Shown here piece by piece: positions 1 through 64,000 of a stretch of DNA of 64,000 bases. The position numbers and the translations under genes are program-made. A model generated the notes under the pieces. The model searched no databases, was not told the origin of the DNA, and worked only from the letters and a program-made list of their open reading frames with translations. Source of the stretch: Puia sp. (lineage in GTDB: Bacteria; Bacteroidota; Bacteroidia; Chitinophagales; Chitinophagaceae); contig JARLGZ010000083.1 of the NCBI GenBank assembly GCA_031292515.1, forward strand, positions 1 to 64,000. Reading direction: 5' to 3'. Numbering within the stretch: position 1 is the stretch's first letter; each line of letters begins with the position of its first letter.

Positions 1-431
1 AGACACCGGGTACGCTCGTAACATCTCAGGTAATAGTCTTCCGTCAGCTTTGCCCGGTGGAAATTGAATTCCAGGTGATCCTGATAAATGGCGTATAGCT
101 CGTCGTAGCTGATGTAGAATAGCTCGGTGTTTTCCAGGCATTGTATGCTTTCATAGCTCGGAATCTGTTGCAGGAAGCTCGCGGGGGAGTAGACGGTATC
201 GCCCTCTTTCATGAACCAGTTCGAGATTTCCTTTTCTTCGTCCCTATAGAAGGCTCTCACGATTCCTTTGACGATAAAACAGACTTCCTTGCACACCGAT
301 CCTGCTCTTAGCAGGAAGTCTCCTCTTTTCAGCTTTTTGAATTTCAGGATCTTCTCCAGGTGATTTTTGAGCCCGGGGGAAAGCGGGAATATCCTGATCA
401 GGTAGGCGAGTAGACTACTTTTGTCAATCAT
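1..431 (-). CDS. Crp/Fnr-family transcriptional regulator, 3' end outside window
   Basis: Reading the minus strand from the ATG at 431 gives about 143 codons with no stop before the window edge. The start (MIDKSSLLAYLIRIFPLS) is followed by a cyclic-nucleotide-binding fold: RGDFLLRAGSVCKEVCFIVKG, then an aromatic and acidic stretch and GDTVYSPASFLQQIPSYESI. This matches Bacteroidota Crp/Fnr regulators, in which an N-terminal beta-roll sensor precedes a C-terminal winged helix. The HTH domain would lie beyond base 1 and is not seen. The ligand is unknown, since many Bacteroidota members lack cAMP-contact residues. The upstream region carries a 24-bp direct repeat. The gene lies downstream of, and points the same way as, the conjugation genes, but a 119-bp gap separates them, so it need not be part of that operon. 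Confidence 0.85.
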   Translation of the reverse strand, partial: MIDKSSLLAYLIRIFPLSPGLKNHLEKILKFKKLKRGDFLLRAGSVCKEVCFIVKGIVRAFYRDEEKEISNWFMKEGDTVYSPASFLQQIPSYESIQCLENTELFYISYDELYAIYQDHLEFNFHRAKLTEDYYLRCYERTRC

Positions 432-436
432 AACAA

Positions 437-484
437 ATGGGATTGAGGTTTAAGGATCATATGGGATTAAGGTTTAAGGATCAT
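437..484. repeat. Two tandem copies of a 24-bp unit
   Basis: Units at 437-460 and 461-484 differ at one position and begin ATGGGATT(G/A)AGGTTTAAGG. They lie just upstream of the Crp/Fnr start at 431, in its likely 5' leader. This is one of several short in-phase tandem duplications in the window. Confidence 0.85.
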
Positions 485-550
485 AAATATATAGTAACGT
501 CGTAAAGCTCCCAATAAGGGTATATCCGTAGGCCTTCGCTCGTCGGCGTA

Positions 551-2536
551 CTATCTCTTTATTGGCGATTCGGCAATCATCAATAGCGATAAATCCATAT
601 CGTCCATGATCCTACTGATCTCTGCCTGCACGATGTCGGCTGTCTCTGCCTTGATTCTCTTATAGTTTTCCTGTACGCACTCATCGGTGACCCGCTCCAC
701 TATCGGCAACGGTTCCCAGTCATCCGCGGGATCCGTTTCCAGGTCGGGCTCCATCAATATGCTGTTGAAAGCCTTTAGCGAGATCGGCTCGTCGGGGTTG
801 TCGGCGACCACACCGACAAACTCGCCCGCAGACAGAGAGGCGATTCGGGATACCGGCACGGCCGCGTCCAGGTGTTTCGATCGCGTGAAGGAGGTGTCCT
901 CGCTGTTGACCGAAATACTTTCCCGCTCCTGCTGGATGCGGCCGATTGAGTCTGAGACTTGTTTGGCTGCATCGCCGCGCAACTGCCCGGCGATGAGATT
1001 GCCCGCGATATTGAGGACGGTGTCGGCCTGGTCGCGGCCGTAATAGACCCGAAGCTGGCTGGCGTCCTGAACGGCGAGGGTGGTCGCGACCTGGTTAGAC
1101 CGCGCTGTCGCCATGAATTTGTCGATACCGTTGAAGTAGAGTGTCGGAAACTCGTCCAACACCAGCCCACAGGGAGCTTGCCCCTGGCGGTTGAGCATCC
1201 GTGATACGGAACTCATATATAAAGATAGTATGGCCCCATAGACCTGCGATTTGGCGGGGTTGTTCCCCAGGCAGAGTATCTTGGGCGCCTGCGGGTTGTT
1301 GATGTCCAGGGTCAGACCGTCCCCGGTGAGTACCCAGTAGAGTTTGGGCGATGAGAGCCTGGCCAGGCCGATGGTTGCACTTGCGACCTGCCCTTCCAAC
1401 TGCTCCGGCGCCCGGAGATAGGCCTTTATGAAGGGGTTTACGATGGCGCTGATATAGGGATCTGCCCGCAGAATGGTGAAGAGCTTATTGTAGTCTGTCT
1501 GTGCCAGCTCGATGACATGCGGCAGGGTACAATAGCGCCCGTTCCCGTAATTGTGCAGAAACCAGATCAGCGCGGTCAGGAAGTTGATAGGCGATTCTAC
1601 CCAGAAGCTACCTTGCTTCTGGATCCAGTCACGATTGAGACCCAGCAGGATGGTCCGTGCGCACTCCGCCGCATCGGAGATGTCCCTGAGACCGGCCTTG
1701 TCAAGGGGGTTGCAACGGTGTGTACGGCTGAGATCGTCGAATTGGATCATATAGAATTTGGGAGGCACCGGATAGGAATCCCCGTACCGTCGCCAGAGGT
1801 TGTAGGTCAGCAAGCTCAGCTCATCATATTTGAAATCATAGACGACCAGCGAGAACCCTTTTTGGATATGTTGCAGGATGGTCGGCCGGATGATATAACG
1901 CGACTTCCCACAACCTGGGTTGCCGAGGACCAACACCCCGCGGAAGGGGTTGACGATATTGACCCAGCTGTAATGGAAATCTCCCCTTGACGCGTAGATG
2001 GCCCGGAAATTCAGCGAATAGTCGTTTGAGAGGAGTCTTTCTTCCTGTGGAAAAGTCTCCTGATCCCGGTTGAAGATATCGATATCGAGCCGTTTCCAAA
2101 GGATCCCGGAGAGCCGCGTGCCGCCTGTATGGATCAGCAGCCATCCAGCTACCGTAAGCAGGATGTAGGTTCCCGAGGCAGCAGCTGCCGGCAAAGACAG
2201 CCACCAGGACAACGGGGCGAGTAGATAAGAGATCGTCCCCGCCAGCAACAGGCGTATACATCCCCGGAGGGTCGATCGTTCGTTCTTGCGCCCCCTCGCC
2301 CCGATGAGCGATATGAACAGAAAGGCCACGATCAGCAGCCGTGACCGGGTGAAGCGATCCGCCATCCCCACATGGGCGATATTGCCGAGTATCCGCTGCA
2401 GCAGAGGCGGCGACTGGGGGAATGGGAAGGCATCGAAACAATAATAATACAGATGCAGGATCAGCAGGCCCAGGCTGATCGCCCGGGCAAGGTCCGGGAT
2501 CTTACGAAGTGCTTGCTGATTTTCTCCACTACTCAT
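551..2536 (-). CDS. mobC: Conjugal coupling protein MobC (VirD4/TraG-type T4CP)
   Basis: This is the type IV coupling protein, an inner-membrane ATPase that links the relaxase-DNA complex to the mating channel. The N-terminus has several membrane segments (about residues 14-150), including a YYYCF motif that resembles the YWFCY signature of Bacteroidota MobC proteins. A Walker A motif (GNPGCGKS) lies near residue 205. A VirD4-type region (VLDEFPTLYFNGIDKF, then TLAVQDASQL) lies near 455-490. The length of 661 aa fits the family. It is the last gene of a minus-strand series mobA-mobB-mobC, 136 bp downstream of mobB. Coupling proteins of this kind are normally needed for both self-transfer and mobilisation. 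The family assignment is firm; the exact relaxase partner is inferred from adjacency. Confidence 0.93.
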   Translation of the reverse strand: MSSGENQQALRKIPDLARAISLGLLILHLYYYCFDAFPFPQSPPLLQRILGNIAHVGMADRFTRSRLLIVAFLFISLIGARGRKNERSTLRGCIRLLLAGTISYLLAPLSWWLSLPAAAASGTYILLTVAGWLLIHTGGTRLSGILWKRLDIDIFNRDQETFPQEERLLSNDYSLNFRAIYASRGDFHYSWVNIVNPFRGVLVLGNPGCGKSRYIIRPTILQHIQKGFSLVVYDFKYDELSLLTYNLWRRYGDSYPVPPKFYMIQFDDLSRTHRCNPLDKAGLRDISDAAECARTILLGLNRDWIQKQGSFWVESPINFLTALIWFLHNYGNGRYCTLPHVIELAQTDYNKLFTILRADPYISAIVNPFIKAYLRAPEQLEGQVASATIGLARLSSPKLYWVLTGDGLTLDINNPQAPKILCLGNNPAKSQVYGAILSLYMSSVSRMLNRQGQAPCGLVLDEFPTLYFNGIDKFMATARSNQVATTLAVQDASQLRVYYGRDQADTVLNIAGNLIAGQLRGDAAKQVSDSIGRIQQERESISVNSEDTSFTRSKHLDAAVPVSRIASLSAGEFVGVVADNPDEPISLKAFNSILMEPDLETDPADDWEPLPIVERVTDECVQENYKRIKAETADIVQAEISRIMDDMDLSLLMIAESPIKR

Positions 2537-2671
2537 TATTATTCGTTTTTTTCTTTTTTATATCCCTTACTATTTATTTGACTCTATTCACATTTCTGTT
2601 ATCGGCGATTAGTTAGCGGTCCATCCGGGTGCATTGACGCTTTACTCATTCGCGCCCGTGTTGTTCGGGTC

Positions 2672-3811
2672 TTAAATTCTTAAAGACCGGTTTTGTCGCT
2701 GTGTCTGTGTCTTCGCTTCAGCCAATTCAAGCTGTTTCACGAGCGAAAGACCCGGTTCGAGGGAATATTTGTCGGTGAGGGCCTGTAAGCTATAAGCCGC
2801 GCCTAGCTGCCCGTCTGCAAAAACGCTTAGGCTTTTATGATCTATATAGTATACTTCAGGACCCATATATTTGCTGTTTTCGGGTACTACCAGCCGGATC
2901 TGTTCGTTCCTCAGGGTTGCAACGAATTGAAGGATGCCTGCAGGTTGAGCCCTGAGCGCCCATGCCGCCCAGGTCTTCACCCGATCCAGCGATTTTTGAC
3001 GGTTGAGGGCATTGGCCTGAAATTTCTCTTCGAGCTTTTTCAGAATGGGCTTTCTATAGAGATGACTGGCTTTGATCGGCGTGCCGATCGTTTTCCCCTT
3101 GCCATCCAGGGCGTGATAATAAAGACCGCCGAACTTCCGCAACCGGGAATTTTCCGTACCTGGGTTTGCCATGACGTTATAGAGACCCAGTACGGCATTC
3201 AATTCATTCAAATTTGTGTAGTTATACTTCTGTATCACCCAGTTCACGATGATGGACACGCTGGTGTTCATTTCGGATTCTCCATATACGAACTTCTTCG
3301 GGATGGGCGGTTCCGGACCTTTCAGTTCCTCCGGTATTTTTCGGGTAGACCAGGATAATAACCCGAACTCCTGTTCTATCGATTTTCTGACAGGACCCAG
3401 GAAATAGTAAGGATTCAGGTAGGGGTGGAGTACTCCTCCATCCGTTTTGACGGGGGTTGTCAGGATATGAATATGCGGTTGATAGGCGTCCGTATGCTGG
3501 TACACCAGCCATGGCTGTTTCTCAAAGCCGATTTTTCGCATCAGCGATTTGGAAATGGCTGCCATCCTCTCCGTCGACAGATGATCTTCCCTGGAGAACT
3601 CGAGGATGAGATGCCCCGCTGTAATAGTAGCTCCGGCCCGCAAGGCATTTCGATGCTCGAAGCGTTCCAGTTTCGTCTGAAAATCCAGGTCCGTTCGATC
3701 CTGCCAGAAGTTACCTGCCTGGATACAGACGGCTTTTCCCTGTGCTACCTTTTTCTCATGATAGGTCAGGAGGCGGCGGAGCCCGTTGGAGAAGTTGATG
3801 TAGGGGACCAT
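2672..3811 (-). CDS. mobB: Relaxase / mobilization nuclease MobB
   Basis: This DNA relaxase nicks the origin of transfer and pilots the strand into the recipient. The 379-aa protein begins with MVPYINFSNGLRRLLTYHEK, placing a candidate catalytic tyrosine at Y17. A metal-binding HxH motif follows in QPHIHILTT (H113 and H115), with another histidine at QHTD (about 106). This arrangement is typical of the Relaxase family (PF03432) of Bacteroidota mobilization proteins. The start overlaps the 3' end of mobA by 46 bp, which suggests translational coupling. The C-terminal half is less conserved and ends in a basic tail. An origin of transfer would be expected nearby, but I could not identify one by eye. 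Confidence 0.92.
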   Translation of the reverse strand: MVPYINFSNGLRRLLTYHEKKVAQGKAVCIQAGNFWQDRTDLDFQTKLERFEHRNALRAGATITAGHLILEFSREDHLSTERMAAISKSLMRKIGFEKQPWLVYQHTDAYQPHIHILTTPVKTDGGVLHPYLNPYYFLGPVRKSIEQEFGLLSWSTRKIPEELKGPEPPIPKKFVYGESEMNTSVSIIVNWVIQKYNYTNLNELNAVLGLYNVMANPGTENSRLRKFGGLYYHALDGKGKTIGTPIKASHLYRKPILKKLEEKFQANALNRQKSLDRVKTWAAWALRAQPAGILQFVATLRNEQIRLVVPENSKYMGPEVYYIDHKSLSVFADGQLGAAYSLQALTDKYSLEPGLSLVKQLELAEAKTQTQRQNRSLRI

Positions 3812-4146
3812 AACGATAATATTTTATTGATTGTGTTTTGAATACCCCGGAGATTTTCCAGGATCTGTGCCTGATCGTCCGGGCTTTTTTGTTCGGCAAT
3901 TGCCAATATTGCTTCCTTGTACTGGATGATTTCTTCCGTGAAAAGATCCATAGACAGGTTTCTGTGTAGTGTGGTGATAGGCTTGCGAAATACCCAGCGG
4001 TAAATGAATTGGCTGAAGGAATCGCAATTGCTGTTCTTGTAGGCAGTTACCAGTTTTTGCTTTTCTGCGGGGGCGACGCCAAAAACGATTTTCACCATTT
4101 TGTCTTCTACTTTTTTTTTCATTTTATGATCTTTAACGGTTACCAT
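3766..4146 (-). CDS. mobA: Mobilization accessory protein MobA (relaxosome component)
   Basis: This 126-aa basic protein sits immediately before the relaxase and overlaps it by 46 bp. The stretch VKIVFGVAPAEKQKLVTAYK followed by SFSQFIYRWVF resembles a ribbon-helix-helix DNA-binding protein with a helical C-terminal half, as in Bacteroidota MobA/MobC relaxosome factors that bind oriT and recruit the relaxase. Alternative starts exist at residue 9 (MKKKVEDK) and residue 17. The annotated start at 4146 lies 1 bp from the traN stop, consistent with co-transcription from the tra operon. The function comes from position and fold pattern, since the primary sequence is weakly conserved in this family. 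Confidence 0.8.
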   Translation of the reverse strand: MVTVKDHKMKKKVEDKMVKIVFGVAPAEKQKLVTAYKNSNCDSFSQFIYRWVFRKPITTLHRNLSMDLFTEEIIQYKEAILAIAEQKSPDDQAQILENLRGIQNTINKILSLWSPTSTSPTGSAAS

Positions 4147-4147
4147 T

Positions 4148-4894
4148 TCAAAGAGATCCGGTTAGTTGCATCGCCTTCCGCAGCGTCTTCCTCCCAAACC
4201 GGCAACGCAGGGTGAGTCCTCCATCGCGGTCCGCCAGTTCCACGACACAAGACTGAGCATCGGTCAGGCCAAAGGCCGGGAAGCTCATTACCCGCTCCTG
4301 CGACTGCCCCGCCGCAAGAAAGGGTGTCTCGTCAGACGTGAATACCGGCTCCAGCGGAATCTCCTGGATGGCAGTGCGCCGTGCCCGCCGTCTGTCATGG
4401 ATAATGACGCGGAGGACGGCGAGTTCGAAAGGGATCGCGGACCGGTTCAGCAGCCGGATTTTTATTAATAGCTGCCGCTCCCGTGTATACAACCCCGTGA
4501 CTTCCAGGACCAGCCCCGCCTTGCTGCTCCGTATGTGACGCAGGTTGCTCCGGAGCCCCTCCAGGCCTTTATCGCTGAATTGGATGTTCAGGCTGTCCGG
4601 CCGTTCTTCATAAAATACCCGGAAGGAATATAGCTTCCCGTCGGCGGTGACGACGCTGAGGCTGGTTGGTGGGAAATTGGGTTTGAGGGCCTTGACCTGC
4701 AGGATATTCTCCACACCCCAGGCCTTCTGCACCGCGATGTCGAGGCTGCCCCTGTCCACACTGCGGATAGGATAGGGGAAGAGGAGGTTGCTGGTCTGCC
4801 GGCAGCCGACCGCCAGCGGATAGGGAACGATGCGCGTCTGCGCCTGGGAAACAACTACAAACCCTGCCAGCAGTATAGCGGCCAAAAATACCAT
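4148..4894 (-). CDS. traN: Conjugative transposon protein TraN (DUF4138)
   Basis: TraN is an exported component of the Bacteroidota conjugation channel and is thought to be the outer-membrane partner (VirB9-like) of TraM. The open frame extends to 5137. I prefer the internal ATG at 4894 because it begins a clean signal peptide (MVFLAAILLAGFVVVSQAQ) followed directly by the conserved TraN start RIVPYPLAVGCRQTSNLLFP. The 81 codons upstream are Arg/Ser/Cys-rich and cover a tandem repeat, unlike a normal TraN. The core contains KAWGVENILQVKA and SLSVVTADGKLYSF, typical of DUF4138. The predicted protein has 248 aa. It follows traM by about 330 bp and is followed within 1 bp by mobA. The family is sure; the start is a judgement. 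Confidence 0.88.
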   Translation of the reverse strand: MVFLAAILLAGFVVVSQAQTRIVPYPLAVGCRQTSNLLFPYPIRSVDRGSLDIAVQKAWGVENILQVKALKPNFPPTSLSVVTADGKLYSFRVFYEERPDSLNIQFSDKGLEGLRSNLRHIRSSKAGLVLEVTGLYTRERQLLIKIRLLNRSAIPFELAVLRVIIHDRRRARRTAIQEIPLEPVFTSDETPFLAAGQSQERVMSFPAFGLTDAQSCVVELADRDGGLTLRCRFGRKTLRKAMQLTGSL

Positions 4895-5076
4895 CCGCGC
4901 CCGCCAGAAAAATCCCCGAAAGGAACCGGCCCCCGGGCAGCCGGTTTTGGAAGACCGGGGTCGCAAGACTACGGCCCGGTAAAATGAAACCACAGAAAAT
5001 CCGCATATGGAAAAACAGGAAACGATGAATAATAGCAGGCTACGAAGCAGAAGGCGGCAACACCGGAAAAATGCCG

Positions 5077-5121
5077 GCAGGATAGAACGATGCCGGATGG
5101 AATGATTCTGGATAGAACAAT
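5077..5121. repeat. Three tandem 15-bp units upstream of traN
   Basis: Degenerate units at 5077-5091, 5092-5106 and 5107-5121 follow the consensus GCNGGATAGAACGAT. If the extended traN frame were translated they would encode a pentapeptide repeat beginning Ser-Ile. More likely they lie in the leader between traM and traN. Confidence 0.65.
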
Positions 5122-5229
5122 ATTTAGTCACTCGCATAAAATCTGGTTTTTTGAAATTGCTGTTTTTGAAAAATCATTTTAAAACCTACCCGTCTTTTTA
5201 ACTCCCCGTCTCTTATAACCGGCTCCGGC

Positions 5230-6504
5230 TTAAAAACTTCCCCGCTGACCCGTATTCACCAGGAACAACCGGTACCCGGCAGGCAGGTGTACCTGCACAC
5301 GGCGGATCCGCTTACCCAACAGGGTCCTTGCGGCCTGTATCCCCGCATTGGTAGCCTGCCCGGCGACGGTAGGATCCAGCGAACTCATGCCGACACTGCC
5401 CAGCGCCTGGTCCGCCGACTGTTTACCGGCCTCACGGTCGAGGCTCCCGGGCATGGAGATCCCCGCCACCCCATCCAGGTCATAGGCTTCGAGCGAGACC
5501 GGGAGGATCGTGTTGCCGGCCCGGATCGAATGGACGCCGATCCGCAGTCGCTCGTTCCCCAATTGCGCGATGCCATAGACGAGGGAGCCCGCCGGAATCC
5601 GCGTGCCCCGGACCACCACCTCGCTGAGCAACCGCAATTGTACAAGAGACCCTGCTACCAGGGTCTGGTCTTCCCCGGCCTGCGCGGGAATTGTGAGCGT
5701 GGATTTCATAGCGGTATCGGCATCGTCGGTCAACCCGTAAAAGGCATGCGGCTGCTGGAGGACTTCGTTTTTCGCCGGCTCTACATAGGACGGCGGAGGC
5801 AGGAGCAGTGAGCCGCTCCCCCCGCTGTCCGTCTTCGTCGACGGATGCTGGATCAGCAGGATCTTGTCGAGCATCTTGTCGAGATCCGCCATCTCCGGGT
5901 CGGGCGTACTGCGCGAGTGCAGCGCTTTCATCAATTTCTCCAGTCGTTCCGAGCCGGCGCCCGTCTCGTCACCAACTGCTTCAATGCCACCGTATCTAAT
6001 ACCGCCCGCTCCGACACCGCCCACTCCGCCGCCGGTCCTTTCTTCACGACCCGCTGTTTCATCCCGCCCCGATCCTCCATGCACAATCTTATTCAACTTG
6101 CTCAACCGCTCGGCCATCGCCTGCTCCGCCAATGCCGCTGGAGCCCGCGTCGGTGACAACCCCGGAGATAACCCCGGAGACTGCACAGAATCCGGACGGG
6201 CTCCTGCATAGCGGGCCTCATAATAGGGGTCGTGCTTCGCCTGTTCCCGGGCGCGTGTGCTATCCGTCTGTACCTGTTTATATATCGCCAGCTTGTCCGT
6301 GGGTTTCGCGGGCTTTTCACGCGCATCGGGCAGGGTGGTATCGAGACCCTTCGCGGGAGCGGCGGTGTCGGCCGGCGGCGGGGCGCCGTCGCGGCAGCAG
6401 CGATAATAGAAGATTGCAATCAGCGAGGGTACGACCCACACCGGGAACCACAGCAGGCGGCGCCTGCGCTTGTTGTATTTTTCTGAATAGATGAGTTTTG
6501 ACAT
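5230..6504 (-). CDS. traM: Conjugative transposon protein TraM (VirB10-like)
   Basis: TraM is a bitopic channel protein, analogous to VirB10. The 424-aa sequence starts with a basic cytoplasmic tail and one membrane segment (about residues 18-36, LLWFPVWVVPSLIAIFYY). A long Pro/Ala/Gly-rich periplasmic linker follows, with a Gly-rich patch near 165-185. The conserved C-terminal domain contains LVAGSLVQLRLLSEVVV, RIPAGSLVYGIAQLGNERL and ending LPAGYRLFLVN. Such proteins span the periplasm and contact TraN at the outer membrane. The gene is separated from traK by a 132-bp gap made of a 15-bp minisatellite. In characterised Bacteroidota elements traL lies between traK and traM, and I see no traL here. 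Confidence 0.92.
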   Translation of the reverse strand: MSKLIYSEKYNKRRRRLLWFPVWVVPSLIAIFYYRCCRDGAPPPADTAAPAKGLDTTLPDAREKPAKPTDKLAIYKQVQTDSTRAREQAKHDPYYEARYAGARPDSVQSPGLSPGLSPTRAPAALAEQAMAERLSKLNKIVHGGSGRDETAGREERTGGGVGGVGAGGIRYGGIEAVGDETGAGSERLEKLMKALHSRSTPDPEMADLDKMLDKILLIQHPSTKTDSGGSGSLLLPPPSYVEPAKNEVLQQPHAFYGLTDDADTAMKSTLTIPAQAGEDQTLVAGSLVQLRLLSEVVVRGTRIPAGSLVYGIAQLGNERLRIGVHSIRAGNTILPVSLEAYDLDGVAGISMPGSLDREAGKQSADQALGSVGMSSLDPTVAGQATNAGIQAARTLLGKRIRRVQVHLPAGYRLFLVNTGQRGSF

Positions 6505-6542
6505 AATTGTATTTTTTGTTTTTTTTGATTAATGAGATACGT

Positions 6543-6647
6543 TTCGTCAACAGGCTTTTCGTAAGCGGTTTTTCTCTCAACAGGTTTTTCGTCGACGGGC
6601 TTCCTGGTAACAGGTGTTTCGTCAACCGGCTTCCCGTCAACGGGGCT
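6543..6647. repeat. Seven tandem 15-bp units filling the traK-traM gap
   Basis: Units start at 6543, 6558, 6573, 6588, 6603, 6618 and 6633, with consensus TTCGTCAACAGGCTT. They are degenerate and each unit is exactly 15 bp. Read on the minus strand from 6653 they would encode a repeating Lys-Pro-Val-Asp-Glu pentapeptide in a short open frame that runs into the traM start region. The last unit overlaps the traK stop. Confidence 0.9.
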
Positions 6648-7254
6648 CGACACTCAGATTCCGGTTCTCCACGATCCGCCAGCGTTCGAGCAGGAAGCCG
6701 TGCGGGTTGTTATCCGATCGACTGACTTCGCGCAACTCGCCTTCCGTCACCAGTTTGCGCGTAAGGATCGAGCTGGCCCGGATGATCTGCTCCCGCCCCA
6801 CAAACCGGAAATGATAGGGATAGACCCGGGTGTCGACGACGATGCTGTCGGCTTCCAGGTGCTGGCTGATATTGCCGGCGATCAGGCCGTTGAAGTAGCC
6901 GCTCTCCTTCAGGTTGTCGTATTGTCTCTTCGCGCTCTCGTCGGCGAGATAGAGCGCCTGGCCGATATGCCCGGCGATGACCTTCTCATCGGGGTCCAGC
7001 GTGAAGAAATAATAGTGGAACATCTTCACATGATCCCGGGCTTCCACGGCGATATTATCCCGGTGGTCGGAAGCATAGGCCTGCAGCACCTTGTCGTTGG
7101 CGAGGATATAGATCCGCTGTTGGGCCCGCCCGGCGAGAAGTGAACTCTGTGTCACCACCCACCCGTCGAGGACGATGCTGGCCACGATCACAACGATGCA
7201 GAAGAGCCGGATATGCTGGAAGGCGGTGTCGATATTTTTCATCTGTTGGAACAT
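6637..7254 (-). CDS. traK: Conjugative transposon protein TraK (VirB8-like)
   Basis: TraK is an inner-membrane scaffold of the mating channel. The 205-aa protein has a short cytoplasmic tail with the conserved start KNIDTAFQHIRLFCIVVIV, one membrane segment (about residues 15-38) and a periplasmic domain. The periplasmic domain includes the family stretch ARDHVKMFHYYFFTLDP and SGYFNGLIAGNISQ, then a C-terminal strand-rich part (YHFRFVGREQIIRASSILTR). Length and order match TraK of Bacteroidota elements. Translation may begin at Met1 or Met5. It lies between traJ upstream and traM downstream, with a minisatellite at its 3' end. Confidence 0.92.
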   Translation of the reverse strand: MFQQMKNIDTAFQHIRLFCIVVIVASIVLDGWVVTQSSLLAGRAQQRIYILANDKVLQAYASDHRDNIAVEARDHVKMFHYYFFTLDPDEKVIAGHIGQALYLADESAKRQYDNLKESGYFNGLIAGNISQHLEADSIVVDTRVYPYHFRFVGREQIIRASSILTRKLVTEGELREVSRSDNNPHGFLLERWRIVENRNLSVEPR

Positions 7255-7425
7255 GTCTGTTATTTTATGGCTGAGGTGTACCGCCCGGCCGACACTTTTC
7301 GCATCGCTTTATCGGTTATCGACCGGCCGGTTTGCCGCCGATCGAAAAATCCTATTCTGGTTGATTCTTGAACCCTGCCGGATGATCGCTGACTCTCACC
7401 ACTCTCGCCGGATGGTCGCCGGCAC

Positions 7426-8409
7426 TCACCGGATGATCGCGTTGGCGACCTTTGGCACCGTCAGATACCCGATGATGCCGATCACCAAAAAAATCAAATA
7501 AGCCGTATCCGTCTGGCTGAAGAAGGTATCCCCGCCGCTCTGCACCTGGTTGATGTCCAGGCTGATCATATTCTGCTGGATCTTGCCCAGGATGCTGCCG
7601 AAGATATTGGCGATGGGCAGCCAGAGAAAGATGTTCACATACCTTCGGAGCCACTCCACCAGCACGTTGTGCATGCCGTCGAATACGGAGAGCCCGAAGA
7701 CCAGCGGCCCGATGATGGCCAGTACCAGCAGGTAGAAGACCCGGATCGTGTCGATACAGAGGGCGGCGGCTTCATAGAGGATCTGCAGCACCTCGCTCAT
7801 CCACTGTTTTACCGAGTTCCGGAAATTGTAGTTCATCCGCGCCATGGCAAACTGGATATCGTTGCCGATCGTGCCGAAGATCCCCTCCTGTGTATCATTG
7901 GGGTCGTCGGGATGCGTATACTGGTACCATTTATCCCGGTCGCCGTTGCCATCGGGGCCGACATACATCTTGTAGAAATCCGAGTTCTTCACCGCCGCAT
8001 CTTTCTGCGCCAGCAAGACGGTGATCGCCTGGTCGGAATCCTGTACCAGGCCGTTGGTGCCGTCGACCGTCGGTTGCAGCACCCCGTTGATCAGCGAGAT
8101 AAAGGAGGGAAACAGCAGGATCGCCAGCCCGATGGCAAAGGGCCGGAGCAGCGGGTAGAGGTCGATAGGCTCCGCCCGCGCCTGGTGCTTCCACACCCGC
8201 GCCGCGATAAACCAGATGGCCGCGAAACCCGCGATTCCCTGACCCACGCTGATGAGGCTGCCGCAGAGAGGGAGCATCTGCTGATAGATCCCGTCGAGGA
8301 CGGCATGCAGCCCCCGGATATCCGAGGCCGTCGTCTGTGCATGCGCCAGCCCGGGCAAGGCCAGGGCCGCCACCACCGCCGTGGTGGCTTTTAGGTGAGA
8401 TTGGGTCAT
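7426..8409 (-). CDS. traJ: Conjugative transposon protein TraJ (VirB6-like)
   Basis: TraJ is the polytopic inner-membrane subunit of the channel. The ORF extends to 8469, but the ATG at 8409 begins a classic signal peptide (MTQSHLKATTAVVAALALPG, cleaved after AHAQ), giving 327 aa. Landmarks are GLHAVLDGIYQQMLPLCGSL, FAAIWFIAARVWKHQARAEP and YPLLRPFAIGLAILLFPSF. Further membrane helices occur near IRVFYLLVLAIIGPLVFGLS and the C-terminus (YLIFLVIGIIGYLTVPKVAN). These are diagnostic of TraJ. The terminal ATIIR region and the 170-bp gap to traK contain partly repeated CCGGATGATCGC elements. It sits in the same transcription unit as the TraI-like genes upstream. Confidence 0.92.
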   Translation of the reverse strand: MTQSHLKATTAVVAALALPGLAHAQTTASDIRGLHAVLDGIYQQMLPLCGSLISVGQGIAGFAAIWFIAARVWKHQARAEPIDLYPLLRPFAIGLAILLFPSFISLINGVLQPTVDGTNGLVQDSDQAITVLLAQKDAAVKNSDFYKMYVGPDGNGDRDKWYQYTHPDDPNDTQEGIFGTIGNDIQFAMARMNYNFRNSVKQWMSEVLQILYEAAALCIDTIRVFYLLVLAIIGPLVFGLSVFDGMHNVLVEWLRRYVNIFLWLPIANIFGSILGKIQQNMISLDINQVQSGGDTFFSQTDTAYLIFLVIGIIGYLTVPKVANAIIR

Positions 8410-8506
8410 AACGAAGGGTTGAAACTTTTTGAAAATTTTCGGGCCGACCGGTTGATCCTCGGTCTCCATGCTGTTTCCCGAAATTCCCTCCCCTCTCTGA
8501 TTTTCC

Positions 8507-9163
8507 TCAAGGGTTCATCTGGTAAAGCTGTCTCAGCGTCTGCACATCGTTTTGTTCCGCCGCCCGCTGGACCGATAGCAACTGCGCCCGGTCGTTGAAG
8601 GCCTGGATAAAAGTGACCTGCTCCCGTGATTCGCCATAAAGCCGGTCGATGGCCGAGAGCCGCTCGTCGTCGCTCATCCGGAAGGTATCCGGCGTCAGCA
8701 GATCCAGCAGGTCGCCGAGGTTGGCAGCATTGCGCGTGAGCAGCGTGCTATACACATTCCCGAAATAGCCGAGTTCGCCGGCGCTGAAATGCGGGTCCTG
8801 TTTGAACCGGGCCAGCGTTATCCGATAAGCCGACAGGATCTGCGCCTCGTTGTTGAGGATATCCGTGACACGGTGATCGTTCCGGATCGTCGGGTTGATG
8901 GCCAGCATCGCGTCAAGGAAGGCCTGGTGCAGCGAGAAGTTGCCATGCGCGATATCCCGGATGCTCGTATAACCGGCGTCGAGGATCGCATAGCTCTTGT
9001 AGAGATCTCCGAGGATATTCTTCAGCTGCGCCAGCTTCTGGATATCCAGGAGCAGCTGCTGCATTTCGAAGGACTGCGCCCGGCTTTGACAGGGCGCCAG
9101 TGTCATCCCCAGTGAGAGCGAGCCCCCGAGCAGCAACCCAAAGAGGCCCTTCGACATCCGCAT
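8507..9163 (-). CDS. Exported TraI-like conjugation protein, copy A
   Basis: This predicted secreted helical protein belongs to the tra operon. The ORF reaches 9427, but the ATG at 9163 (or 9157) begins a signal peptide (MRMSKGLFGLLLGGSLSLGM, cleaved near SRAQ), giving about 218 aa. The mature part contains LAQLKNILGDLYKSYAIL and ends with MSDDERLSAIDRLYGE, then VQRAAEQNDVQTLRQL. The MSDxxR and QRxxEQN pattern recurs in the neighbouring 212-aa protein and in the TraI part of the traG fusion. All three look like VirB5/TraI-type periplasmic channel proteins. Database entries for similar genes may carry a misleading TerB-like name. The stretch upstream of the chosen start holds four 18-bp repeats. 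Confidence 0.75.
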   Translation of the reverse strand: MRMSKGLFGLLLGGSLSLGMTLAPCQSRAQSFEMQQLLLDIQKLAQLKNILGDLYKSYAILDAGYTSIRDIAHGNFSLHQAFLDAMLAINPTIRNDHRVTDILNNEAQILSAYRITLARFKQDPHFSAGELGYFGNVYSTLLTRNAANLGDLLDLLTPDTFRMSDDERLSAIDRLYGESREQVTFIQAFNDRAQLLSVQRAAEQNDVQTLRQLYQMNP

Positions 9164-9176
9164 CGGACAATTCGAA

Positions 9177-9248
9177 GCGAGATAATAGCTTCTTCGCAAC
9201 GAATACTTCTTTTGAAGATGATATTTCTTACGCAGCCCATATCCTTTT
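9177..9248. repeat. Four tandem 18-bp units upstream of the TraI-like gene
   Basis: Units at 9177-9194, 9195-9212, 9213-9230 and 9231-9248 share an ATA-(N)-CTTCTT core. They lie just before the chosen start at 9163. In the extended frame they would encode a hexapeptide repeat of the form Lys/Arg-Lys-Tyr-X-Leu-X. No other function is visible. Confidence 0.8.
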
Positions 9249-9446
9249 CGACTCTCGACATTCATCAGCGGCTGGTATTTTACCGACAGGTGTGCTGTTT
9301 TTTGCATAAAAGTTTTTTTTGAGTGAACAGATATTTGCTGAAAGACATTTTGAATGATTTGAGTCCATTGTTGACCGCTCCATTCCGGGTCAGCGAATTC
9401 ACCGGAGGAGATAGTAGTTGGTTTCACGGCTACGCATCTGTAATCG

Positions 9447-10085
9447 CTAATACCCCCTCAGGTTCCTCATCGTCTCTATTTCGTTCTGTTCCGCGGCCCG
9501 CTGCCAGCACAGCCATTGAACCTGCGCGATCCAGGACTGTGTAAAGACGTATTTACCCTGCATGTCTTTGTAGATCCGGTCGATCCGCCGGATCCGCTGG
9601 TCGTCGCTCATCGTCAGCTCGTAGTCGGTGAGGATCGCCGTGAGTTCGTCGAGGTCTTTGCCGATCTCCTTTGACAGATTCGTATAGACATCGTCAAAAT
9701 AGCCCTGCTCCGCTGTCGTCAGCATCCCGCTCTCCTCAAAACGCTGCCGTGCCTGGCGGAAGGCATCTGCGATCGCGGCCTGGTAGGCCAGGATCTCGTC
9801 TACCGGCGTGGACCGGGTGACGGCGGGGTTGACCGTCTGCTGGCTTGCGAAAAAAGCCCGGTGCAAGTCTTGTTCGTTGCCGGTGATGGTCCCGATCAGC
9901 TCCAGCCCCTGGCTGACCAGTGAATTACCCTTCGCCAGGTCCGAAGCAAAGGCCTGGAAGGCGGCGATCTGCTCGGCATAATAGCGCAGCTCCGTCTTCT
10001 TCTGTTCGAACCATTCGGCGAATGTCTGGGCGCCGCAGGATCCCGCGGAGAGCAGCAGGGTGGAGAAAAGCAATATCTTTTTCAT
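9447..10085 (-). CDS. Exported TraI-like conjugation protein, copy B
   Basis: This 212-aa protein has a signal peptide (MKKILLFSTLLLSAGSCGAQ) that could also be read as a lipoprotein signal (AGSC). The mature part is all helical: EWFEQKKTELRYYAEQIAAF, then LTTAEQGYFDDVYTNLSKEI, then MSDDQRIRRIDRIYKDMQ and QRAAEQNEIETMRNL at the end. It is clearly paralogous to the protein encoded at 8507-9163 and to the TraI part of the traG fusion. Its start overlaps the fusion's stop by 4 bp, so it is translationally coupled. The most likely role is a VirB5-like periplasmic or pilus-associated component. This is inferred from the family pattern and position. Confidence 0.75.
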   Translation of the reverse strand: MKKILLFSTLLLSAGSCGAQTFAEWFEQKKTELRYYAEQIAAFQAFASDLAKGNSLVSQGLELIGTITGNEQDLHRAFFASQQTVNPAVTRSTPVDEILAYQAAIADAFRQARQRFEESGMLTTAEQGYFDDVYTNLSKEIGKDLDELTAILTDYELTMSDDQRIRRIDRIYKDMQGKYVFTQSWIAQVQWLCWQRAAEQNEIETMRNLRGY

Positions 10086-13000
10086 AGTCCATACAATTGT
10101 TTCACCGACGCGGCGTCGTTCTGTTCCATCCCGCGCTGGAGGCTGAGCTGGATATTCTGCCGGCTATACTGTTGCAGGTCGTCATAGTTCTGCTGCATAT
10201 GCTGCTCCGCCTGGCCGATCAACGCCATCCGCTGCTCATCGCTCATCTGCGTGACGAAGGAGCTGACCACCGCCATCGCATCCTGGCTATTCTTCAGGCT
10301 CTGCGCCACGATGCCGCTATAGATCTTGTATTGTGTCTCCAACTCGGCGACGCTGAAATTCCGGTCCTGCTTCGCCAGCGAATAGGCGGTCTGCGATCCC
10401 GATACGATCTTCGCCTGCAATTGTACCAGCTGCGTGAGCCGGTCATAGCCCGCGATCACATTCTTCACCGTCCACAGCTCGTTATAATATTCCGCATAGA
10501 GATCCCGCAAATTCCCCAGCCAGTTCGAGATGTCCGTCAGCCTCATTTCAGATAAAGTATTCTCCAGTTGCTGTTGCGCATCCTGTAAGACGATCGTCTG
10601 GGTCTGCAGCCGCTGGACTTCGAGGTCGGCTGCCTGGATGGCCTTCTTGACGATGGTCGTGACGATGCCTACGACCGGGATCTGCGCGCGGACAGGTTGC
10701 AGGGGCGCAAACACAGTAAGGATCATCAGCACCACCGGCACCAGTATCGCCGGCGCCATCAGCTTCACCGCAGCTACCACCTCTTTCGTCGCGGCTGGCA
10801 TCGGGGAATCCAGCAGCGCCCGGATCCCTTTCCGGACATCTCCCCCGTGATTTCGGATCGACTCGAGTACCCGCATCTTCTCGGCTTGATTCGTTGTATA
10901 AACGAGGTATTCTTCCCGGGACACCTCCAACCGGTATACCCTCGAATAGGCAGAGCCCAGGCTGATCCAGCAGTCCTTATACTGCCGGCCGGGTTCCGGC
11001 GCCTTGTTGAGGCTCAGCACTTCGGCCTTTTGTTTTTCGGTGAGGCCGAGCAGTTCCTGGACGGTGTCGAATTTGTTCTGGAATTTGCTTTGGTCCAGCA
11101 GGACTTTGCAGTCGGAGTTGTTGAGGATGGCCTGTTTGATGATCGTCGAGCTGACGATGTCTTCGATCTCCTGCGTCACCACGGCCGCCTTTGCATGGAA
11201 CTTCCGCACCGTCTTAAACAGGTATTGGATATATTCCGCCATGCCTTCGCGGGCGATGGCCTTCCACGCTTCTTCGATGATGATAAACTTGCGGACGCCG
11301 GGCAGCTTGCGCATCTTGGCGAGGAAGGCGGCCATGATCACCAGCGTGACGACGGGAAACAGGATCGGGTGGTCTTTGATATTGTCCAGCTCGAAGACGA
11401 TAAAACGTTCGTGCAGCAGGTCGAGGTTCTCTCGCGCATTGAGCAGGTAGTCGAACTCCCCGCCTTTATAGTAGGGGCGCAACACATAGAGGAAGTTGGC
11501 GTGGTCGAAATCCTTGTCCTTCACCTGGTCGGAGCGCAGTCTCACGGTAAAATCCCTCCGCAGGAATTCGTAGAAGCTGTCGAAACAGGGGAAAAGTTCG
11601 GGGTAGGCCGCCAGGTGTTCATAATATAGCTGCAGGGCGATCGACAGTGCGACGTATTCGGAGCGGTTATAGGTCTCGTCGCTTTTCTTCCAGAGCGCGA
11701 GCAGGAGGGTCTTGAGGTTTTCCTTCTTTTCGGTGTCGAGTATTTCGCCCTCCGGGAGGAAGAAGGGATTAAACGTGATAGGATGGCTTTCTTCGTAGGT
11801 GAAGTAATATCCTTTGTGCAGCATACACTGGACCTGGTAGGAATGGCCTACGTCTACGATCAGCACATGCGTCCCCTGTTCATAGTAGGAGCGTGCCAGG
11901 TGGTTCATAAAGAAAGACTTGCCGCCCCCTGATCCCGAGAGGATGAAGAGATTGCCATTCTGCAGCGGCTGCCCCGTCCCGGGGTCGATCTCTAAATTGA
12001 CATGCAGGGGACGCCCCATTTGCCGGTCACCCAGTCGCACGCCATTCAAGCGGACGCCGTTCAACTGGATGCTATTCGATTGGGCGCCACTCATCGGGAC
12101 TGCGTTCAGCCGGACGCCACCCGGGCTCACGGAATCGCGGGTATGGCTCTCGTAGTTGAGAAAGCAGCAGGCCTGTTCCGCGAAGCAGTCGAAACATTCT
12201 ACCAGCGGGAACCCTCCCTCCATCCCCGGGATGCCGCCCCACCAGATCGGCGCCGCGCCCATCGTCTCCTCCCGGGGGGTGGCGTCGAGCCGCGAGATCC
12301 CGGCGGACAGCCCGTTCCGCAGGTCTTTTAGTCGTTCGCGATCCTCCGTCCAGGCAAGGATATTGAAATGCGCCTTCACCGGCAGCCGTTGTTGGCTGAC
12401 CGCCTCCTGGAGAAAGGCCTCCGCCGCCTCCATCGACACGGCATTCTCCCGCGAATGCCTCGAGAGCGAGCGAAAGCGGAGCCGCTTGCGTTCGAAACCC
12501 TTCAGTGTCTCGGCGGGGTCTTCGACCAGGATATATTGGTTATACAGGTGGTTGCAGGGCAGCAGCGAACCGATATTAGCAGCAAAGCCCAGCGAGAAAG
12601 CCGTCCGTTCTGTGGAATAGGGGGCATAGGCGGAACTCGCTCCGCAGGTTGCCGGCAGGTTCAGCGCATCCGCCAGCGTGTAGAGGATCGCGTGAGCGGG
12701 GCCCACGCGAATGCCCTCTCCAAAATGAATATTGTTTGCTTCCAAACTCTTCCTTCCCGGGACTTCTTCCCCAAAATAAATGTCTCCTGCCACGGGAGCC
12801 GTCTCTCTCAGCGAGCAATATTGCTCCACCACGCCGATCCGGTCGGGGCTGCTGGCGATCTCATCCGCGCCGAGCCGGCGAAGGCTGATAAAGCCGCTGT
12901 CTTCCAGGATCCGGACAAACTGGCCGGCGCTGGCGACAAAATCTTTGAAGACACGGTCACCGAGTGTCTCCGCCGGAGCCAGGGTCTTGCGGAACAAGTC

Positions 13001-13375
13001 GGGAAACAGGCCGCCGGAAGATTGCTGTCCGGCAGACCGCTTCGTCAGGTAGAGAAAGGCGTGGTGGTCCAGCCAGGGGCGCTCATGGAAGAAGCGTTCG
13101 CTGCTGACGGAAAGAAAGCTCTTTGTGTCTCCTGTAAAATCCGCCTTCCAGCTCTTCTCCAGGAACCAGTCCTGTTTGTGGACGATGGTGTGGGGAGGCA
13201 GCACGCGCAGCGCCTTCACCCATGCTTCGTGCAGGGCTTGGTATTCCGCGGCAGAGAGGGTAAAGATCTCCGGGAGCGTCAGCGCATAGCCGAGGGTCAT
13301 ATCGCCCTGCCCGGAGAGCAGGCAGTCGTGTTCGAGCCGGAGGCATCGCAGCAGGTCAAGCATATTTTTTTGCAT
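10082..13375 (-). CDS. traG: TraG-TraI fusion: VirB4-type conjugation ATPase with C-terminal TraI domain
   Basis: The first 850 or so residues are TraG, the VirB4-type ATPase that powers the mating channel. It has Walker A GSGGGKS near residue 480 and Walker B KFIIIEEAW near 695. The remainder (about 859-1097) is a complete TraI: Met859 begins MPAATKEVVAAVKLMAPAI, followed by a hydrophobic segment ending PVRAQIP and the TraI core (VQRLQTQTIVLQDAQQQLEN, QMSDEQRMALIGQAEQ, final QLYGL). In related elements traG and traI are separate genes, so the stop between them is missing here. Translation could also restart at the ATG ending at 10801. A linker near residues 416-445 carries a pentapeptide repeat (GVRLN type). 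Total length of 1097 aa compares with about 830-860 for TraG alone. Confidence 0.9.
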   Translation of the reverse strand: MQKNMLDLLRCLRLEHDCLLSGQGDMTLGYALTLPEIFTLSAAEYQALHEAWVKALRVLPPHTIVHKQDWFLEKSWKADFTGDTKSFLSVSSERFFHERPWLDHHAFLYLTKRSAGQQSSGGLFPDLFRKTLAPAETLGDRVFKDFVASAGQFVRILEDSGFISLRRLGADEIASSPDRIGVVEQYCSLRETAPVAGDIYFGEEVPGRKSLEANNIHFGEGIRVGPAHAILYTLADALNLPATCGASSAYAPYSTERTAFSLGFAANIGSLLPCNHLYNQYILVEDPAETLKGFERKRLRFRSLSRHSRENAVSMEAAEAFLQEAVSQQRLPVKAHFNILAWTEDRERLKDLRNGLSAGISRLDATPREETMGAAPIWWGGIPGMEGGFPLVECFDCFAEQACCFLNYESHTRDSVSPGGVRLNAVPMSGAQSNSIQLNGVRLNGVRLGDRQMGRPLHVNLEIDPGTGQPLQNGNLFILSGSGGGKSFFMNHLARSYYEQGTHVLIVDVGHSYQVQCMLHKGYYFTYEESHPITFNPFFLPEGEILDTEKKENLKTLLLALWKKSDETYNRSEYVALSIALQLYYEHLAAYPELFPCFDSFYEFLRRDFTVRLRSDQVKDKDFDHANFLYVLRPYYKGGEFDYLLNARENLDLLHERFIVFELDNIKDHPILFPVVTLVIMAAFLAKMRKLPGVRKFIIIEEAWKAIAREGMAEYIQYLFKTVRKFHAKAAVVTQEIEDIVSSTIIKQAILNNSDCKVLLDQSKFQNKFDTVQELLGLTEKQKAEVLSLNKAPEPGRQYKDCWISLGSAYSRVYRLEVSREEYLVYTTNQAEKMRVLESIRNHGGDVRKGIRALLDSPMPAATKEVVAAVKLMAPAILVPVVLMILTVFAPLQPVRAQIPVVGIVTTIVKKAIQAADLEVQRLQTQTIVLQDAQQQLENTLSEMRLTDISNWLGNLRDLYAEYYNELWTVKNVIAGYDRLTQLVQLQAKIVSGSQTAYSLAKQDRNFSVAELETQYKIYSGIVAQSLKNSQDAMAVVSSFVTQMSDEQRMALIGQAEQHMQQNYDDLQQYSRQNIQLSLQRGMEQNDAASVKQLYGL
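12039..12128. repeat. Six tandem 15-bp units inside traG
   Basis: Units start every 15 bp from 12039 to 12114, with consensus ACGCCATTCAACCGG. They encode a pentapeptide repeat (Gly-Val-Arg-Leu-Asn and variants) in a linker ahead of the Walker A motif. The region is not conserved in typical TraG proteins, and the insertion keeps the frame. Confidence 0.88.
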
Positions 13376-13529
13376 ACCGTTATTATTAAAGATTTAGATT
13401 AAAAGTTTAAAGGGGTGAAAGATCTCTTCCATCCGCCATTGATCGATCGGCTTCCTGCTCGCGGGAGAACTTGCCATTCCCAAAAGTCTGAGTCGATCTA
13501 ATAGAACCGATCTTTGGCCAATCCGTCTG

Positions 13530-13853
13530 TCAGCTTCCGCTTCCGAAATAGTAGGCCCTCCGATCATAGACCTTTATCACCCGCGGCAGCCGGCGGCTGG
13601 CCATCCTCTTCGCCCAACCGTGTTCTCCATATTTTTTGCTGTGGCGCTGGATGAGCAGATAGAGCGATCCGCCGGCAGGCAGTATGATGACGACACAGGT
13701 CGTCGAGGATACGCCGCCGATATGCAGGAGCGTAAACAGGATCAGCAGGACGACAAAGCCGAGACCCAGGTAGAGGATGTACTGGGCCTTGATCCCTTTA
13801 AATTCCAGCGGGCGGTTAAGACCCTTGTTGAGGTGATAGATCTTCGTTTCCAT
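13530..13853 (-). CDS. traF: Conjugative transposon protein TraF (DUF4133, VirB3-like)
   Basis: This small 107-aa inner-membrane protein starts METKIYHLNKGLNRPLEFKG, the signature start of DUF4133/TraF. Two adjacent membrane segments follow (about residues 27-45 and 50-68), then a basic tail with the conserved end RRLPRVIKVYDRRAYYF. In the VirB scheme it corresponds to VirB3, which works directly with the VirB4 ATPase. Accordingly it sits one gene upstream of traG. The 154-bp gap to traG holds no other ORF. The assignment is firm. Confidence 0.93.
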   Translation of the reverse strand: METKIYHLNKGLNRPLEFKGIKAQYILYLGLGFVVLLILFTLLHIGGVSSTTCVVIILPAGGSLYLLIQRHSKKYGEHGWAKRMASRRLPRVIKVYDRRAYYFGSGS

Positions 13854-13935
13854 TGGATGATTTAATTTTCTTTTTTTGCCGGTGATGGTCGGCCGCTTAT
13901 TCCGGTTTTGAGATGGTTTCGATCCCGGGATCCGC

Positions 13936-14280
13936 CTACAACCCGAAGAAAGACCGGAGTACCGAAGACACGATCACGAGGAATAGACAACCGCCGAGCC
14001 AGGCTGCGGCATACTTCGTGGACTCGCTATGTCCATGGAGTACCCGGTCGAATACTTTGAGTGCTCCGATGATCCCCATGATGGCGCCGATGGCGTACAT
14101 CAGGTTTGTGGCTGCGTCGAAATAGCCGCGGATCGTGGTGTTGGCCTGGTTGATGCCGGCATTTCCGTCGGCCGTCTGGGCCAGTGCGCGAAAGACCGTG
14201 AACATTGCGGCCGTGGCCAGGAGGGTATGGAGTCTCAGGGCGCGAATCTTTAGAGCGGATAGATGAAATTTCTTTTGCAT
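13936..14280 (-). CDS. traE: Conjugative transposon protein TraE (DUF4134, VirB2-like)
   Basis: This 114-aa exported pilin-like protein has a basic N-terminus and signal segment (LHTLLATAAMFTVFRALAQ). It is followed by the conserved DUF4134 region DGNAGINQANTTIRGYFDAA and two hydrophobic helices (NLMYAIGAIMGIIGALKVF and AAAWLGGCLFLVIVSSVLRS). This layout fits TraE, the VirB2-like subunit of the Bacteroidota channel. It begins the recognisable tra series and is followed by traF after an 82-bp gap. The start at 14280 is the only reasonable one. Confidence 0.92.
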   Translation of the reverse strand: MQKKFHLSALKIRALRLHTLLATAAMFTVFRALAQTADGNAGINQANTTIRGYFDAATNLMYAIGAIMGIIGALKVFDRVLHGHSESTKYAAAWLGGCLFLVIVSSVLRSFFGL

Positions 14281-14298
14281 GGCTTTAGATTTTTTTCG

Positions 14299-14670
14299 TT
14301 AGTGTGTTTCTTTTCCGGGGACCGTTTTTTCAGACGGGCTTTTTTCGGGTGCGGCTTTGGCTTTTTCGCCTGGTGTCGGCGTGGGCTGTTCAACAGCTTC
14401 GTTGGCGGGCTGTGAAGGAGCCTCCGTCTTTTTGTCTTTTTCGGGGTTTGTGTTTTGAGTTTCCCCGGATTTTACTTCTCCTGATCTTGCGGCCTCTGCC
14501 TGTTCGGTGATCCTGTCCCGGCGAAGCATTTCCCCCGGGCTAAAAGCGACCCCGTCCATTCGCTCCAGCAATTTTTCGGCTTTCAGCAGGAACCAGACGC
14601 AGAGATAGTAGCAGGCTGTTGCGACCCCTATAAAAATCAGGAAGAGTGTCCAGCGATAGGAGTGTATCAT
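14299..14670 (-). CDS. Small membrane protein with Pro/Glu/Lys-rich tail, unknown function
   Basis: I choose the ATG at 14670 (MIHSYRWTLFLIFIGVATAC), giving 123 aa; the frame is open to 14802. One membrane segment (about residues 6-28) precedes a short amphipathic part (LLKAEKLLERMDGVAFSPGE). A long low-complexity hydrophilic tail rich in Pro, Glu, Lys and Thr follows (EKDKKTEAPSQPANEAVEQP). It ends 18 bp before traE on the same strand, so it probably belongs to the conjugation operon. The position is where traD or related genes lie in other elements, but the sequence does not allow a name. Confidence 0.6.
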   Translation of the reverse strand: MIHSYRWTLFLIFIGVATACYYLCVWFLLKAEKLLERMDGVAFSPGEMLRRDRITEQAEAARSGEVKSGETQNTNPEKDKKTEAPSQPANEAVEQPTPTPGEKAKAAPEKSPSEKTVPGKETH

Positions 14671-14966
14671 GATTCGATTGATTTTTGTCAATAGATGCCC
14701 GTCCGGCGCCCCAGGCTGGTTCCGGCAGGAATGAAAAAATGCTATTTTGTGAAGGATCCTTCGGGAAACGGGAGAAGTACGAATCGCGCTTTGTGAGGAC
14801 AAATTTACACCAGCCTTTTGCCGGATCCAAATGCCACTCCGCAGAAAGCGCGTATAGGTGCATGGGGAATGCGGAAGCGCAAAAAAAGATAATTAAAAAA
14901 GATGAATAGGACAAAGAGCGTCTTCGGGATCCGGTTGACGCTCCGTGCAGGGGTATGTTCTCTTAT

Positions 14967-16442
14967 TTATACAGGGAATATAAGGTGGTATTGATATCCG
15001 GGAATTGTGTGAGCACGAAATGAGGGCTGGCTATCAGTTGTCGATTGACAGAATTCGTATCCTGTGTGTATGCAAAGTCTGCATTTCCATCGAGCTTTCC
15101 ATTCTTCAAAACGAGTGATATCTGTTCTGCCTTCCTCGAAACACGATAATAGTTCAGGGAAGGTTCGAATAACCAATTCCCATCCCAATACGTATTTGAA
15201 ATTTACGGCCCGGTATAAATTGGCGACAGAAAATACGGCTGCAAAGGCAATCGACAATATATATGTCTTTTGCCAGTACTTGTTTTCTGAAGGAAAAATC
15301 AGGACGACACCCACCGTAAACAGCACTACCAGGTATATTCCGGTTCTCGATTCGGGGAACGGGGTTTTGCATAGCAGGTGCTGTATCCAGCAAGACAGCA
15401 CCGAGAATAGCATCAGTATGAAAGGAATGAATTTCCCATTTATTCTGTGATGCCGATAGATAGTCGTGCATAACCCTATCGAGAGGATCGATGCCGCAGA
15501 TAGGACACAGAGATAGATTGTCCGGAAGATGTACACGGGATATGACTTTCTGTAAAGACTGTCTGTTATCAAAGAGGGGATGCTGCCCGAGAAAAAGCCG
15601 CCGCTTCCCACATAAAATTGTTTACCCTTCTGCAGCAGAGTCAATAGGCCAAGTGTCACCAGCATAAAAATAATATTCACTGCCAATAACGCCTTGTCCT
15701 TTTCCCGGAATCTTTTAAATAGACCGGAGAGAGACTTCCCGGACAGTTGAAAAGACAATATGCCATCCAAAATCAAAAGCGATATATAGTAATTGAATAA
15801 TGTAAAGTTTGCATAGACCGCCAGCATTGCAAAAATATACGACTTTCGGTGTGCCTTTTTATGGGTGCTGTCTTTTTCGTATATATACAGGTGATAGAGG
15901 CTCATCATCATAAGCGATATCGCCAGCCCATAACCCCTTGCTACCGAGAAAAAATCAAGGACGAATGGATTGGTATTGACAATGATAAAAGCTAACAGGA
16001 AAGCTTTTGCGGGAAGGGCATGACGGAGAAATTTAAAGGAGTAATATAAAAACAGGACATGCGCTGCCAGGTTGGGCAATCTTAAGGAAAGTTCGCTATC
16101 CCCGAAAATGGCCGAAGATACCGCCATCATCAAGCTGTTGAGTATATGTGTGTTGGCTGAAAAAAGTCCTGTGATCCGGTTTAGTTCCAGGCTGATAGTC
16201 GTCAGGTTTTCTTTGTGCTGCATGTGTATGATCCGCACGAAAAAAGTCTTGATATTGAGGTACGAGAAACTCTCGTCGATCGTGAAGGAGGTCGTATATG
16301 CTTTGCCAACGGTATATATGATCAGCAGGCAGGCCAGGGCGGCTGTAAGTACATAAATGGCTCTTGGAATAATATTACTCTTTGAGCGATCGGGGAGTGG
16401 TCCTGCCGTAATAGGTCGTGCCGGGATAGGTTGGTCCTGCAT
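14967..16442 (-). CDS. GT-C-like integral membrane glycosyltransferase (ArnT/PMT-like)
   Basis: This polytopic protein (491 aa from the ATG at 16442; the frame is open to 16541) has about eleven hydrophobic segments. The first periplasmic loop holds the acidic motif TIDESFSYL, the position of the catalytic Asp/Glu in GT-C enzymes that take sugars from polyprenyl phosphate. Supporting blocks are DSELSLRLPNLAAHVLFLYY and FLDFFSVARGYGLAISLMMM, the latter typical of ArnT-like proteins. The 16442 start avoids overlap with the upstream gene (21-bp gap) and precedes pentad-like residues QPIPARPITAGPLPD. Acceptor and donor are unknown. It forms a two-gene unit with the next membrane protein. Confidence 0.7.
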   Translation of the reverse strand: MQDQPIPARPITAGPLPDRSKSNIIPRAIYVLTAALACLLIIYTVGKAYTTSFTIDESFSYLNIKTFFVRIIHMQHKENLTTISLELNRITGLFSANTHILNSLMMAVSSAIFGDSELSLRLPNLAAHVLFLYYSFKFLRHALPAKAFLLAFIIVNTNPFVLDFFSVARGYGLAISLMMMSLYHLYIYEKDSTHKKAHRKSYIFAMLAVYANFTLFNYYISLLILDGILSFQLSGKSLSGLFKRFREKDKALLAVNIIFMLVTLGLLTLLQKGKQFYVGSGGFFSGSIPSLITDSLYRKSYPVYIFRTIYLCVLSAASILSIGLCTTIYRHHRINGKFIPFILMLFSVLSCWIQHLLCKTPFPESRTGIYLVVLFTVGVVLIFPSENKYWQKTYILSIAFAAVFSVANLYRAVNFKYVLGWELVIRTFPELLSCFEEGRTDITRFEEWKARWKCRLCIHTGYEFCQSTTDSQPSFRAHTIPGYQYHLIFPV

Positions 16443-16444
16443 AC
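16400..16444. repeat. Three degenerate 15-bp units at a gene start
   Basis: Units at 16400-16414, 16415-16429 and 16430-16444 resemble GTCCTGCCGTAATAG. They encode the QPIPA/RPITA/GPLPD pentads at the extreme N-terminus of the GT-C-like protein. The third unit is poorly conserved. Confidence 0.55.
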
Positions 16445-16462
16445 AGGTACTATGTTTTTTAC

Positions 16463-18388
16463 TCAATCGATAAGGCTGGTGGCGTATAGTTTTACCCTGA
16501 TCCTTTTCCCGATTCCGGCCGGCATGTCTGTTTGGAAGCAAAAAGCCCGGACATTCGGTTTGATGGAATTAAAGCCCTGCAGGAGATCGCGGGTCAGCTC
16601 ATTATTGTATCCCGGAATGCCTGAATTGTTGGCGGACAGCGAATAATTCAGTATCAGTCTTTGGTCGTTGAAAAGAGCCGGGATAAACCGTACACTGTCC
16701 GGGCCTGACCCGGGAGCCGTATTGGGATGTCTGAGAGAAAGGCTGATATGCGGAGATTGAAACAGGAATGTCCGGATATTTCCAAGCGACGTATAATTCA
16801 CGTGTGAAGACATCGTAATGATTCCCTTCTCATGCCCGGGGATCTGAACTACCTGGCCGGGTGCGATCGTCGTGTCCAGCAATAAGACATCTTTTACCCT
16901 TAGGGGTGCAGGCCGGCGCGTGAGCACCAGTTGGTGCAAGCGATCGGTATACCTGTATTGGTAATGGGAGAAAATCGCCCATTTGCACTGTGGGTCGTCC
17001 CATAATGGATTTCTATCGTCCGTAGACAGATTGTCATAAAAAATTGTATCCGGAGCGTTGGCTCCCTGATAATAAGCCGAATTAATGGAATCCAGGTAGG
17101 GAGATACCGCAACGATGGATTGAAAGGCCGGCCTGTTATGCCAATTGGGATTGGGATTGTCTCTTTGGTAAATGCACTGGTTGCTATAATAGTCATAAGA
17201 GCCCTTTCCGGCTCCGTCATACCCGGACTTTGCAGGATGCGGGCCCAATAGCTGGGAGCAATAGGTGAATAGCGGCGGCTGCCCGCTGAATAACGGGATA
17301 TTCTCGTCGTAATGCTTTAGAAAGACAAAACTGCTGAAGAAGAAATTTGCGAGTATCGACAGGCCGATGAATGGTTCGATCATCTTTCTATGGGAGGAGC
17401 AATTGAGATACAGGACATACAATACCAATGGGAAAAAGCAAAGAAATTCATTGTAATGTCCCCGGTCAAGACGGGTAAAACCTTGCTTGAACAGCAGGAA
17501 CATGAGCAGGGCGATATTGCCGATCAGCAATATCTTTATAAAATCCTTCCTGAACCCGAGCTTGAAAACCGTTAAATACAGGGACAATCCCAATGAAAGA
17601 AGGGTGATGGCTATACCATACCCTAAAATGGGCTTGTAAGCAGGATTGAAATTATACTGCGAATAACTGTAATATTTTACGGATTGGAATGACGTAATCA
17701 GATAGTCTTTTAACGAGACATTCAATAAATTGAGCAGGAAGCCGTTGAGGGCAAAAAATATCGCTATGACGAGAACCAGCGTAATGTATTTCTTTCTTGC
17801 TGCCAGCAATAGGAATAATAGGGAGAGTGAAATAAACGAAAAAAGGAGGGAATTTAACTTGATGTATAAAGACAAAACGACATTCAACAGGATAAAGAAC
17901 GACAACCAGTAATATTTTTTCTTTTCGAGCATGATGCTGAGGGCTAATAAATTAAAAACCTGCATCAGGAAATTCACTTCCCACATCCCAAAAAGCAAAG
18001 CCACGCCAAACAGCAGGATGCCCTTATAGGATTGGGTCGTTCTATAGAGCAGCACAAAAATGACGGAGAAGATGGATACGATATAAAAATCAAAAAGGAA
18101 CAGCGCCGCATAGTATCCCGCCGGTACGCTTCTTGTCGAAAGGAAACTTAAGGGGCCATAGGTATATACCAGGTCTTTCCCCCATTGGTAATGCCGCAGG
18201 TGGGTGAAGAAGAATTGAAGAGCCCATGACCATCCGTTGTCTACCAGGGATGTTCCCGACAAGCCATTGATAAAGACACGCGGAAAGATGACAACGATGG
18301 CTGTTACAAAAACCCCAACCGAGACGACTTTTTTCTTTTCGATCCCGGATGGCCTCGTGAGCACGTTGGCTATGTTATAATAGTGCAT
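16463..18388 (-). CDS. Large polytopic membrane protein, possibly GT-C-like
   Basis: The ATG at 18388 (MHYYNIANVLTRPSGIEKKK) gives 641 aa. About ten hydrophobic segments occupy residues 25-400, followed by a soluble C-terminal domain (about 400-641). The first periplasmic loop reads DNGWSWALQFF, then WGKDLVYTYGPLSFL. The latter motif recurs in bacterial membrane proteins linked to cell-surface glycan synthesis. The C-terminal part (YYYSNQCIYQRDN; LDTTIAPGQVVQIPG) is strand-rich and probably periplasmic. It lies directly upstream of the ArnT-like gene, same strand, so a joint surface-glycan role is likely but unproven. I see no diagnostic catalytic motif. Confidence 0.6.
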   Translation of the reverse strand: MHYYNIANVLTRPSGIEKKKVVSVGVFVTAIVVIFPRVFINGLSGTSLVDNGWSWALQFFFTHLRHYQWGKDLVYTYGPLSFLSTRSVPAGYYAALFLFDFYIVSIFSVIFVLLYRTTQSYKGILLFGVALLFGMWEVNFLMQVFNLLALSIMLEKKKYYWLSFFILLNVVLSLYIKLNSLLFSFISLSLLFLLLAARKKYITLVLVIAIFFALNGFLLNLLNVSLKDYLITSFQSVKYYSYSQYNFNPAYKPILGYGIAITLLSLGLSLYLTVFKLGFRKDFIKILLIGNIALLMFLLFKQGFTRLDRGHYNEFLCFFPLVLYVLYLNCSSHRKMIEPFIGLSILANFFFSSFVFLKHYDENIPLFSGQPPLFTYCSQLLGPHPAKSGYDGAGKGSYDYYSNQCIYQRDNPNPNWHNRPAFQSIVAVSPYLDSINSAYYQGANAPDTIFYDNLSTDDRNPLWDDPQCKWAIFSHYQYRYTDRLHQLVLTRRPAPLRVKDVLLLDTTIAPGQVVQIPGHEKGIITMSSHVNYTSLGNIRTFLFQSPHISLSLRHPNTAPGSGPDSVRFIPALFNDQRLILNYSLSANNSGIPGYNNELTRDLLQGFNSIKPNVRAFCFQTDMPAGIGKRIRVKLYATSLID

Positions 18389-19002
18389 GTTGAATGTGTT
18401 GTAATATTTATTGCATACGGCTGACGGCCTGCCCACCAGTCATTCTGATCCTATTAAATGGAGAAGGGAGTCATCCTCCGCGGACACCCTCATCGAAGAA
18501 TTCGGAGGAAGAAAGCTGCGCCGGGATAGCGCCATTCCTCATGGATGCAACTCTCATAAGATTGGTTAAGGTTTAGGTTAAAGGTATAATGGTTAATCAA
18601 GCCGATCGTTTCGGCAAATGCAATGAGCATTGACGTTAACACGATAAAGCTAGACATCGATTCCCGAAATTGGAAGGGTGCGATTTTCGCGGTAAGGATT
18701 TCCGCAAAGAAGATATGCGAACGAAATTATTTACATACAAGCTGAATATCAATGCAATTCCGGAATTGTTTTTGAGCACAACAGGTTCTATGGAAAAATT
18801 GAAAATTGCGTAAAAATACGTAGGCAAATAGTATTTCCACTACTCGTAAAAATGCGGGCCGGTTAATTTTCGATACTGAACATAGAGTGTACGAATTCGA
18901 ACAGGTGACCATAAACATAAAAACCTTAAGCGGTTGATAGTCAACTCCTAACCAACCCGGCATTTTTCTGGCTGCATTCGCCTGTATTCCAAAACCACAC
19001 CC
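18389..19002. other. 614-bp intergenic region without a convincing gene
   Basis: The region separates a divergent pair (membrane protein on minus, ABC permease on plus), so promoters for both should lie here. Short open frames are present but have atypical composition. No tRNA, terminator or clear repeat was recognised. Confidence 0.6.
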
Positions 19003-21387
19003 ATGCTCCGAAATTATCTCCGCATCGCCCTCCGCAACCTGGCCCGCAACAAGTTCTCCTCCGCCATCAACATCGGTGGCCTTGCTATCGGGATGTCCGT
19101 AGCCATCCTCATCGGCCTGTGGGTGTTCGATGAACTCTCCTATAACAGGTCCATTCCTGACCACGATCATATCGCTGCCGTGATGCAAAACCAGGAGATC
19201 AGCGGAGCCGTGCAAACCTGGTGGGGAGAAGCCAGGCAACTGGCGCCTGTACTGCGCAAGGATTTTGGCGGTCGCTTCAAACATGTTGCCACCGTATTCG
19301 GCCCCGCCCCGGAAGCCCTCACCGTGGGCGATACGCGGCTAAAAGCCTCCGGGGCCTACGTCGACCCGGAGATCACTGACATGCTAAAACTTGACATGGT
19401 CCGGGGCGACCGCAAGGCCCCCCTCCGGGACCAGTCCTCCATCATCCTGTCAGCATCCGTCGCGAAGAGCCTCTTCGGGACCAGCGACCCGATCGGCAAG
19501 ACCGTGAAAGCAAGCAGCAACGAGCTACATACCGTGGCAGGGGTCTACACCGATCTCCCCGGCAACTCTTCCTTTGCCGATTATGGTTTCATCATTCCTT
19601 TCGCTTATAAGGAACATACGGACTCTAACGTCGCCCGGCTGAACTGGGGCAATAGCTGGTTCCAGACTTATGTCCAGCTCAACGATAAGGAAGACATGGC
19701 CGCCGCCTCGCTGGCGATAAAAGACGTCAAATTCCGTTATGCCGAGGGCGAAAGACGCGCCCGGCCCGCGCTCTTCCTCCATCCTCTCAATGACTGGCAT
19801 CTGTATTCCGATTTCAGCAACGGCGCCAGCGTGGGTGGCGCTATCCGGTATGTCCGTCTCTTCACTATCATCGGCGCTTTCGTGCTCCTGCTGGCCTGTA
19901 TTAACTTCATGAACCTTAGTACTGCCCGCTCTGAAAAACGGGCGAAAGAAGTCGGCATCCGAAAGGCCATCGGCTCTTTGCGCGGACAACTGATCCGTCA
20001 GTTCTTCAGCGAATCCTTATTCATCGCGCTGCTGTCCTATATCCTTGCCATTGGCATTGTCGTGTTATTGCTGCCGTTCTTCAGCGAAGTGGCGGGAAAG
20101 AAGATGACCATTCCCTTTGATAATACCTGGTTCTGGCTGGCAGGTCTGTGTTTTGTCTTTATCACCGGTATCCTCGCCGGCAGTTATCCCGCCCTTTATC
20201 TCTCCTCCTTCCGGCCGGTGAAGGTACTCAAGGGAAAATTTCGCGTCGGCAAGCTGGCATTGATTCCGCGCAGGGCCCTCGTAGTCCTGCAGTTCACCGT
20301 CTCCGTTATTCTCATCATCGGCACGATCGCCGTCTTCCGCCAGATACAATATATCAAGGACCGCCCCGTAGGCTATAGCCGGGATGGGCTGGTTATGATC
20401 CCGGTCCAATCCGACGATGTGGATAAGCACTATGATGTCATCCGCACGGAGTTACAACAGACCGGCCTTGTAGAAGAAATGGCCGGTTCTGCAAGTGCGC
20501 TGACCAATATTTTTGCTACCAATGGTGGCTTTAGCTGGGCTGGAAAAGACCCTTCGTTGCAGGATGAGTTTGTCTCCGACTTCGTCACCCCGGAATTCGG
20601 GAAGGTCACGGGCTGGCAGATTATCCAGGGCCGTGACTTTTCACGCGACATGCCCACCGGCAACCATCCTATCATCATCAATGAGACCGCCGTGCGGTAT
20701 TTGAACCTGAAAAACCCCGTCGGCGAGGTTTTGTCCCGGGACCATGGAAACGAGCGTTATACCATTGTCGGTGTGGCAAAGGATATGATCAGTGAATCAC
20801 CTTTCGAGCCTGTACGGCAGATGATCTTTTTCCTCAATAAACACTTCATTAATACCGTCGACATCCGGGTCCAGCCCCGGGCCAGTATGACCAACGCCCT
20901 TGTCGCCATCAAGGCTGCTTTCAGCAAATACGATCCCCGGGATATTTTCGAATATCAGTTCGCCGACCAGGAATATGCGAAAAAATTCGGTGATGAAGAA
21001 CGTGTCGGCCGGCTGGCCGGGGTCTTTACCACCTTGGCCATCCTCATCTCCTGCCTCGGCCTGCTTGGGCTCTCTGCCTTTGTAGCAGAGCAACGCACCC
21101 GGGAAGTGGGCATCCGCAAGGTGCTGGGGGCATCCGTTTTTGGACTCTGGCGCCTGTTGTCACGCGAGTTCATCGCCCTCGCGGGTCTGTCCCTGCTCAT
21201 CGGCGGACCGCTGGCCTCCTGGATCATGAACGAATGGCTGAACAACTATCACTATCATGCCGGCCTGTCCTGGTGGATCTTTGCAGCGACAGCCGGAGGG
21301 GTGATCCTGATCACCTTGCTGACCGTCAGCTACCAGGCGGTCAAGGCGGCGCTGACTAATCCTGTAAAGAGCTTGCGATCTGAATGA
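19003..21387 (+). CDS. FtsX/MacB-family ABC transporter permease
   Basis: This 794-aa permease has the Bacteroidota layout. An N-terminal membrane helix sits in the conserved start MLRNYLRIALRNLARNKFSS with GGLAIGMSVAILIGLWVFDE. A periplasmic MacB-like core is followed by three helices with the FtsX motif EKRAKEVGIRKAIGSLRGQL, then a second periplasmic domain and a second FtsX repeat (EQRTREVGIRKVLGASVFGL) near the C-terminus. Such proteins act with a separate ATPase in export or mechanotransmission, and no ATPase gene is adjacent here. The end KAALTNPVKSLRSE is typical of the family. The gene appears monocistronic, and the next gene is convergent. Confidence 0.93.
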   Translation: MLRNYLRIALRNLARNKFSSAINIGGLAIGMSVAILIGLWVFDELSYNRSIPDHDHIAAVMQNQEISGAVQTWWGEARQLAPVLRKDFGGRFKHVATVFGPAPEALTVGDTRLKASGAYVDPEITDMLKLDMVRGDRKAPLRDQSSIILSASVAKSLFGTSDPIGKTVKASSNELHTVAGVYTDLPGNSSFADYGFIIPFAYKEHTDSNVARLNWGNSWFQTYVQLNDKEDMAAASLAIKDVKFRYAEGERRARPALFLHPLNDWHLYSDFSNGASVGGAIRYVRLFTIIGAFVLLLACINFMNLSTARSEKRAKEVGIRKAIGSLRGQLIRQFFSESLFIALLSYILAIGIVVLLLPFFSEVAGKKMTIPFDNTWFWLAGLCFVFITGILAGSYPALYLSSFRPVKVLKGKFRVGKLALIPRRALVVLQFTVSVILIIGTIAVFRQIQYIKDRPVGYSRDGLVMIPVQSDDVDKHYDVIRTELQQTGLVEEMAGSASALTNIFATNGGFSWAGKDPSLQDEFVSDFVTPEFGKVTGWQIIQGRDFSRDMPTGNHPIIINETAVRYLNLKNPVGEVLSRDHGNERYTIVGVAKDMISESPFEPVRQMIFFLNKHFINTVDIRVQPRASMTNALVAIKAAFSKYDPRDIFEYQFADQEYAKKFGDEERVGRLAGVFTTLAILISCLGLLGLSAFVAEQRTREVGIRKVLGASVFGLWRLLSREFIALAGLSLLIGGPLASWIMNEWLNNYHYHAGLSWWIFAATAGGVILITLLTVSYQAVKAALTNPVKSLRSE

Positions 21388-21406
21388 CAATCACCCCTTT
21401 TTCACT

Positions 21407-22615
21407 CTACCGGCTGTCTACCCGGATCCCCTCCATATCTTCCAGCCGGGCGATGATTCCCCAGCCGTAGAAATTATTGGCCACGCCGACCAGCAATTCG
21501 TTGTCCCCTTCCCTGAACGGGAGTTCAAACGCCGAATTTTCGATCGAGATGCGGCCATCGGGTGTTTTCCGCATATTTTGGGCATAGAGATTCTTGTCTA
21601 CGAATACCATTCTTCGGTTTATGAATACCCAGACCTCATGGGCGAACCCGAGGCGCAACAGCTTTTTCTGCGCGGTTTCCGAGTGCAGTTTTAGCCGTAG
21701 CCAGACCACCTGTCTTTCGAGGTCCCAGGGCTTTCTGTCGCTCAGCACCGAAAATCTCCGGCTGAGATTGATAAGCCCACGGCGTTCTGCCGTGATAGAC
21801 TGCCAATTGGAATCGATCTTACTGATACCGCCTGTATAGAGCTCCTGCCCGGCCGGCAGCGGCGCCGGCGTATTCACCTCCCATGTTCTCAGGTATCTCG
21901 GGTCTGCCTGTTCGGGATCGAATCCTTCCCGCGGAGACAGATCTTCGACGGCGTTGGGTTTCACTACCAGGTTGGCGATATAGACACTGTCTCCGTCGAC
22001 TGCCAGCTTTCCGGTCGTCGTCTCGCCCTCCAGTCTCGGGACCTCCAAGGCCGCCCGTGACCGGTCATTCACATAGACCAGCATCTGTTTTCCGGAGATG
22101 ACCAATTTGATATGGTTCCATTCGTTCAATTTTACGTCGGCTCCGCCCTGGTAGTAAGGGTAGAGGTCCCACCAGATGATTCCCCTGACGATCGGCGCAT
22201 ACTGCAGCGCATCAAAAGCCAGTGAATTTCCGGTGGCATGGACTCTCAGGTAAAAGCATTCCGATTCATTGATGTCTTTTACCCGGAAGTAGACGCTCGT
22301 AAAGGAGGGCTTTTTCGGTTCTACGTCGTATTCGATGGTGCCATCGGTGAAGTCCAGGTCTTTCAAAACGATCGGATCGGTATTGTCCGAAATCTTCATG
22401 GCAGGGACGCCTTTATATTCTACGAACGAGACTTTGTCGGAGGGGAAGATCCAATGGTCGGCTGTCATGGGAACCCGGATTTCGGCAGGTTCATTGGGTC
22501 CGGTGGTTCCATTTCCGGAAGCCTGCCTGACTTTCTGTTTTTTCACTGTCTGAGAAAAGCCGTTGGCCGAGAGGAATGCCAGGCAAACAACTAAATAGAG
22601 GGCTGATTTTTTCAT
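21407..22615 (-). CDS. Exported protein with concanavalin-like beta-sandwich domain
   Basis: The ATG at 22615 begins a clear signal peptide (MKKSALYLVVCLAFLSANGF, cleaved after SQ), giving 402 aa; the ORF is open to 22723. Residues of about 45-220 form a beta-sandwich resembling DUF1080/LamG domains: LDFTDGTIEYDVEP, then SVYFRVKDINESECFYLRVH, NEWNHIKLVISGKQMLVYVN and GKLAVDGDSVYIANLVVKP. The C-terminal part (about 250-402) is a second strand-rich domain (VWLRLKLHSETAQKKLLRLG; DNELLVGVANNFYGWGIIA) reminiscent of the jelly-roll in GH2-like proteins. It probably binds carbohydrate in the periplasm or outside. It is divergent from the Crp/Fnr gene and may be its target. Confidence 0.65.
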   Translation of the reverse strand: MKKSALYLVVCLAFLSANGFSQTVKKQKVRQASGNGTTGPNEPAEIRVPMTADHWIFPSDKVSFVEYKGVPAMKISDNTDPIVLKDLDFTDGTIEYDVEPKKPSFTSVYFRVKDINESECFYLRVHATGNSLAFDALQYAPIVRGIIWWDLYPYYQGGADVKLNEWNHIKLVISGKQMLVYVNDRSRAALEVPRLEGETTTGKLAVDGDSVYIANLVVKPNAVEDLSPREGFDPEQADPRYLRTWEVNTPAPLPAGQELYTGGISKIDSNWQSITAERRGLINLSRRFSVLSDRKPWDLERQVVWLRLKLHSETAQKKLLRLGFAHEVWVFINRRMVFVDKNLYAQNMRKTPDGRISIENSAFELPFREGDNELLVGVANNFYGWGIIARLEDMEGIRVDSR

Positions 22616-22771
22616 GGTGCTGCTGATTGGTTTATATGTTATTGAGCGCATCTGAGAATATTTGTCGGGTTCATGGCGAATATGCAGCAGGCGGACCGAA
22701 TCGCAAGGCTCAAAGGCGTTCAAATCCGTTCAAGTTTGTTCACGGAATAAAATAGGCGCTTACATTTGTAT

Positions 22772-23383
22772 ATGAGGAAGAATTTGCCCACCGATTCCAT
22801 CGACCCGCTGCTGGCCTATTTTGATCGCCTCATCCCGTTGGATACGGCAGAAAAGGAATTGGTGGCCGCACATTTTCATCCCCGCCTTTTCCGAAAACGC
22901 CAATATGCGCTGCAGGAAGGAGACCTGTGCAACCAGTTCTATTTCGTTCTCCGGGGCTGTTTGCGGATGTATAAGATCGATGACAAGGGCAGTACGCATA
23001 TCCTGCAATTTGCGGCCGAGAATTATTGGATCAACGACCTGGGCAGCTTTCATGGTCTCCGGGCTTCCGAGCTGAATATCGACGCGCTGGAAGATACCGT
23101 GGTCCTGCAAATCAGCCGCGACGACCTGATCACGCTGTATCTCCAGGCCCCCAAATTTGACCGCATCTTTCGGGTCCTGGTCGAAAATAGTTTTGTCCGC
23201 CTGCAGGAGCGATTGCTGCAAAACATCAGTTCCACTGCCGAAGAGCGTTACCGGTCTTTCCTCGAAGTCTATCCCTACCTGGTCAGCCGCCTTTCACAGG
23301 TGCAAATCGCCGCCTATCTGGGCATCACCCCCGAATTCCTGAGCCGGCTGCGAAACCGGCGCACCCAGACCCGGAAGCCCTGA
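22772..23383 (+). CDS. Crp/Fnr-family transcriptional regulator
   Basis: This 203-aa regulator has an N-terminal cyclic-nucleotide-binding beta-roll (FRKRQYALQEGDLCNQFYFV, GCLRMYKIDDKGSTHILQFA) and a dimerisation helix. The C-terminal winged helix has the recognition part LSQVQIAAYLGITPEFLSRL. The frame opens earlier with a TTG at 22766; the ATG at 22772 is the better start. This type is common in Bacteroidota next to a single oxidoreductase gene that it controls. Here an F420-type reductase follows 163 bp downstream on the same strand, and the exported beta-sandwich gene diverges upstream. The effector is unknown. Confidence 0.9.
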   Translation: MRKNLPTDSIDPLLAYFDRLIPLDTAEKELVAAHFHPRLFRKRQYALQEGDLCNQFYFVLRGCLRMYKIDDKGSTHILQFAAENYWINDLGSFHGLRASELNIDALEDTVVLQISRDDLITLYLQAPKFDRIFRVLVENSFVRLQERLLQNISSTAEERYRSFLEVYPYLVSRLSQVQIAAYLGITPEFLSRLRNRRTQTRKP

Positions 23384-23423
23384 AATCTTAAACCAGATCA
23401 ATATTATTTCCTGTATTAGGTCA

Positions 23424-23455
23424 TTGGAAGCACCCTGGCCGGTGGCATAGTTTTG
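23424..23455 (+). promoter_or_regulatory. Putative Bacteroidota sigma-ABfr promoter for the reductase gene
   Basis: A TTGG at 23424-23427 and a TAGTTTTG at 23448-23455 are 20 bp apart, matching the TTTG/TTG-N19-21-TAnnTTTG pattern. It would place transcription start near 23461, about 85 bp ahead of the ATG at 23546. Judged by eye only. Confidence 0.35.
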
Positions 23456-23461
23456 CAAGTG

Positions 23462-23515
23462 TAAGACAATTGCTGCTCTTGAGACAATTGGTACTCTTTG
23501 AGCAGTTGCATCCTA
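23462..23515. repeat. Three tandem 18-bp units in the reductase leader
   Basis: Units at 23462-23479, 23480-23497 and 23498-23515 follow TGAGACAATTGGTACTCT with decay in the third. They lie between the putative promoter and the reductase ATG, so they would be in the mRNA leader. Confidence 0.75.
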
Positions 23516-23545
23516 AAATCAATTATACACTAAAAACAAATCGTT

Positions 23546-24106
23546 ATGTCACAGGCAAAATCAAAAATCGCAGTCATTGGTCTCGGTAATATCGGCAACG
23601 CGGTTGCCGCCAATCTTGTAAAAGGACATCGTCCGGTCATCGTCGCAGACAGGGATCTTCAAAAGGCGCAAGCCCTTTCCAAAAAATTGGGCTCCCTGGC
23701 CCGTCCTCTGGGTATCGCAGACGCCATCGGGGAAGCGGATATCATCGTACTCGCCATCTGGTTCAATGCCATCGGGGAATTCATGACCCAATACAACAGC
23801 AGTCTCAAGGGTAAGATTCTTGTGGACCCTTCCAACCCGATCGCACCGGATGAAAAGGGCGGGTTTAAAAAGACGATCGGCGAGAAAGAATCGGCGGGGG
23901 TGTTGAATAAAAAATACTTACCTGCCGGTGCAAAGCTGGCCAAAGCGCTCGGCACCTTGGGTGTGGCCTCCCTGACCGGTGCGGCGTTTCAAAAGCCGGA
24001 GCCAGCGGTTCTCTTTTATGCTACCGACGATACCGGCATCAACCCGGCAATTGAAGAGCTGATCCGCGACAATGGCTTTGAACCAGGGATGATGGTCACG
24101 ATTTGA
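23546..24106 (+). CDS. NADPH-dependent F420 reductase-like oxidoreductase
   Basis: This 186-aa Rossmann protein belongs to the F420_oxidored family. Residues 8-32 (KIAVIGLGNIGNAVAANLVK) form the dinucleotide-binding beta-alpha-beta with GxGxxG. ADIIVLAIWF and GKILVDPSNPIAPDEKGGF follow at the positions where family members close the nucleotide site. No F420-synthesis genes are in view, and Bacteroidota members generally act as NAD(P)-binding oxidoreductases of unknown substrate. It is probably controlled by the Crp/Fnr gene just upstream. Its end overlaps the convergent small ORF at 24096 by 11 bp. Confidence 0.85.
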   Translation: MSQAKSKIAVIGLGNIGNAVAANLVKGHRPVIVADRDLQKAQALSKKLGSLARPLGIADAIGEADIIVLAIWFNAIGEFMTQYNSSLKGKILVDPSNPIAPDEKGGFKKTIGEKESAGVLNKKYLPAGAKLAKALGTLGVASLTGAAFQKPEPAVLFYATDDTGINPAIEELIRDNGFEPGMMVTI

Positions 24107-24281
24107 TCCTGCTCATTTCTTCAAGCTCTGGCGGAAACTTCAACTTTTTCAATCTCTTTTTGGCTGCCTCCGTCTTTTTTACAAAAAAGGGGTCCTGGCT
24201 ATGGTCTGTCATGGACTTGTTGATTCTGACAGGTCTCACCGTTCGCGCAGCTTGATGAAGTGTCATTTTTGCCTTTTTCAT
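24096..24281 (-). CDS. Small basic protein, unknown; paralog of the frameshifted gene at 24330
   Basis: This 61-aa lysine-rich frame starts at the ATG ending at 24281. Its C-terminal half (DPFFVKKTEAAKKRLKKL, then FPPELEEMSR) matches the translation of the next small gene on the same strand (HPFFEKKATDAKAILKKV, then LPKQLGKKSR). The shared pattern PFF-x-KK-x4-AK-x2-LKK-x3-P-x2-L supports both being real. It may be a small DNA- or RNA-associated protein, but nothing shows this directly. It overlaps the convergent reductase gene by 11 bp. Confidence 0.5.
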   Translation of the reverse strand: MKKAKMTLHQAARTVRPVRINKSMTDHSQDPFFVKKTEAAKKRLKKLKFPPELEEMSRIKS

Positions 24282-24329
24282 AAAACGGACCCGATTATAT
24301 TAGTTTGTAATAGCTGTCAAAATTTACGA

Positions 24330-24511
24330 CTAAGAGCGAGATTTTTTTCCCAATTGCTTAGGGAGACCTACTTTTTTTAGTATTGCTTTGGCATCAGTTG
24401 CTTTCTTTTCGAAAAAGGGATGATTGTCAAATGAAGACAAAGACGGATCCACCGTGATCAGGGGTTTAGTGCCCACCCCGCTTGTTACTTGTTTTTTTGT
24501 CCTTTTGGCAT
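24330..24511 (-). pseudogene. Small basic protein gene needing a -1 frameshift at a slippery heptamer
   Basis: From the ATG ending at 24511 the zero frame reads MPKGQKNK and stops. A canonical slippery heptamer A-AAA-AAC (24491-24497 on the minus strand) lies at codons 5-7. Slipping back one base there gives about 60 aa ending LPKQLGKKSRS, which resembles the 61-aa neighbour in length and C-terminal sequence. Either this is programmed -1 frameshifting, or a single A was lost from a homopolymer and the gene is dead. An open frame without an ATG covers the rest of the protein from about 24525. I label it pseudogene only because the intact frame is not continuous. Confidence 0.45.
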
Positions 24512-24584
24512 TATCACAAAGGTATCAAATTTGCTAATTATCCCGCAATTTATGTAAAAACAGTTCCTAAGTCATTGATTTTAA

Positions 24585-24893
24585 CTAAAAAAAAGCGCCT
24601 TTTCGGCGCCCTAAAAATGCTTCGTAATTTGAGTCTTTCTTGAATGGTCCCCACCTGTCCCTGCGTAACCCAAACACTTCGAAAACAGGTTCGATACGTT
24701 CCCAATGTTTGTTGATGTTCATTTGATATAACCGCGTTCTGGCGGCGCTCGTACCCTTTACGTAAATCAAAGCCTCCGGAAAGATATTCGTAAAATCATA
24801 GATAACACTAGCTACATGGACCGAGCAACCAAAGCCAGTAGTTAAAGGCGCCAGCGCTAAAAAGAACAATGACAATGTTTCTAAAGGCGACAA
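24585..24893 (-). CDS. Small hypothetical protein, low confidence
   Basis: This 102-aa frame has a hydrophobic N-terminus (LETLSLFFLALAPLTTGFGC) that could be a signal or membrane segment. A more ordinary polar region follows (NINKHWERIEPVFEVFGLRR). Its last codons are formed by a rho-independent terminator hairpin and T-run, so transcription would end at its stop codon. It lies upstream of two small basic genes on the same strand. No family is recognised, and the true start could be internal. Confidence 0.35.
   Translation of the reverse strand: MSPLETLSLFFLALAPLTTGFGCSVHVASVIYDFTNIFPEALIYVKGTSAARTRLYQMNINKHWERIEPVFEVFGLRRDRWGPFKKDSNYEAFLGRRKGAFF
24587..24609 (-). terminator. Rho-independent terminator
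   Basis: On the minus strand a 5-bp GC stem (GCGCC/GGCGC, five-base loop) is followed at once by eight T. It coincides with the 3' end of the 102-aa frame. Confidence 0.75.
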
Positions 24894-25005
24894 AGGTATT
24901 TGGACTACTCAGGAACAAGAGAACATGAGACAAAGTGACCTGAAGGTGGTCAGGTCCGGAGGAAAATCTGGTTTGAAAAATGCGATTGGGGATACTGTAA
25001 CAGCA

Positions 25006-25890
25006 TCACCCATCAATCCCAATATTACTCCCTCTACGTATCACCTCCTCGTCAAAAAACTTCCGGTACTTTAGCGGCGTGAGCTTCCTGATCTTGAGGA
25101 ACTGTTTGTGGAAATTGGCCATTGTATTATACCCGCTCTCATAGCAGATATCGAGCACGGGCTTCTCCGTCTCGACGAGCAGGTGACAGGCATAGCCGAC
25201 GCGCACCTCGTTGAGGAAGTCGATATAGGTCTTCCGTGTAGTCCGTTTAAAATAATGGCAAAAGGCCGGGACACTCATGTGCGCCAGTTCGGCGACTTTC
25301 GAAAGCGTGATCGGCTCGCGGAAGCAATCGATCGTAAACTGGATGACGGCGTTGATCGCCCCGGTGTCTTTGCTGTTTTGCGGGCCGGCTTCCTGGGTAG
25401 AGACCGGCAGGTATTCTTTGGTTCTCGCGAGCAGATCCAGGCATTCTCCCAGCAACAGCACCCGGCGGAAGCTGTCTGCCGTCTCCAACGCGATGATCAG
25501 TGGCTGCAATTTTTGCCGGGCGGGGCCCGTGACCTTCAACCCATACTGCGAGGCGGCCAGCAACTGTCGCAACGGCCGGCATTCGGGGATCTGCAGGAAG
25601 CCCTCCCCCCAGAAATTTTCCCTGAACTGTATGACCACGGCACTGGTTATTAATCCTTTTTCCCGTTTCTGAAAGGTATGAGGGAGGTTGGAGCCCAGGA
25701 AATAGATATCTCCGGTCTCGAACTCCCCGACATAGTTGCCGACGAAGCCCAGCCCCGAACCCTCGGTGAACAGGATGAGCTCGTATTCGATATGCCGGTG
25801 CCAGCCCACTTCGAAATGAGGAGTCCGGAAGGTGCTGGCCACGAAGGAGCGGTCTTCCGTCAGCGGGAGCTTTTGAAGGAGCGGCTTCAT
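25006..25890 (-). CDS. AraC-family transcriptional regulator with cupin sensor domain
   Basis: This 294-aa regulator has an N-terminal cupin-like domain (residues 20-100: EVGWHRHIEYELILFTEGSG, GDIYFLGSNLPHTFQK) that would bind a small sugar-like ligand. A linker domain leads to a C-terminal double HTH (about 185-285) with LSKVAELAHMSVPAFCHYFK and ICYESGYNTMANFHKQFLKI. It is divergent from the glycosidase-transporter-dioxygenase-isomerase series beginning at 26065, with 174 bp between. It is the obvious candidate regulator of that locus. Confidence 0.92.
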   Translation of the reverse strand: MKPLLQKLPLTEDRSFVASTFRTPHFEVGWHRHIEYELILFTEGSGLGFVGNYVGEFETGDIYFLGSNLPHTFQKREKGLITSAVVIQFRENFWGEGFLQIPECRPLRQLLAASQYGLKVTGPARQKLQPLIIALETADSFRRVLLLGECLDLLARTKEYLPVSTQEAGPQNSKDTGAINAVIQFTIDCFREPITLSKVAELAHMSVPAFCHYFKRTTRKTYIDFLNEVRVGYACHLLVETEKPVLDICYESGYNTMANFHKQFLKIRKLTPLKYRKFFDEEVIRRGSNIGIDG

Positions 25891-26064
25891 AATCTTATCG
25901 AAATTATGGTTTTTTATGGATCCGGAGCGTTAAAATAGTTTAGTTTTTTGATCATAAAGTGGAATGATCCGGTATCCCGAAATCCTACTTTTATCGCGTC
26001 GATATCCTTTTATCAACAGAATACCAATCCAATCATAATACCATAAAACTTGAATCCTTTGAAC

Positions 26065-29000
26065 ATGACGACTATGAATAGGATGACAAAATGGGGGCTC
26101 CTTGTCGGGATTTGTGTGCTTAGTAACGGGATATTGCAAGCTCAGCAGCTGGCCATTTATCTGCCGGCCAACCCGACCTCAATGGAGGACTATGCGGGAA
26201 AAGAACTCGGCCGTTATATTTACCAGCTTTCCGGGCGTGTGCCTCATGTTGTAAATGTCCCGGGCGATGGAAGCAGGGCAGATGGAGCGAATGGTGCCGG
26301 TTTTCTCCTCGGGCGGCCCGGCCATAACGCACTGATCGACCGGCTGATCCGCGAAGGGCGGCTTAGCTGTAAACCCGGGAACCCGGGTCCGCAAGGCTAT
26401 ACCCTCAAAAAACTTACGATCGACGGCCGCGAGACGGTCGTGATCGCCGCCAATGATGAGACGGGGGTGCTATATGGCGTATACGGCCTCCTCGAAGAAC
26501 ATCTCGGCGTACAGTTCAGCTTCGAAGGCGATGTGCTGCCGGAGAAGAAGGCATTCGCCGAAACCCCCCCGGCGCGTTTATCTGCCCTCCTCCCCGACCT
26601 GGATGAGACCAGGACGCCGGCAGTGGAGATCCGCGGTCTGCTGCCCTGGACCAACTTCCCCCAGTCAGCCACCTCGTATTCCTGGGAAGACTGGAAATAC
26701 ATACTCGACCAGATGGCTAAGATGCGGCTCAACTTCCTGCATATCCATAACTACAGCGGCGAAGAAGGGCACAACGAGATGTTCCACAACTTCGAAGTAG
26801 ACGGCAGGCTCTCTCGCGTGTGGATGGCGACGGCCCGCAGCGGCCATGCCTGGGGCAGCTATCCCGGCTGGGATGTGAACAAATATTGCTTCGGCTCCGC
26901 CGAACTTTTCGACGACTATGACTTCGGCGCCGACTGCGCCCTGCACAACGAGCGTCTCGACAACCGCCAGGTCTTCCGAAAGGGTGTCAACGAATTCCAG
27001 CGCGTCATCGCGTATGCCCATAGCCGGGGGATCCGCATCGGCCTCGGCCTGGATATCAACCTCATCCCCGATTCCTACCAGATGAGCCCCGAAGACCCCA
27101 AAGTCGTCGAAGCCCGTGTCAAACAGATAGAGACCGACTACCCCGCGCTGGACTACCTGCTCTGCTTCCAGAGCGAAGGGCTGGGCGATCCCGCCGCCGT
27201 CAAAGAGCGGGCCATCTGGCGGAAAATCTTCGACGGCTTCTACAGCGGTCTGAAGAAGACGATGCCGGGACTGCGCCTCGCCGTGGCGGGGTGGGGGATC
27301 CGTGCCGAAGACGTAGCCTCCCTGCCGCCCGATGTCATCTGCGCCCCCATCTCGTATTATTCGGATGGCTGCGAGAGCGGCAGCGTATACGGCAACCGGG
27401 AGTATTGGGGCTGCCCCTGGCTGGAGCGGGACTTCAACAGCTCCGTCTATTATTACCCTTACAACATGAACCTCTCCAACACCATCAAAGCCTGGCAGGA
27501 ACGGGCTCCCAATATGAAAGGCTTCTATGCCCTCACCTGGCGGATCACCGACGCCGTGAAGGCCAGGATCGGCTTCCTGTCCCGCGCGCCCTGGGACACA
27601 AAAAACGAGCTGAACGGCAGCGAAGTCCTCTATCGAAAATTTGCCCAACAGCAATATGGACCGGCCGCGGCAGCCCTGGTCACACCCATCATCAACGAAA
27701 ACGAACCCTTCGCCAGCGATTTTTCCGAATGCCGCTGGACGCCGCCTTTCTCGCTGGCCCGCGTGGAGCGGGGTGGCTATCTCTTCAACCTCCAATCCTT
27801 CCGGCCGCAGAATGCCAACATGGCCATTCCCGCCGTGCAGTACGCCGTGCAGAATTCGACGCAGAACGCGGCGGGTGCCGAGGGCAAGGAATGTGTCGGT
27901 TATATCTCACCGGGAAGCTGGCTCGCTTATGACAATGTCTCCTTCGATCCGTCTTGCAAACTTTATCATTTTACCATCGCCTCCGTCTCCAATGCCGGCC
28001 GCGTCGAACTCCGCCTCGATGAGCCGCAGGGCCAGAAGATCGGGGAGGGGCTGGTTCCCTCCACGGGTGGCTGGCAGAACTGGAAGGAGATTTCTGTCGA
28101 CATCCAGCCCGTCAGCGGCCGCCATCGGCTCTACCTGCTCTTCAGCGAGCGCGACCCCGCCCCCCTGGCACAGGCGCAGCTGGACAAGGCCATCGAACAG
28201 CTCTCGACGATCGACGAGGCGATTTCGAAGACGGAGGATCCCGGGGAGCAATACCGGCTGAAACTTTTACGCAGCCGGATAGCCGCGGAGCGGGATCATA
28301 TCGTCCTGAATCTATACGCCGGCCGGGGCCGAAAAGATATCAACGAGTTAACGAGATCCTGGGTCGGCAATTTCAACAGCCGCGTCACCGATATCTCATC
28401 GCTCGGCAATGTGGTCAGCGTCCAGGACCGGTTTATCCAAAAGGACTATATAGACCTCGCCTGGAAACAGCTGAACACCTATAATACGCTGGCCCCCGAA
28501 AACGTGGAAGCCCGCGGCACCAGACAGGGGACGGTGATCAACTGGAAAGCCGGCGACTCGCTCTACCGCGGTTTCGACATCTACCGGGATGGGAAGAAGA
28601 TTACGGCGAGTCCCCTCGCCGCCGGCGCCCGGCAATATGAGGATACCGCTAATGGTCTGCATCGGTATGAAGTCTATTGTCTTTTTTGGGGCAACGATTC
28701 TTCGAATGGGTCGGTAGCGGTGACCGCCGTCGGCGGCGATGCCGATAAGATGCCCCCGCAGATCGTCGTGATCTCCCCGCCCACTTCCGTGCTGGCGGGT
28801 CAGCCGGCCTGGATAAAGGCGCGGCTACTCGACAACCGCAGCAACGAACTGCTGAGTGCGACCCTGTACTATCGTCGCCCCGGCGAAACAAGCTGGACGG
28901 AACTGCCGATGGCGCGGAGGATAAAGTCGACTTTCACGGGGGTCATACCCGCGAACAAGATCACCGCCGACGGCATCGAATATTATATCTCCGCCAGCGA

Positions 29001-29526
29001 TGGAGACAATGAAGGCGTATTCCCTGCCGATGCTCCGGGAAAACCCCTGTCCTTGATACAGGAGGTCCCGCCGGTGCCCGCGTCAGCGCCGGTTGCCCCG
29101 GCCCGCACCCTTGCTTCCGCCGAATCACATGAATTGCAAAATTCCGCCGGCCCGAATCGCTCCGCCGGGTCGACGCGCTCCGTGATGAAGCGGCCGGATG
29201 ACCGGGCGATCCCGACACCGCCTGCCGCGCCCAAACTGGTAGAAGCCGGCGGCGTGCTGAAATGGGAGCCTGTCGAAGGCGCCTCCTATTACCGGATCTA
29301 CCGGTCGGCGGCAAAAGATTTTACCACCGGCCCGGCAGACTTCAGAACCGGCCCGGCGACCCTGCTGACCTATCTCGCCGCGGGTGCGGGCCTGAATTTT
29401 TCGGACAACGGGACAGACTTACAAGGCGGCCCGCTGGAAGGCGATTGGTATTACCGGGTGACTGCTGTCGACAAAGAGGGTTATGAGAGCCCGGCGTCTG
29501 CGGTGGTGACGATCCCGTATCATTGA
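26065..29526 (+). CDS. Secreted multidomain glycosidase-like protein (GH67N-like, TIM barrel, CBM6-like, FN3)
   Basis: This 1153-aa exported protein (signal KWGLLVGICVLSNGILQA) has four visible parts. Residues of about 30-170 form a GH67/GH20b-type N-terminal domain (ANPTSMEDYAGKELGRYIY, ETGVLYGVYGLLEEHLGVQF). Residues of about 185-570 form a TIM-barrel-like catalytic region (DWKYILDQMAKMRLNFLHIH, YLLCFQSEGLGDPA, GFYALTWRITDA). Near 600-710 is a CBM6-like module (ECVGYISPGSWLAYDNVSF). Two fibronectin-III-like modules flank an Ig-like domain near 815-1150. The architecture resembles alpha-glucuronidase-type or related enzymes, but the GH family cannot be fixed by eye. Three ATGs at 26065, 26074 and 26083 are spaced by 9 bp. 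Two linker repeats lie at 29143-29178 and 29317-29358. Confidence 0.75.
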   Translation: MTTMNRMTKWGLLVGICVLSNGILQAQQLAIYLPANPTSMEDYAGKELGRYIYQLSGRVPHVVNVPGDGSRADGANGAGFLLGRPGHNALIDRLIREGRLSCKPGNPGPQGYTLKKLTIDGRETVVIAANDETGVLYGVYGLLEEHLGVQFSFEGDVLPEKKAFAETPPARLSALLPDLDETRTPAVEIRGLLPWTNFPQSATSYSWEDWKYILDQMAKMRLNFLHIHNYSGEEGHNEMFHNFEVDGRLSRVWMATARSGHAWGSYPGWDVNKYCFGSAELFDDYDFGADCALHNERLDNRQVFRKGVNEFQRVIAYAHSRGIRIGLGLDINLIPDSYQMSPEDPKVVEARVKQIETDYPALDYLLCFQSEGLGDPAAVKERAIWRKIFDGFYSGLKKTMPGLRLAVAGWGIRAEDVASLPPDVICAPISYYSDGCESGSVYGNREYWGCPWLERDFNSSVYYYPYNMNLSNTIKAWQERAPNMKGFYALTWRITDAVKARIGFLSRAPWDTKNELNGSEVLYRKFAQQQYGPAAAALVTPIINENEPFASDFSECRWTPPFSLARVERGGYLFNLQSFRPQNANMAIPAVQYAVQNSTQNAAGAEGKECVGYISPGSWLAYDNVSFDPSCKLYHFTIASVSNAGRVELRLDEPQGQKIGEGLVPSTGGWQNWKEISVDIQPVSGRHRLYLLFSERDPAPLAQAQLDKAIEQLSTIDEAISKTEDPGEQYRLKLLRSRIAAERDHIVLNLYAGRGRKDINELTRSWVGNFNSRVTDISSLGNVVSVQDRFIQKDYIDLAWKQLNTYNTLAPENVEARGTRQGTVINWKAGDSLYRGFDIYRDGKKITASPLAAGARQYEDTANGLHRYEVYCLFWGNDSSNGSVAVTAVGGDADKMPPQIVVISPPTSVLAGQPAWIKARLLDNRSNELLSATLYYRRPGETSWTELPMARRIKSTFTGVIPANKITADGIEYYISASDGDNEGVFPADAPGKPLSLIQEVPPVPASAPVAPARTLASAESHELQNSAGPNRSAGSTRSVMKRPDDRAIPTPPAAPKLVEAGGVLKWEPVEGASYYRIYRSAAKDFTTGPADFRTGPATLLTYLAAGAGLNFSDNGTDLQGGPLEGDWYYRVTAVDKEGYESPASAVVTIPYH

Positions 29527-29550
29527 TTTCCTCACCCACTATCCATCAAA

Positions 29551-29657
29551 ACCAATGATGAGACAAAAGGCAGCTATCAATGAAAAACCGGTTATAAATC
29601 AAAACCAATGACGAGTCAAAAGACAACTATGAATCAAAAGCCAGGCATGAACCGAAA
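29551..29657. repeat. Six tandem 17-18-bp units across the MFS gene start
   Basis: Units begin at 29551, 29569, 29587, 29605, 29622 and 29640, with consensus ACCAATGAATCAAAA plus a variable part. Four carry an ATG on the plus strand, including the MFS starts at 29608, 29629 and 29647. The fourth unit is one base short, which puts the upstream ATG at 29556 in another frame. Confidence 0.85.
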
Positions 29658-31065
29658 GTTTGTCATACTCGTCAGCGTCGTAGCGGCCCTGGGGGGATTG
29701 TTGTTTGGCTTCGACACGGCCATCATCTCGGGGACGATCCCGAGCATCACCGCCTACTTCTCCCTCGACGAGTACATGCTGGGCTGGGCCGTCAGCTCCA
29801 TCCTCATCGGTTGCGCAATGGGGGCTTTGGTGGCGGGGCGGCTGGCGGACCAGTATGGCCGGCGGTCCGTGCTCATCGTATGTGCCGTCCTGTTTGCTGT
29901 TTCCGGCATCGGCGCGGGCTTATCTCATCAGCTGTCGCTTTTCATCGGGTTCCGGCTGATCGGCGGGTTGGGAGTCGGCGCCGCCGCGATGGTCTCGCCG
30001 ATGTATATCGCGGAGATTGCGCCCGCTGCCTGGCGCGGCAGGCTGGTGGCTTTCTACCAGCTGGCGATCGTCGTGGGGATCCTGCTGGCCTATTTTTCGA
30101 ATTATCTCTTCAACGGCATCGGGCCCGAGGGCTGGCGCTGGATGTTTGCCTCACAGGCCGCACCGTCCTTCCTGTTCCTGTTCATGCTGCTGCTGGTGCC
30201 GGAGACGCCCCGCTGGCTGATGAGCAAGGGCAGGACCCAGCAGGCGGCGCGCATCCTGCTAAAGACCGCCGGCCTGGATCATGCACGGAAGGAGTTGGCG
30301 GACATCGAAAGCAGTTTTCGCCAGGAGGCTCGCAGGACCGATGCCGGTTCCGGGAGATCGCAGGCCCGGGGCCTGGCGATATCCGCCAGCGCTGCTTCGA
30401 ATGCGAACGGCAACTTGCCGGGCGGTGGCTCCCTGGGCCGGCTCTTTGGAAAGACCTATGGCCCGGTGCTGCTTATCGGCATCCTGGTGGCGGTCTTTCA
30501 GCAGGTGACGGGGATCAACTCCATACTATACTATGCGCCGGTCATCTTCAAAGAGACCGGGCTGGACAACGCCTCTTCGCTGCTGCAGACCATCGGCATC
30601 GGCCTGGTGAACGTAGTCTCCACCTTTATCGCCATCGGGCTCGTAGACAAACTGGGACGGCGCAAATTCCTGCTGGCGGGCAGCCTCCTGATGGGGATCT
30701 CGCTGGGAGCCGTGGCACTCTGCTTCCATTTCCGTTATTTCGACCACTACCTGGTCCTGATCTTTATGCTGCTATATGTCGGCTCTTTTGGCTGTACGCT
30801 CGGAGCCGTCACCTGGGTCTATCTTTCCGAGATCTTCCCGAACAGCATCCGGGGCCTGGCCCTCTCGGTGGCTACCCTCTCGCTCTGGCTGGCGGACTTC
30901 CTCGTGACCTATACCTTCCCGATCATGACCCATCACCTTGGGACGGCGGTGACCCTATCCTGTTATACCGGGCTCTGTGCGATGGCTTTCTTCTTCGTGC
31001 TGTTCAACGTCAGGGAGACGAAGGGCCGGACCCTCGAGGAGATAGAGGGATTGTTTGTGAAATGA
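29608..31065 (+). CDS. Sugar porter, major facilitator superfamily
   Basis: This 485-aa transporter has twelve membrane segments and sugar-porter motifs: GGLLFGFDTAIISGT in helix 1, GRLADQYGRRSVLI in loop 2-3, VPETPRWLMSKGR after helix 6, and QQVTGINSILYYAPVIFKET in helix 7. VDKLGRRKFLL follows in loop 8-9, and the C-terminal RETKGRTLEEIE replaces the usual PETKG. It should import a hexose, pentose or sugar acid by proton symport. The central loop (about 225-265) has a Ser/Ala/Gly-rich insertion. Starts at 29608, 29629 and 29647 are all in frame because of the 18-bp repeats. It is preceded by the glycosidase gene and followed 15 bp later by the dioxygenase gene. Confidence 0.95.
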   Translation: MTSQKTTMNQKPGMNRKFVILVSVVAALGGLLFGFDTAIISGTIPSITAYFSLDEYMLGWAVSSILIGCAMGALVAGRLADQYGRRSVLIVCAVLFAVSGIGAGLSHQLSLFIGFRLIGGLGVGAAAMVSPMYIAEIAPAAWRGRLVAFYQLAIVVGILLAYFSNYLFNGIGPEGWRWMFASQAAPSFLFLFMLLLVPETPRWLMSKGRTQQAARILLKTAGLDHARKELADIESSFRQEARRTDAGSGRSQARGLAISASAASNANGNLPGGGSLGRLFGKTYGPVLLIGILVAVFQQVTGINSILYYAPVIFKETGLDNASSLLQTIGIGLVNVVSTFIAIGLVDKLGRRKFLLAGSLLMGISLGAVALCFHFRYFDHYLVLIFMLLYVGSFGCTLGAVTWVYLSEIFPNSIRGLALSVATLSLWLADFLVTYTFPIMTHHLGTAVTLSCYTGLCAMAFFFVLFNVRETKGRTLEEIEGLFVK

Positions 31066-31080
31066 AAAAAGACCACTACC

Positions 31081-31959
31081 ATGAATAAAGAATCTGCTTA
31101 TATCAACGACGGGCGCCTGTCGCCCGAGAACCTGGCTTTCTACCTGGAATGGGGCTATCTCGTGGCGCCGGACCTGATCACACCCCACGAGATACAGGCC
31201 CTGAAGAAAGAGACGGCCGCCATCTTCCGGGGGGAACGGGGTTTTGTCGAGGGGATGCTGCCCGTTCACGAAGGCGAACCCGACAGCGAGGTGCTGAAGA
31301 AATATGTGGCGATCCACTTCCCGCACAAGATCTCGAAGTCGATCCATGACTTCCTCTTCCACCCGCGGATCGTGGAGATCCTCACGCAGGTGGTCAGCCC
31401 CAACCTGAAATGCATGCAGTCCATGCTCTTCGTCAAGGCGCCCGGCAAGGCCGGCCAGTCCTGGCACCAGGATGAATACTATATCCCGACACGGGACCAG
31501 TCCTTGGTGGGCGCCTGGGTCGCGATCGACGATGCGACCATCGACAACGGATGTCTCTGGATCATCCCGGGTAAACCGGGCTATATGATGCGGCGCGTGC
31601 CCAATAGCAGCAACGAATACGCCGACGTAGACACGATCGACGTCTCCGATATCGAGCCCGGCCGGATCCTGCCCGTAGAAGTCGGCAGCGGCGCCGTCGT
31701 CTTCTTCAACGGCTACACGCTCCACAGCTCCCGGAGGAACAAGACCAACGACTGTTTCCGGACGGCCCTGGTCAACCACTATATGAGCGCGGAGTCCATG
31801 CTGCCCTGGGACCAGGACGGCAAGCTGCCGCCGACCGAAGACCTCCGCGACATCGTGCTCATCGCCGGTGAAGATCCCTATGGCTGGAAGCAGACGGTGG
31901 ATTTGAATAAGCCTTATCTTCGACCCGAAGTATTAAAGATCAAAACGGGTCAGTTGTGA
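31081..31959 (+). CDS. Phytanoyl-CoA dioxygenase (PhyH)-family oxygenase
   Basis: This 292-aa Fe(II)/2-oxoglutarate-dependent oxygenase fold has the 2-His-1-Asp facial triad: H129 and D131 in SWHQDEYYIP and H215 in NGYTLHSS, with R219 as a likely 2-oxoglutarate anchor. LWIIPGKPG and AVVFFNGYTLH are family features. In Bacteroidota such genes are often next to sugar transporters and isomerases, where they hydroxylate a small polar molecule rather than phytanoyl-CoA. Here the partners are an MFS sugar porter and a TIM-barrel epimerase-like protein. The substrate is unknown. Its last codons run into an 18-bp tandem repeat. Confidence 0.9.
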   Translation: MNKESAYINDGRLSPENLAFYLEWGYLVAPDLITPHEIQALKKETAAIFRGERGFVEGMLPVHEGEPDSEVLKKYVAIHFPHKISKSIHDFLFHPRIVEILTQVVSPNLKCMQSMLFVKAPGKAGQSWHQDEYYIPTRDQSLVGAWVAIDDATIDNGCLWIIPGKPGYMMRRVPNSSNEYADVDTIDVSDIEPGRILPVEVGSGAVVFFNGYTLHSSRRNKTNDCFRTALVNHYMSAESMLPWDQDGKLPPTEDLRDIVLIAGEDPYGWKQTVDLNKPYLRPEVLKIKTGQL

Positions 31960-32035
31960 TAAGCGGGTCAATTGGAATAAGCAGGTCAGTTGTGATAAGC
32001 GGGTCAATTGGGATAAGAAGTCAGGTGTGAATTTG
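31946..32035. repeat. Five tandem 18-bp units, alternating two variants
   Basis: Units start at 31946, 31964, 31982, 32000 and 32018. Odd units read near CGGGTCAGTTGTGATAAG and even ones near CGGGTCAATTGGAATAAG, giving a 36-bp higher-order period. The first unit contains the stop codon of the PhyH-type gene, and the array fills most of the gap to the next gene. Confidence 0.9.
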
Positions 32036-32077
32036 AGCCAGTCGTGGAAATAAATCAATTCAGTAAATGAGCCAACG

Positions 32078-32875
32078 ATGAACGTACAGTTTTTCTGTCC
32101 CCGCTGGGGAAGCGAGGGGATCTCCTGGAGCGATTTCACCAAACGTGTCAAAGACGCCGGCTATGACGGCATCGAATGGGGGCTTGCCCACACGACGACC
32201 GACCGTGAACTCGAAGAGGCCTGGAACTGCGCGGCAAAACACGGTCTCGGCATGATCCCGCAGCACTACGACACCAACGACGCCCATTTCCAGCGGCACA
32301 AGGACGCCTATGAGGCCTGGCTGCAGCGCATGAGCATCTATCCGGCGGTCAAACTCAACTCGCAGACCGGCAAGGACTTCTTCCACTTCGGCCAGAACTG
32401 GCAATTGATACAGATCGGAAACAAATATGGCGCGGTCCATGAGACCCACAGAGGCAAGTTCTCCTATGCAGCCCACACCACGAAAACCTATCTCGAAGAG
32501 ATCCCCGAGCTGCGTCTCACGCTCGATATTTCGCACTGGGTGTGTGTGGCGGAATCCTTGCTTGACGACCAGCCCGAAGCCGTAAACCTGGCGATCGAAC
32601 GGGCCGACCACCTCCACGCCCGTCTCGGCCACCCCGAGGCCCCGCAAGTCACCGACCCGCGCGAACCCGAATGGTTGATGGTCTTCGAGCGGCACCTGGA
32701 ATGGTGGGATCGCGTGGCGGCCCGGATTCAAACCGAAGGCAAAGTGCTGACGATTACGCCGGAGTTCGGACCCTATCCTTATATGGTAAGACTGCCGGTG
32801 ACGGGAGAACCCATTGCGGATCAGTGGGAGGTGAATAGGTATATGATGGGGATATTGAGGAAGAGGTATGGGTAG
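32078..32875 (+). CDS. Sugar phosphate isomerase/epimerase-like TIM-barrel protein
   Basis: This 265-aa protein belongs to the AP-endonuclease-2 family. It contains GYDGIEWGLAHTT near residue 29 and metal-ligand candidates in GAVHETHRGKFS (E and H) and LTLDISHWVCVAES (D and H). HARLGHPEAPQ and LTITPEFGPYPY near the C-terminus follow the family pattern. Such enzymes isomerise sugars or sugar acids in the cytosol. It probably acts on the product imported by the MFS porter and possibly oxidised by the PhyH-type enzyme. It ends the carbohydrate locus, and the next genes are convergent. Confidence 0.88.
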   Translation: MNVQFFCPRWGSEGISWSDFTKRVKDAGYDGIEWGLAHTTTDRELEEAWNCAAKHGLGMIPQHYDTNDAHFQRHKDAYEAWLQRMSIYPAVKLNSQTGKDFFHFGQNWQLIQIGNKYGAVHETHRGKFSYAAHTTKTYLEEIPELRLTLDISHWVCVAESLLDDQPEAVNLAIERADHLHARLGHPEAPQVTDPREPEWLMVFERHLEWWDRVAARIQTEGKVLTITPEFGPYPYMVRLPVTGEPIADQWEVNRYMMGILRKRYG

Positions 32876-32911
32876 CCCCGATTCACCCCTCATCCCTGCG
32901 CTGACTATACT

Positions 32912-33649
32912 TCACCCCACCTTTCTCCCCACCGCCACCACCGACAACCCGACCTGGTTGAAGGCCAGCCTGTCGACCATTTTGAACATGGGTACCAGTT
33001 TATTATAAAGGTTCAGCTGCCCGGATGGAAGGGTCTGCCGCTTCAGGATACTTCCCGAGAGATACCAGCCCAGGATACCCGCCATATTGAAATACCAGCT
33101 CTTCAGCACCTGGAAGTGTTCCGAGAAGAGCTTCTCGATCGACTGGCGGGTATAGCGCCGGTAGTGTTCCAGTTCCTTGTCGAGGACATTGTACAGCGAG
33201 GGATAGGCAGGCACGAGGATGATCACATGGCCGCCGGGCGCCAGGAGCTTATAACAGTTTTCGAGGGCCTGGTGGTCGTCCGCGATATGTTCGACGACAT
33301 TGAGCGCGAATACCGTATCGAAGCCCCCGATGATCCCGGGATAGTCTTGTTCGAAATGCGGGTCGGCGAGGTCCATGGGGAGGATACCGTCGAGGGATGG
33401 GTCTCCCGAGAAACGTCTTTTTAGCATTTTGCAATAGTCGGGATTCAGGTCGGTGAGGAATATCGGGAGACGGTTCCTGAGGAAGAGCGCCGAGATATTG
33501 CCGATGCCGCTGCCGACCTCCAGGGTCCGGCCTTTTGTATAGGGCCGGATCGTTTCAAACATCCACTCGTTCAGCTTGTCTACTATACTCAGGTTTTGCA
33601 AAGTGGTTAACCCCACCTGCGCCGGTGTAAGCATTTGCGTCGTACTCAT
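32912..33649 (-). CDS. Class I SAM-dependent methyltransferase (module copy 1)
   Basis: This 245-aa methyltransferase starts at the ATG ending at 33649 (MSTTQMLTPAQVGLTTLQNL). SAM motif I is LEVGSGIGNISALFL. An acidic loop IFLTDLNPDY and FDTVFALNVVEHIADDHQAL follow, and the second half has GHVIILVPAYPSLYNVLDKE and HYRRYTRQSI. The first 95 bp overlap the 3' end of the GT2 gene in another frame. Its paralog at 62448-63182 shares the whole layout (LEIGSGIGNIS, LVPAYMALYNGLDLG, FNMVGILGWWLSGS). It is likely to methylate a sugar or lipid-linked glycan made with the GT2 enzyme. Confidence 0.9.
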   Translation of the reverse strand: MSTTQMLTPAQVGLTTLQNLSIVDKLNEWMFETIRPYTKGRTLEVGSGIGNISALFLRNRLPIFLTDLNPDYCKMLKRRFSGDPSLDGILPMDLADPHFEQDYPGIIGGFDTVFALNVVEHIADDHQALENCYKLLAPGGHVIILVPAYPSLYNVLDKELEHYRRYTRQSIEKLFSEHFQVLKSWYFNMAGILGWYLSGSILKRQTLPSGQLNLYNKLVPMFKMVDRLAFNQVGLSVVAVGRKVG

Positions 33650-34442
33650 TTTTCGCGAATTTATATTTGAAGATGCAATAGATGGCACGGAAGGCGTCCT
33701 TCATCGAGATCTTCTTCCCTTCCTCGAAGGTGCGTCCGTAGTAGGAGATGCCCACCTCATAGATCCGGATCTTGGGGATACGGGCGATCTTCGCCGTGAC
33801 CTCCGGTTCGAAGCCGAAGCGCTTCTCTTTCAAGGGTACCCGCTTGATGATATCGGAGCGGAACAGCTTGTAGCAGGTCTCCATGTCCGTCAGGTTCAGG
33901 TTGCAGAACAGGTTGGAGATAAAAGTCAGGAGCCGGTTGCCGATGGAATGCCAGAAGAACAGGATGCGGTGCGGGTTCCCCCCCATGAAACGGGAACCGT
34001 ACACGATATCGGCGAAACCGTTGACAACCGGCTTCAGGAGACTATTGTATTCGAGAGGGTCATATTCGAGATCCGCGTCCTGCACCAGCAGGTATTCCCC
34101 CGTTGCCCTGGCGATGCCGGTATGGATGGCCGCGCCTTTTCCCTGGTTGACGTCATGCTCGTAATACAGGATTTTGAGTTCCGGGTTGTCGAGGATATAA
34201 TGTTTGATCGCGCTATCCGTAGCATCTTTGGAGCAATCGTTGACGATGATGACTTCTTTTTCGATGCTGTTGATCAGATGGACCTGCTGGATCTTGTCCA
34301 GGATCACCGCGATGGTCTTCTCCTCGTTATACACCGGTATGATGATAGAAAGGGTTTTGATGATCTTCAGGGAGGTTTTCCCGTTTTCAGCAACGGCAAC
34401 GACATGGTCCGACCTTTCGATCGGATGAATGATCTCTGGCAT
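33555..34442 (-). CDS. GT2 family glycosyltransferase, DPM1-like (module copy 1)
   Basis: This 295-aa GT-A fold enzyme of family 2 has LSIIIPVYNEEKTIAVILDK near residue 31, EVIIVNDCSKDATD, VNQGKGAAIHTGIARATGEY and the metal-binding DADLEYDP. LTDMETCYKLFRSDI and KRFGFEPEVTAKIARI are typical of polyprenyl-phosphate mannosyl/glucosyl transferases without membrane anchors. It would charge a lipid carrier at the cytosolic face. The C-terminal 30 residues are poor in family signal and overlap the methyltransferase gene by 95 bp. It is about 70% alike to the copy at 61655-62542, judged by eye. It follows the outer-membrane barrel gene on the same strand. Confidence 0.93.
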   Translation of the reverse strand: MPEIIHPIERSDHVVAVAENGKTSLKIIKTLSIIIPVYNEEKTIAVILDKIQQVHLINSIEKEVIIVNDCSKDATDSAIKHYILDNPELKILYYEHDVNQGKGAAIHTGIARATGEYLLVQDADLEYDPLEYNSLLKPVVNGFADIVYGSRFMGGNPHRILFFWHSIGNRLLTFISNLFCNLNLTDMETCYKLFRSDIIKRVPLKEKRFGFEPEVTAKIARIPKIRIYEVGISYYGRTFEEGKKISMKDAFRAIYCIFKYKFAKNEYDANAYTGAGGVNHFAKPEYSRQAERVDV

Positions 34443-34744
34443 AATCAGTGTTTTTAGCGTGATGGGATGGCCGGAAATCGGGGGGCGCCGGCCCCGGCTC
34501 TCCGGGACGAAGAGACGAAGACCCCGACCTAAAGATACTCCCGAACCTCTATCGAAACCTAGTCAAAGACTATCGGGAAACGAGCTATGACTATCGGGAA
34601 ATGCCCCGCTTTTCCTGGCGGCCTTCGTCGTGAAGCCTGCTTTCAAGCCGATATAGGCGCTGCTTTGAACACTGATCCCGGCGTTGTTAAGTAACTGGGT
34701 AGTGGTCGTCGGTGCTCTTTGTGGGGCATCCTGCATCGTTGTTT
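34443..34744. other. 302-bp gap with a 21-bp direct repeat
   Basis: Between the barrel gene and the GT2 gene of module copy 1. GACTATCGGGAAA occurs twice 21 bp apart (34568-34588 and 34589-34609). The rest has no gene I can support; a short frame on the minus strand looks like a shadow. Confidence 0.6.
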
Positions 34745-37249
34745 TCAGTCCGGCAATGATCTGTTCTTGCCGACACGCACAAAATGAAAAGCGGCCGACA
34801 GCATCCAGTAGCGGCCGATGATGTTGGAGTAGTTTTCGGAGATCTGGTTGGCGGTGATCGTGCGCCCGATGCCGGTGTTCTGGCCGAGGATATTGTCGAT
34901 CTGCCATTTCACGACCAGGCGATTCCGGAGGAAGTTTTTGCCGACAAAGGCATTCCACAAAAACACGGCGTTGTTCTTGTCGAAATAGGCCGTCTTCTGC
35001 CGCCAGCTGTAGTTTCCGCTGGTATTGAGTTCGAGCCCCGGGAAGGGGAAGACGCCCAGGTCCCCGGAATAGTTCTGGGACCAGTACCGGGTCGGCGCCG
35101 CGGTATTGATGGAGCTGCTGAGATACGAGTAGCCGAGGTTCGAATGAACCCCGAAATGATATTTATCGGGATCGTTCAGCGCCATGGAAAATCCCAGGTT
35201 GCCGGTATAGGTATTATTACGGCTCAGCAGGAGGTCGACAAAATTCACGGCGTTGTGATAGGTGAGACTGGTGTTGACACGCAGGTCCAGCGCCCGTACT
35301 TTTCTGCCTACCGAAAAATTCAGACCCGCGTTTTCCGCGCCGCTTGTATTCACCCACCCGCTGACCTGTCTGCCCAGGCTGTCGGTATAGGTCTTCGTCG
35401 TGATGCTGTTGGTCGTGAAGCTGCCATAGAAGCCTGCCTGTAACGGGGTGGCGCCAAGGGATTGATAGTTGACCTGCAGCACATGCGTGGAAGAGGGTTG
35501 CAGACCGGGGTTGCCTGTCAGGATATGCAGTGGGTCGTTATTGTTCTGAACGGGTTGCAGTTGGCTGATAGTCGGCAGCTGCACGCTGGCGGTATAATAG
35601 CCATAGACGGAACGGGTATTGCTGAGGTTATAGCGGGCAAAAGCCGTCGGGGTAAAATAAAAATACCGGTACCGCTGCCTGGCGCCCGCGACGAGGTCCC
35701 TCTGCAGGTAGGAGTTCTGAATGAACTCGCCGCCCACGACATAATGCAGGGCCTTACCCGCGGACTGAAGGTTCACCCGGATCTTTTGTGTCACCAGGTT
35801 CGACTGGTATTGGCTGCTCAGGCTGTCTACGGGGAGATCATATTTGCCGTCGCCTTTGTTATAGGTGTTTTGCAGGGATTGATTCCTGTTAAAGCTGAGG
35901 CCGTAACCGATCGCCAGTTGTGTCTTGAACCACAGCGGCTCGGTGTAGTTAAGACGGGCGTCGGCGGAGAGGTTATGGGTATTGTATTGTTTTCGCTGGT
36001 CGGTGGTGTCGGCGCTGCTGAGGCTGCCGTCGGGGCGGAAGAAACTGTTGAGCGAATACAGGTAGCCGCCGGCAGTGTTGTCCTGTTTGGCGAGGCTGCC
36101 GAGCAGGGAAAATACCCGGTCTTTCTTTTTCCGGCCGGCCCTGCGCCACATCACGGCCCCTTGCGAAATCCGGCTGTCCACATCCGACCGGGTCTGTTTC
36201 AGGCTACTGTTGACCAGGGTATCGTTAAACAGGCCGTCTCCCGAAGAAGAGTATTGATTATGCCCCTTCCCGTCCATTCCGCTGAAATACAGGTGCAGCG
36301 CCGAAAGGGTGTCCGGGGCGAGGAACCAGGCAACGGCCATCGACTGCTGGTACAGGCTGTTTGTCGAACTGCTCTGCTGGTTCTGCTGATAGACGGAATC
36401 CGGCAGAATTTGTTCGGTGAGGCTGGAGGAGACAGGCCGGGTATACAGCTGGCTGGCCTGGAAGTTTCCGATCGCGTGTTCCTGCCCGTTGTTCCAGTCG
36501 TTGGAATAGTGGAGCGCCGCGCCCATCACCCGGGGGATACCCGCCCCCGCGGAGGCGCCCAGGGGGTCGCTCACGCCGCCGCTCAGCGAGATACCCGATC
36601 CCAGGTCTCCCACGGCGCCGTTAAAAATCGTCTCGCCGTTGTTGGCGCTCTTGGCGATGGCTGCGAGCTGCCGTTTGTCCCTAAAGGCTCCCAGCAGGGC
36701 ATTGTCATTATAATACCCGGAGGCATCGGCTCCGGCCTGGAGGTTCCCGAAAGACCCTCTCTTACGATCATCCTTCAGCGTGAGGTTCAGGGTCTTTATC
36801 CGCTCTCCGTCGTCGACACCCGTAAATTCCGCGCGGGCGCTCTTCTTGTCCAGCACCTGGATTTTGGCGATCATATCGGCGTTGAGATTGCGGGTGATCA
36901 GCCTGGGGTCCGAGCCGAAGATGTCTTCCCCATCCACCAGCAGCTTCTGTATCCGCTGGCCGTTGAACGTGATGCCTCCCTGCGCGTCTATTTCCAGACC
37001 GGGCAGCCGCTTCAGCAGCTCTTCCACCGTGGCATTCACCTTCATCTTTACGCCGGCGGTATTATATTCGATGGTATCGCCTTTGATGCGCATGGGCGGG
37101 TAGCCGGGAGTGATGGTGACGGGAGCGAGGGTGTCGGAATGGGGGGACGTATTGGATGGATGAGGGATCTGCTGTCCCCGGGCGACCAGGATTCCGCCTG
37201 ATAAAAAGAAAACGAGCAAGGCTGGCTTGGAAAGACATACAATTACCAA
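34745..37249 (-). CDS. SusC/TonB-dependent-receptor-like outer-membrane beta-barrel (module copy 1)
   Basis: This 834-aa exported protein has a signal (LLVFFLSGGILVARGQ). A plug-like domain (about residues 50-170: GDTIEYNTAGVKMKVNATVE, LLKRLPGLEIDAQGGITFNG, LLVDGEDIFGSDPRLI) leads into a long beta-strand region with alternating aromatic residues, ending HFVRVGKNRSLPD. It belongs to the Bacteroidota outer-membrane beta-barrel family related to TonB receptors. It lacks the CarboxypepD_reg N-terminal domain present in the right-hand paralog (58902-61562). The shared plug motif (KKFPGLHV or KRLPGLEI, then NGRDFVGGD or DGEDIFGSD) and C-terminal GRY(W/F)xL motif show common descent. It heads barrel-GT2-methyltransferase on the minus strand. 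Confidence 0.88.
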   Translation of the reverse strand: MVIVCLSKPALLVFFLSGGILVARGQQIPHPSNTSPHSDTLAPVTITPGYPPMRIKGDTIEYNTAGVKMKVNATVEELLKRLPGLEIDAQGGITFNGQRIQKLLVDGEDIFGSDPRLITRNLNADMIAKIQVLDKKSARAEFTGVDDGERIKTLNLTLKDDRKRGSFGNLQAGADASGYYNDNALLGAFRDKRQLAAIAKSANNGETIFNGAVGDLGSGISLSGGVSDPLGASAGAGIPRVMGAALHYSNDWNNGQEHAIGNFQASQLYTRPVSSSLTEQILPDSVYQQNQQSSSTNSLYQQSMAVAWFLAPDTLSALHLYFSGMDGKGHNQYSSSGDGLFNDTLVNSSLKQTRSDVDSRISQGAVMWRRAGRKKKDRVFSLLGSLAKQDNTAGGYLYSLNSFFRPDGSLSSADTTDQRKQYNTHNLSADARLNYTEPLWFKTQLAIGYGLSFNRNQSLQNTYNKGDGKYDLPVDSLSSQYQSNLVTQKIRVNLQSAGKALHYVVGGEFIQNSYLQRDLVAGARQRYRYFYFTPTAFARYNLSNTRSVYGYYTASVQLPTISQLQPVQNNNDPLHILTGNPGLQPSSTHVLQVNYQSLGATPLQAGFYGSFTTNSITTKTYTDSLGRQVSGWVNTSGAENAGLNFSVGRKVRALDLRVNTSLTYHNAVNFVDLLLSRNNTYTGNLGFSMALNDPDKYHFGVHSNLGYSYLSSSINTAAPTRYWSQNYSGDLGVFPFPGLELNTSGNYSWRQKTAYFDKNNAVFLWNAFVGKNFLRNRLVVKWQIDNILGQNTGIGRTITANQISENYSNIIGRYWMLSAAFHFVRVGKNRSLPD

Positions 37250-37735
37250 TGTTGGGCTCTTTTGTTTTGCTATAATTTATTTATAATCAGCTACAAACAG
37301 AGCAATAAAATTGAACATACGATGAGTTCACCTAAATGGATTCACTTAGGACCCAATCGGGCCAATTTTAATGCCTTAAGAGGGACTGTGTCCCATTAGT
37401 AAGTATGTAATGGATGGAATTCGTCTTCTCCTGACGAGCGGATCCGGACAATGGTCCGAACCTGTGAATCTGACTTGTGAATCTGATCTTTGAATCTGAC
37501 CTGCGGAGATAAAGATAGGGTTAACAAAGAAGGGTCTTTCGACAAAGAAGGGAAGGCTTTTGCCTAAAATGACATTTTTCCTGTCAAAAATCACTTCGAA
37601 AACGCTAATGTAGTTATATAATACTACAACACAAACTCATTATTCGTTGTCTTAAGAACTACGAATTGATAGTATTTAAGCAACGAAACATATGTCGTTA
37701 GTAATATTTCAATAGATAGCTCTTTCCTTTGATGC
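37250..37735. other. 486-bp intergenic region with short direct repeats
   Basis: Upstream of the barrel gene and of a small divergent gene. TGAATCTGA recurs three times with 13-bp period (37465-37503), and ACAAAGAAGGG twice with 18-bp period (37524-37559). An AT-rich stretch follows (37570-37700) and is a likely promoter region. No gene is convincing. Confidence 0.55.
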
Positions 37736-37987
37736 ATGGTAAAGGATAGACGCTATACCGATGTAAAAGAATTAATTCAGAGTGGTCATATAAAAACCTT
37801 CGGTCGGATCTTTGACTTTATCCCCAAAACAGTGGTTTATACCGATATGGGAATGAACTACAATCGTTTTCAAAAACTCTTCTTCGATCCCGAGCTGTAC
37901 ACGATCCGGGAGTTAAAAGCCATGGCCATGCTGATTGGCTGCGACCCTAAGACGCTCATAGACCTGGCAGCCGGATTTTCCAGATAA
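37736..37987 (+). CDS. Small conserved-looking protein, possibly HTH-like
   Basis: This 83-aa protein begins MVKDRRYTDVKELIQSGHIK and continues with IFDFIPKTVVYTDMGMNYNR and LYTIRELKAMAMLIGCDPKT. Spacing of helices (a buried IFDFIPKTVV, then FQKLF, then LKAMAMLIGCD) looks like a compact helix-turn-helix, as in small Bacteroidota XRE-like proteins. The ATG at 37736 is the only plausible start. It is divergent from the barrel gene and convergent with the AraC-HTH gene next to it. Regulation of the module is possible but unproven. Confidence 0.65.
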   Translation: MVKDRRYTDVKELIQSGHIKTFGRIFDFIPKTVVYTDMGMNYNRFQKLFFDPELYTIRELKAMAMLIGCDPKTLIDLAAGFSR

Positions 37988-38016
37988 TCCGGGACAGAAC
38001 GATTCGGAACGATTCC

Positions 38017-38379
38017 CTACGCTTCGATCATGCAGTTCCGAAACGCAGAAGGCGTAATGTTGGTGAATTTCCGGAAGACTTCCCCAAAATGGCTGGTCGT
38101 TTTGAACCCCACCGCATCGGCGATGGCCTTGATCGGTTTATTAGTGTCCGACAGCAGGGGTTTGGCTTTCTCGACCCGGACCCTGAGGATGTAATCGTGC
38201 AGCGCGAGCCCGGTTTCGCGCTGGATCCCCGCCTGTAACTTCTTTACGCTGAGGGAGACTTCCATGGAGAGGCTTTCGGCGGAGATGTAGTCCGCGTAAT
38301 GTTTGTCGATATAGTCCATGGCCTCATGGGTACATCGGATGTCATACTTTGTGAGACGAAGGATTGCTTCCAATTGCAT
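38017..38379 (-). CDS. Stand-alone AraC-type HTH protein (module copy 1)
   Basis: At 120 aa this is essentially only the AraC double-HTH domain. The first helices read YIDKHYADYISAESLSMEVS, then LSVKKLQAGIQRE. The second HTH is IKAIADAVGFKTTSHFGEVF, then FTNITPSAFR. No sensor domain is present, so activity may be set by expression level or a partner. It is clearly paralogous to the 133-aa protein at 58344-58745 (YIEKHYSDAVSADQLAMEVG, KQLQAGVYSRKGL) and related to that at 57575-57958. Both copies sit upstream of the barrel-GT2-methyltransferase set. Confidence 0.85.
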   Translation of the reverse strand: MQLEAILRLTKYDIRCTHEAMDYIDKHYADYISAESLSMEVSLSVKKLQAGIQRETGLALHDYILRVRVEKAKPLLSDTNKPIKAIADAVGFKTTSHFGEVFRKFTNITPSAFRNCMIEA

Positions 38380-38872
38380 AGGAGGAGGTTTAAAAGTGAT
38401 AAGATTTTTAAAGACTATGCTACTGATCGTCGCGCATCAACGGAAACGGGTCATGGGGGCAGGGTTACAAATTGCAGCGGATACTTATACGTAGATTTTA
38501 AAACTCATGGGACTATAAAAATAATTTTTATATCGTATTGTAGTGAAAAAATTCACACGGTATAAATAGTTGTGTGTATGTGCTAAATAAAGAATATGAC
38601 TAGACGGTGCGAATCTGCCATCGCGGAGTGTGGCAGCGCAGAGCAATCTGCGGTTGAAGGCGATCGCGAGTGCGGGCAGGACAGATCGCAGCTGCAGCAA
38701 GGGGGATTACAATCGCAGTCAAATCCGCTCACGGGCCCAGCCGGTGCGGATTGCAGCAACCGGAAAACAGACCGGAATGAGTTTGATGCGGATCATTTGA
38801 CTTCAGATGTCAACGTGTTTTCCTGGATAAAACGAGTGGGGCAAACAAGAAAACTCCCGCTATTCTTCGCCA
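38380..38872. other. 493-bp intergenic region
   Basis: The first part (38380-38600) is AT-rich and probably carries the promoter of the AraC-HTH gene. The second (38600-38870) is GC-rich with many GCAG and CGATCGC words, without clear periodicity. A 96-codon plus-strand frame there has no family resemblance and I do not call it. Confidence 0.5.
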
Positions 38873-41461
38873 TCAATCGATGTTGACGCTTTTCTTCAGC
38901 TTACTGTATTCTTTCGTCGCAGAAAGGTAGGTCGAAAATCCTATCTGCAGCTGGTAGAAATTCTCTTTGGCATTGGCGACATCCCAATTGAACCGATACC
39001 GGAAAAACAGTTTGTTGCCGCCATCGCTATTAGGGCTGAAATAGGCGAATATCTCCGTGGAAGCGATGCATTTTGTCAGCAGGCTGAAAGGCTTGGCCAG
39101 GTTCTTTTCGAACCAGTTGCTGCTGGTATAGTCATAGTAAGTATAGGGTCTCGTTCGGATGGAACCATAGGGTCCTTCGGAAATATATTTCAGGAAGTGG
39201 GCGCTGTCCCTGACCTGCACAAAATTGCTGGTAGGCGCTTTGAACCAGGTGAACCTTTGTGTCACGCTGACACCGAACCGGCTATCGGGAAACAACTGCC
39301 AGGTAAGGAACGGCCCCCACTGGAAGGTGTTGACGCCGTACTGAAGGATATTGTTTGTATCCGCGGCATGAAAGTCGAGCGGCCGGACGCCTGGTGAACG
39401 GGTGCGCAGCGTGTCCTGGATCGCCGTTCGCCCAAAACGAAACCCCGCCCCGAAATTGAATGTGGACTTGATATTGGGAATATCGATAAGTACCATTGAA
39501 AGGTCGAACCCTATGCTAAAGACCTGGTGCTGCAAGAGATGGATCGTGGAAGCGTAAGTAATCGGTTTTGAGGTGTCGGCGGCATAGGACAGGGTGTCGA
39601 TATGATCCAGGATCAATCTTTTGTCGTTGTTCTCGATCTTATCCAGTGTGAAGTACGGGGTAACATAATTGAAGAGTCCAATATTGCCCAGGTTCTCGTA
39701 GGAGCTTTTGTGCCATCCGGGATTCCAAACATGCCAATGCGTGGGCCAAATTCCCCAATGCCAGGGCCAGATTCGTCCGCTGATTTGAGAGCGCATAGAA
39801 AAGAAGTTGAGCTTTTTGGCGAGGTCAATTTGTATAAGGCCGTTCGGATTGTTGTCGTCTGCTCCTTTCAGATCGGAAAATACCTGCAGTTCAAGGATCT
39901 TCGAGGTCTGATCCTTATAGAGGACAACCTCCTTGATACTGTCGGTCAGCGCTTTGATCGTGACTACCTGGTTGGCGGGCGAATAGTCCTTGTTATAATT
40001 GGCCAGGTTTTGATCGTATGACAATACCTCGCCTAGCTTTAGAAACATGGTGCTGTTTGTTTTGTAATCGCTTTTTTCGAAGAGCTGGGTACTGATCAGG
40101 TTTCTGAAATCCCGTTTCGTCGAAAACCCAATCGGATAGATGTTCTCGAAGCGGAGCAGGTGCGCGTTATTTTTCAGCTTTCCGAAGATCTTTATATTTT
40201 CAATAAATCCGTCCTCGAACTGGATCTGTATGGATTGAATCGTGAAATTGGAATCGGGAGGGTGAATGCCTGCCGTGCCGGCAGGAGTGTTTGTCGGAAG
40301 GCTGTCATAAGTATCCGGAGAAAAAGCGATAGTGGGCAGGATGGGTAAGAGGTCCTCCGTTTCAGTCTCCTTATAAGGTCCGGCTATCTTCCTGGTTTGT
40401 TTTAAAGCATAACGAATGGTCTTTATCGCCTTTCTGGCCTCGATTTGCGCTTTTTCGGACAGTTGGATGACGGTGTCGTACTCATAAAGAATCCTGTCCC
40501 CCGGAATCTGTTTGACGACAGAATCGTAATAATGGGTAGCCGTTTGTACCTCCTTGTCTATGTCGCTGGCCGTTTTGGTGATCAGACCAACCAGGATCCT
40601 GTCTTCCATAGAGGAGTCCGCTCCTGCGCGCTTTGCAGTAGCATCGATTTCGGCCTGAAGTTCCTGGGCTTTGGTCAGGCTTTCTTCGGCACTTTTTTTG
40701 GCCTGGACGATATTTTCTATCCCCGATGCCTTCTTCGTGACGGAATGGTCCCGGCCGCCGTCACTGGAGAGATACCGCACATAGGTATTCTTATAGATCT
40801 TCAAAGTTCCTGCCAGGCCGTTGGTGTTTGCGAGATCTTCTTTTTTCTCGAGGAACTGGGTATATAGATCCGGGTCTTGTCTTTTGAATTGCGCCACGAT
40901 CGTATCTGCTGTGGTGTCATTGCATAAGCTGGTGAATGCTTTGTTGAGTTTATCATAGAACAATTCTTTGTTGGATTGGAGGATAGAGAAGGATTCCAGG
41001 GCATTGCCGGTGGTATCTTCGACTACCCCCAAATAATTGTCGTTCGCATCGAGGATAAATTTGATGGTCACATCCTTAATGCCTGGACAGGCGCTTGCGG
41101 GTGTATCCCCGGATAGAGGTATGGTGTCGATTTTTTTGGCAATCGCTGTAAGGCTATCCGGTGAAAGGTTGTATTTCGTTGTATCCAGGGGTGTGCCGAT
41201 TGCTTTTTTTTCCCTTGTCACTGCTTCCACCAAAAGAAGCGACGGGGTCATAAGATGTCTGTACATTGTCATGAAATGCACGCTGTCCGTCGTGTCTCTG
41301 AAGGTCTTGATGGCTGTATTAAGACTGTCGATAGTCTTTTTTGCCTCGGGGCTGATCGGTAACGCAGATTTTTTCTGGCCGGGAAGCTTCACTTTCAAAA
41401 TGGTCTGCGATTGACTGACCAGGGAATACAGGCAAAGTAATAAGAGCAGTAGTTTTTTCAT
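38873..41461 (-). CDS. Large exported protein with predicted C-terminal beta-barrel, unknown
   Basis: This 862-aa protein has a signal peptide (MKKLLLLLLCLYSLVSQSQT). The N-terminal half (about 30-390) is helical, with a Ser/Thr/Asp-rich composition and a coiled-coil-like part (AEESLTKAQELQAEIDATAK). From about 400 on it is strand-rich, with IQSIQIQFEDGFIENIKIFG and an unusual Trp/His cluster near residues 560-580 (WPWHWGIWPTHWHVWNPGW). It ends in alternating aromatic strands (FRYRFNWDVANAKENFYQLQ), as in outer-membrane proteins. No family is recognised. It is transcribed alone and convergent with nothing nearby; the NUDIX gene diverges from it. Confidence 0.7.
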   Translation of the reverse strand: MKKLLLLLLCLYSLVSQSQTILKVKLPGQKKSALPISPEAKKTIDSLNTAIKTFRDTTDSVHFMTMYRHLMTPSLLLVEAVTREKKAIGTPLDTTKYNLSPDSLTAIAKKIDTIPLSGDTPASACPGIKDVTIKFILDANDNYLGVVEDTTGNALESFSILQSNKELFYDKLNKAFTSLCNDTTADTIVAQFKRQDPDLYTQFLEKKEDLANTNGLAGTLKIYKNTYVRYLSSDGGRDHSVTKKASGIENIVQAKKSAEESLTKAQELQAEIDATAKRAGADSSMEDRILVGLITKTASDIDKEVQTATHYYDSVVKQIPGDRILYEYDTVIQLSEKAQIEARKAIKTIRYALKQTRKIAGPYKETETEDLLPILPTIAFSPDTYDSLPTNTPAGTAGIHPPDSNFTIQSIQIQFEDGFIENIKIFGKLKNNAHLLRFENIYPIGFSTKRDFRNLISTQLFEKSDYKTNSTMFLKLGEVLSYDQNLANYNKDYSPANQVVTIKALTDSIKEVVLYKDQTSKILELQVFSDLKGADDNNPNGLIQIDLAKKLNFFSMRSQISGRIWPWHWGIWPTHWHVWNPGWHKSSYENLGNIGLFNYVTPYFTLDKIENNDKRLILDHIDTLSYAADTSKPITYASTIHLLQHQVFSIGFDLSMVLIDIPNIKSTFNFGAGFRFGRTAIQDTLRTRSPGVRPLDFHAADTNNILQYGVNTFQWGPFLTWQLFPDSRFGVSVTQRFTWFKAPTSNFVQVRDSAHFLKYISEGPYGSIRTRPYTYYDYTSSNWFEKNLAKPFSLLTKCIASTEIFAYFSPNSDGGNKLFFRYRFNWDVANAKENFYQLQIGFSTYLSATKEYSKLKKSVNID

Positions 41462-41602
41462 GCCAAAAAAATACCGAATGATGTTGGACCTGTCAACAGT
41501 GAAAACACCCTTTTTCCCGTTCCAACGTGAAAATCAAGAAATGGAAAGACAGTCTCTCTGGCCGGTTATTTGCAATCTCATCATTGTTACAAAAAGCATC
41601 TT

Positions 41603-42088
41603 ATGGCAAAAAGACAAAGCGCAGGCATCCTTCTGTACCGGCTGAAGAATACCCTCGAATTCTTCCTGGTACACCCGGGCGGTCCCTTCTGGAAGAAAAA
41701 GGACGCCGCCAGCTGGACGATTCCAAAAGGGGAATTCGGCGATGACGAAGAAGCCCTCGAGGCCGCCATCCGTGAGTTCCGCGAAGAGACCAGTTTCACG
41801 CCCAATGGCCCTTTTATTCCCCTTACACCCATCCGGCAGAAGGCGGGAAAACAGGTCTTTGCCTGGGCCGCCGCCGGTGATATCGTTCCCGCGCTCGTAA
41901 AAAGCAACCTTGTGACGATAGAATGGCCACCCCGCTCCGGCAAGAAGATCCATATTCCCGAAGTCGACAGCGGCGACTGGTTCCCGCTTCCCATCGCCCG
42001 CGAAAAGATCAACCCCATGCAGGTAGCTTTTTTGGAGGAGCTCCAGGGGATCGTCGGATCGAACCGGTATCCCGAAAGAAAATACTGA
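41603..42088 (+). CDS. NUDIX hydrolase
   Basis: This 161-aa NUDIX protein starts at the ATG at 41603 (MAKRQSAGILLYR). The Nudix box runs GEFGDDEEALEAAIREFREE followed by TSF, matching Gx5Ex7REUxEE with Ser in place of the usual last Gly. The sequence WTIPKGEF ahead of the box, FFLVHPGGPFW and FAWAAAGDIVPALVKSN resemble diadenosine-polyphosphate or NTP-cleaving members annotated as NUDIX domain proteins. It would act in the cytosol on a nucleoside diphosphate linked to another moiety. An upstream extension to 41570 is possible but has no support. Confidence 0.92.
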   Translation: MAKRQSAGILLYRLKNTLEFFLVHPGGPFWKKKDAASWTIPKGEFGDDEEALEAAIREFREETSFTPNGPFIPLTPIRQKAGKQVFAWAAAGDIVPALVKSNLVTIEWPPRSGKKIHIPEVDSGDWFPLPIAREKINPMQVAFLEELQGIVGSNRYPERKY

Positions 42089-42624
42089 CAGGTATGTTGT
42101 AATCCGTATCTCGTATCATTCCCCTGAAATCCAAGCTGACATTATTTTTTCGCGGAGAAACCGGGTCTCAGATCTGGTTAAACCTGTCTTAAGCCGTACT
42201 AGTATTAATAGTATCAGAAACGCTGTTAGACCGGCAGTCGTTAACAGGCACAATTGAGCTTATGGACATCCTCATTTATAAGCAGAGTAGTATTCCGTTT
42301 GGTCTCGTTGAAGGAGAAGGTTGGAATCCTGGTTTTTGCAGCATACGGGAAGTAAATAAGAGGCTTTGTTTACTAAAATGAGTTTGCCGATTTTACAGTA
42401 ACATAAGAGCTGCTCAATCTTTATATGGAAACATTGGTGGTGAGATTGTCTTATTCGCAAACCTGGCCGCTGCGGCCGTAATTATTCGGCATGAATTGAG
42501 TCGTCTGCCACCTGAGCGAGCTATAAGGATACATATCGACATAATTTCAGGTGTTTTCACCTTTTTTTAAGGTGACTATAAATTATATTTTGTCAATTTA
42601 TAAATTTTACAATAACCTCAACTT
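42089..42624. other. 536-bp intergenic region with a hairpin before the deaminase-like gene
   Basis: AT-rich. The perfect hairpin AGGTG-TTTT-CACCT at 42549-42562 is followed by seven T and lies 63 bp upstream of the next ATG. The same GGTGTTTTCAC word occurs twice at 46726-46777. A 62-codon minus-strand frame at 42272-42460 has no support. Confidence 0.55.
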
Positions 42625-43581
42625 ATGACAGAATCCGCTAAACCGCTACTACAACCGGCAGAGTTCGCGTCCGAATCGCCTTCCGAGCAGTCCGACATCA
42701 TGCGGAAAATAGCTGAAATTATTAAAGATACTCATTCAGAAGAATTGATCTTATCCTTGTGCGGATTCATCGGCACGGACATTCATAAAGTAAGCAGGAG
42801 ACTGAAGCATATCCTGGAAAATACGTTTGCGTATAATACGAAAATCATCTCCCTGAGCGATTATATCAAAGAACGGGCAGAGAAAGCGAAAGGAATGAAT
42901 AAAGATACTACTCCTTGCTATGACTATATACGAAGGCTCATTGAGGGCGGTAATGACCTAAGAATGGAGTATGGCAATAGCATCTTGTCCGAACTAGCGG
43001 TCCAGAAAATGGCTTTTGACCGACTAAGGGACAAAGAGGAAGACAAAGGGAAGGGATATCGGACTCGCCGACGGTGTTACATTATTGATTCTATCAAAAA
43101 CACCGAAGAGCTCGAATTACTCCGAATCGTATACCGGGACATCCATTATGCCATTGGTGTCTTTTCCTCGATGGAGATTCGCAGAGCCAATCTGAAGGGC
43201 AAACAGCTGAAAGAAGCCCAGATCGATACGTTGATTGATCGGGATTCAGGGGAGGAGATCACGCATGGGCAAAAGGTCAGAGAAACCTTCACCCAATCGG
43301 ACTTTTTTTTACGGTTGGATTCCTATTCCATGGAAGAACTGGATAACCGGCTGGAACGTTTTTTGCACTTGGTCTTCTCGACAAAGGTGGTCACTCCGAC
43401 CGTGGAAGAAACTGCCATGTACCAGGCGTCATCTGCAGCAGGGAATTCCGCATGCTTATCCCGGCAGGTGGGAGCGGCCCTGAGGAGGCCACCGGAAGTG
43501 GTGAGGCGATCGAACCGGACCTTAAGAAAGCTAAACCGAAAACGACCCTATCGTTGGAAGCCATTCCTGTGTTGGAATTAA
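42625..43581 (+). pseudogene. Broken anti-phage dCTP-deaminase-like gene
   Basis: The 318-aa frame begins with a P-loop-like domain (ELILSLCGFIGTDIHKVSRR, then YNTKIISLSDYIKE) and contains VYRDIHYAIGVFSSMEIRRA and the start of a deaminase domain (VEETAMYQASSAAGNSACLS then RQVGAAL). This order is that of anti-phage dCTP deaminases such as AvcD, which deplete dCTP during phage infection. After about 43480 the reading becomes Arg-rich nonsense, and the HAE and PCxxC zinc motifs expected downstream are missing. In the +2 frame from 43452 a different, ordinary-looking tail (LEAIPVLELTVSTQLEKK) runs to 43625. This suggests a deletion that fused the deaminase to the end of another gene. It is probably inactive as a deaminase. 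Confidence 0.6.
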
Positions 43582-43646
43582 CGGTTTCCACCCAGCTTGA
43601 AAAAAAAGGATTGAAAATTACTTAGTCAGCCTTATTTTTGTCACGT

Positions 43647-43844
43647 ATGAAACAGAGCAGCGAGAAAAATCAAACCAAAGAAACTCCTCAACTGGAACTA
43701 TTTAACGGAGAAAAGGCTTCCCAGGCCGCTCCGGGTAATGAGCTGCAAAACTCGAGGATTGTATCCCTGGCGGATCATAAACATCAACAGGATATTAAAA
43801 AGTTTTATGATATAGCCAGTAAGTTGACATCCCATCTTAAGTAG
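43647..43844 (+). CDS. Small polar protein, unknown
   Basis: This 65-aa frame starts at the ATG at 43647; a TTG at 43638 is in frame upstream. The sequence is polar and ends in a helix (KKFYDIASKLTSHLK). ETPQLELFNGEKASQA and NSRIVSLADHKHQQDIKK are its main stretches. It begins 21 bp after the stop of the tail fused to the deaminase-like gene, so it probably belongs to whatever gene set that tail came from. A terminator-like hairpin stands 150 bp downstream. No family is recognised. Confidence 0.45.
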   Translation: MKQSSEKNQTKETPQLELFNGEKASQAAPGNELQNSRIVSLADHKHQQDIKKFYDIASKLTSHLK

Positions 43845-43997
43845 ATAGGGTCGTTTCGAATTCCGAACAACCAATCGACGGCTTAGGCCGGTTACTTGTC
43901 ATTTACGTACGAAAATGAAGAGTTGGAGAAAGTGCCAGCAAAAGATCTTCTGTAAAAATTTGATGAGCACGAACGAAGTTGTCACTATTTCTTGCCA

Positions 43998-44028
43998 AAC
44001 GCCCTAAAACCGGGCGTTTTCACTTTTT
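43998..44028 (+). terminator. Rho-independent terminator
   Basis: AACGCCC (43998-44004) and GGGCGTT (44012-44018) form a 7-bp stem with a 7-base loop, followed by a T-rich tract (TTCACTTTTTG). It would end transcription after the 65-aa gene. Confidence 0.65.
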
Positions 44029-44124
44029 GTATAGAGAGGTAGGTGTGCCCTCGGGATGCCGGTTTTAGCCTGACGATATTGCGGAAAGGATCGAATAGTG
44101 GAATAATCCTGCTCATTCATTGAT

Positions 44125-45090
44125 TTAGTGAGATGGTTTTAAGAGCTTCATCGAAGCTTTCTCCGAAGCCCCCCACACGACCGCTGACAGAAACAGCAGA
44201 CCCACACTCGTCAACACCAACTGATGGATACCCGCATGCGCGATGGTAAGCCCCCCGTGGGTTGAGCCGATCGTGACGGCCAGGTTGCCGCAGGAGGTGA
44301 AGAGGCTGTTGACAAACTCCGGCGATTCCGGTGCCGCGGAACTCACGTTGATATTGCTGATCAGGAAGCCTCCGGTATGGATAAAACCCCGGACGAAGAT
44401 CATGACAGTCATGACAGCAAGATGCCCTCCCGCAAAAAAGACAAAGAGATGGCATAAGAGCAGCAACCCGATAAACGCCAGGGTCGTCCCGGGAATACTT
44501 CGGCTAAGCATCCTTCCCGCCAGCCAGTTGCCTCCGACGCCGGCTATGCCAAAGAGGAGAAACAGCCCGCTGATCTGCGCGCCCTTTGCGCGGGTCACCT
44601 CACCCAGATAAGCCGCCACGTAACTATAGCTGGCATACATCGCCGAAATCATCAGGCAAGCCAGGGCTAAGCGCCACCACAACCTCGGTTTTCGCAGGAT
44701 CCGGGCAGTGTCTCCGTAAGAGACCCTCCCATCGACCGGCAGGGAAGGCAGCCACGCCCAAAGACCCAGCAAGGCCGCCCCGTTGAAAAGAGCGCATAAT
44801 CCGAACGAAGCCTGCCAGCCGAAGAGACCGGCCATCCAGGTGATGAGGGGGGACTCCCAGCACGCTGGCGATCGTAAAGCCGGCGAAGACGAGACCGACA
44901 GCTTTCGGAGACTGTGCGGCGGGCACCGAACCGGCCGCGGTGGACAGGGATATCGACCAGTAGACGGGATGCAAAAATGCCGGCAGGATACGAAATGCAT
45001 GGCGATCTGTGGCAGAATGCCGATGATGCCGAACTCGGTGGTGGCAATGCCAAAAATGCCCAGGGAAAGGACATACAGTATTCGCTTCAT
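44125..45090 (-). pseudogene. MFS exporter (AraJ/drug-efflux type) with internal deletion and frameshift
   Basis: The first 33 codons read as a normal MFS helix 1 (MKRILYVLSLGIFGIATTEF then GIIGILPQIAMHF). At about 44990 the frame must change: the family sequence resumes in another frame (RILPAFLHPVYWSISLSTAA, then LVFAGFTIASVLGVP) with loop 2 and helices 2-3 missing, about 60 residues. At a run of six C on the minus strand near 44850 it returns to the first frame (LITWMAGLFGWQASFGLCAL) and continues to an intact C-terminal half. So one deletion and one single-base change disrupt the gene. It is divergent from an HxlR regulator that would have controlled it. Confidence 0.8.
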
Positions 45091-45310
45091 GAGAATCCCG
45101 GTTTAGATTTTTTTTGTGCAAATTTGTGCGGCAAATGGCTTTGCAAGAGCAGATGCACCTTTTGGTAGGATACTTCCCTTTTTGAAAGAGAGCTGATTTT
45201 CAATGGAAAGAGAGACGATGCTGATTGCCGATGAGCCGGTTCCGATATAAAAAATGACGATGTTTGCAAAAGAGAAACGATTTGAAGATCGAACGACAAA
45301 CCAATAACCG

Positions 45311-45667
45311 ATGCCCGAGTTTTTTCACGACCATAAGTTGTATTACACACCAATAGAGTTTGCCTTGAAGCATATCGGCGGCACCTGGAAGATGCCCATT
45401 CTCTGGCGGCTGCAGTATGGTGTCCTGCGTTACGGGGAATTGAAGGCTGATATCCCGCATATCACGCACAAGATGCTGGCCTCGCAGTTGCGGGAGCTGG
45501 AGAGCAAGGGAATGGTCGAGCGGATAGCCTACCCGGTGGTACCGCCGAAGGTGGAATACCGTATTACCGAAAAGGGGTTGAAGGCAATACCCGTGATCGG
45601 ATCTATCATGAAATACGGCTACGACCTAATCCGCGAAGCGGGGGTCGAATACCCGCCGAAGTCGTGA
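45311..45667 (+). CDS. HxlR-family transcriptional regulator
   Basis: This 118-aa winged-helix protein has the typical HxlR start (PIEFALKHIGGTWKMPILWR), the recognition helix in ITHKMLASQLRELESKGMVE, and the wing RIAYPVVPPKVEYRITEKGL. HxlR proteins often sense electrophiles or redox stress and control a divergent efflux or oxidoreductase gene. The divergent neighbour here is the disrupted MFS exporter at 44125-45090, so the regulator may have lost its target. No Cys is present near the N-terminus, unlike many redox-sensing members. Confidence 0.93.
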   Translation: MPEFFHDHKLYYTPIEFALKHIGGTWKMPILWRLQYGVLRYGELKADIPHITHKMLASQLRELESKGMVERIAYPVVPPKVEYRITEKGLKAIPVIGSIMKYGYDLIREAGVEYPPKS

Positions 45668-45673
45668 GGATGC

Positions 45674-46582
45674 TTACCGTTTATAGCTGAAATCTCTTCG
45701 GTTTTTAAATTCCAGCCGGAAATCGCTGCCGTCGATTGCCGAACTGTAAATATTGCCCACAAAGGTTTTCTTGTCTACAGTTGGGTCGCCCACCTTCCAG
45801 CCGCAAAAGAAAATACGGTTGCCCTTCAGAACGGGCTGAAAACAATCATAGCCCTCGGGTGAAACCTTCCTCGTCTTTTTTGTCCCGCGGTCATAGACAA
45901 AGATGGCAGCGGGCGGGTCATCTTCCGAAGAGTTGGGATCGAGTTCCATATCGAAGATGATGCTGGTCTCATCCCCGCTCAGGACGTATCGCGATGCGCT
46001 GGACCTTGAGGGATCCTTGCGGAGCCGGGTAATGGGAATACTGTCAATGATCCTGCCGGCCAGGTCGAGAATAAATACGTTAGCCAGGTCATGGACAAGG
46101 ATCTTTTTGCCGTCGGCGCTCCAGGCGGGAGAAAAGACATCGCCCTTCTCATTCAATCCTTTGGTGAGATTGATAGGAGCGGCCGCGCCGTCGATCCGCC
46201 ATAGCAGGATATACCACTGGTTATACGATCCGTAATCGATAAGAGCGTTATAGACGATGTATTTTCCATCGGGAGACCAGACGGGGCCATAACAATGTTT
46301 GCAAGCCAAATCCGGCAAGGTGGTAGCTCCGCTCGTCAGGTCGGCGATCCCGATCTTTCTGATGTCCCCGCCACGCTCATATTTTGTATAAGCGACCCGG
46401 GTGCCATCTGGTGAAAGGTTGGGGTCGGCGCCGATGATATCCAGCGTATCTTCTTTCTTGTCGCCCTGGGAGAACACGAAGATGTTCAGTCCGTAGCTAT
46501 AGCAAACGTCATAGCGTTTCTGGCTATTGACGCGGCAACCGGAAAATAAAAGGACAAGAACTAGCAGGCAATGAGGTTTCAT
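45674..46582 (-). CDS. PD40/TolB-like beta-propeller lipoprotein
   Basis: This 302-aa protein has a lipoprotein-type signal (MKPHCLLVLVLLFSGC). PD40-type propeller repeats follow: ADPNLSPDGTRVAYTKY, YGPVWSPDGKYIVYNAL and FSPAWSADGKKILVHDL, then a less regular YVLSGDETSIIFDMELD. It is probably anchored in a membrane facing the periplasm. Such propellers bind proteins or peptides, and no catalytic domain is attached. It is convergent with the HxlR gene (6-bp gap). Its function is not deducible. Confidence 0.8.
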   Translation of the reverse strand: MKPHCLLVLVLLFSGCRVNSQKRYDVCYSYGLNIFVFSQGDKKEDTLDIIGADPNLSPDGTRVAYTKYERGGDIRKIGIADLTSGATTLPDLACKHCYGPVWSPDGKYIVYNALIDYGSYNQWYILLWRIDGAAAPINLTKGLNEKGDVFSPAWSADGKKILVHDLANVFILDLAGRIIDSIPITRLRKDPSRSSASRYVLSGDETSIIFDMELDPNSSEDDPPAAIFVYDRGTKKTRKVSPEGYDCFQPVLKGNRIFFCGWKVGDPTVDKKTFVGNIYSSAIDGSDFRLEFKNRRDFSYKR

Positions 46583-46720
46583 GCCTGAATGTACGGATTT
46601 TTTGGTCAGACCTGCCTGGAAGGGGCCAGGTGATCAAAGATTGTTCCCTTCTTTTATACCTTAAAAATTTACGGCGCCTTCCTCAATGTAAGGGGACAAA
46701 AGCTTTAATCCCTAAAGTTT

Positions 46721-46777
46721 AAATTGGGTGTTTTCACTAATGTCGTTTCGTTTAGTGTAAAATTGGGTGTTTTCACC
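46721..46777. repeat. Direct repeat AAATTGGGTGTTTTCAC
   Basis: Identical 17-bp copies at 46721-46737 and 46760-46776 lie 39 bp apart, centred about 100 bp upstream of the next gene. Each contains a GGTG-TTTT-CAC hairpin also found at 42549. It could be an operator or a transcription-attenuation element. Confidence 0.7.
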
Positions 46778-46847
46778 GTGCCGGATCAATGCAAGTCATC
46801 GTAAATTTCAGACAGCCTCTCATTCCCTACTCAAAATATTTTAACCT

Positions 46848-47528
46848 ATGACTGGAAAAGCCAACAAGCCGGAATCCTCGTCACCCGAAAAAAAAGAAAA
46901 CACAGATTATGATTCGAAATTCAATGACATCAATAACCGGTTCGCCAGTACCGATAAAAGGATCGACGACTTAAAATGGAGCCTGACCGGGTGGATGACC
47001 TTCTTTGGGATCATTTTCGGGGTTTCCGCCCTGATCTTCAATAACAATTTCAATGCTGAGAAAGAAGGTTTACGACAGCTAAGCAAAGAAATGCGTGATG
47101 AGCTAAATGGCAAATCGTATAACGCGAGCCTGGAATTCCAATCGTTCAACAAACACAAGCTGTCCGGACAGGAAGTTACGGGAAGAATCGAAGAAGCCAG
47201 CCCGGGGAAATATTTATTGGAATTTTCGATCATCCTAAAAAACACCGGGGAATCTTCAACGGGTCCCATCACCATAAAAGTATACACGGATAGCTCTCTA
47301 CAACTCTATGACATCAGTACGGATGAAGAGAAATACGCATACGAGGCATTCCATCATGACAATCTGCATCCCGACAGGCTGCCGGCCCTTGCCTCCTTCG
47401 AGGCAAACCTATATATGGGTGTCCGCAAAAAACCGACAAAGGGAAAATACCAGGTATTGGTAAAGGGATATTGCGACAATTCAAAAGCGATCACGAAAGA
47501 TGAGTTCAACCTGATCATAAACAATTAA
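46848..47528 (+). CDS. Membrane-anchored protein of unknown function
   Basis: This 226-aa protein has a charged N-terminal segment (residues 1-45) with a short coiled-coil-like part (INNRFASTDKRIDDLKWSL). A membrane helix follows (LTGWMTFFGIIFGVSALIF), then a short coiled coil (AEKEGLRQLSKEMRDEL) and a beta-rich domain (GKYLLEFSIILKNTGESSTG; FEANLYMGVRKKPTKGKYQV). The C-terminal domain looks like a periplasmic beta-sandwich. No family is recognised. A 17-bp direct repeat stands upstream, and a truncated surface-protein gene follows at once. Confidence 0.6.
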   Translation: MTGKANKPESSSPEKKENTDYDSKFNDINNRFASTDKRIDDLKWSLTGWMTFFGIIFGVSALIFNNNFNAEKEGLRQLSKEMRDELNGKSYNASLEFQSFNKHKLSGQEVTGRIEEASPGKYLLEFSIILKNTGESSTGPITIKVYTDSSLQLYDISTDEEKYAYEAFHHDNLHPDRLPALASFEANLYMGVRKKPTKGKYQVLVKGYCDNSKAITKDEFNLIINN

Positions 47529-48483
47529 GTCACCAGCATGCCCGCTGAATATCGACACCAATTACCGAAAATACAGGGCCTTAAGGAAGACGAACTTCGG
47601 CTTTGGGCTGAACCTGGATTCCGCTTACCATTTCAATGGATTCTCATCCGGGGTCAAATACGCCTTGGTCAATAAAAGAGATACCGCGACCTCAGCATTA
47701 TTATCGAAGAATCTGCATAACTCTAAATTTCTGAATCAGCAACATTTATTACTGCATATGGTAACCGACTATACAAAAACCCTAAAATCTCCGCGCAAGG
47801 AGATTTTTCAAGATGGGATCCACCTTCTGTTTGCGGTAGATACGCCCTTTAATAAGCTGGATACTGCCGTTCAAAACAAGGTGAAAGAGTTGGTGCGCAG
47901 CAATAAAGAGCTAAATCTCCTGACCATTATAGTGGACAAAAAACCCTCCTCTAATTTTATTTCGGAGATCGATCACGTCATTTTCGATAGCCTCAAGAAT
48001 CAGATTAAGAAAGGACTGCTTTTGACGGTGGGCGTGAGTGACACCACGTATAACGACCAGTTCTTTTTATCGAACATCGTGATGAACTCGGAACTCGTAA
48101 AAGGAATAGGGGCCTACAAAACCGGCTCCAACTTCGAATATGATATTAAGGGAGCCTTGAATTTACTCGATGACAGCCTTTATAAGGGAAGAAACCTGAA
48201 ACGGGCGATCCTGAATCTCGAACCGGGTTTAAACTGGGTCATCCGAAATAAAGCCAACGACCAATCCTGGCTGGAGTTTCAGGTCAGCGGCGCCTATAGC
48301 CATAATTTTACGACCCTCTATCATAATGAAAGGAGGGACAGCGTCACTGTAAATGGAACCATTCGCGTCCGAGTCTATAACGATATTTGGATACCTCTGG
48401 AACTCAAATATGATCCTAAGTCGGGAGCCTGGCCAAAAGCGCCGCCACCAAACAAAATTGACCAAACTCTCTTCATATGGTAG
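47521..48483 (+). pseudogene. Decayed surface-protein-like gene without a start codon
   Basis: An open frame runs from a TAA at 47518 to a stop at 48481 and lacks an in-frame ATG before about 47758. Its first part is protein-like (NIDTNYRKYRALRKTNFGFG, then LDSAYHFNGFSSGVKYALVN), so the 5' end seems lost. The body includes IFQDGIHLLFAVDTPFNKLD and LEPGLNWVIRNKANDQ, with strand-rich segments at the end (LEFQVSGAYSHNFTTLYHNE). After about 48430 the sequence becomes Pro-rich, while another frame continues sensibly to 48538 (KLSSYGSVSNFADKHKDVIG). I read it as 5'-truncated and 3'-frameshifted. A TTG start at 47665 would give 272 aa. Confidence 0.45.
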
Positions 48484-48580
48484 TGTTTCGAACTTTGCAG
48501 ACAAACACAAAGACGTCATAGGAACCTTATCAATTTAGCGGCGTTCGTTGTCAGTATTTCTGTGATGATAATAACCTGCA

Positions 48581-48802
48581 ATGACAATGCGAAAAATCGG
48601 AGATTGCAGTCGCGCAATTCAAACAACAGGAGAAAGCATTTCATATGGTTATGTCCTATTAAAGTATATGGACAAACTGACCATGGAAAATAACTCAGAT
48701 ACATTTTATTTCCAGATAAAAGGTTTGGACTTTTTCAGGATGTCGACACAGGACAAAAGAAGAATCGATTCGCCGGATGCTGTGCTTGAAAAGAGACTAT
48801 AG
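48581..48802 (+). CDS. Small hypothetical protein, low confidence
   Basis: This 73-aa frame reads MTMRKIGDCSRAIQTTGESI, then YGYVLLKYMDKLTMENNSDT. Composition is ordinary. It follows the decayed surface-protein gene and overlaps the convergent membrane-protein gene by 6 bp. Nothing else supports it. Confidence 0.3.
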   Translation: MTMRKIGDCSRAIQTTGESISYGYVLLKYMDKLTMENNSDTFYFQIKGLDFFRMSTQDKRRIDSPDAVLEKRL

Positions 48803-50422
48803 GGGTAACTTTGGCCTCGCTGTATAAACCCGTCTCCCCGCCACCGCGGCTACGGCGATCAGCGTCACGAATACATTCCAGTAGCTGTACCGGAAGTCGC
48901 GGTCGTGCTGGTAGACCGGGAATTGGCTCAGCGTATACAAGACGCCCGATAGCTGGATCCAGGCATGCAGTTGCCAGTAGCGAACAGCGGAGAAGCGATG
49001 CCCATCGGTGTGCGTCGCGGAAGAATGGGTATCCACAGAATCATTGACCCCCGAATCACTACCCGCAGCTTTCTTTGCCGCCCTCCGGCTCCGGTACAGG
49101 AACCCCGCAAAGGCCGCCGTATTCAGGAACAGCCAGAACCAGGGCGAATAGAGGCAGGTCGGGCTCAAGGAGGTATACATCCCGGTGAACCAATCGCGCA
49201 GGTCGTTAGGGGCCTGTTGCACATGGAGGGCGTTGTTGGGCTCGATCCAGACCGACACGTTCCAGTAGCCCCCGCTTTTGAAGCGTTGCCGGATGCGCAG
49301 GTAGTAGAGAAAGCCTTCCCACCGGTTGCGGAGGTAGAGGAGTGGATGCCGCCCGATCGCCGATAGCCAGCTCCGCGTGACGATGCTGTCCATGGCCGCG
49401 TCGGGGTAGGGGATCATAGAGGGTCTGCCGTCGGGTGGCCAGACGATGTCGTCGAAGGACGCGGGGGTGTATTGCCGCAGCAGGGTATCATAGTGGAAAT
49501 AAGAATAGCGTGTGAGGATGGGCGGGAACAGGTTCTCGCCGCTGAGCTTCGAGATGCCGGTGAGATCGAGCAGCTTCAGCTTGAAAGCAGGGTAGGCCTT
49601 CGTCGCGTGGATCACACGATAGGTCAGGGTCTGCGCAGTGAAGAGAAAGACACCGCAGACCGCCAGCGAGAGAAGCAGGGATTTCCAGCGGATCCGGCGC
49701 GTCCATCCAAACGCCCCCAACCAGGGGCTCCCGGACCGGCTGCCATGAGTCGCAGACGACCCTGTTCCGGGGACCGGCACTGCTGGCGTCGATCTCACCG
49801 CTGTCCCGGAGGACCGGCCCTTGAACAACTCAAACGGAGAGACAAACAACCAGGTCAGCGGCAGCAGCGCCACCACGGTATTGGTGCGGATCCACAACCC
49901 GAAAACAAGTAGAAAAGTTGCGATGACTTTGCCCTCGTGTGCTCCTTTTCCTGTGCTCGCCTCCCTGTTCCCGCCCGCCCCTTCCCCGACCTCCGCCAGC
50001 ATCAGCGCCGCAATACCCCAAAGCAGCGAGGTCAGGCTGTCGCGCATCACATATTGAGGGATAAAAGAGAAAAAGGCGACGAGCAACAGGAGCGCCCAGA
50101 AACCGATCGAGCGGATGGGAACGCGTCGGACCAGCAAAAGAAGAAAGACCCAGTAGAGAACCATCTGCAACACGAACATCGATTGATAGTTGCCTGTCAG
50201 CAGCCAGAGCATCCGCCAGGTCCAGGAGAAGGCGCCTCCGAACCAGTCGTCGTAGGCCCCGGTCGTCACTTGGTGAAACTGGCTCCAGGAGTCGGCGCCA
50301 TAGGAGCCGGGCATAAACAGGCAGAAGAGCCACGCTATTACGAGACCGGTGATCAGGATCTTCGCCGGGCGGTTAGGTCGTTGGTTCCGGGTGCTGATAT
50401 TGAGTAATGTGAGTCTTGACAA
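48797..50422 (-). CDS. Polytopic membrane protein, GT-C-like
   Basis: This 541-aa protein has about ten hydrophobic segments. The first periplasmic loop contains GADSWSQFHQVTTGAYDDWF, an acidic and aromatic motif at the position of the GT-C catalytic Asp/Glu, followed by GGAFSWTWRMLWLLTGNYQS. A hydrophilic insertion (about 210-240) is Ser/Gly/Pro-rich. The second half has periplasmic stretches (RYSYFHYDTLLRQYTPASFD) and final helices. It probably transfers a sugar from a lipid carrier, but the acceptor is unknown. It lies 42 bp downstream of the restriction gene, same strand, across a 21-bp repeat. Confidence 0.6.
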   Translation of the reverse strand: MSRLTLLNISTRNQRPNRPAKILITGLVIAWLFCLFMPGSYGADSWSQFHQVTTGAYDDWFGGAFSWTWRMLWLLTGNYQSMFVLQMVLYWVFLLLLVRRVPIRSIGFWALLLLVAFFSFIPQYVMRDSLTSLLWGIAALMLAEVGEGAGGNREASTGKGAHEGKVIATFLLVFGLWIRTNTVVALLPLTWLFVSPFELFKGRSSGTAVRSTPAVPVPGTGSSATHGSRSGSPWLGAFGWTRRIRWKSLLLSLAVCGVFLFTAQTLTYRVIHATKAYPAFKLKLLDLTGISKLSGENLFPPILTRYSYFHYDTLLRQYTPASFDDIVWPPDGRPSMIPYPDAAMDSIVTRSWLSAIGRHPLLYLRNRWEGFLYYLRIRQRFKSGGYWNVSVWIEPNNALHVQQAPNDLRDWFTGMYTSLSPTCLYSPWFWLFLNTAAFAGFLYRSRRAAKKAAGSDSGVNDSVDTHSSATHTDGHRFSAVRYWQLHAWIQLSGVLYTLSQFPVYQHDRDFRYSYWNVFVTLIAVAAVAGRRVYTARPKLPL

Positions 50423-50424
50423 AT

Positions 50425-50466
50425 GTTTACGGTATTGGGACTTTTGTTTATTGTATTGGGACTTTA
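50425..50466. repeat. Two tandem 21-bp units
   Basis: GTTTACGGTATTGGGACTTT at 50425 and GTTTATTGTATTGGGACTTT at 50446, each extended by one base. The second unit reaches the stop codon of the restriction endonuclease gene. Confidence 0.8.
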
Positions 50467-51453
50467 CAAGGATAGGTTCTTTTTTGATTTCCTTACGGAT
50501 GTCTTCTTCGGATGGCCGCTTTCAAACAGCTCATCCGGTAATTCGGCAACGGCTTTATCGATACCCTCCGGCGTCTCCGGTGGTTTGTGCAAGGGGATGT
50601 TTACCAGGGGGCGCAGGATCTCATACAATTCGGCCATCGGCCGGCCACCCCTGATTTGAATCAGGTGAACCTGTTTGTTTTTTGCCGTGTCATGGATATT
50701 GCTCCGCTCGCCGATCTTGTCGTAGAGGATGATGCCATTCTGGCCCATCCTGCCTATTTTGTCTTCGATGACTTCCTGGTTCCCCGCCGCGATCAGACCC
50801 ACTTCCAAACGGATCCGGCCTCTCCGGGTCTGCACCTCGGCATCCGTCTCCCGGCCGACCTCGCGGTCCCTTTCGATATTTATCCAGAAGTTCTCGTTGA
50901 AGGTAAATCCCAAAATCGTCAGGGCGGTTTTTATCAGCACACGTTCGAGTTCTTTGCCGACCTTACTCTTGTCGGAGCCCCGGATGGTAAGGGTGGCGGC
51001 GCCCGCCATCAGGAAGAGCCAGGCCGTCTCCAGGTCCTTTGTCTTCCCCAATTTTGTAAAGATCCCGGAAAAATAATCATAGGTCTCCTGCAGAACGACG
51101 GAGAGATCGCCTTTTACATCCAGGTTGTCGGCGGTCTTGTGCGGCAGGCCTATCAGCCAGGTGTGCAAGTCCTGCTGCTCCTTCGACTTCCTCTTTATAC
51201 CGTTCAGATCGGTCACCAACCCCTGTTTCCAGTCATCTCCATAGATCGCCCTTGCATGGTTGCAGATTTCGAGGAGCCACAGATAGGTCAGGAACAGCTT
51301 GTCTTTTGTATTTCTTTCCGTGATGGACCTGTAATTACCGCCCTTCAGCACATGGGAAGCCAGTATCCGGAGCGATTTGCCGGAATAGGCATTCGAGAGC
51401 GTCAGATTTTCCGTAAGCCACTTTCTGAAGGTGGGTATATGATAGTCCATCAT
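50464..51453 (-). CDS. Type II restriction endonuclease, CfrBI-like
   Basis: This 329-aa protein starts at the ATG ending at 51453 (an upstream TTG would overlap the methyltransferase stop). It resembles the CfrBI family, whose members cut CCWWGG. Supporting stretches are FRKWLTENLTLSNAYSGKSL, ASHVLKGGNYRSITERNTKD and the core GRETDAEVQTRRGRIRLEVG with VIEDKIGR, which may supply the acidic and Lys residues of a PD-(D/E)xK site. It is paired with an N4-cytosine-type methyltransferase directly upstream on the same strand, as in CfrBI. The C-terminus is a basic tail. The specificity is inferred from the family and is not shown by the sequence. Confidence 0.7.
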   Translation of the reverse strand: MMDYHIPTFRKWLTENLTLSNAYSGKSLRILASHVLKGGNYRSITERNTKDKLFLTYLWLLEICNHARAIYGDDWKQGLVTDLNGIKRKSKEQQDLHTWLIGLPHKTADNLDVKGDLSVVLQETYDYFSGIFTKLGKTKDLETAWLFLMAGAATLTIRGSDKSKVGKELERVLIKTALTILGFTFNENFWINIERDREVGRETDAEVQTRRGRIRLEVGLIAAGNQEVIEDKIGRMGQNGIILYDKIGERSNIHDTAKNKQVHLIQIRGGRPMAELYEILRPLVNIPLHKPPETPEGIDKAVAELPDELFESGHPKKTSVRKSKKNLSL

Positions 51454-51503
51454 TGACAAATGATCGGATAAATAACAAATGATCAATGGCCGCCGGCAAA
51501 TGA

Positions 51504-52658
51504 TCAATAAACGCTAAAATCGACCGTCGTATTCTCCGGGATAAGGGGTGTCAACGACTTCTTCATCAGCTCGAAATATTTTTTCTCCGAGTCGATCAGC
51601 AAAAACCGCCTGTTCATCCCGATAGCGGCCTTACCCACCGTCCCGCTGCCGCCAAAGGGATCCAGCACCAGGTCGCCTTTAAAGGAATAATACCGGATTA
51701 CCTTCTCCGCGAGTTCTTCGGGGAAGGTGGCGGGATGTTCCTTGTTAAAGGAGGGATGTATCTTCCACAGATTCGTCTTGTCATAGTCGTCGCCGATCTT
51801 TGACGCTTTTACCAGGGACTGGTCATAGTGATTCCGTATATTCCAGTCGATGAGCCGGCTGGTCTTCTTTCTATAGACCAGGATATACTCGGTAACGACA
51901 ACGGGCTTATATTGAAGCGGCTGCCTGTCTGCCGCAAACCGCCTCCCCCTGCCGATATTCCAGCCCGCGCCTTCCGGTTTTACCCAATGGATATCGTCGA
52001 TAAAGTCAAACCCAATTTTATCCAGGATACCGTGCAGGTCGAAGGGGATGGGGACCCGGGTAGACGCCGTATTCCTGGAAGTCCGCTTGATCAGCACGGG
52101 CGAGATATTCACCACCAGGAACCTTCCTTCGGATAGCACCGCATGGCATCTGGCAAAAATCCTTTCCAGAAATTTCAGGTACTCCTTATAGTCCACATAT
52201 TCCGAATAGGCGGGCTTGGCATTGTAATAAGGCGGGGAAGTAAACACCAGCTGCGCCGTATCTGGCGGGAAATCGGCCAGGACGTTGATGCTATTGCCTA
52301 AAATGATCTTGTTGCCCACCGGGGCGGGGTAGATCAGTTTTGATTTATCCGAAACCTTCTGATTCCTGCTTTTTGTCTTTTTGTGTTTGTTGACCCGGTC
52401 GATGATCAATTGCAGATTTGTGCTGTCCGTGATCTTTTTGACATGCCTGTCCAGTCTCACTTCCCCTACCAGGTTCAGTTTCGAGTTCTTTGCATTCAGC
52501 GAGACCCGCCAGGAATCCAGCCGGTCGTCATATTCGGGGAGACCGGTGGTGATGAGACTATAGTGGTCGGGCAGATGCTCCTTTATCCAGGAATCTGTTT
52601 TTTCCCGGGCTTTTTGCGTCGTCCCTTTTTCAAACTTTATCGTTGTCGAATTACTCAT
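51504..52658 (-). CDS. DNA methyltransferase, beta-class, N4-cytosine-like
   Basis: This 384-aa methyltransferase has the catalytic motif IV TSPPYYNAKPAYSEY near residue 140 and the SAM-binding motif LDPFGGSGTVGKAAIG near 335. That order (IV before I) is typical of beta-class N6/N4 enzymes, and the SPPY form with Thr-Ser favours N4-cytosine. HWVKPEGAGWNIGRG and YKPVVVTEYILVYRKK are further family features. The first 100 residues form a separate domain. It is the partner of the CfrBI-like endonuclease and would protect host sites. Its start codon lies in a 20-bp tandem duplication that makes a second upstream ATG. Confidence 0.88.
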   Translation of the reverse strand: MSNSTTIKFEKGTTQKAREKTDSWIKEHLPDHYSLITTGLPEYDDRLDSWRVSLNAKNSKLNLVGEVRLDRHVKKITDSTNLQLIIDRVNKHKKTKSRNQKVSDKSKLIYPAPVGNKIILGNSINVLADFPPDTAQLVFTSPPYYNAKPAYSEYVDYKEYLKFLERIFARCHAVLSEGRFLVVNISPVLIKRTSRNTASTRVPIPFDLHGILDKIGFDFIDDIHWVKPEGAGWNIGRGRRFAADRQPLQYKPVVVTEYILVYRKKTSRLIDWNIRNHYDQSLVKASKIGDDYDKTNLWKIHPSFNKEHPATFPEELAEKVIRYYSFKGDLVLDPFGGSGTVGKAAIGMNRRFLLIDSEKKYFELMKKSLTPLIPENTTVDFSVY

Positions 52659-52687
52659 TACTTCTTTGAATTACTCATTGCTTCTTT
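52648..52687. repeat. Two tandem 20-bp units over the methyltransferase start
   Basis: GAATTACTCATTACTTCTTT at 52648 and GAATTACTCATTGCTTCTTT at 52668 differ at one base. Each contains an ATG on the minus strand. The upstream one encodes MSNSKK and stops in a TAATG that is the methyltransferase start. Confidence 0.9.
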
Positions 52688-53183
52688 ATTGCCGCCTCCA
52701 TTGTGGCAGACCCAATCATGTTTGCGTGGAATGGTATCCCAGGTTATTGAATGAGCCCCCAAGTTATCATATGCAGGGCACTCTCCCGTATAAATATTTC
52801 TACCCTTTTTCCACCGGGAGCGCCCCGACCCGATCCCTTTTGACCGCCCCATTCTGCCGTAAAAATAGGTCCAATATCCGGAATAACTAAATATTTTAGT
52901 TGGAAAGGCGGTTCGCGCTCCTGAAAAGATTGCCCGGCCGGATAGTTTTGGAATGCCTGGAGATAACGTTTATGCATACTATCTTGATCCCCGGAAAGAT
53001 CCTATTTCTTCTCTGTTCCTGCTGGTATTGGGATTCGGAAAGGACGCCCCCACCTTCCCGGAGGACGCCCTGTATAATATGATCAACAAAAATTGATAGA
53101 AACACAAACGCCCGTTGCGGGTGAGGCAGCGGGCGTTCGGCGGTATCCGTACTTTGTTCTGATAGTTATTTTGTCCTGATGGT
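52659..53183. other. 525-bp intergenic region with one terminator
   Basis: Between the methyltransferase start and the 3' end of the SelA-like gene. Short frames on both strands overlap each other and have no family resemblance. The promoter of the restriction-modification operon should lie near its left end, and the SelA-like terminator near its right end. Confidence 0.55.
53107..53137 (-). terminator. Hairpin terminator after the SelA-like gene
   Basis: A 12-bp stem (53107-53118 with 53126-53137, one G-T pair) with a 7-base loop is followed on the minus strand by a T-rich tract. It lies about 45 bp beyond the stop codon at 53184. Confidence 0.7.
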
Positions 53184-54488
53184 CTATACCGTAGCCTGCA
53201 CCAGGATCTCTTTTACTCTCTTCGCCACTACATCGACCTGGTCGGCGCGGAGCAATACCACTCCGAGTATCAGCGCGTCTTTGTGTCCATTGGCGACGAT
53301 GCTGGGCGTACCCTCTTTCATGGCTTTGAGCACTTCCTGCGGCGTGGTCTTCACTCTCATTGGATCCCAGCTGACTTCCAGGCTGGGGAAGGCGTTGGCG
53401 GGGCCGGGGCTGACGGTGACTTTCGTCTTGACGGTCGCGACTTTCTCCAGCTGCGAGCCGATGCGTTTTGTGCGGTCCAGCCAGTCCTGCCATTCCTTGG
53501 CATGGTCGCGTTCCAGGTAGGACTTCAGCGCGGCATACATGCCGAACATCTCTTCCTTGTTGACCTTCATCGGGCGGCCGATCGGCGCCTCATGCGGGCT
53601 ATGGTTCAACTTGGCGGCTTCGATCAGGTCCTTGCGGCCAAATAGCAGACCGGCGCTCTGGGGCCCGTGGATCATCTTGCCACCCGAGAAGGTGACGAGG
53701 TCGAAACCGATCTTCTGGTATTTGAAAAGGTTTTCCACCGGCGGCACGTCGGCGGCGGCGTCGAGGAAGGTGGGGATATTATGCTTCCTGGAGATGGCGA
53801 CAAAATCTTCATGGGTCACGCTGTGTTCGCCGGCGGCGTTGAAGAACAGCGCCATCACCGTGTTGCTGTTAAAGGCGGCTTCCATGGCGGCGGGTCCTTC
53901 GATTTCGATGATCTTCGCGCCGGTTGTCGTCACGGCCTGGTCGAACAGGTAGCGGTGGCTTTTCTGCATGATCACCTCGGGACGGGTGGGCAGGTTGGGG
54001 ATCATTCTGATCTTGTCCTTGTCGGTGCCGGTGATACAGGCGGCGGTGCCCAGCAGGATTCCGCAGGCGGCGCCCGAAGTCACCATGGCCCCTTCGACGT
54101 GCAGCATCTCGGCGATTTTGGCGCCTACCTTATCCTGGAGATCGAACATGTTGGCAAAATCCTTCGAGGTCGAATTGATCGCGTCCAGCACTTCGGGATT
54201 CATCAACGAACCCGAGAGGAAGGTCATCGTCACCCCGGAGTTGATCACCCGGGTCACGCCCAGCTCGGCAAAGAAATCACGACCACTGGAGGGGGGAGCT
54301 CCCGCTCCCGAAAGACCTGCCTCTGAAAGACCGTTGGCAGATCCGGAAGGATCGCCGGCAGCGCTTTTGCCTGTAGACGAGCCCGAAGACTTCGAAGGGG
54401 CGGCTTTCGACACAAGGGGCAGCAGGCTCGGCAGCGTGCCGACCAGCGGTAAAAAGGACAATCTTCTGATAATATCTCTTCTTTTCAT
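53184..54488 (-). CDS. Exported SelA-like PLP-dependent protein
   Basis: This 434-aa protein has an N-terminal basic and hydrophobic leader (MKRRDIIRRLSFLPLVGTLP) that looks like a Tat or Sec signal. A Ser/Gly/Ala-rich linker (about 35-70) and a full fold-type I PLP domain follow. Family features are VTRVINSGVTMTFLSGSLM, VTSGAACGILLGTAACITGT, PTFLDAAADVPPV and the Schiff-base lysine K271 in VTFSGGKMIHGPQSAGLL. This is the L-seryl-tRNA(Sec) selenium transferase-like family, which also includes D-glucosaminate-6-phosphate ammonia lyases and other amino-sugar enzymes. Export would be unusual, since PLP is normally loaded in the cytosol; Tat would allow it. No selenocysteine genes are near, so an amino-acid or amino-sugar lyase role is more likely. 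Confidence 0.8.
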   Translation of the reverse strand: MKRRDIIRRLSFLPLVGTLPSLLPLVSKAAPSKSSGSSTGKSAAGDPSGSANGLSEAGLSGAGAPPSSGRDFFAELGVTRVINSGVTMTFLSGSLMNPEVLDAINSTSKDFANMFDLQDKVGAKIAEMLHVEGAMVTSGAACGILLGTAACITGTDKDKIRMIPNLPTRPEVIMQKSHRYLFDQAVTTTGAKIIEIEGPAAMEAAFNSNTVMALFFNAAGEHSVTHEDFVAISRKHNIPTFLDAAADVPPVENLFKYQKIGFDLVTFSGGKMIHGPQSAGLLFGRKDLIEAAKLNHSPHEAPIGRPMKVNKEEMFGMYAALKSYLERDHAKEWQDWLDRTKRIGSQLEKVATVKTKVTVSPGPANAFPSLEVSWDPMRVKTTPQEVLKAMKEGTPSIVANGHKDALILGVVLLRADQVDVVAKRVKEILVQATV

Positions 54489-54798
54489 GCAGTTTATTTT
54501 TGTTTAATATTTGATCTGGAAGGTATAAATTATTTAAAAGAGCGCCCAAAGAAATATGATAATTGGCAAGTATTAATCAGGGCCTGCCCCACGAAGCCTC
54601 GTCGTAAACAGATCCGGTCCCTGGGCCTGTACGGCCGCCTTATCATTGTCGGAATTCAGGCTGGCCTCCGATTGGGGACAGGGTAGGCGGCTCGGGATCG
54701 TGCCTCCAGTCGCGTTGCCGGGAAACTTGTGCGGCGGGGAAACAATTTCGGCTTCCTGGGAGGGGTCTGGGAAAAAAGCCTTAATTTTTGACCCGCAA
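54489..54798. other. 310-bp divergent intergenic region
   Basis: Lies between the SelA-like gene and the papain-like gene and should hold promoters for both. The plus-strand frame is open from 54646, but those codons look non-coding (Gly/Trp/Arg mix) and I start the next gene at 54799. Confidence 0.5.
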
Positions 54799-55872
54799 AT
54801 GGATACCATCATCCCGGCCGAGTGGAATACCGCAGGACCTCTTCAGAAATTTACCGCAAGACTGCTGACCGGCTGTGTACTGCTGTTGTTACAAATTGTG
54901 GAGCCTCTGCCATCCCTTGCATCCCTGAACAGACTCTCTTCGTCAGGTGACTGTATCGGCTTTCTCCGGGGAGAACGGTTCGCGCTCGCGAATATGGGCA
55001 ACGACGGCTCTCCTGATGCGGAAAGATCCCTGTCCCTTCCGGCAAATGATGTCGACAGTGCCGCCTCGCGAAAGGAGGCCATCCGCATCCTCTCGACGAT
55101 CACTCACCTGGACAGCAGCAACTGGTGGCCCCATATCCGGCCGGCTCTCTTCCTGGAGAACCTGCGTAATAATATTTATCACCCGCTGTCTATCTACCAG
55201 GGCAGCAATACCAATTTCTGTGGCTACGCCGCCCTGACCTATCTTCCCCTGCATGACGACCCCGCGGGTTGGCTGCGGTTCATGCTGGCGATCTACCGTG
55301 ATGGGCAGGCCTCTTTCAACGGCATCGCCTTTACGCCTTCGGCCCGGATCCATGTGGCCGCCGGGACCCTGGTCTTTAAAGGCGTGCTCGACATCCGCCC
55401 CGCCGACCAGCTTTGGTTCCTCATGCTGGCGGATCATTTCCGCGGTTATCTGAATATCTTTACGCCCCGTTTCCGCGATGGCTCGGAAGACACGTTCTGG
55501 GCCGCGGTAAACCTGGGGAAGTTCTGCCGGATGGTGCGGCGGCTGGGCGGCTACAAGACCCACACCCGCGGGTCCGACCTGATCCGTCCTTCGATCCACG
55601 AACTGTACGACTATATCAGCTCGTCGATGAAGACGGGGATCACCTTCTTATATGTCGACAACACCTATCTCTATAAGAAAAACCATGGCACCCTGAAACT
55701 GCATATCCCCACGCATTATCTCGTGCTGACGGATATCCGCCACGACGATGGTCCGGATGGGCTGCTCACGATCACCTACTGGGACTATGGCGGCAAATCC
55801 CTGCGAAAGATCAGCGAGGAGTTTCTGAAAAAGATCACGTATGGGGTCGTTCATTGTACAAAAACCGATTGA
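54799..55872 (+). CDS. Exported protein with possible papain-like Cys/His/Asp site
   Basis: The ATG at 54799 (MDTIIPAEWNTAG) gives 357 aa, with a hydrophobic segment (LLTGCVLLLLQIVEPLPSLA) at residues 19-40 that may be a signal or anchor. The central part has GSNTNFCGYAALTYLPL with a candidate nucleophile Cys, and near the C-terminus HIPTHYLVLTDI and LLTITYWDYGGKS, with the His and Asp of a papain-like triad. YISSSMKTGITFLYVDNTYL lies between. This C-H-D spacing recurs in secreted bacterial cysteine peptidases and toxins. It is followed 126 bp later by a lipoprotein gene, which could be a partner or immunity protein. The family is not recognised. Confidence 0.55.
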   Translation: MDTIIPAEWNTAGPLQKFTARLLTGCVLLLLQIVEPLPSLASLNRLSSSGDCIGFLRGERFALANMGNDGSPDAERSLSLPANDVDSAASRKEAIRILSTITHLDSSNWWPHIRPALFLENLRNNIYHPLSIYQGSNTNFCGYAALTYLPLHDDPAGWLRFMLAIYRDGQASFNGIAFTPSARIHVAAGTLVFKGVLDIRPADQLWFLMLADHFRGYLNIFTPRFRDGSEDTFWAAVNLGKFCRMVRRLGGYKTHTRGSDLIRPSIHELYDYISSSMKTGITFLYVDNTYLYKKNHGTLKLHIPTHYLVLTDIRHDDGPDGLLTITYWDYGGKSLRKISEEFLKKITYGVVHCTKTD

Positions 55873-55998
55873 ATGGAACAGCTTGTCTTGCAGAATATTT
55901 TGTTGACGCTAACTGAAGAAGGTGAAAATATACGGAAGACTGGGAAATAAAGTGCGGCGTTTTAATGGATATGGAATTGGATAAACTAAGAAGATATT

Positions 55999-56649
55999 AT
56001 GAGAGGAGGGTACAATTTTACAATAAATAAAAACTTTGTCATAAAAAATACAATCTCATACCTGGCCGTCACAATGCTATCCGCTCTGCTAACAGGTTCC
56101 TGCACGTCGGTGAATATCACCCGCTACTACCATCGGCACCAGTCCGCATTGGACAGCATTCAGCATACCTACAAGACGGCATACCGAATCCGACCCTTTT
56201 CGCTGGAATTTACGGACCATAGTTTCCGGCGGGTATCGGTCGAGATCCTGACGGACAGCCTGAAATATATCTATGAATTCGGGCCCGGAGAAGAGGCGGC
56301 CTTGCAGGACAGCCTGCGGAAATACCAGCTCGATGTGCCGGCCATCGACCGTTTGATCACACAGATGCGTTCCATGCATTGCGCCTGGGTGAACAAGCTG
56401 GATTATTATTCGCTCTCCGGCGAGAAACACCTGCTGACCTATATCTCGCTCTGGCCGCGGGTGATCAACCGGCCTTTCCGCAACAAACAGTATTATATCA
56501 TCGCCTATTTTTCCGAGCCGCAATTCTTTGACACCCGCGGTGAGCTGATGACGGGCCGCCGCGTCCGCCGCATCCGCAAGATCAATGCGGAGATCTACAA
56601 TCGTATCAGCGACACGGTGTGCTATACGCTGTCGGACCGCTTCCGGTGA
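55999..56649 (+). CDS. Predicted lipoprotein, unknown
   Basis: This 216-aa protein has a hydrophobic leader ending in a lipobox-like LLTGSC (Cys about 35). The mature part is basic and strand-rich, with FSLEFTDHSFRRVSVEILTD, YEFGPGEEAALQDSLRKYQL and LLTYISLWPRVINRPFRNKQ. It would be anchored in a membrane facing the periplasm or the outside. It follows the possible papain-like gene on the same strand. Its 3' end overlaps that of the convergent GNAT gene by 28 bp. Confidence 0.6.
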   Translation: MRGGYNFTINKNFVIKNTISYLAVTMLSALLTGSCTSVNITRYYHRHQSALDSIQHTYKTAYRIRPFSLEFTDHSFRRVSVEILTDSLKYIYEFGPGEEAALQDSLRKYQLDVPAIDRLITQMRSMHCAWVNKLDYYSLSGEKHLLTYISLWPRVINRPFRNKQYYIIAYFSEPQFFDTRGELMTGRRVRRIRKINAEIYNRISDTVCYTLSDRFR

Positions 56650-57221
56650 ACCAGACGCAAACATGCATACCAATTGGTGTTCCCCCCTGGCCAAGCCGTG
56701 GGCCCGATCGATTGGAACCCCAATTGCTCCAGCGCCGCCTTCTGCAGTTTATCGGCTTCGTCCAGGTCTGTGAGCACCCTGTCGATGGAGGGGTCCAAAA
56801 AAATAAAGCGAAGCACCTGCTCCCAGACGGGTTGATAGTTTTCCTCCCATCGGGCTGTCAACGGGTTGAGCAAGAGCCGGGCCTTATAATCCCGGCTTTT
56901 TCGGTAGGCGGCGGCTCGTCCACCAACCAACTGTCTACCGGCTACCCATTCACCGACTAGTCCTTCACCAGCTGGCTCTTCATCAGCCACCTGATTACCG
57001 GCATCTTCCGTTTCTCTTAGCGCTGGCGCCGGCAAATGACCGGTCAGGAAGGCGATCTTCCAGCTTCCTTTACAGACGATGAAAAAATCGGGGAACAGGT
57101 CTTTCCGGGACTGCCGGTATTCTTCCCGCAATTGCGCCGCGATCAACGGGGCCTCCAGCTTTCGGGCAGGTCTAAGGGCAGCTATCCAGCGAGCAATGTC
57201 CGGGATATCATGCTTTTTCAT
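56622..57221 (-). CDS. GNAT-like acetyltransferase with a pentapeptide-repeat insertion
   Basis: From the ATG ending at 57221 (MKKHDIPDIARWIAALRPAR) the protein has 199 aa; the ORF extends to 57272. The N-terminus, FFIVCKGSWKIAFLTGHLPA and the C-terminal LDEADKLQKAALEQLGFQSI with NTNWYACLRL resemble the GNAT fold, in which the latter helix contacts acetyl-CoA. In the middle, about residues 71-100, a Gly/Ala/Glu/Val-rich insert is encoded by six 15-bp tandem units. The substrate is unknown. The family call rests on general pattern, so other folds remain possible. Confidence 0.5.
   Translation of the reverse strand: MKKHDIPDIARWIAALRPARKLEAPLIAAQLREEYRQSRKDLFPDFFIVCKGSWKIAFLTGHLPAPALRETEDAGNQVADEEPAGEGLVGEWVAGRQLVGGRAAAYRKSRDYKARLLLNPLTARWEENYQPVWEQVLRFIFLDPSIDRVLTDLDEADKLQKAALEQLGFQSIGPTAWPGGNTNWYACLRLVHRKRSDSV
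56919..57008. repeat. Six tandem 15-bp units inside the GNAT-like gene
   Basis: Units start every 15 bp from 56919 to 56994, with consensus TTCACCAGCTACCTG. On the minus strand they encode a degenerate pentad (for example EPAGE, GLVGE, WVAGR, QLVGG). Confidence 0.85.
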
Positions 57222-57272
57222 CCTGGTTATTTTCCAGGAGAGGGTGTTGTCGCGGGGGTTGGGGGAGGCCAT

Positions 57273-57574
57273 AATGGCGCACTAACTTTTGGGAGCCTTA
57301 GCAGATGAATAAGCAGTCCTACAATTTACCGAAACCATCCAATATCCCGAAACCCTTGAACCCTTAAAATATACTACATGTAAATATTTATGGAAACAAT
57401 AAGTTAACACAGGATTTTTTTACAAAACGGCCGATTTTATGTAATATGGATAACCGTTAGATGTGTTACCGGTTTCCGATATTGTTTGACTCCTAACTCG
57501 ATAAACCACAATTTTTTATGTTTTTATAGTCTGCATCAGACCTCATTCTATTCTATCATATTATACAATATTCT
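57273..57574. other. 302-bp divergent intergenic region
   Basis: AT-rich from 57330 on. It should hold the promoter of the AraC-HTH gene at 57575. No repeat, terminator or small gene was recognised. Confidence 0.5.
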
Positions 57575-57958
57575 ATGCACTACCATGGATCGATCCGGCT
57601 TAGCCGGGAAGAACTCGCCATTGTTGAAAAAGCCATTCACCACGTAAGGGACCACTACCAACAAAAATTCACCGAACAGGACCTCGCCGAAGAATTCGGG
57701 ATGACGCCAAAAAAGATGCAGACCGGTTTCAGGAAGGTTACCGGGTTCACCGTTTATAAATTTCAACTCTTTGTACGGATCGAAATGTCGAAAGAGTTCC
57801 TCCGTGACGAGAATCTGTCCGTCAAGCAGGTCGCTCATAAAGCCGGATTCTCCACCCAAAGCCGTTTCGGCGAGATCTTCAAGGAACTGACCGGCTACAC
57901 TCCTACGGATTATAGGGTTGAACATTTCGGATACAAGAAACCATTTAGCGATAATTAA
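57575..57958 (+). CDS. Stand-alone AraC-type HTH protein
   Basis: This 127-aa protein consists of the AraC double-HTH domain with short tails. The first HTH reads FTEQDLAEEFGMTPKKMQTG and the second LSVKQVAHKAGFSTQSRFGE, then LTGYTPTDYR. It has no sensor domain. It is related to the proteins at 38017-38379 and 58344-58745. It precedes the second of these by 385 bp on the same strand and may act on the same module. Confidence 0.85.
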   Translation: MHYHGSIRLSREELAIVEKAIHHVRDHYQQKFTEQDLAEEFGMTPKKMQTGFRKVTGFTVYKFQLFVRIEMSKEFLRDENLSVKQVAHKAGFSTQSRFGEIFKELTGYTPTDYRVEHFGYKKPFSDN

Positions 57959-58343
57959 TTAGAAACCACCCTGGAAACGAGCGGCGTTTTCAGTACGAAA
58001 GCCGCATTTCCAGTAGGAACTGATTTTTTTCGGGGAATCGGGCTGCGCTATCTTTGGCTTGTTGTTCCACGATCCTTAATCACGCAGAACGGTAGTATCT
58101 CAGCCAGGAAAGAATCCCATAGAATCTGTATTATCAGGATTTATATTATCGTATCCATATTATAAATAATACTCCAGCCCAGTACAGGCTCCGCTTTGTA
58201 GCACTCCCATATATACCAAACCCTGCAGGCTGATAGCCCTGTTTGATCTGTGTTGCCCGGCCCGTGAGGGGCGTTCAGATACAAGCAGTGCTTCAGCGGC
58301 CGGGGATTCTGAAACTATTCAACTCTACAGTAAAACCTTCCTT
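57959..58343. other. 385-bp intergenic region with short repeats
   Basis: Between two AraC-HTH genes. Related words GCGTTTTCAGTACGAAA (57983) and CGCATTTCCAGTAGGAA (58001) form a degenerate pair. TATTATC-type 15-bp units occur at 58137-58166. No gene is convincing. Confidence 0.5.
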
Positions 58344-58745
58344 ATGCCTATTAATGGATTGTTCACTCCATACGATTATGATCGTATCAACAGGGCTATC
58401 GCCTACATCGAAAAACATTACAGTGATGCCGTCTCCGCCGACCAGTTGGCGATGGAAGTCGGTATGGACATCAAGCAATTGCAAGCAGGAGTCTATTCCC
58501 GAAAAGGTCTCACCATCCACAACTATATTCTAAAAGTTCGCGTCGAGCGGGCTACCAAGGATTTGGAAGATTTCGGTCGTCCCATCAAATTTATCGCAGC
58601 CAAGCATGGGTTCAGCTCCTCTTCTCATTTCGGGGCGGAATTTAAAAAGCAGACAGGCCAAACACCCAGGCAGTACCGTTACCTGTTCGCCTTGAATATG
58701 TGTAACGGCTATGATCCATCCGGACCGGGTAAAGATTTGTCCTGA
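58344..58745 (+). CDS. Stand-alone AraC-type HTH protein (module copy 2)
   Basis: This 133-aa protein is the AraC double-HTH domain alone: YIEKHYSDAVSADQLAMEVG, MDIKQLQAGVYSRKGL, then IKFIAAKHGFSSSSHFGAEF and KQTGQTPRQYR. It closely resembles the 120-aa protein at 38017-38379 in length and in both helices. It lies 156 bp upstream of the barrel gene on the same strand, which suggests direct control of the barrel-GT2-methyltransferase genes. The effector is unknown, since no ligand-binding domain is present. Confidence 0.87.
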   Translation: MPINGLFTPYDYDRINRAIAYIEKHYSDAVSADQLAMEVGMDIKQLQAGVYSRKGLTIHNYILKVRVERATKDLEDFGRPIKFIAAKHGFSSSSHFGAEFKKQTGQTPRQYRYLFALNMCNGYDPSGPGKDLS

Positions 58746-58901
58746 ATCAGGATCCCGATTCCGCCGATAACAAGAGCGTGATTGTTCCAGCATCCTGGCT
58801 GTAGTCCCAGGCTGCCGGGGCTATCACTTTCTCCAATCCTGATACTATTTCCCTTGATCTTGATAGATTATACGAGTAGCTTGTATGCCCATTGACGCTG
58901 C

Positions 58902-61562
58902 ATGCGGACAGTCCTCTTCATATTCATTTTATCCCTGGCAGTTGTCGACGATCTGCATGCACAGGAGGGTCTCAATGTCAGGGGAACCGTGACGGATAGT
59001 AGCGGCTTGCCTTTGAATGCTGCTACGGTTCGCCTGATTGTCGCGGGGAGCAATCTCCGTGTCGTGGATACTTTTGCAGGACTAACCCGGCCGGATGGAT
59101 CTTTTCATTTCCGATTGCGGGAAGCCAAGCCGTTTACTCTCCTGGTCACCATGAAAGGATGCGGAAATTTCCAAAGGAGCTTTTCGCCAGCTGCCGCCAT
59201 TCATTCACTGGTCTTGTCGCCTATCTTGTTGAAAGCTGCTTATACGGACTTGGCACCTGCCACCATCGTTGGGGTCAGGCCCATCTGGATCCGGAAAGAT
59301 ACAGTAGAATTCTATACGGCGGCATTTCATGTGCGGGCCGGGGACGAACTGGAATATCTGCTGAAGAAATTTCCGGGTCTACATGTCAATAGCGACGGGT
59401 CGGTCGCCTTCCAGGGCAAGAAGATCGCAAAGATCATGGTGAACGGGCGGGATTTCGTGGGGGGTGATGTGGCGACTGCGATCCGAAACCTCCCTGCGGA
59501 TATTGTGGAGAGTATTCAATTGATCGACGACTACGGGGACAAGGGTCGGCTTACAGGTGTTAGGAGCGCCGAGTCAGAGAAGACCCTCAATGTCGTTTTG
59601 AAACAAGACAAACGAAATGGAAAATTCGGGAGTCTCGAAACCAACACCGGGAATAAAGGGAAATATAATGTGACCTTATTCTCTGACGTATTCAACAAAG
59701 ACAAGCAACTGACTTTAAATGCTTGGTCGCGGGATGTTTCTGCCACGGGAAGTAACGATGAAAAAGGTGTTCATTTCGGTTATTCCGATCGCTGGAATAA
59801 AAAATGGTCGGGTAGCACCGGGCTGAGCTTATGGAGAGACGATTATTCTTCCGGAAACGGAATGGCCCAGGACAATTTCCTACCTGGCAGCATAACTCAT
59901 CTTCAACAAACCAACCTGACGACCGGTGACGATGTTAATGGGGGCGGCGGGTATAGCCTGGAGTATCGACCAGATCCCAATACTCTCCTGCGAGTAAGCC
60001 CTTCCCTGCAGCTTTCGAAGTCGTCAACGGCGATCTCAAGTGATCTTTCATCCAGGGAGTCGGACAGTAATTTTCAGAAAAACACCAGCGGAAATTCCAC
60101 GAATCTTATGCACTCTCAAAACGTTTCGGTAGGGGCTGATATATACTTTGAAAATACTGACCCCGCTTCCGGAAGACGGTTTAGCTTTACCGGAGGAGCA
60201 CATTATTCCAATCAGCGGCAGAATGGCGATCAACGAATAAATACGACTATTCAAACGGATAGCATGGGCAATGTCTCTTTTGATCATTATTTGCTGCAGA
60301 ACACAAGCCTTAACCAGGATCTTACAGCAGGACTAAATTATTATCTTCCGCTTGGGAAGACGGCCTTTCTGGAATTGGCTTATGCCTGGCATTATTCACT
60401 GATTCAAAATGACAGGCTGACAAAGGCCCCGGATAGCATTACTATGTTGCCTGCCACGATCGATTCCCTGAGCAATGATTACACTTTTCATCTGATTACC
60501 CACCGGCTTCATGCCGGATACCTGGCTCATTCCAAAAAGCTCAACCTGACCCTGAGCCTGGATGCACAACCTGCTTCCCAGAACGGCCAAACGGCTAATA
60601 AAGGCGACGTCTTGTCTTATCACTATTTTAATATGCTACCCCTGGCGCAATTGTCCTGGTCTTTCTCTGCTGCCCGGAAGCTCAACGTGGAATACACTGG
60701 CAACTCCCTGCCGCCGCAGGTCCAACAGTTACAGCCAGTAATGGATCTTAGTAACCCGCAATATCCGGTGACAGGCAATCCATCCTTAAAACCATCTTAT
60801 ACCCATGCGGTAGGATTGCATTATGAACAGTCTGCCGTTCTTCCGGCAGGGTTGCCGGCTTTTGGAATCGACTTCAAGTACAATACTACCCAAAATACGG
60901 TCATCCCGGATATTACCCATCCACATGACACGAGCGCCGTGGTTCAGCGTAGCACCTGGATTAATACGAATGGATTCCATTCCTTTATGGCAAATTATCA
61001 CTTGGACTTTCCATACCTACTACATAAGCGTCTGAGGATAGCGGCATCAGGAAGTTTCGGTACCGTTCAGGCCGTCAGTTTAACGGATGGGGTTTTTTAT
61101 CGCACAAATAGCTTGAACTGGAGCCAAGTGCTAAATGTTATAGTAGATATACCGGATGTCATTGAATACCGAGTGTACGGCAATTATACACATTCAATAA
61201 CCTTATATACAGAAGGAGGCATTCTTCCCGCTTCTTTTTCGTCGGCAAGTTGGGAGTTGCAGAGCCGCCATTTCTTGTTCAAAAAATGGATCTTCGAGTA
61301 TGCTGCTACGCAACTGTTCACGAGTGGAGCCACCCAAGGTTTGCAAAGTAATCCAATATTACTGAATACTTCGATCCAACGCCAATTCTTCCCCAATAAC
61401 CGGCTGTCCTGTCGGTTTTCTATAAACGATCTGTTAAACAGCAGTTCCAATACCAGCCAGATCGTTACTCCTACCAGTATTACCCAAACCCGGACCACCT
61501 TGATCGGCAGATATTTTCTGTTAGCCATTATCTGGAAATTCGAAAAATTCAGGCAAGAATAA
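58902..61562 (+). CDS. TonB-receptor-like outer-membrane beta-barrel with CarboxypepD_reg domain (module copy 2)
   Basis: This 886-aa protein has a signal peptide (MRTVLFIFILSLAVVDDLHA). An N-terminal CarboxypepD_reg/TonB-associated domain follows (LNVRGTVTDSSGLPLNAATV, then LTRPDGSFHFRL). A plug-like domain (about 120-230: LEYLLKKFPGLHVNSDGSVA, KIMVNGRDFVGGDVATAIRN) and a long beta-barrel with C-terminal LIGRYFLLAIIWKFEKFRQ complete it. It is the paralog of the 834-aa barrel at 34745-37249, which lacks the first domain. Substrate may be a glycan or a hydrophobic molecule exported or imported across the outer membrane. It is followed 92 bp later by GT2. Confidence 0.9.
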   Translation: MRTVLFIFILSLAVVDDLHAQEGLNVRGTVTDSSGLPLNAATVRLIVAGSNLRVVDTFAGLTRPDGSFHFRLREAKPFTLLVTMKGCGNFQRSFSPAAAIHSLVLSPILLKAAYTDLAPATIVGVRPIWIRKDTVEFYTAAFHVRAGDELEYLLKKFPGLHVNSDGSVAFQGKKIAKIMVNGRDFVGGDVATAIRNLPADIVESIQLIDDYGDKGRLTGVRSAESEKTLNVVLKQDKRNGKFGSLETNTGNKGKYNVTLFSDVFNKDKQLTLNAWSRDVSATGSNDEKGVHFGYSDRWNKKWSGSTGLSLWRDDYSSGNGMAQDNFLPGSITHLQQTNLTTGDDVNGGGGYSLEYRPDPNTLLRVSPSLQLSKSSTAISSDLSSRESDSNFQKNTSGNSTNLMHSQNVSVGADIYFENTDPASGRRFSFTGGAHYSNQRQNGDQRINTTIQTDSMGNVSFDHYLLQNTSLNQDLTAGLNYYLPLGKTAFLELAYAWHYSLIQNDRLTKAPDSITMLPATIDSLSNDYTFHLITHRLHAGYLAHSKKLNLTLSLDAQPASQNGQTANKGDVLSYHYFNMLPLAQLSWSFSAARKLNVEYTGNSLPPQVQQLQPVMDLSNPQYPVTGNPSLKPSYTHAVGLHYEQSAVLPAGLPAFGIDFKYNTTQNTVIPDITHPHDTSAVVQRSTWINTNGFHSFMANYHLDFPYLLHKRLRIAASGSFGTVQAVSLTDGVFYRTNSLNWSQVLNVIVDIPDVIEYRVYGNYTHSITLYTEGGILPASFSSASWELQSRHFLFKKWIFEYAATQLFTSGATQGLQSNPILLNTSIQRQFFPNNRLSCRFSINDLLNSSSNTSQIVTPTSITQTRTTLIGRYFLLAIIWKFEKFRQE

Positions 61563-61654
61563 TTTACCCCCGATTATGATAGAAAATCCCTTGATCCTGA
61601 TAGTCCGCTAAACTAATTTACACGTCAGTTCAAAGCAATAATAAATTCTATCGC

Positions 61655-62542
61655 ATGTGTGAGATTCTTATCCGGCCTGACCGGCGGGATTATTTCCTGT
61701 TTATTCCGGGTACGCATCAGTCACTGGAAAACAAGGCCGGCAAACTGTCAATTGTCATTCCGGCTTATAATGAAGAGAACACCATCTTATCTATCCTGGA
61801 CCGGATCAACCAGGTCCGGCTGATCAATGAGATTGTTAAGGAAGTAATCGTGGTAAATGATTGTTCCCGCGACAAAACCGATCGGCTTATCAAGGAGTAT
61901 ATGGCCGACACCCCTGAAATGTATATACAGTATATTCTCCATACGGTCAACCAAGGAAAAGGAGCTGCCATCCATACCGGCATTGCGCATGTTACCGGAG
62001 ACTATCTCATTATACAGGATGCGGACCTGGAATACGATCCCCGCGAATACAACACGCTATTGAAACCCATTGTAGAAGGTCATGCCGATGTCGTATTCGG
62101 AACAAGGTTTTTTGGTGGTAAACCACACCGGATCCTTTTCTTCTGGCATCCTATCGGCAACAGGCTGCTGACTTTCTTCTCTAATATTTTCACAGGTCTA
62201 AACCTTACGGATATGGAGACCTGCTATAAACTCTTTAGGGCAGATATTCTAAAGGGCCTTCGCCTGACAGAGAAGCGTTTCGGGTTCGAACCGGAAATCA
62301 CGGCAAAGACAGCTCGCATACCGGGCGTACGCATTTACGAGGTAGGGATCTCGTATTACGGACGAACCTTCCAGGAAGGGAAAAAGATCGGGTGGAAGGA
62401 TAGGCTGAGAGCCCTTTATCGCATCATCAAATATAAATTTATCAAAAATGAATACCGACCAGCTAAGCGCCCCACAGGAGACGGGACTTATAACCTTACA
62501 ACATCTGAGCGAAGCACGGCGCCTGAATCAATGGATGTTTGA
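61655..62542 (+). CDS. GT2 family glycosyltransferase, DPM1-like (module copy 2)
   Basis: This 295-aa paralog of the enzyme at 33555-34442 has LSIVIPAYNEENTILSILDR, EVIVVNDCSRDKTD, VNQGKGAAIHTGIAHVTGDY and DADLEYDP, then LTDMETCYKLFRADI and KRFGFEPEITAKTARI. A short N-terminal extension (about 30 residues) precedes the GT-A domain and is not conserved. It would make a polyprenyl-phosphate sugar in the cytosol. It overlaps the methyltransferase gene by 95 bp, exactly as in copy 1. A GT-C-like gene follows the pair, a plausible user of the lipid-linked sugar. Confidence 0.93.
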   Translation: MCEILIRPDRRDYFLFIPGTHQSLENKAGKLSIVIPAYNEENTILSILDRINQVRLINEIVKEVIVVNDCSRDKTDRLIKEYMADTPEMYIQYILHTVNQGKGAAIHTGIAHVTGDYLIIQDADLEYDPREYNTLLKPIVEGHADVVFGTRFFGGKPHRILFFWHPIGNRLLTFFSNIFTGLNLTDMETCYKLFRADILKGLRLTEKRFGFEPEITAKTARIPGVRIYEVGISYYGRTFQEGKKIGWKDRLRALYRIIKYKFIKNEYRPAKRPTGDGTYNLTTSERSTAPESMDV

Positions 62543-63182
62543 CACTACAAGGCCTTATATAAAGGGTAGCACTCTGGAGATAGGGAGCGGTATCGGGAAT
62601 ATCTCCGATATGTTTATCCAACAGGGAATGCCTCTCTATTTAAGCGACCTGGAGGATAAATATTGCAGGATATTAAGCAAAAGGTTCCTGGGGGAACCTA
62701 TGGTGCGGAGTATTTTTCGGATCGACCTGAGGCATCCGGATTTTGGGCACAAATATGCTGAATTGCTGGGGAGGTTTAGTACAGTCTTCGCGTTGAATGT
62801 AGTGGAGCATATTCCCAACGACAAGTTGGCTATTGCCAATGCAAAACTATTACTACGCAAACGAGGTCACCTGATCGTCCTGGTACCGGCCTATATGGCG
62901 CTTTACAATGGTCTTGACTTGGGACTTGAGCATTGGAGGAGATACAATCGACAATCGATCCGAAAGTTATTGAGCAAAGACTTCGAAATTCTAAAAGTCC
63001 AATATTTTAACATGGTAGGGATACTAGGATGGTGGCTATCGGGGTCGGCGCTAGGCAAGAAAGAGTTGCCGGAAGAGCCGTTAAGTTTCTACAATAAACT
63101 GGTACCCATGTTCCAGATATCAGATGCTATCACCTTTAAGCAGGTAGGGCTGTCTGTGATCGCAGTCGGAAAGAGAAATTAA
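62448..63182 (+). CDS. Class I SAM-dependent methyltransferase (module copy 2)
   Basis: This 244-aa paralog of the methyltransferase at 32912-33649 shows motif I LEIGSGIGNISDMFI, then FSTVFALNVVEHIPNDKLAI, HLIVLVPAYMALYNGLDLG and HWRRYNRQSIRKLLSKDFEI. The C-terminal LPEEPLSFYNKLVPMFQISD is shared with copy 1. The ATG at 62448 overlaps the preceding GT2 gene by 95 bp. It probably modifies a sugar or lipid-linked glycan. A GT-C-like gene begins 22 bp after its stop. Confidence 0.9.
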   Translation: MNTDQLSAPQETGLITLQHLSEARRLNQWMFDTTRPYIKGSTLEIGSGIGNISDMFIQQGMPLYLSDLEDKYCRILSKRFLGEPMVRSIFRIDLRHPDFGHKYAELLGRFSTVFALNVVEHIPNDKLAIANAKLLLRKRGHLIVLVPAYMALYNGLDLGLEHWRRYNRQSIRKLLSKDFEILKVQYFNMVGILGWWLSGSALGKKELPEEPLSFYNKLVPMFQISDAITFKQVGLSVIAVGKRN

Positions 63183-63204
63183 GCATAATATAAATCATTA
63201 TTGC

Positions 63205-64000
63205 ATGAACCAGAAAATCATTTCGGGACCGGATCCCGGACAGTCTTTTATCCATTTTATATTATTCGAAAAAAAGAATCGTTCCTATCTCTTAGTTGCA
63301 GGAGCCGCTACCGTGGTGCAGTTCATCGTGTTTAAATTGCTATACCCTTATCCTGATTTTTTCTCAGACTCTTGGAGCTATATTTCTGCCGCCTCTGCTA
63401 ACTTAGATATCAATATATGGCCCATTGGTTATTCAAAGTTTCTAATGGCTTTCCACTCGCTAACCCATTCCGATATCGCTGTAGTGGCATTTCAATATTT
63501 TTTCTTAGAATTTTCCACGCTGTATTTATTCTTTACCCTACTTTATTTTTATACTCCCAGTAGGACGACCAAAAATATTTTATTTATATTCTTGTTTTTT
63601 AACCCCTTATTCCTCTATCTCAGTAATTATATCAACAGTGATCCCTTGTTTGCAGGCCTAAGCTTATGCTGGATAGGGGAATTATTGTGGATTGTTAACA
63701 GGCCTCGGCCCTACCATATTCTTTCACAAGCGATCTTGTTATTTCTGGCTTTCACAGTTCGGCATAATGCGCTATATTATCCTTTTGTCGCGGCTATCGC
63801 TTTTGCTATATCTCGCGAAAGACTATGGGTGAAATTGGCAGGTGCCGCGTCCGGATTTGTGCTGGCAGGATTGTTTGTTATACATGAGCAAGATGCAGCT
63901 TATCAAATGTATGGTCTCAAGCAATTCTCTCCTATGAGTGGATGGCTGCTGGCGAATAATGCGCTATATATACGGGGGCAAATCCATGTGGACTCCTCCC
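63205..64000 (+). CDS. GT-C-like polytopic membrane protein, 3' end outside window
   Basis: The frame from the ATG at 63205 is open to the window edge (265 codons). It has a short basic N-terminus and several hydrophobic helices. The first periplasmic loop contains the acidic and aromatic YPYPDFFSDSWSYISA, with the Asp expected of GT-C enzymes. LYLSNYINSDPLFAGLSLCW and FTVRHNALYYPFVAAIAFAI follow, the latter a pattern seen in GT-C-like surface-glycan proteins. It lies 22 bp after the methyltransferase and is likely part of the same transcript. It would use the lipid-linked sugar made by the GT2 enzyme. Confidence 0.75.
   Translation, partial: MNQKIISGPDPGQSFIHFILFEKKNRSYLLVAGAATVVQFIVFKLLYPYPDFFSDSWSYISAASANLDINIWPIGYSKFLMAFHSLTHSDIAVVAFQYFFLEFSTLYLFFTLLYFYTPSRTTKNILFIFLFFNPLFLYLSNYINSDPLFAGLSLCWIGELLWIVNRPRPYHILSQAILLFLAFTVRHNALYYPFVAAIAFAISRERLWVKLAGAASGFVLAGLFVIHEQDAAYQMYGLKQFSPMSGWLLANNALYIRGQIHVDSS

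Follow-up and report, generated by a model that had tools for sequence, protein, structure and literature searches.

In class III lanthipeptide clusters, RamC-like lyase, kinase and LanC-like domains are joined in one protein, LanKC, and small Ser/Thr-rich peptides adjoin it. Absence of the zinc triad from the LanC-like domain separates this class from class IV. Walker et al. (2020, PMC7268733) assign most LanKC and LanL enzymes to Actinobacteria and Firmicutes, and pinensins are the only products named as isolated from Bacteroidetes in the passages drawn on here. A cluster in Puia sp. shares with the class III clusters the single-chain lyase, kinase and LanC-like domains, a LanC-like part in which the zinc triad was not seen, and neighbouring small Ser/Thr-rich peptides. 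It differs from them in its Bacteroidota host, in a synthetase that scores under the NCBIfam cut-offs, in precursors with signal-like hydrophobic leaders (some without Cys), and in its GT-C-like, MauE and SusCD partners. A search of the open literature in PMC turned up no description recognised for this cluster type. It represents a cluster family of Chitinophagaceae-type bacteria which probably produce small secreted peptides that a lanthipeptide-type enzyme modifies chemically and that may also carry sugar.

The window, i.e., the whole stretch of DNA analysed, is 64,000 nt long and covers positions 1-64,000 (forward strand) of contig JARLGZ010000083.1, here labelled C213, in assembly GCA_031292515.1. 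Beyond 64,000, coordinates continue the window numbering. The relevant features are as follows.

32912..33688, minus strand, class I SAM methyltransferase of the left copy, 258 aa (245 aa from the ATG at 33649), Methyltransf_12 1.9e-14
33555..34442, minus strand, GT2 glycosyltransferase of the left copy, 295 aa, overlapping the methyltransferase, Glycos_transf_2 2.5e-30
34745..37249, minus strand, outer-membrane beta-barrel protein of the left copy, 834 aa, OMP_b-brl_3 4.4e-30
37736..37987, plus strand, small divergent ORF between left barrel and AraC, 83 aa, no Pfam match
38017..38379, minus strand, short AraC-type HTH protein of the left copy, 120 aa, HTH_18 5.7e-21
57575..57958, plus strand, short AraC-type HTH protein upstream of the right cluster, 127 aa, HTH_18 7e-20
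58344..58745, plus strand, short AraC-type HTH protein of the right copy, 133 aa, HTH_18 4.6e-18
58902..61562, plus strand, outer-membrane beta-barrel protein of the right copy, 886 aa, OMP_b-brl_3 7.5e-29
61655..62542, plus strand, GT2 glycosyltransferase of the right copy, DPM1/ArnC-like, 295 aa, Glycos_transf_2 1.2e-32
62448..63182, plus strand, class I SAM methyltransferase of the right copy, 244 aa, overlapping the GT2 gene, Methyltransf_23 5e-07
63205..64000 (N-terminal part in the window; full gene 63205-64752), plus strand, GT-C-like multi-pass membrane protein
64733-65266, plus strand, thioredoxin-like protein
65220-68036, plus strand, class III-like lanthionine synthetase, 938 residues, start codon uncertain
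68055-68627, plus strand, MauE
68679-69002 and 69229-69549, plus strand, two tandem peptides of ~106 residues with hydrophobic leaders
after the peptide genes, opposite strand, S9 peptidase, thioredoxin protein, SusD and STN-bearing SusC

The original prediction described a four-gene module (AraC-type, barrel, GT2, methyltransferase) occurring twice in the window. Both copies are present at the positions and on the strands given, in the same order, as are the small divergent gene in the left copy and the third small AraC gene upstream of the right one. The four families match HTH_18/HTH_AraC, OMP_b-brl_3, Glycos_transf_2 and Methyltransf_11/12/23 in Pfam. In BLASTP all four left-right pairs match far beyond chance, with 48% identity for the AraC proteins (106 aa, 6e-35), 62% for the GT2 enzymes (295 aa, 3e-135; not the 70% judged by eye) and 55% for the methyltransferases (243 aa, 3e-100); the barrels, at 25% over 807 aa (2e-55), are no close pair. 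"Twice" is also an undercount, since the genome holds five close copies of the GT2 (two on C213 and one each on C195, C145 and C137) and four of the methyltransferase.

What lies past the window end gives the right copy its setting. We think it fairly probable that this copy (57575-63182 and beyond) forms the leading part of a RiPP-like peptide cluster that works in the manner proposed below; its gene content and linkage are direct observations. The 938-residue protein is, judged by its domains, of the class III/IV lanthionine-synthetase type, with RamC_N (6.6e-24), Pkinase (2.3e-22) and LANC_like (4.5e-23) in that order in one chain. It scores 364.7 bits against the NCBIfam LanL model NF038150 (cut-off 650) and 249.5 bits against the LanKC model NF038151 (cut-off 575). 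A PDB profile search matched the LanKC structures 8sao/8sap, with 8car on top. An alignment of 14 full-length relatives, read by eye, shows a conserved HRD motif with its following Asp, and in the LanC-like blocks no C...CH zinc triad was seen. Across the phylum, the protein was found in two of 296 sampled genomes (E 1e-40), both of the same family as the window and one of them its own genome. The synthetase profile matched 14 genomes; matches in G026, G053, G060 and G075 and a second one in G061 cover the kinase part only and were excluded.

Neighbours of the synthetase were counted in 17 loci of relatives (three of them fragments: L208, L244, L245) and in 20 control regions, which are arbitrarily chosen positions in the same genomes and not random draws (E 1e-3, 20 kb). 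The GT-C-like gene is near the synthetase in 14/17 loci and in none of the controls (Fisher p 1e-7), peptides in 16/17 against 0/20 (14/17 at E 1e-5), MauE in 10/17 and thioredoxin in 7/17, both against 0/20. SusD (16/17) and SusC (15/17) each occur in 3/20 controls at E 1e-5. A GT2 gene is found in six of the 17, one of the six being the query itself, and in no control (p 0.005). At loci outside the training of each profile, the counts are 5/6 for the peptides (3/6 at E 1e-5), 12/15 for the GT-C-like protein, 9/16 for MauE and 5/15 for thioredoxin. The same 20-kb test gave no significant linkage for the methyltransferase (2/17 against 0/20, p 0.20; one of the two is the window's own), the barrel (3/17, p 0.09) or the short AraC protein (3/17, p 0.09). 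Besides the window's own, one synthetase locus (L221) has all four families, there with a full-length AraC protein. The Puia sp. genome also holds clusters without a synthetase (L222, L292, L293).

The membrane protein downstream of the methyltransferase had been called a GT-C enzyme; the gene is there, and the assignment is weak. Among 18 members of its family (A7), DUF6020 is matched by four and PMT_2 by one (E 0.0039). The window's own protein has no Pfam match; TIGR03663 is reached at E 0.013, and a search by PDB sequence profile gave nothing better than E 0.58. A simple hydropathy scan gives 6-7 hydrophobic segments in three members. In some cases the protein forms a fusion with a flavin oxidoreductase, and its gene occurs also in places that lack GT2. 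The profile behind these counts leaves out L212, an unrelated membrane protein. As a strict cluster marker the gene fails: of the places not already covered, 20 regions were fetched, and 13 had no peptide, MauE, TRX, S9 or SusD match while the other seven did.

The GT2 enzyme itself is more readily placed. It has a Glycos_transf_2 domain and resembles polyprenyl-phosphate glycosyltransferases (DPMS, ArnC), the PDB profile matches of the right copy including sll0501, dolichol monophosphate mannose synthase and ArnC. No NCBIfam equivalog cut-off was reached, so its product can only be presumed. In all seven clusters having both GT2 and peptides, the GT-C-like gene follows the GT2 gene immediately or after the methyltransferase alone. 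This recalls glycosylation of the DPM1/ArnC plus PMT/ArnT type, where a GT2 of this kind, as here without predicted membrane segments, precedes a multi-pass membrane protein; here, in contrast, the membrane partner is weakly related to PMT_2 and the peptide acceptor putative. For the right methyltransferase the AlphaFold model is good (mean pLDDT 90.5), but the Foldseek matches listed are methyltransferases of varied, unrelated substrates (TMq 0.50-0.64), and no substrate can be named from the fold.

The presumably exported small peptides at the other end of the cluster would be the likeliest sugar acceptors. The leader shared by 28 candidate peptides is partly a selection effect, since they were picked by eye. 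Thioether rings cannot be a general feature, since Cys is absent beyond residue 28 in four of the 28. A single one of the 28, not from the window's cluster, carries the strict class III precursor motif S-x2-S-x3-C; 16 carry a loose S/T form, one of the two peptides of the window's cluster among them. The DUF6520 model (PF20130) finds 12 of the group's 19 peptides at E 0.1 or better, with 5.2e-7 as the best value, and gives no match at E 0.1 for the two of the window's cluster. A literature search found no paper on DUF6520. The model was found at 14 places, 13 of which were fetched (G203 was left out); one of these, L291, is below the Pfam cut-off and another, L290, is from the Puia sp. genome. 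These loci resemble the window cluster in the peptide leader and in the adjoining MauE, SusC and SusD genes (all 13 regions), and unlike it gave no match to the synthetase, GT-C-like protein, GT2 or methyltransferase.

Each chemical step of the proposed working is inferred. Small peptides would be made in which a hydrophobic, signal-like leader precedes a Ser/Thr-rich part. The synthetase would phosphorylate Ser/Thr and eliminate the phosphate to give dehydro residues, with thioether rings possible where Cys is present. The GT2 would load a sugar onto a polyprenyl phosphate; the methyltransferase may add a methyl group to this sugar, and outside the inner membrane the GT-C-like protein would pass it to the exported peptide. 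MauE and thioredoxin might handle the cysteines. At the outer membrane, the barrel and SusCD would let the product through or sense it, and the short AraC proteins would act as regulators. If this holds, Ser/Thr dehydration and a sugar would meet on one peptide as in the glycosylated lanthipeptides NAI-112 and cacaoidin. Those are made with other glycosyltransferases, whereas the proposal here is for sugar transfer outside the inner membrane by a membrane protein of the GT-C-like kind. More tentatively, a new RiPP class may have its precursors in the DUF6520-like exported peptides of Bacteroidota. The complete system would use a class III-like synthetase to dehydrate Ser/Thr (in some clusters on Cys-free peptides, hence without lanthionine) and a polyprenyl-phosphate-sugar GT-C enzyme to glycosylate the peptide after export through the signal-like leader, and a cognate SusCD with an STN signalling domain would recognise or retrieve the product. 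Seven or more clusters of this sort, their peptides diverging, lie in one genome, and on this view they would be a private peptide language or metallophore set.

A rival reading, the one originally suggested, takes the four genes as a self-standing surface-glycan module in two copies, making and methylating a lipid-linked sugar for use at the cell surface with the barrel. GT2 and methyltransferase are an old linked pair of Bacteroidota: of 80 loci with the methyltransferase, all in named genomes, 66 keep the GT2. A pair on C137 of the Puia sp. genome has no cluster gene in 19 kb, and within the window no match to the peptides, the synthetase or MauE accompanies the left copy; these observations suit such a module. 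Against it, the same 80 loci held the short AraC protein nowhere and the barrel once, weakly, although these loci span 3.5-16.7 kb, many on short contigs, so that absent neighbours are partly owed to contig ends. The other single matches there were a synthetase (weak, 32 bits), a thioredoxin and a full-length AraC protein, and one locus alone had two peptide matches. The four families were thus neighbours in none of the 80, and with the methyltransferase in only 2/17 synthetase loci the idea that they form a conserved unit of their own did not hold up. The right copy, moreover, continues straight into the peptide cluster, and within the genus barrel and short AraC proteins resemble those of peptide clusters. 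We regard the surface-glycan explanation as quite unlikely. The GT2 does go with a GT-C-like membrane protein, but the surface as target is probably wrong. It is also unlikely, if less so, that the GT2, methyltransferase and GT-C-like set serves self-protection by modifying a lipid or envelope polymer against the neighbouring peptide and not the peptide itself. Systems of the ArnC/ArnT type, which the GT2 and GT-C pair resembles, modify lipid A and confer resistance to peptides, and the GT2 is like ArnC; a pure resistance role fits less well because the GT-C-like protein is among the commonest synthetase partners (14/17), occurs at times as a fusion with a flavin oxidoreductase, and is found also without GT2.

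That the left copy is a recent duplicate of the right is very improbable. The same four families in the same order would suggest it; trees and best matches contradict it. In trees of 80 GT2 and 94 methyltransferase rows, with weaker matches excluded by score limits and the bootstrap settled in neither, the GT2 and the methyltransferase of the right copy each fall with the G015 cluster (97/74 and 100/97). The topologies agree to that extent, and neither protein joins the left copy, which has no firm place in either tree. The right methyltransferase groups with G015 and G024, a join between those two that may be false because both rows are long branches that meet. The barrels, 25% alike, are 36-48% identical to those of other species' clusters. 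For the right barrel the closest protein compared stands beside GT-C-like and synthetase genes (G014:C21; 36% over 878 aa, 597 bits, against 195 bits to the left barrel), and its best non-self match in the genome lies on C18, followed at roughly equal strength by C242 and the left barrel. For the left barrel, which has no N-terminal CarboxypepD_reg-like part, the closest compared are near clusters at G007:C24 (48%) and G002:C15 (46%). By sequence, then, the left copy is an incomplete relative with barrel and AraC nearest to other species' clusters; it may work in trans or be a remnant.

Should the peptide-cluster reading be right, the range of class III-type synthetases would come to include Bacteroidota, their precursors apparently exported by Sec and the sugar transferred outside the cytoplasm, and DUF6520 would gain a testable role. 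The several cluster variants per genome within the genus offer a natural series for the contribution of each enzyme.

The short AraC proteins are likewise linked to peptide clusters in congeners. They were found at 11 places outside the Puia sp. genome (including G011:C12, with a stop), of which ten were fetched: seven have one or more of GT2, methyltransferase, GT-C-like, synthetase, thioredoxin, MauE, peptide or barrel, another has SusC/SusD only, and two have none. The window's three stand apart in their own genome, where the next match is a full-length protein at 61 bits; their self-scores of 213-217 bits are so by construction, as the same proteins are rows of the query profile. For 57575..57958 the closest protein compared is a short AraC beside GT2 at G019:C6 (41.6%); the left copy's protein is 55% identical to one at G002:C15, and that of 58344..58745 is 69% identical to one near a short methyltransferase at G024:C44.

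At its right end the window cuts through a GT-C-like gene (multi-pass membrane protein), which starts at 63205, downstream of the right copy of the four-gene set (58344-63182, plus strand), and reaches 64752 on C213, the contig of the window, whose numbering it continues. The genes that follow it on C213 are, in order:

thioredoxin-like gene
gene for a 938-residue protein
MauE gene
two tandem small peptides (107 and 106 residues)
then, on the opposite strand, four genes:
Peptidase_S9
Thioredoxin_2
SusD_RagB
plug-domain SusC with STN

The 938-residue protein is of the class III/IV lanthionine-synthetase type, with RamC_N, kinase and LANC_like domains (Pfam, NCBIfam); its NCBIfam scores are 364.7 bits for LanL and 249.5 bits for LanKC, each below cut-off. 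MauE is identified as such by Pfam/NCBIfam. Across 14 aligned synthetases the kinase residues are kept and no zinc triad is seen. According to passages of Walker et al. (PMC7268733), the majority of LanKC and LanL enzymes occur in Actinobacteria and Firmicutes, and only pinensins are named there as isolated from Bacteroidetes. Sections of a Bacteroidales survey (PMC10352776) report LanC, LanM and radical-SAM areas and do not mention LanKC.

At E 1e-15 the synthetase profile matched 14 genomes among 118 relatives. In G026, G053, G060 and G075 the match was limited to the kinase part, and these four were rejected; this leaves 10 genomes, seven of them in the window's genus (own genome included). 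Phylum-wide, two of 296 genomes matched at E 1e-40, the window's own and one of the same family. A contig of one congener, G019, is identical in every letter to PLXD01000179.1 from a Chitinophagaceae MAG, which places the window's genus in that family. Profiles derived from the first clusters served to annotate 17 loci (14 full-length synthetases and three fragments), with 20 arbitrary regions from the same genomes as controls.

Gene families at synthetase loci (of 17) and in control regions (of 20)
Peptides: 16; 0
GT-C-like: 14; 0
MauE: 10; 0
Thioredoxin: 7; 0
GT2: 6 (one the window's own); 0
Methyltransferase: 2 (one the window's own); 0
Barrel: 3; 0
Short AraC: 3; 0
AraC of any length: 11; 6
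SusD: 16; 3
SusC: 15; 3

Eleven of the 17 loci had gone into training the peptide profile; of the other six, five match it at E 1e-3, and at E 1e-5 three do. The barrel and short AraC of three clusters (the window's and those at G002:C15 and G007:C24) lie at or past the edge of the 20-kb pieces, and a hand count adding these gives 6/17 for the barrel and 5/17 for the short AraC, the other loci not being evenly recounted. In the window's own genome, peptides and a GT-C-like gene occur together on C213, C195, C184, C145 (two places), C279 and C114, four of these places with a synthetase. GT2 lies upstream of the GT-C-like gene in all seven GT2-bearing peptide clusters, either directly or with the methyltransferase between. 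Seven of ten short-AraC loci fetched from congeners have a cluster-type gene.

The original prediction had read the four genes as a self-standing surface-modification module present twice. Both sets are indeed where it placed them (left copy 38379-32912, minus strand), with the expected Pfam families and related partners: AraC 48%, barrel 25%, GT2 62% and methyltransferase 55% identical. The whole genome holds five close copies of GT2 and four of the methyltransferase, and several other barrels are about as near to the right barrel as the left one is. The window's three short AraC proteins are set apart from the remaining AraC proteins of the genome. The expectation that the four families would be neighbours elsewhere failed. 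A methyltransferase scan of named genomes gave 132 relatives; among the best 80 loci, GT2 is present in 66, mostly adjoining the methyltransferase, a barrel in one (a weak match), and the short AraC and GT-C-like gene in none, zero counts that are a little weaker for the many short contigs. Because of these counts, GT2 and methyltransferase are taken as an old pair across Bacteroidota, with AraC and barrel outside it.

Matching trees had also been expected, and those of the right copy agree. Its GT2 groups with that of the G015 cluster (97/74), and next with a G024 pair (89/93). Its methyltransferase falls into one group with the G015 cluster and with a G024 gene close to a short AraC (100/97), a grouping to be read with caution given long branches. 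The left copy groups with neither in either tree, and neither tree fixes its own place. Among the barrels compared, the right one has its closest relative in the G014:C21 cluster (36%), and the left one near the clusters of G007:C24 (48%) and G002:C15 (46%). The right AraC is nearest to a G024 protein (69%), the left to that of G002:C15 (55%). From these trees and closest relatives, both copies are members of one cluster family, and neither arose recently from the other. The outer flank of the left copy (25009-32875) encodes an AraC, a GH67-N/CBM6 protein (named by Pfam, the other four by eye), an MFS-like sugar porter, a PhyH-like and a TIM-barrel-like protein. This block recurs on C145 at 53-69% identity, and in both places faces a methyltransferase of the same family.

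The 28 peptide candidates, selected by eye, begin with basic residues, followed by a hydrophobic stretch and a remainder averaging 25% Ser/Thr. The remainder holds 0-6 Cys, with four candidates lacking any. In seven of eight tandem pairs, similarity is higher over the first 30 residues than over the remaining ones (77-87% vs 60-67% in the five closest pairs); in the eighth pair it is not. At a limit of E 0.1, 12 of 19 peptides match DUF6520 (best 5.2e-7), and neither peptide of the window's cluster does. No paper naming this family was found in the open-access literature, most subscription papers lying outside the search. Among 148 sampled Bacteroidota genomes, 11 have DUF6520, nine of them above the Pfam cut-off. 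Regions were fetched for 13 of the 14 places listed, one in the window's own genome (C28). All 13 have MauE, SusC and SusD, and none matches synthetase, GT-C-like, GT2 or methyltransferase; the more widely spread unit is thus the simpler MauE/DUF6520/SusCD one, with richer versions in the window's genus. S9 peptidase is found in nine of the 13. In nine of these 13 DUF6520 regions, counted separately, the MauE-bearing protein has about 500 residues, not 150-190 (e.g., L281:8325-9836); the extra part of the one protein tested has no Pfam match at E 0.001.

Gene content, linkage and domain make-up suggest a route in which Ser/Thr of the peptides would be dehydrated, the GT-C-like protein would transfer a polyprenyl-phosphate sugar and the methyltransferase would methylate it. 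The leader may direct peptide export, MauE and thioredoxin may carry out redox work, and SusCD could serve in recognition. A structure model of the methyltransferase has a class I fold and names no substrate.

Among 20 further GT-C-like regions, seven have a peptide, MauE, TRX, S9 or SusD match and 13 have none. Fusions of the GT-C-like protein to a flavin oxidoreductase occur in some clusters. For example, L235:11164-14262 encodes a 1033-residue fusion with an N-terminal Amino_oxidase/NAD_binding_8 flavoprotein; in G024:C44 (L202) a separate 552-residue version has a short AraC on one side and a short methyltransferase on the other. Within the window, 48800-50422 encodes a 541-residue protein that resembles, by eye, a multi-pass membrane protein; it contains an 'ADSW' stretch and may also be GT-C-like. 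The mostly minus-strand gene run at 3-14802, which includes a 1097-residue protein (10085-13375), resembles by eye a conjugative transfer (Tra) region.
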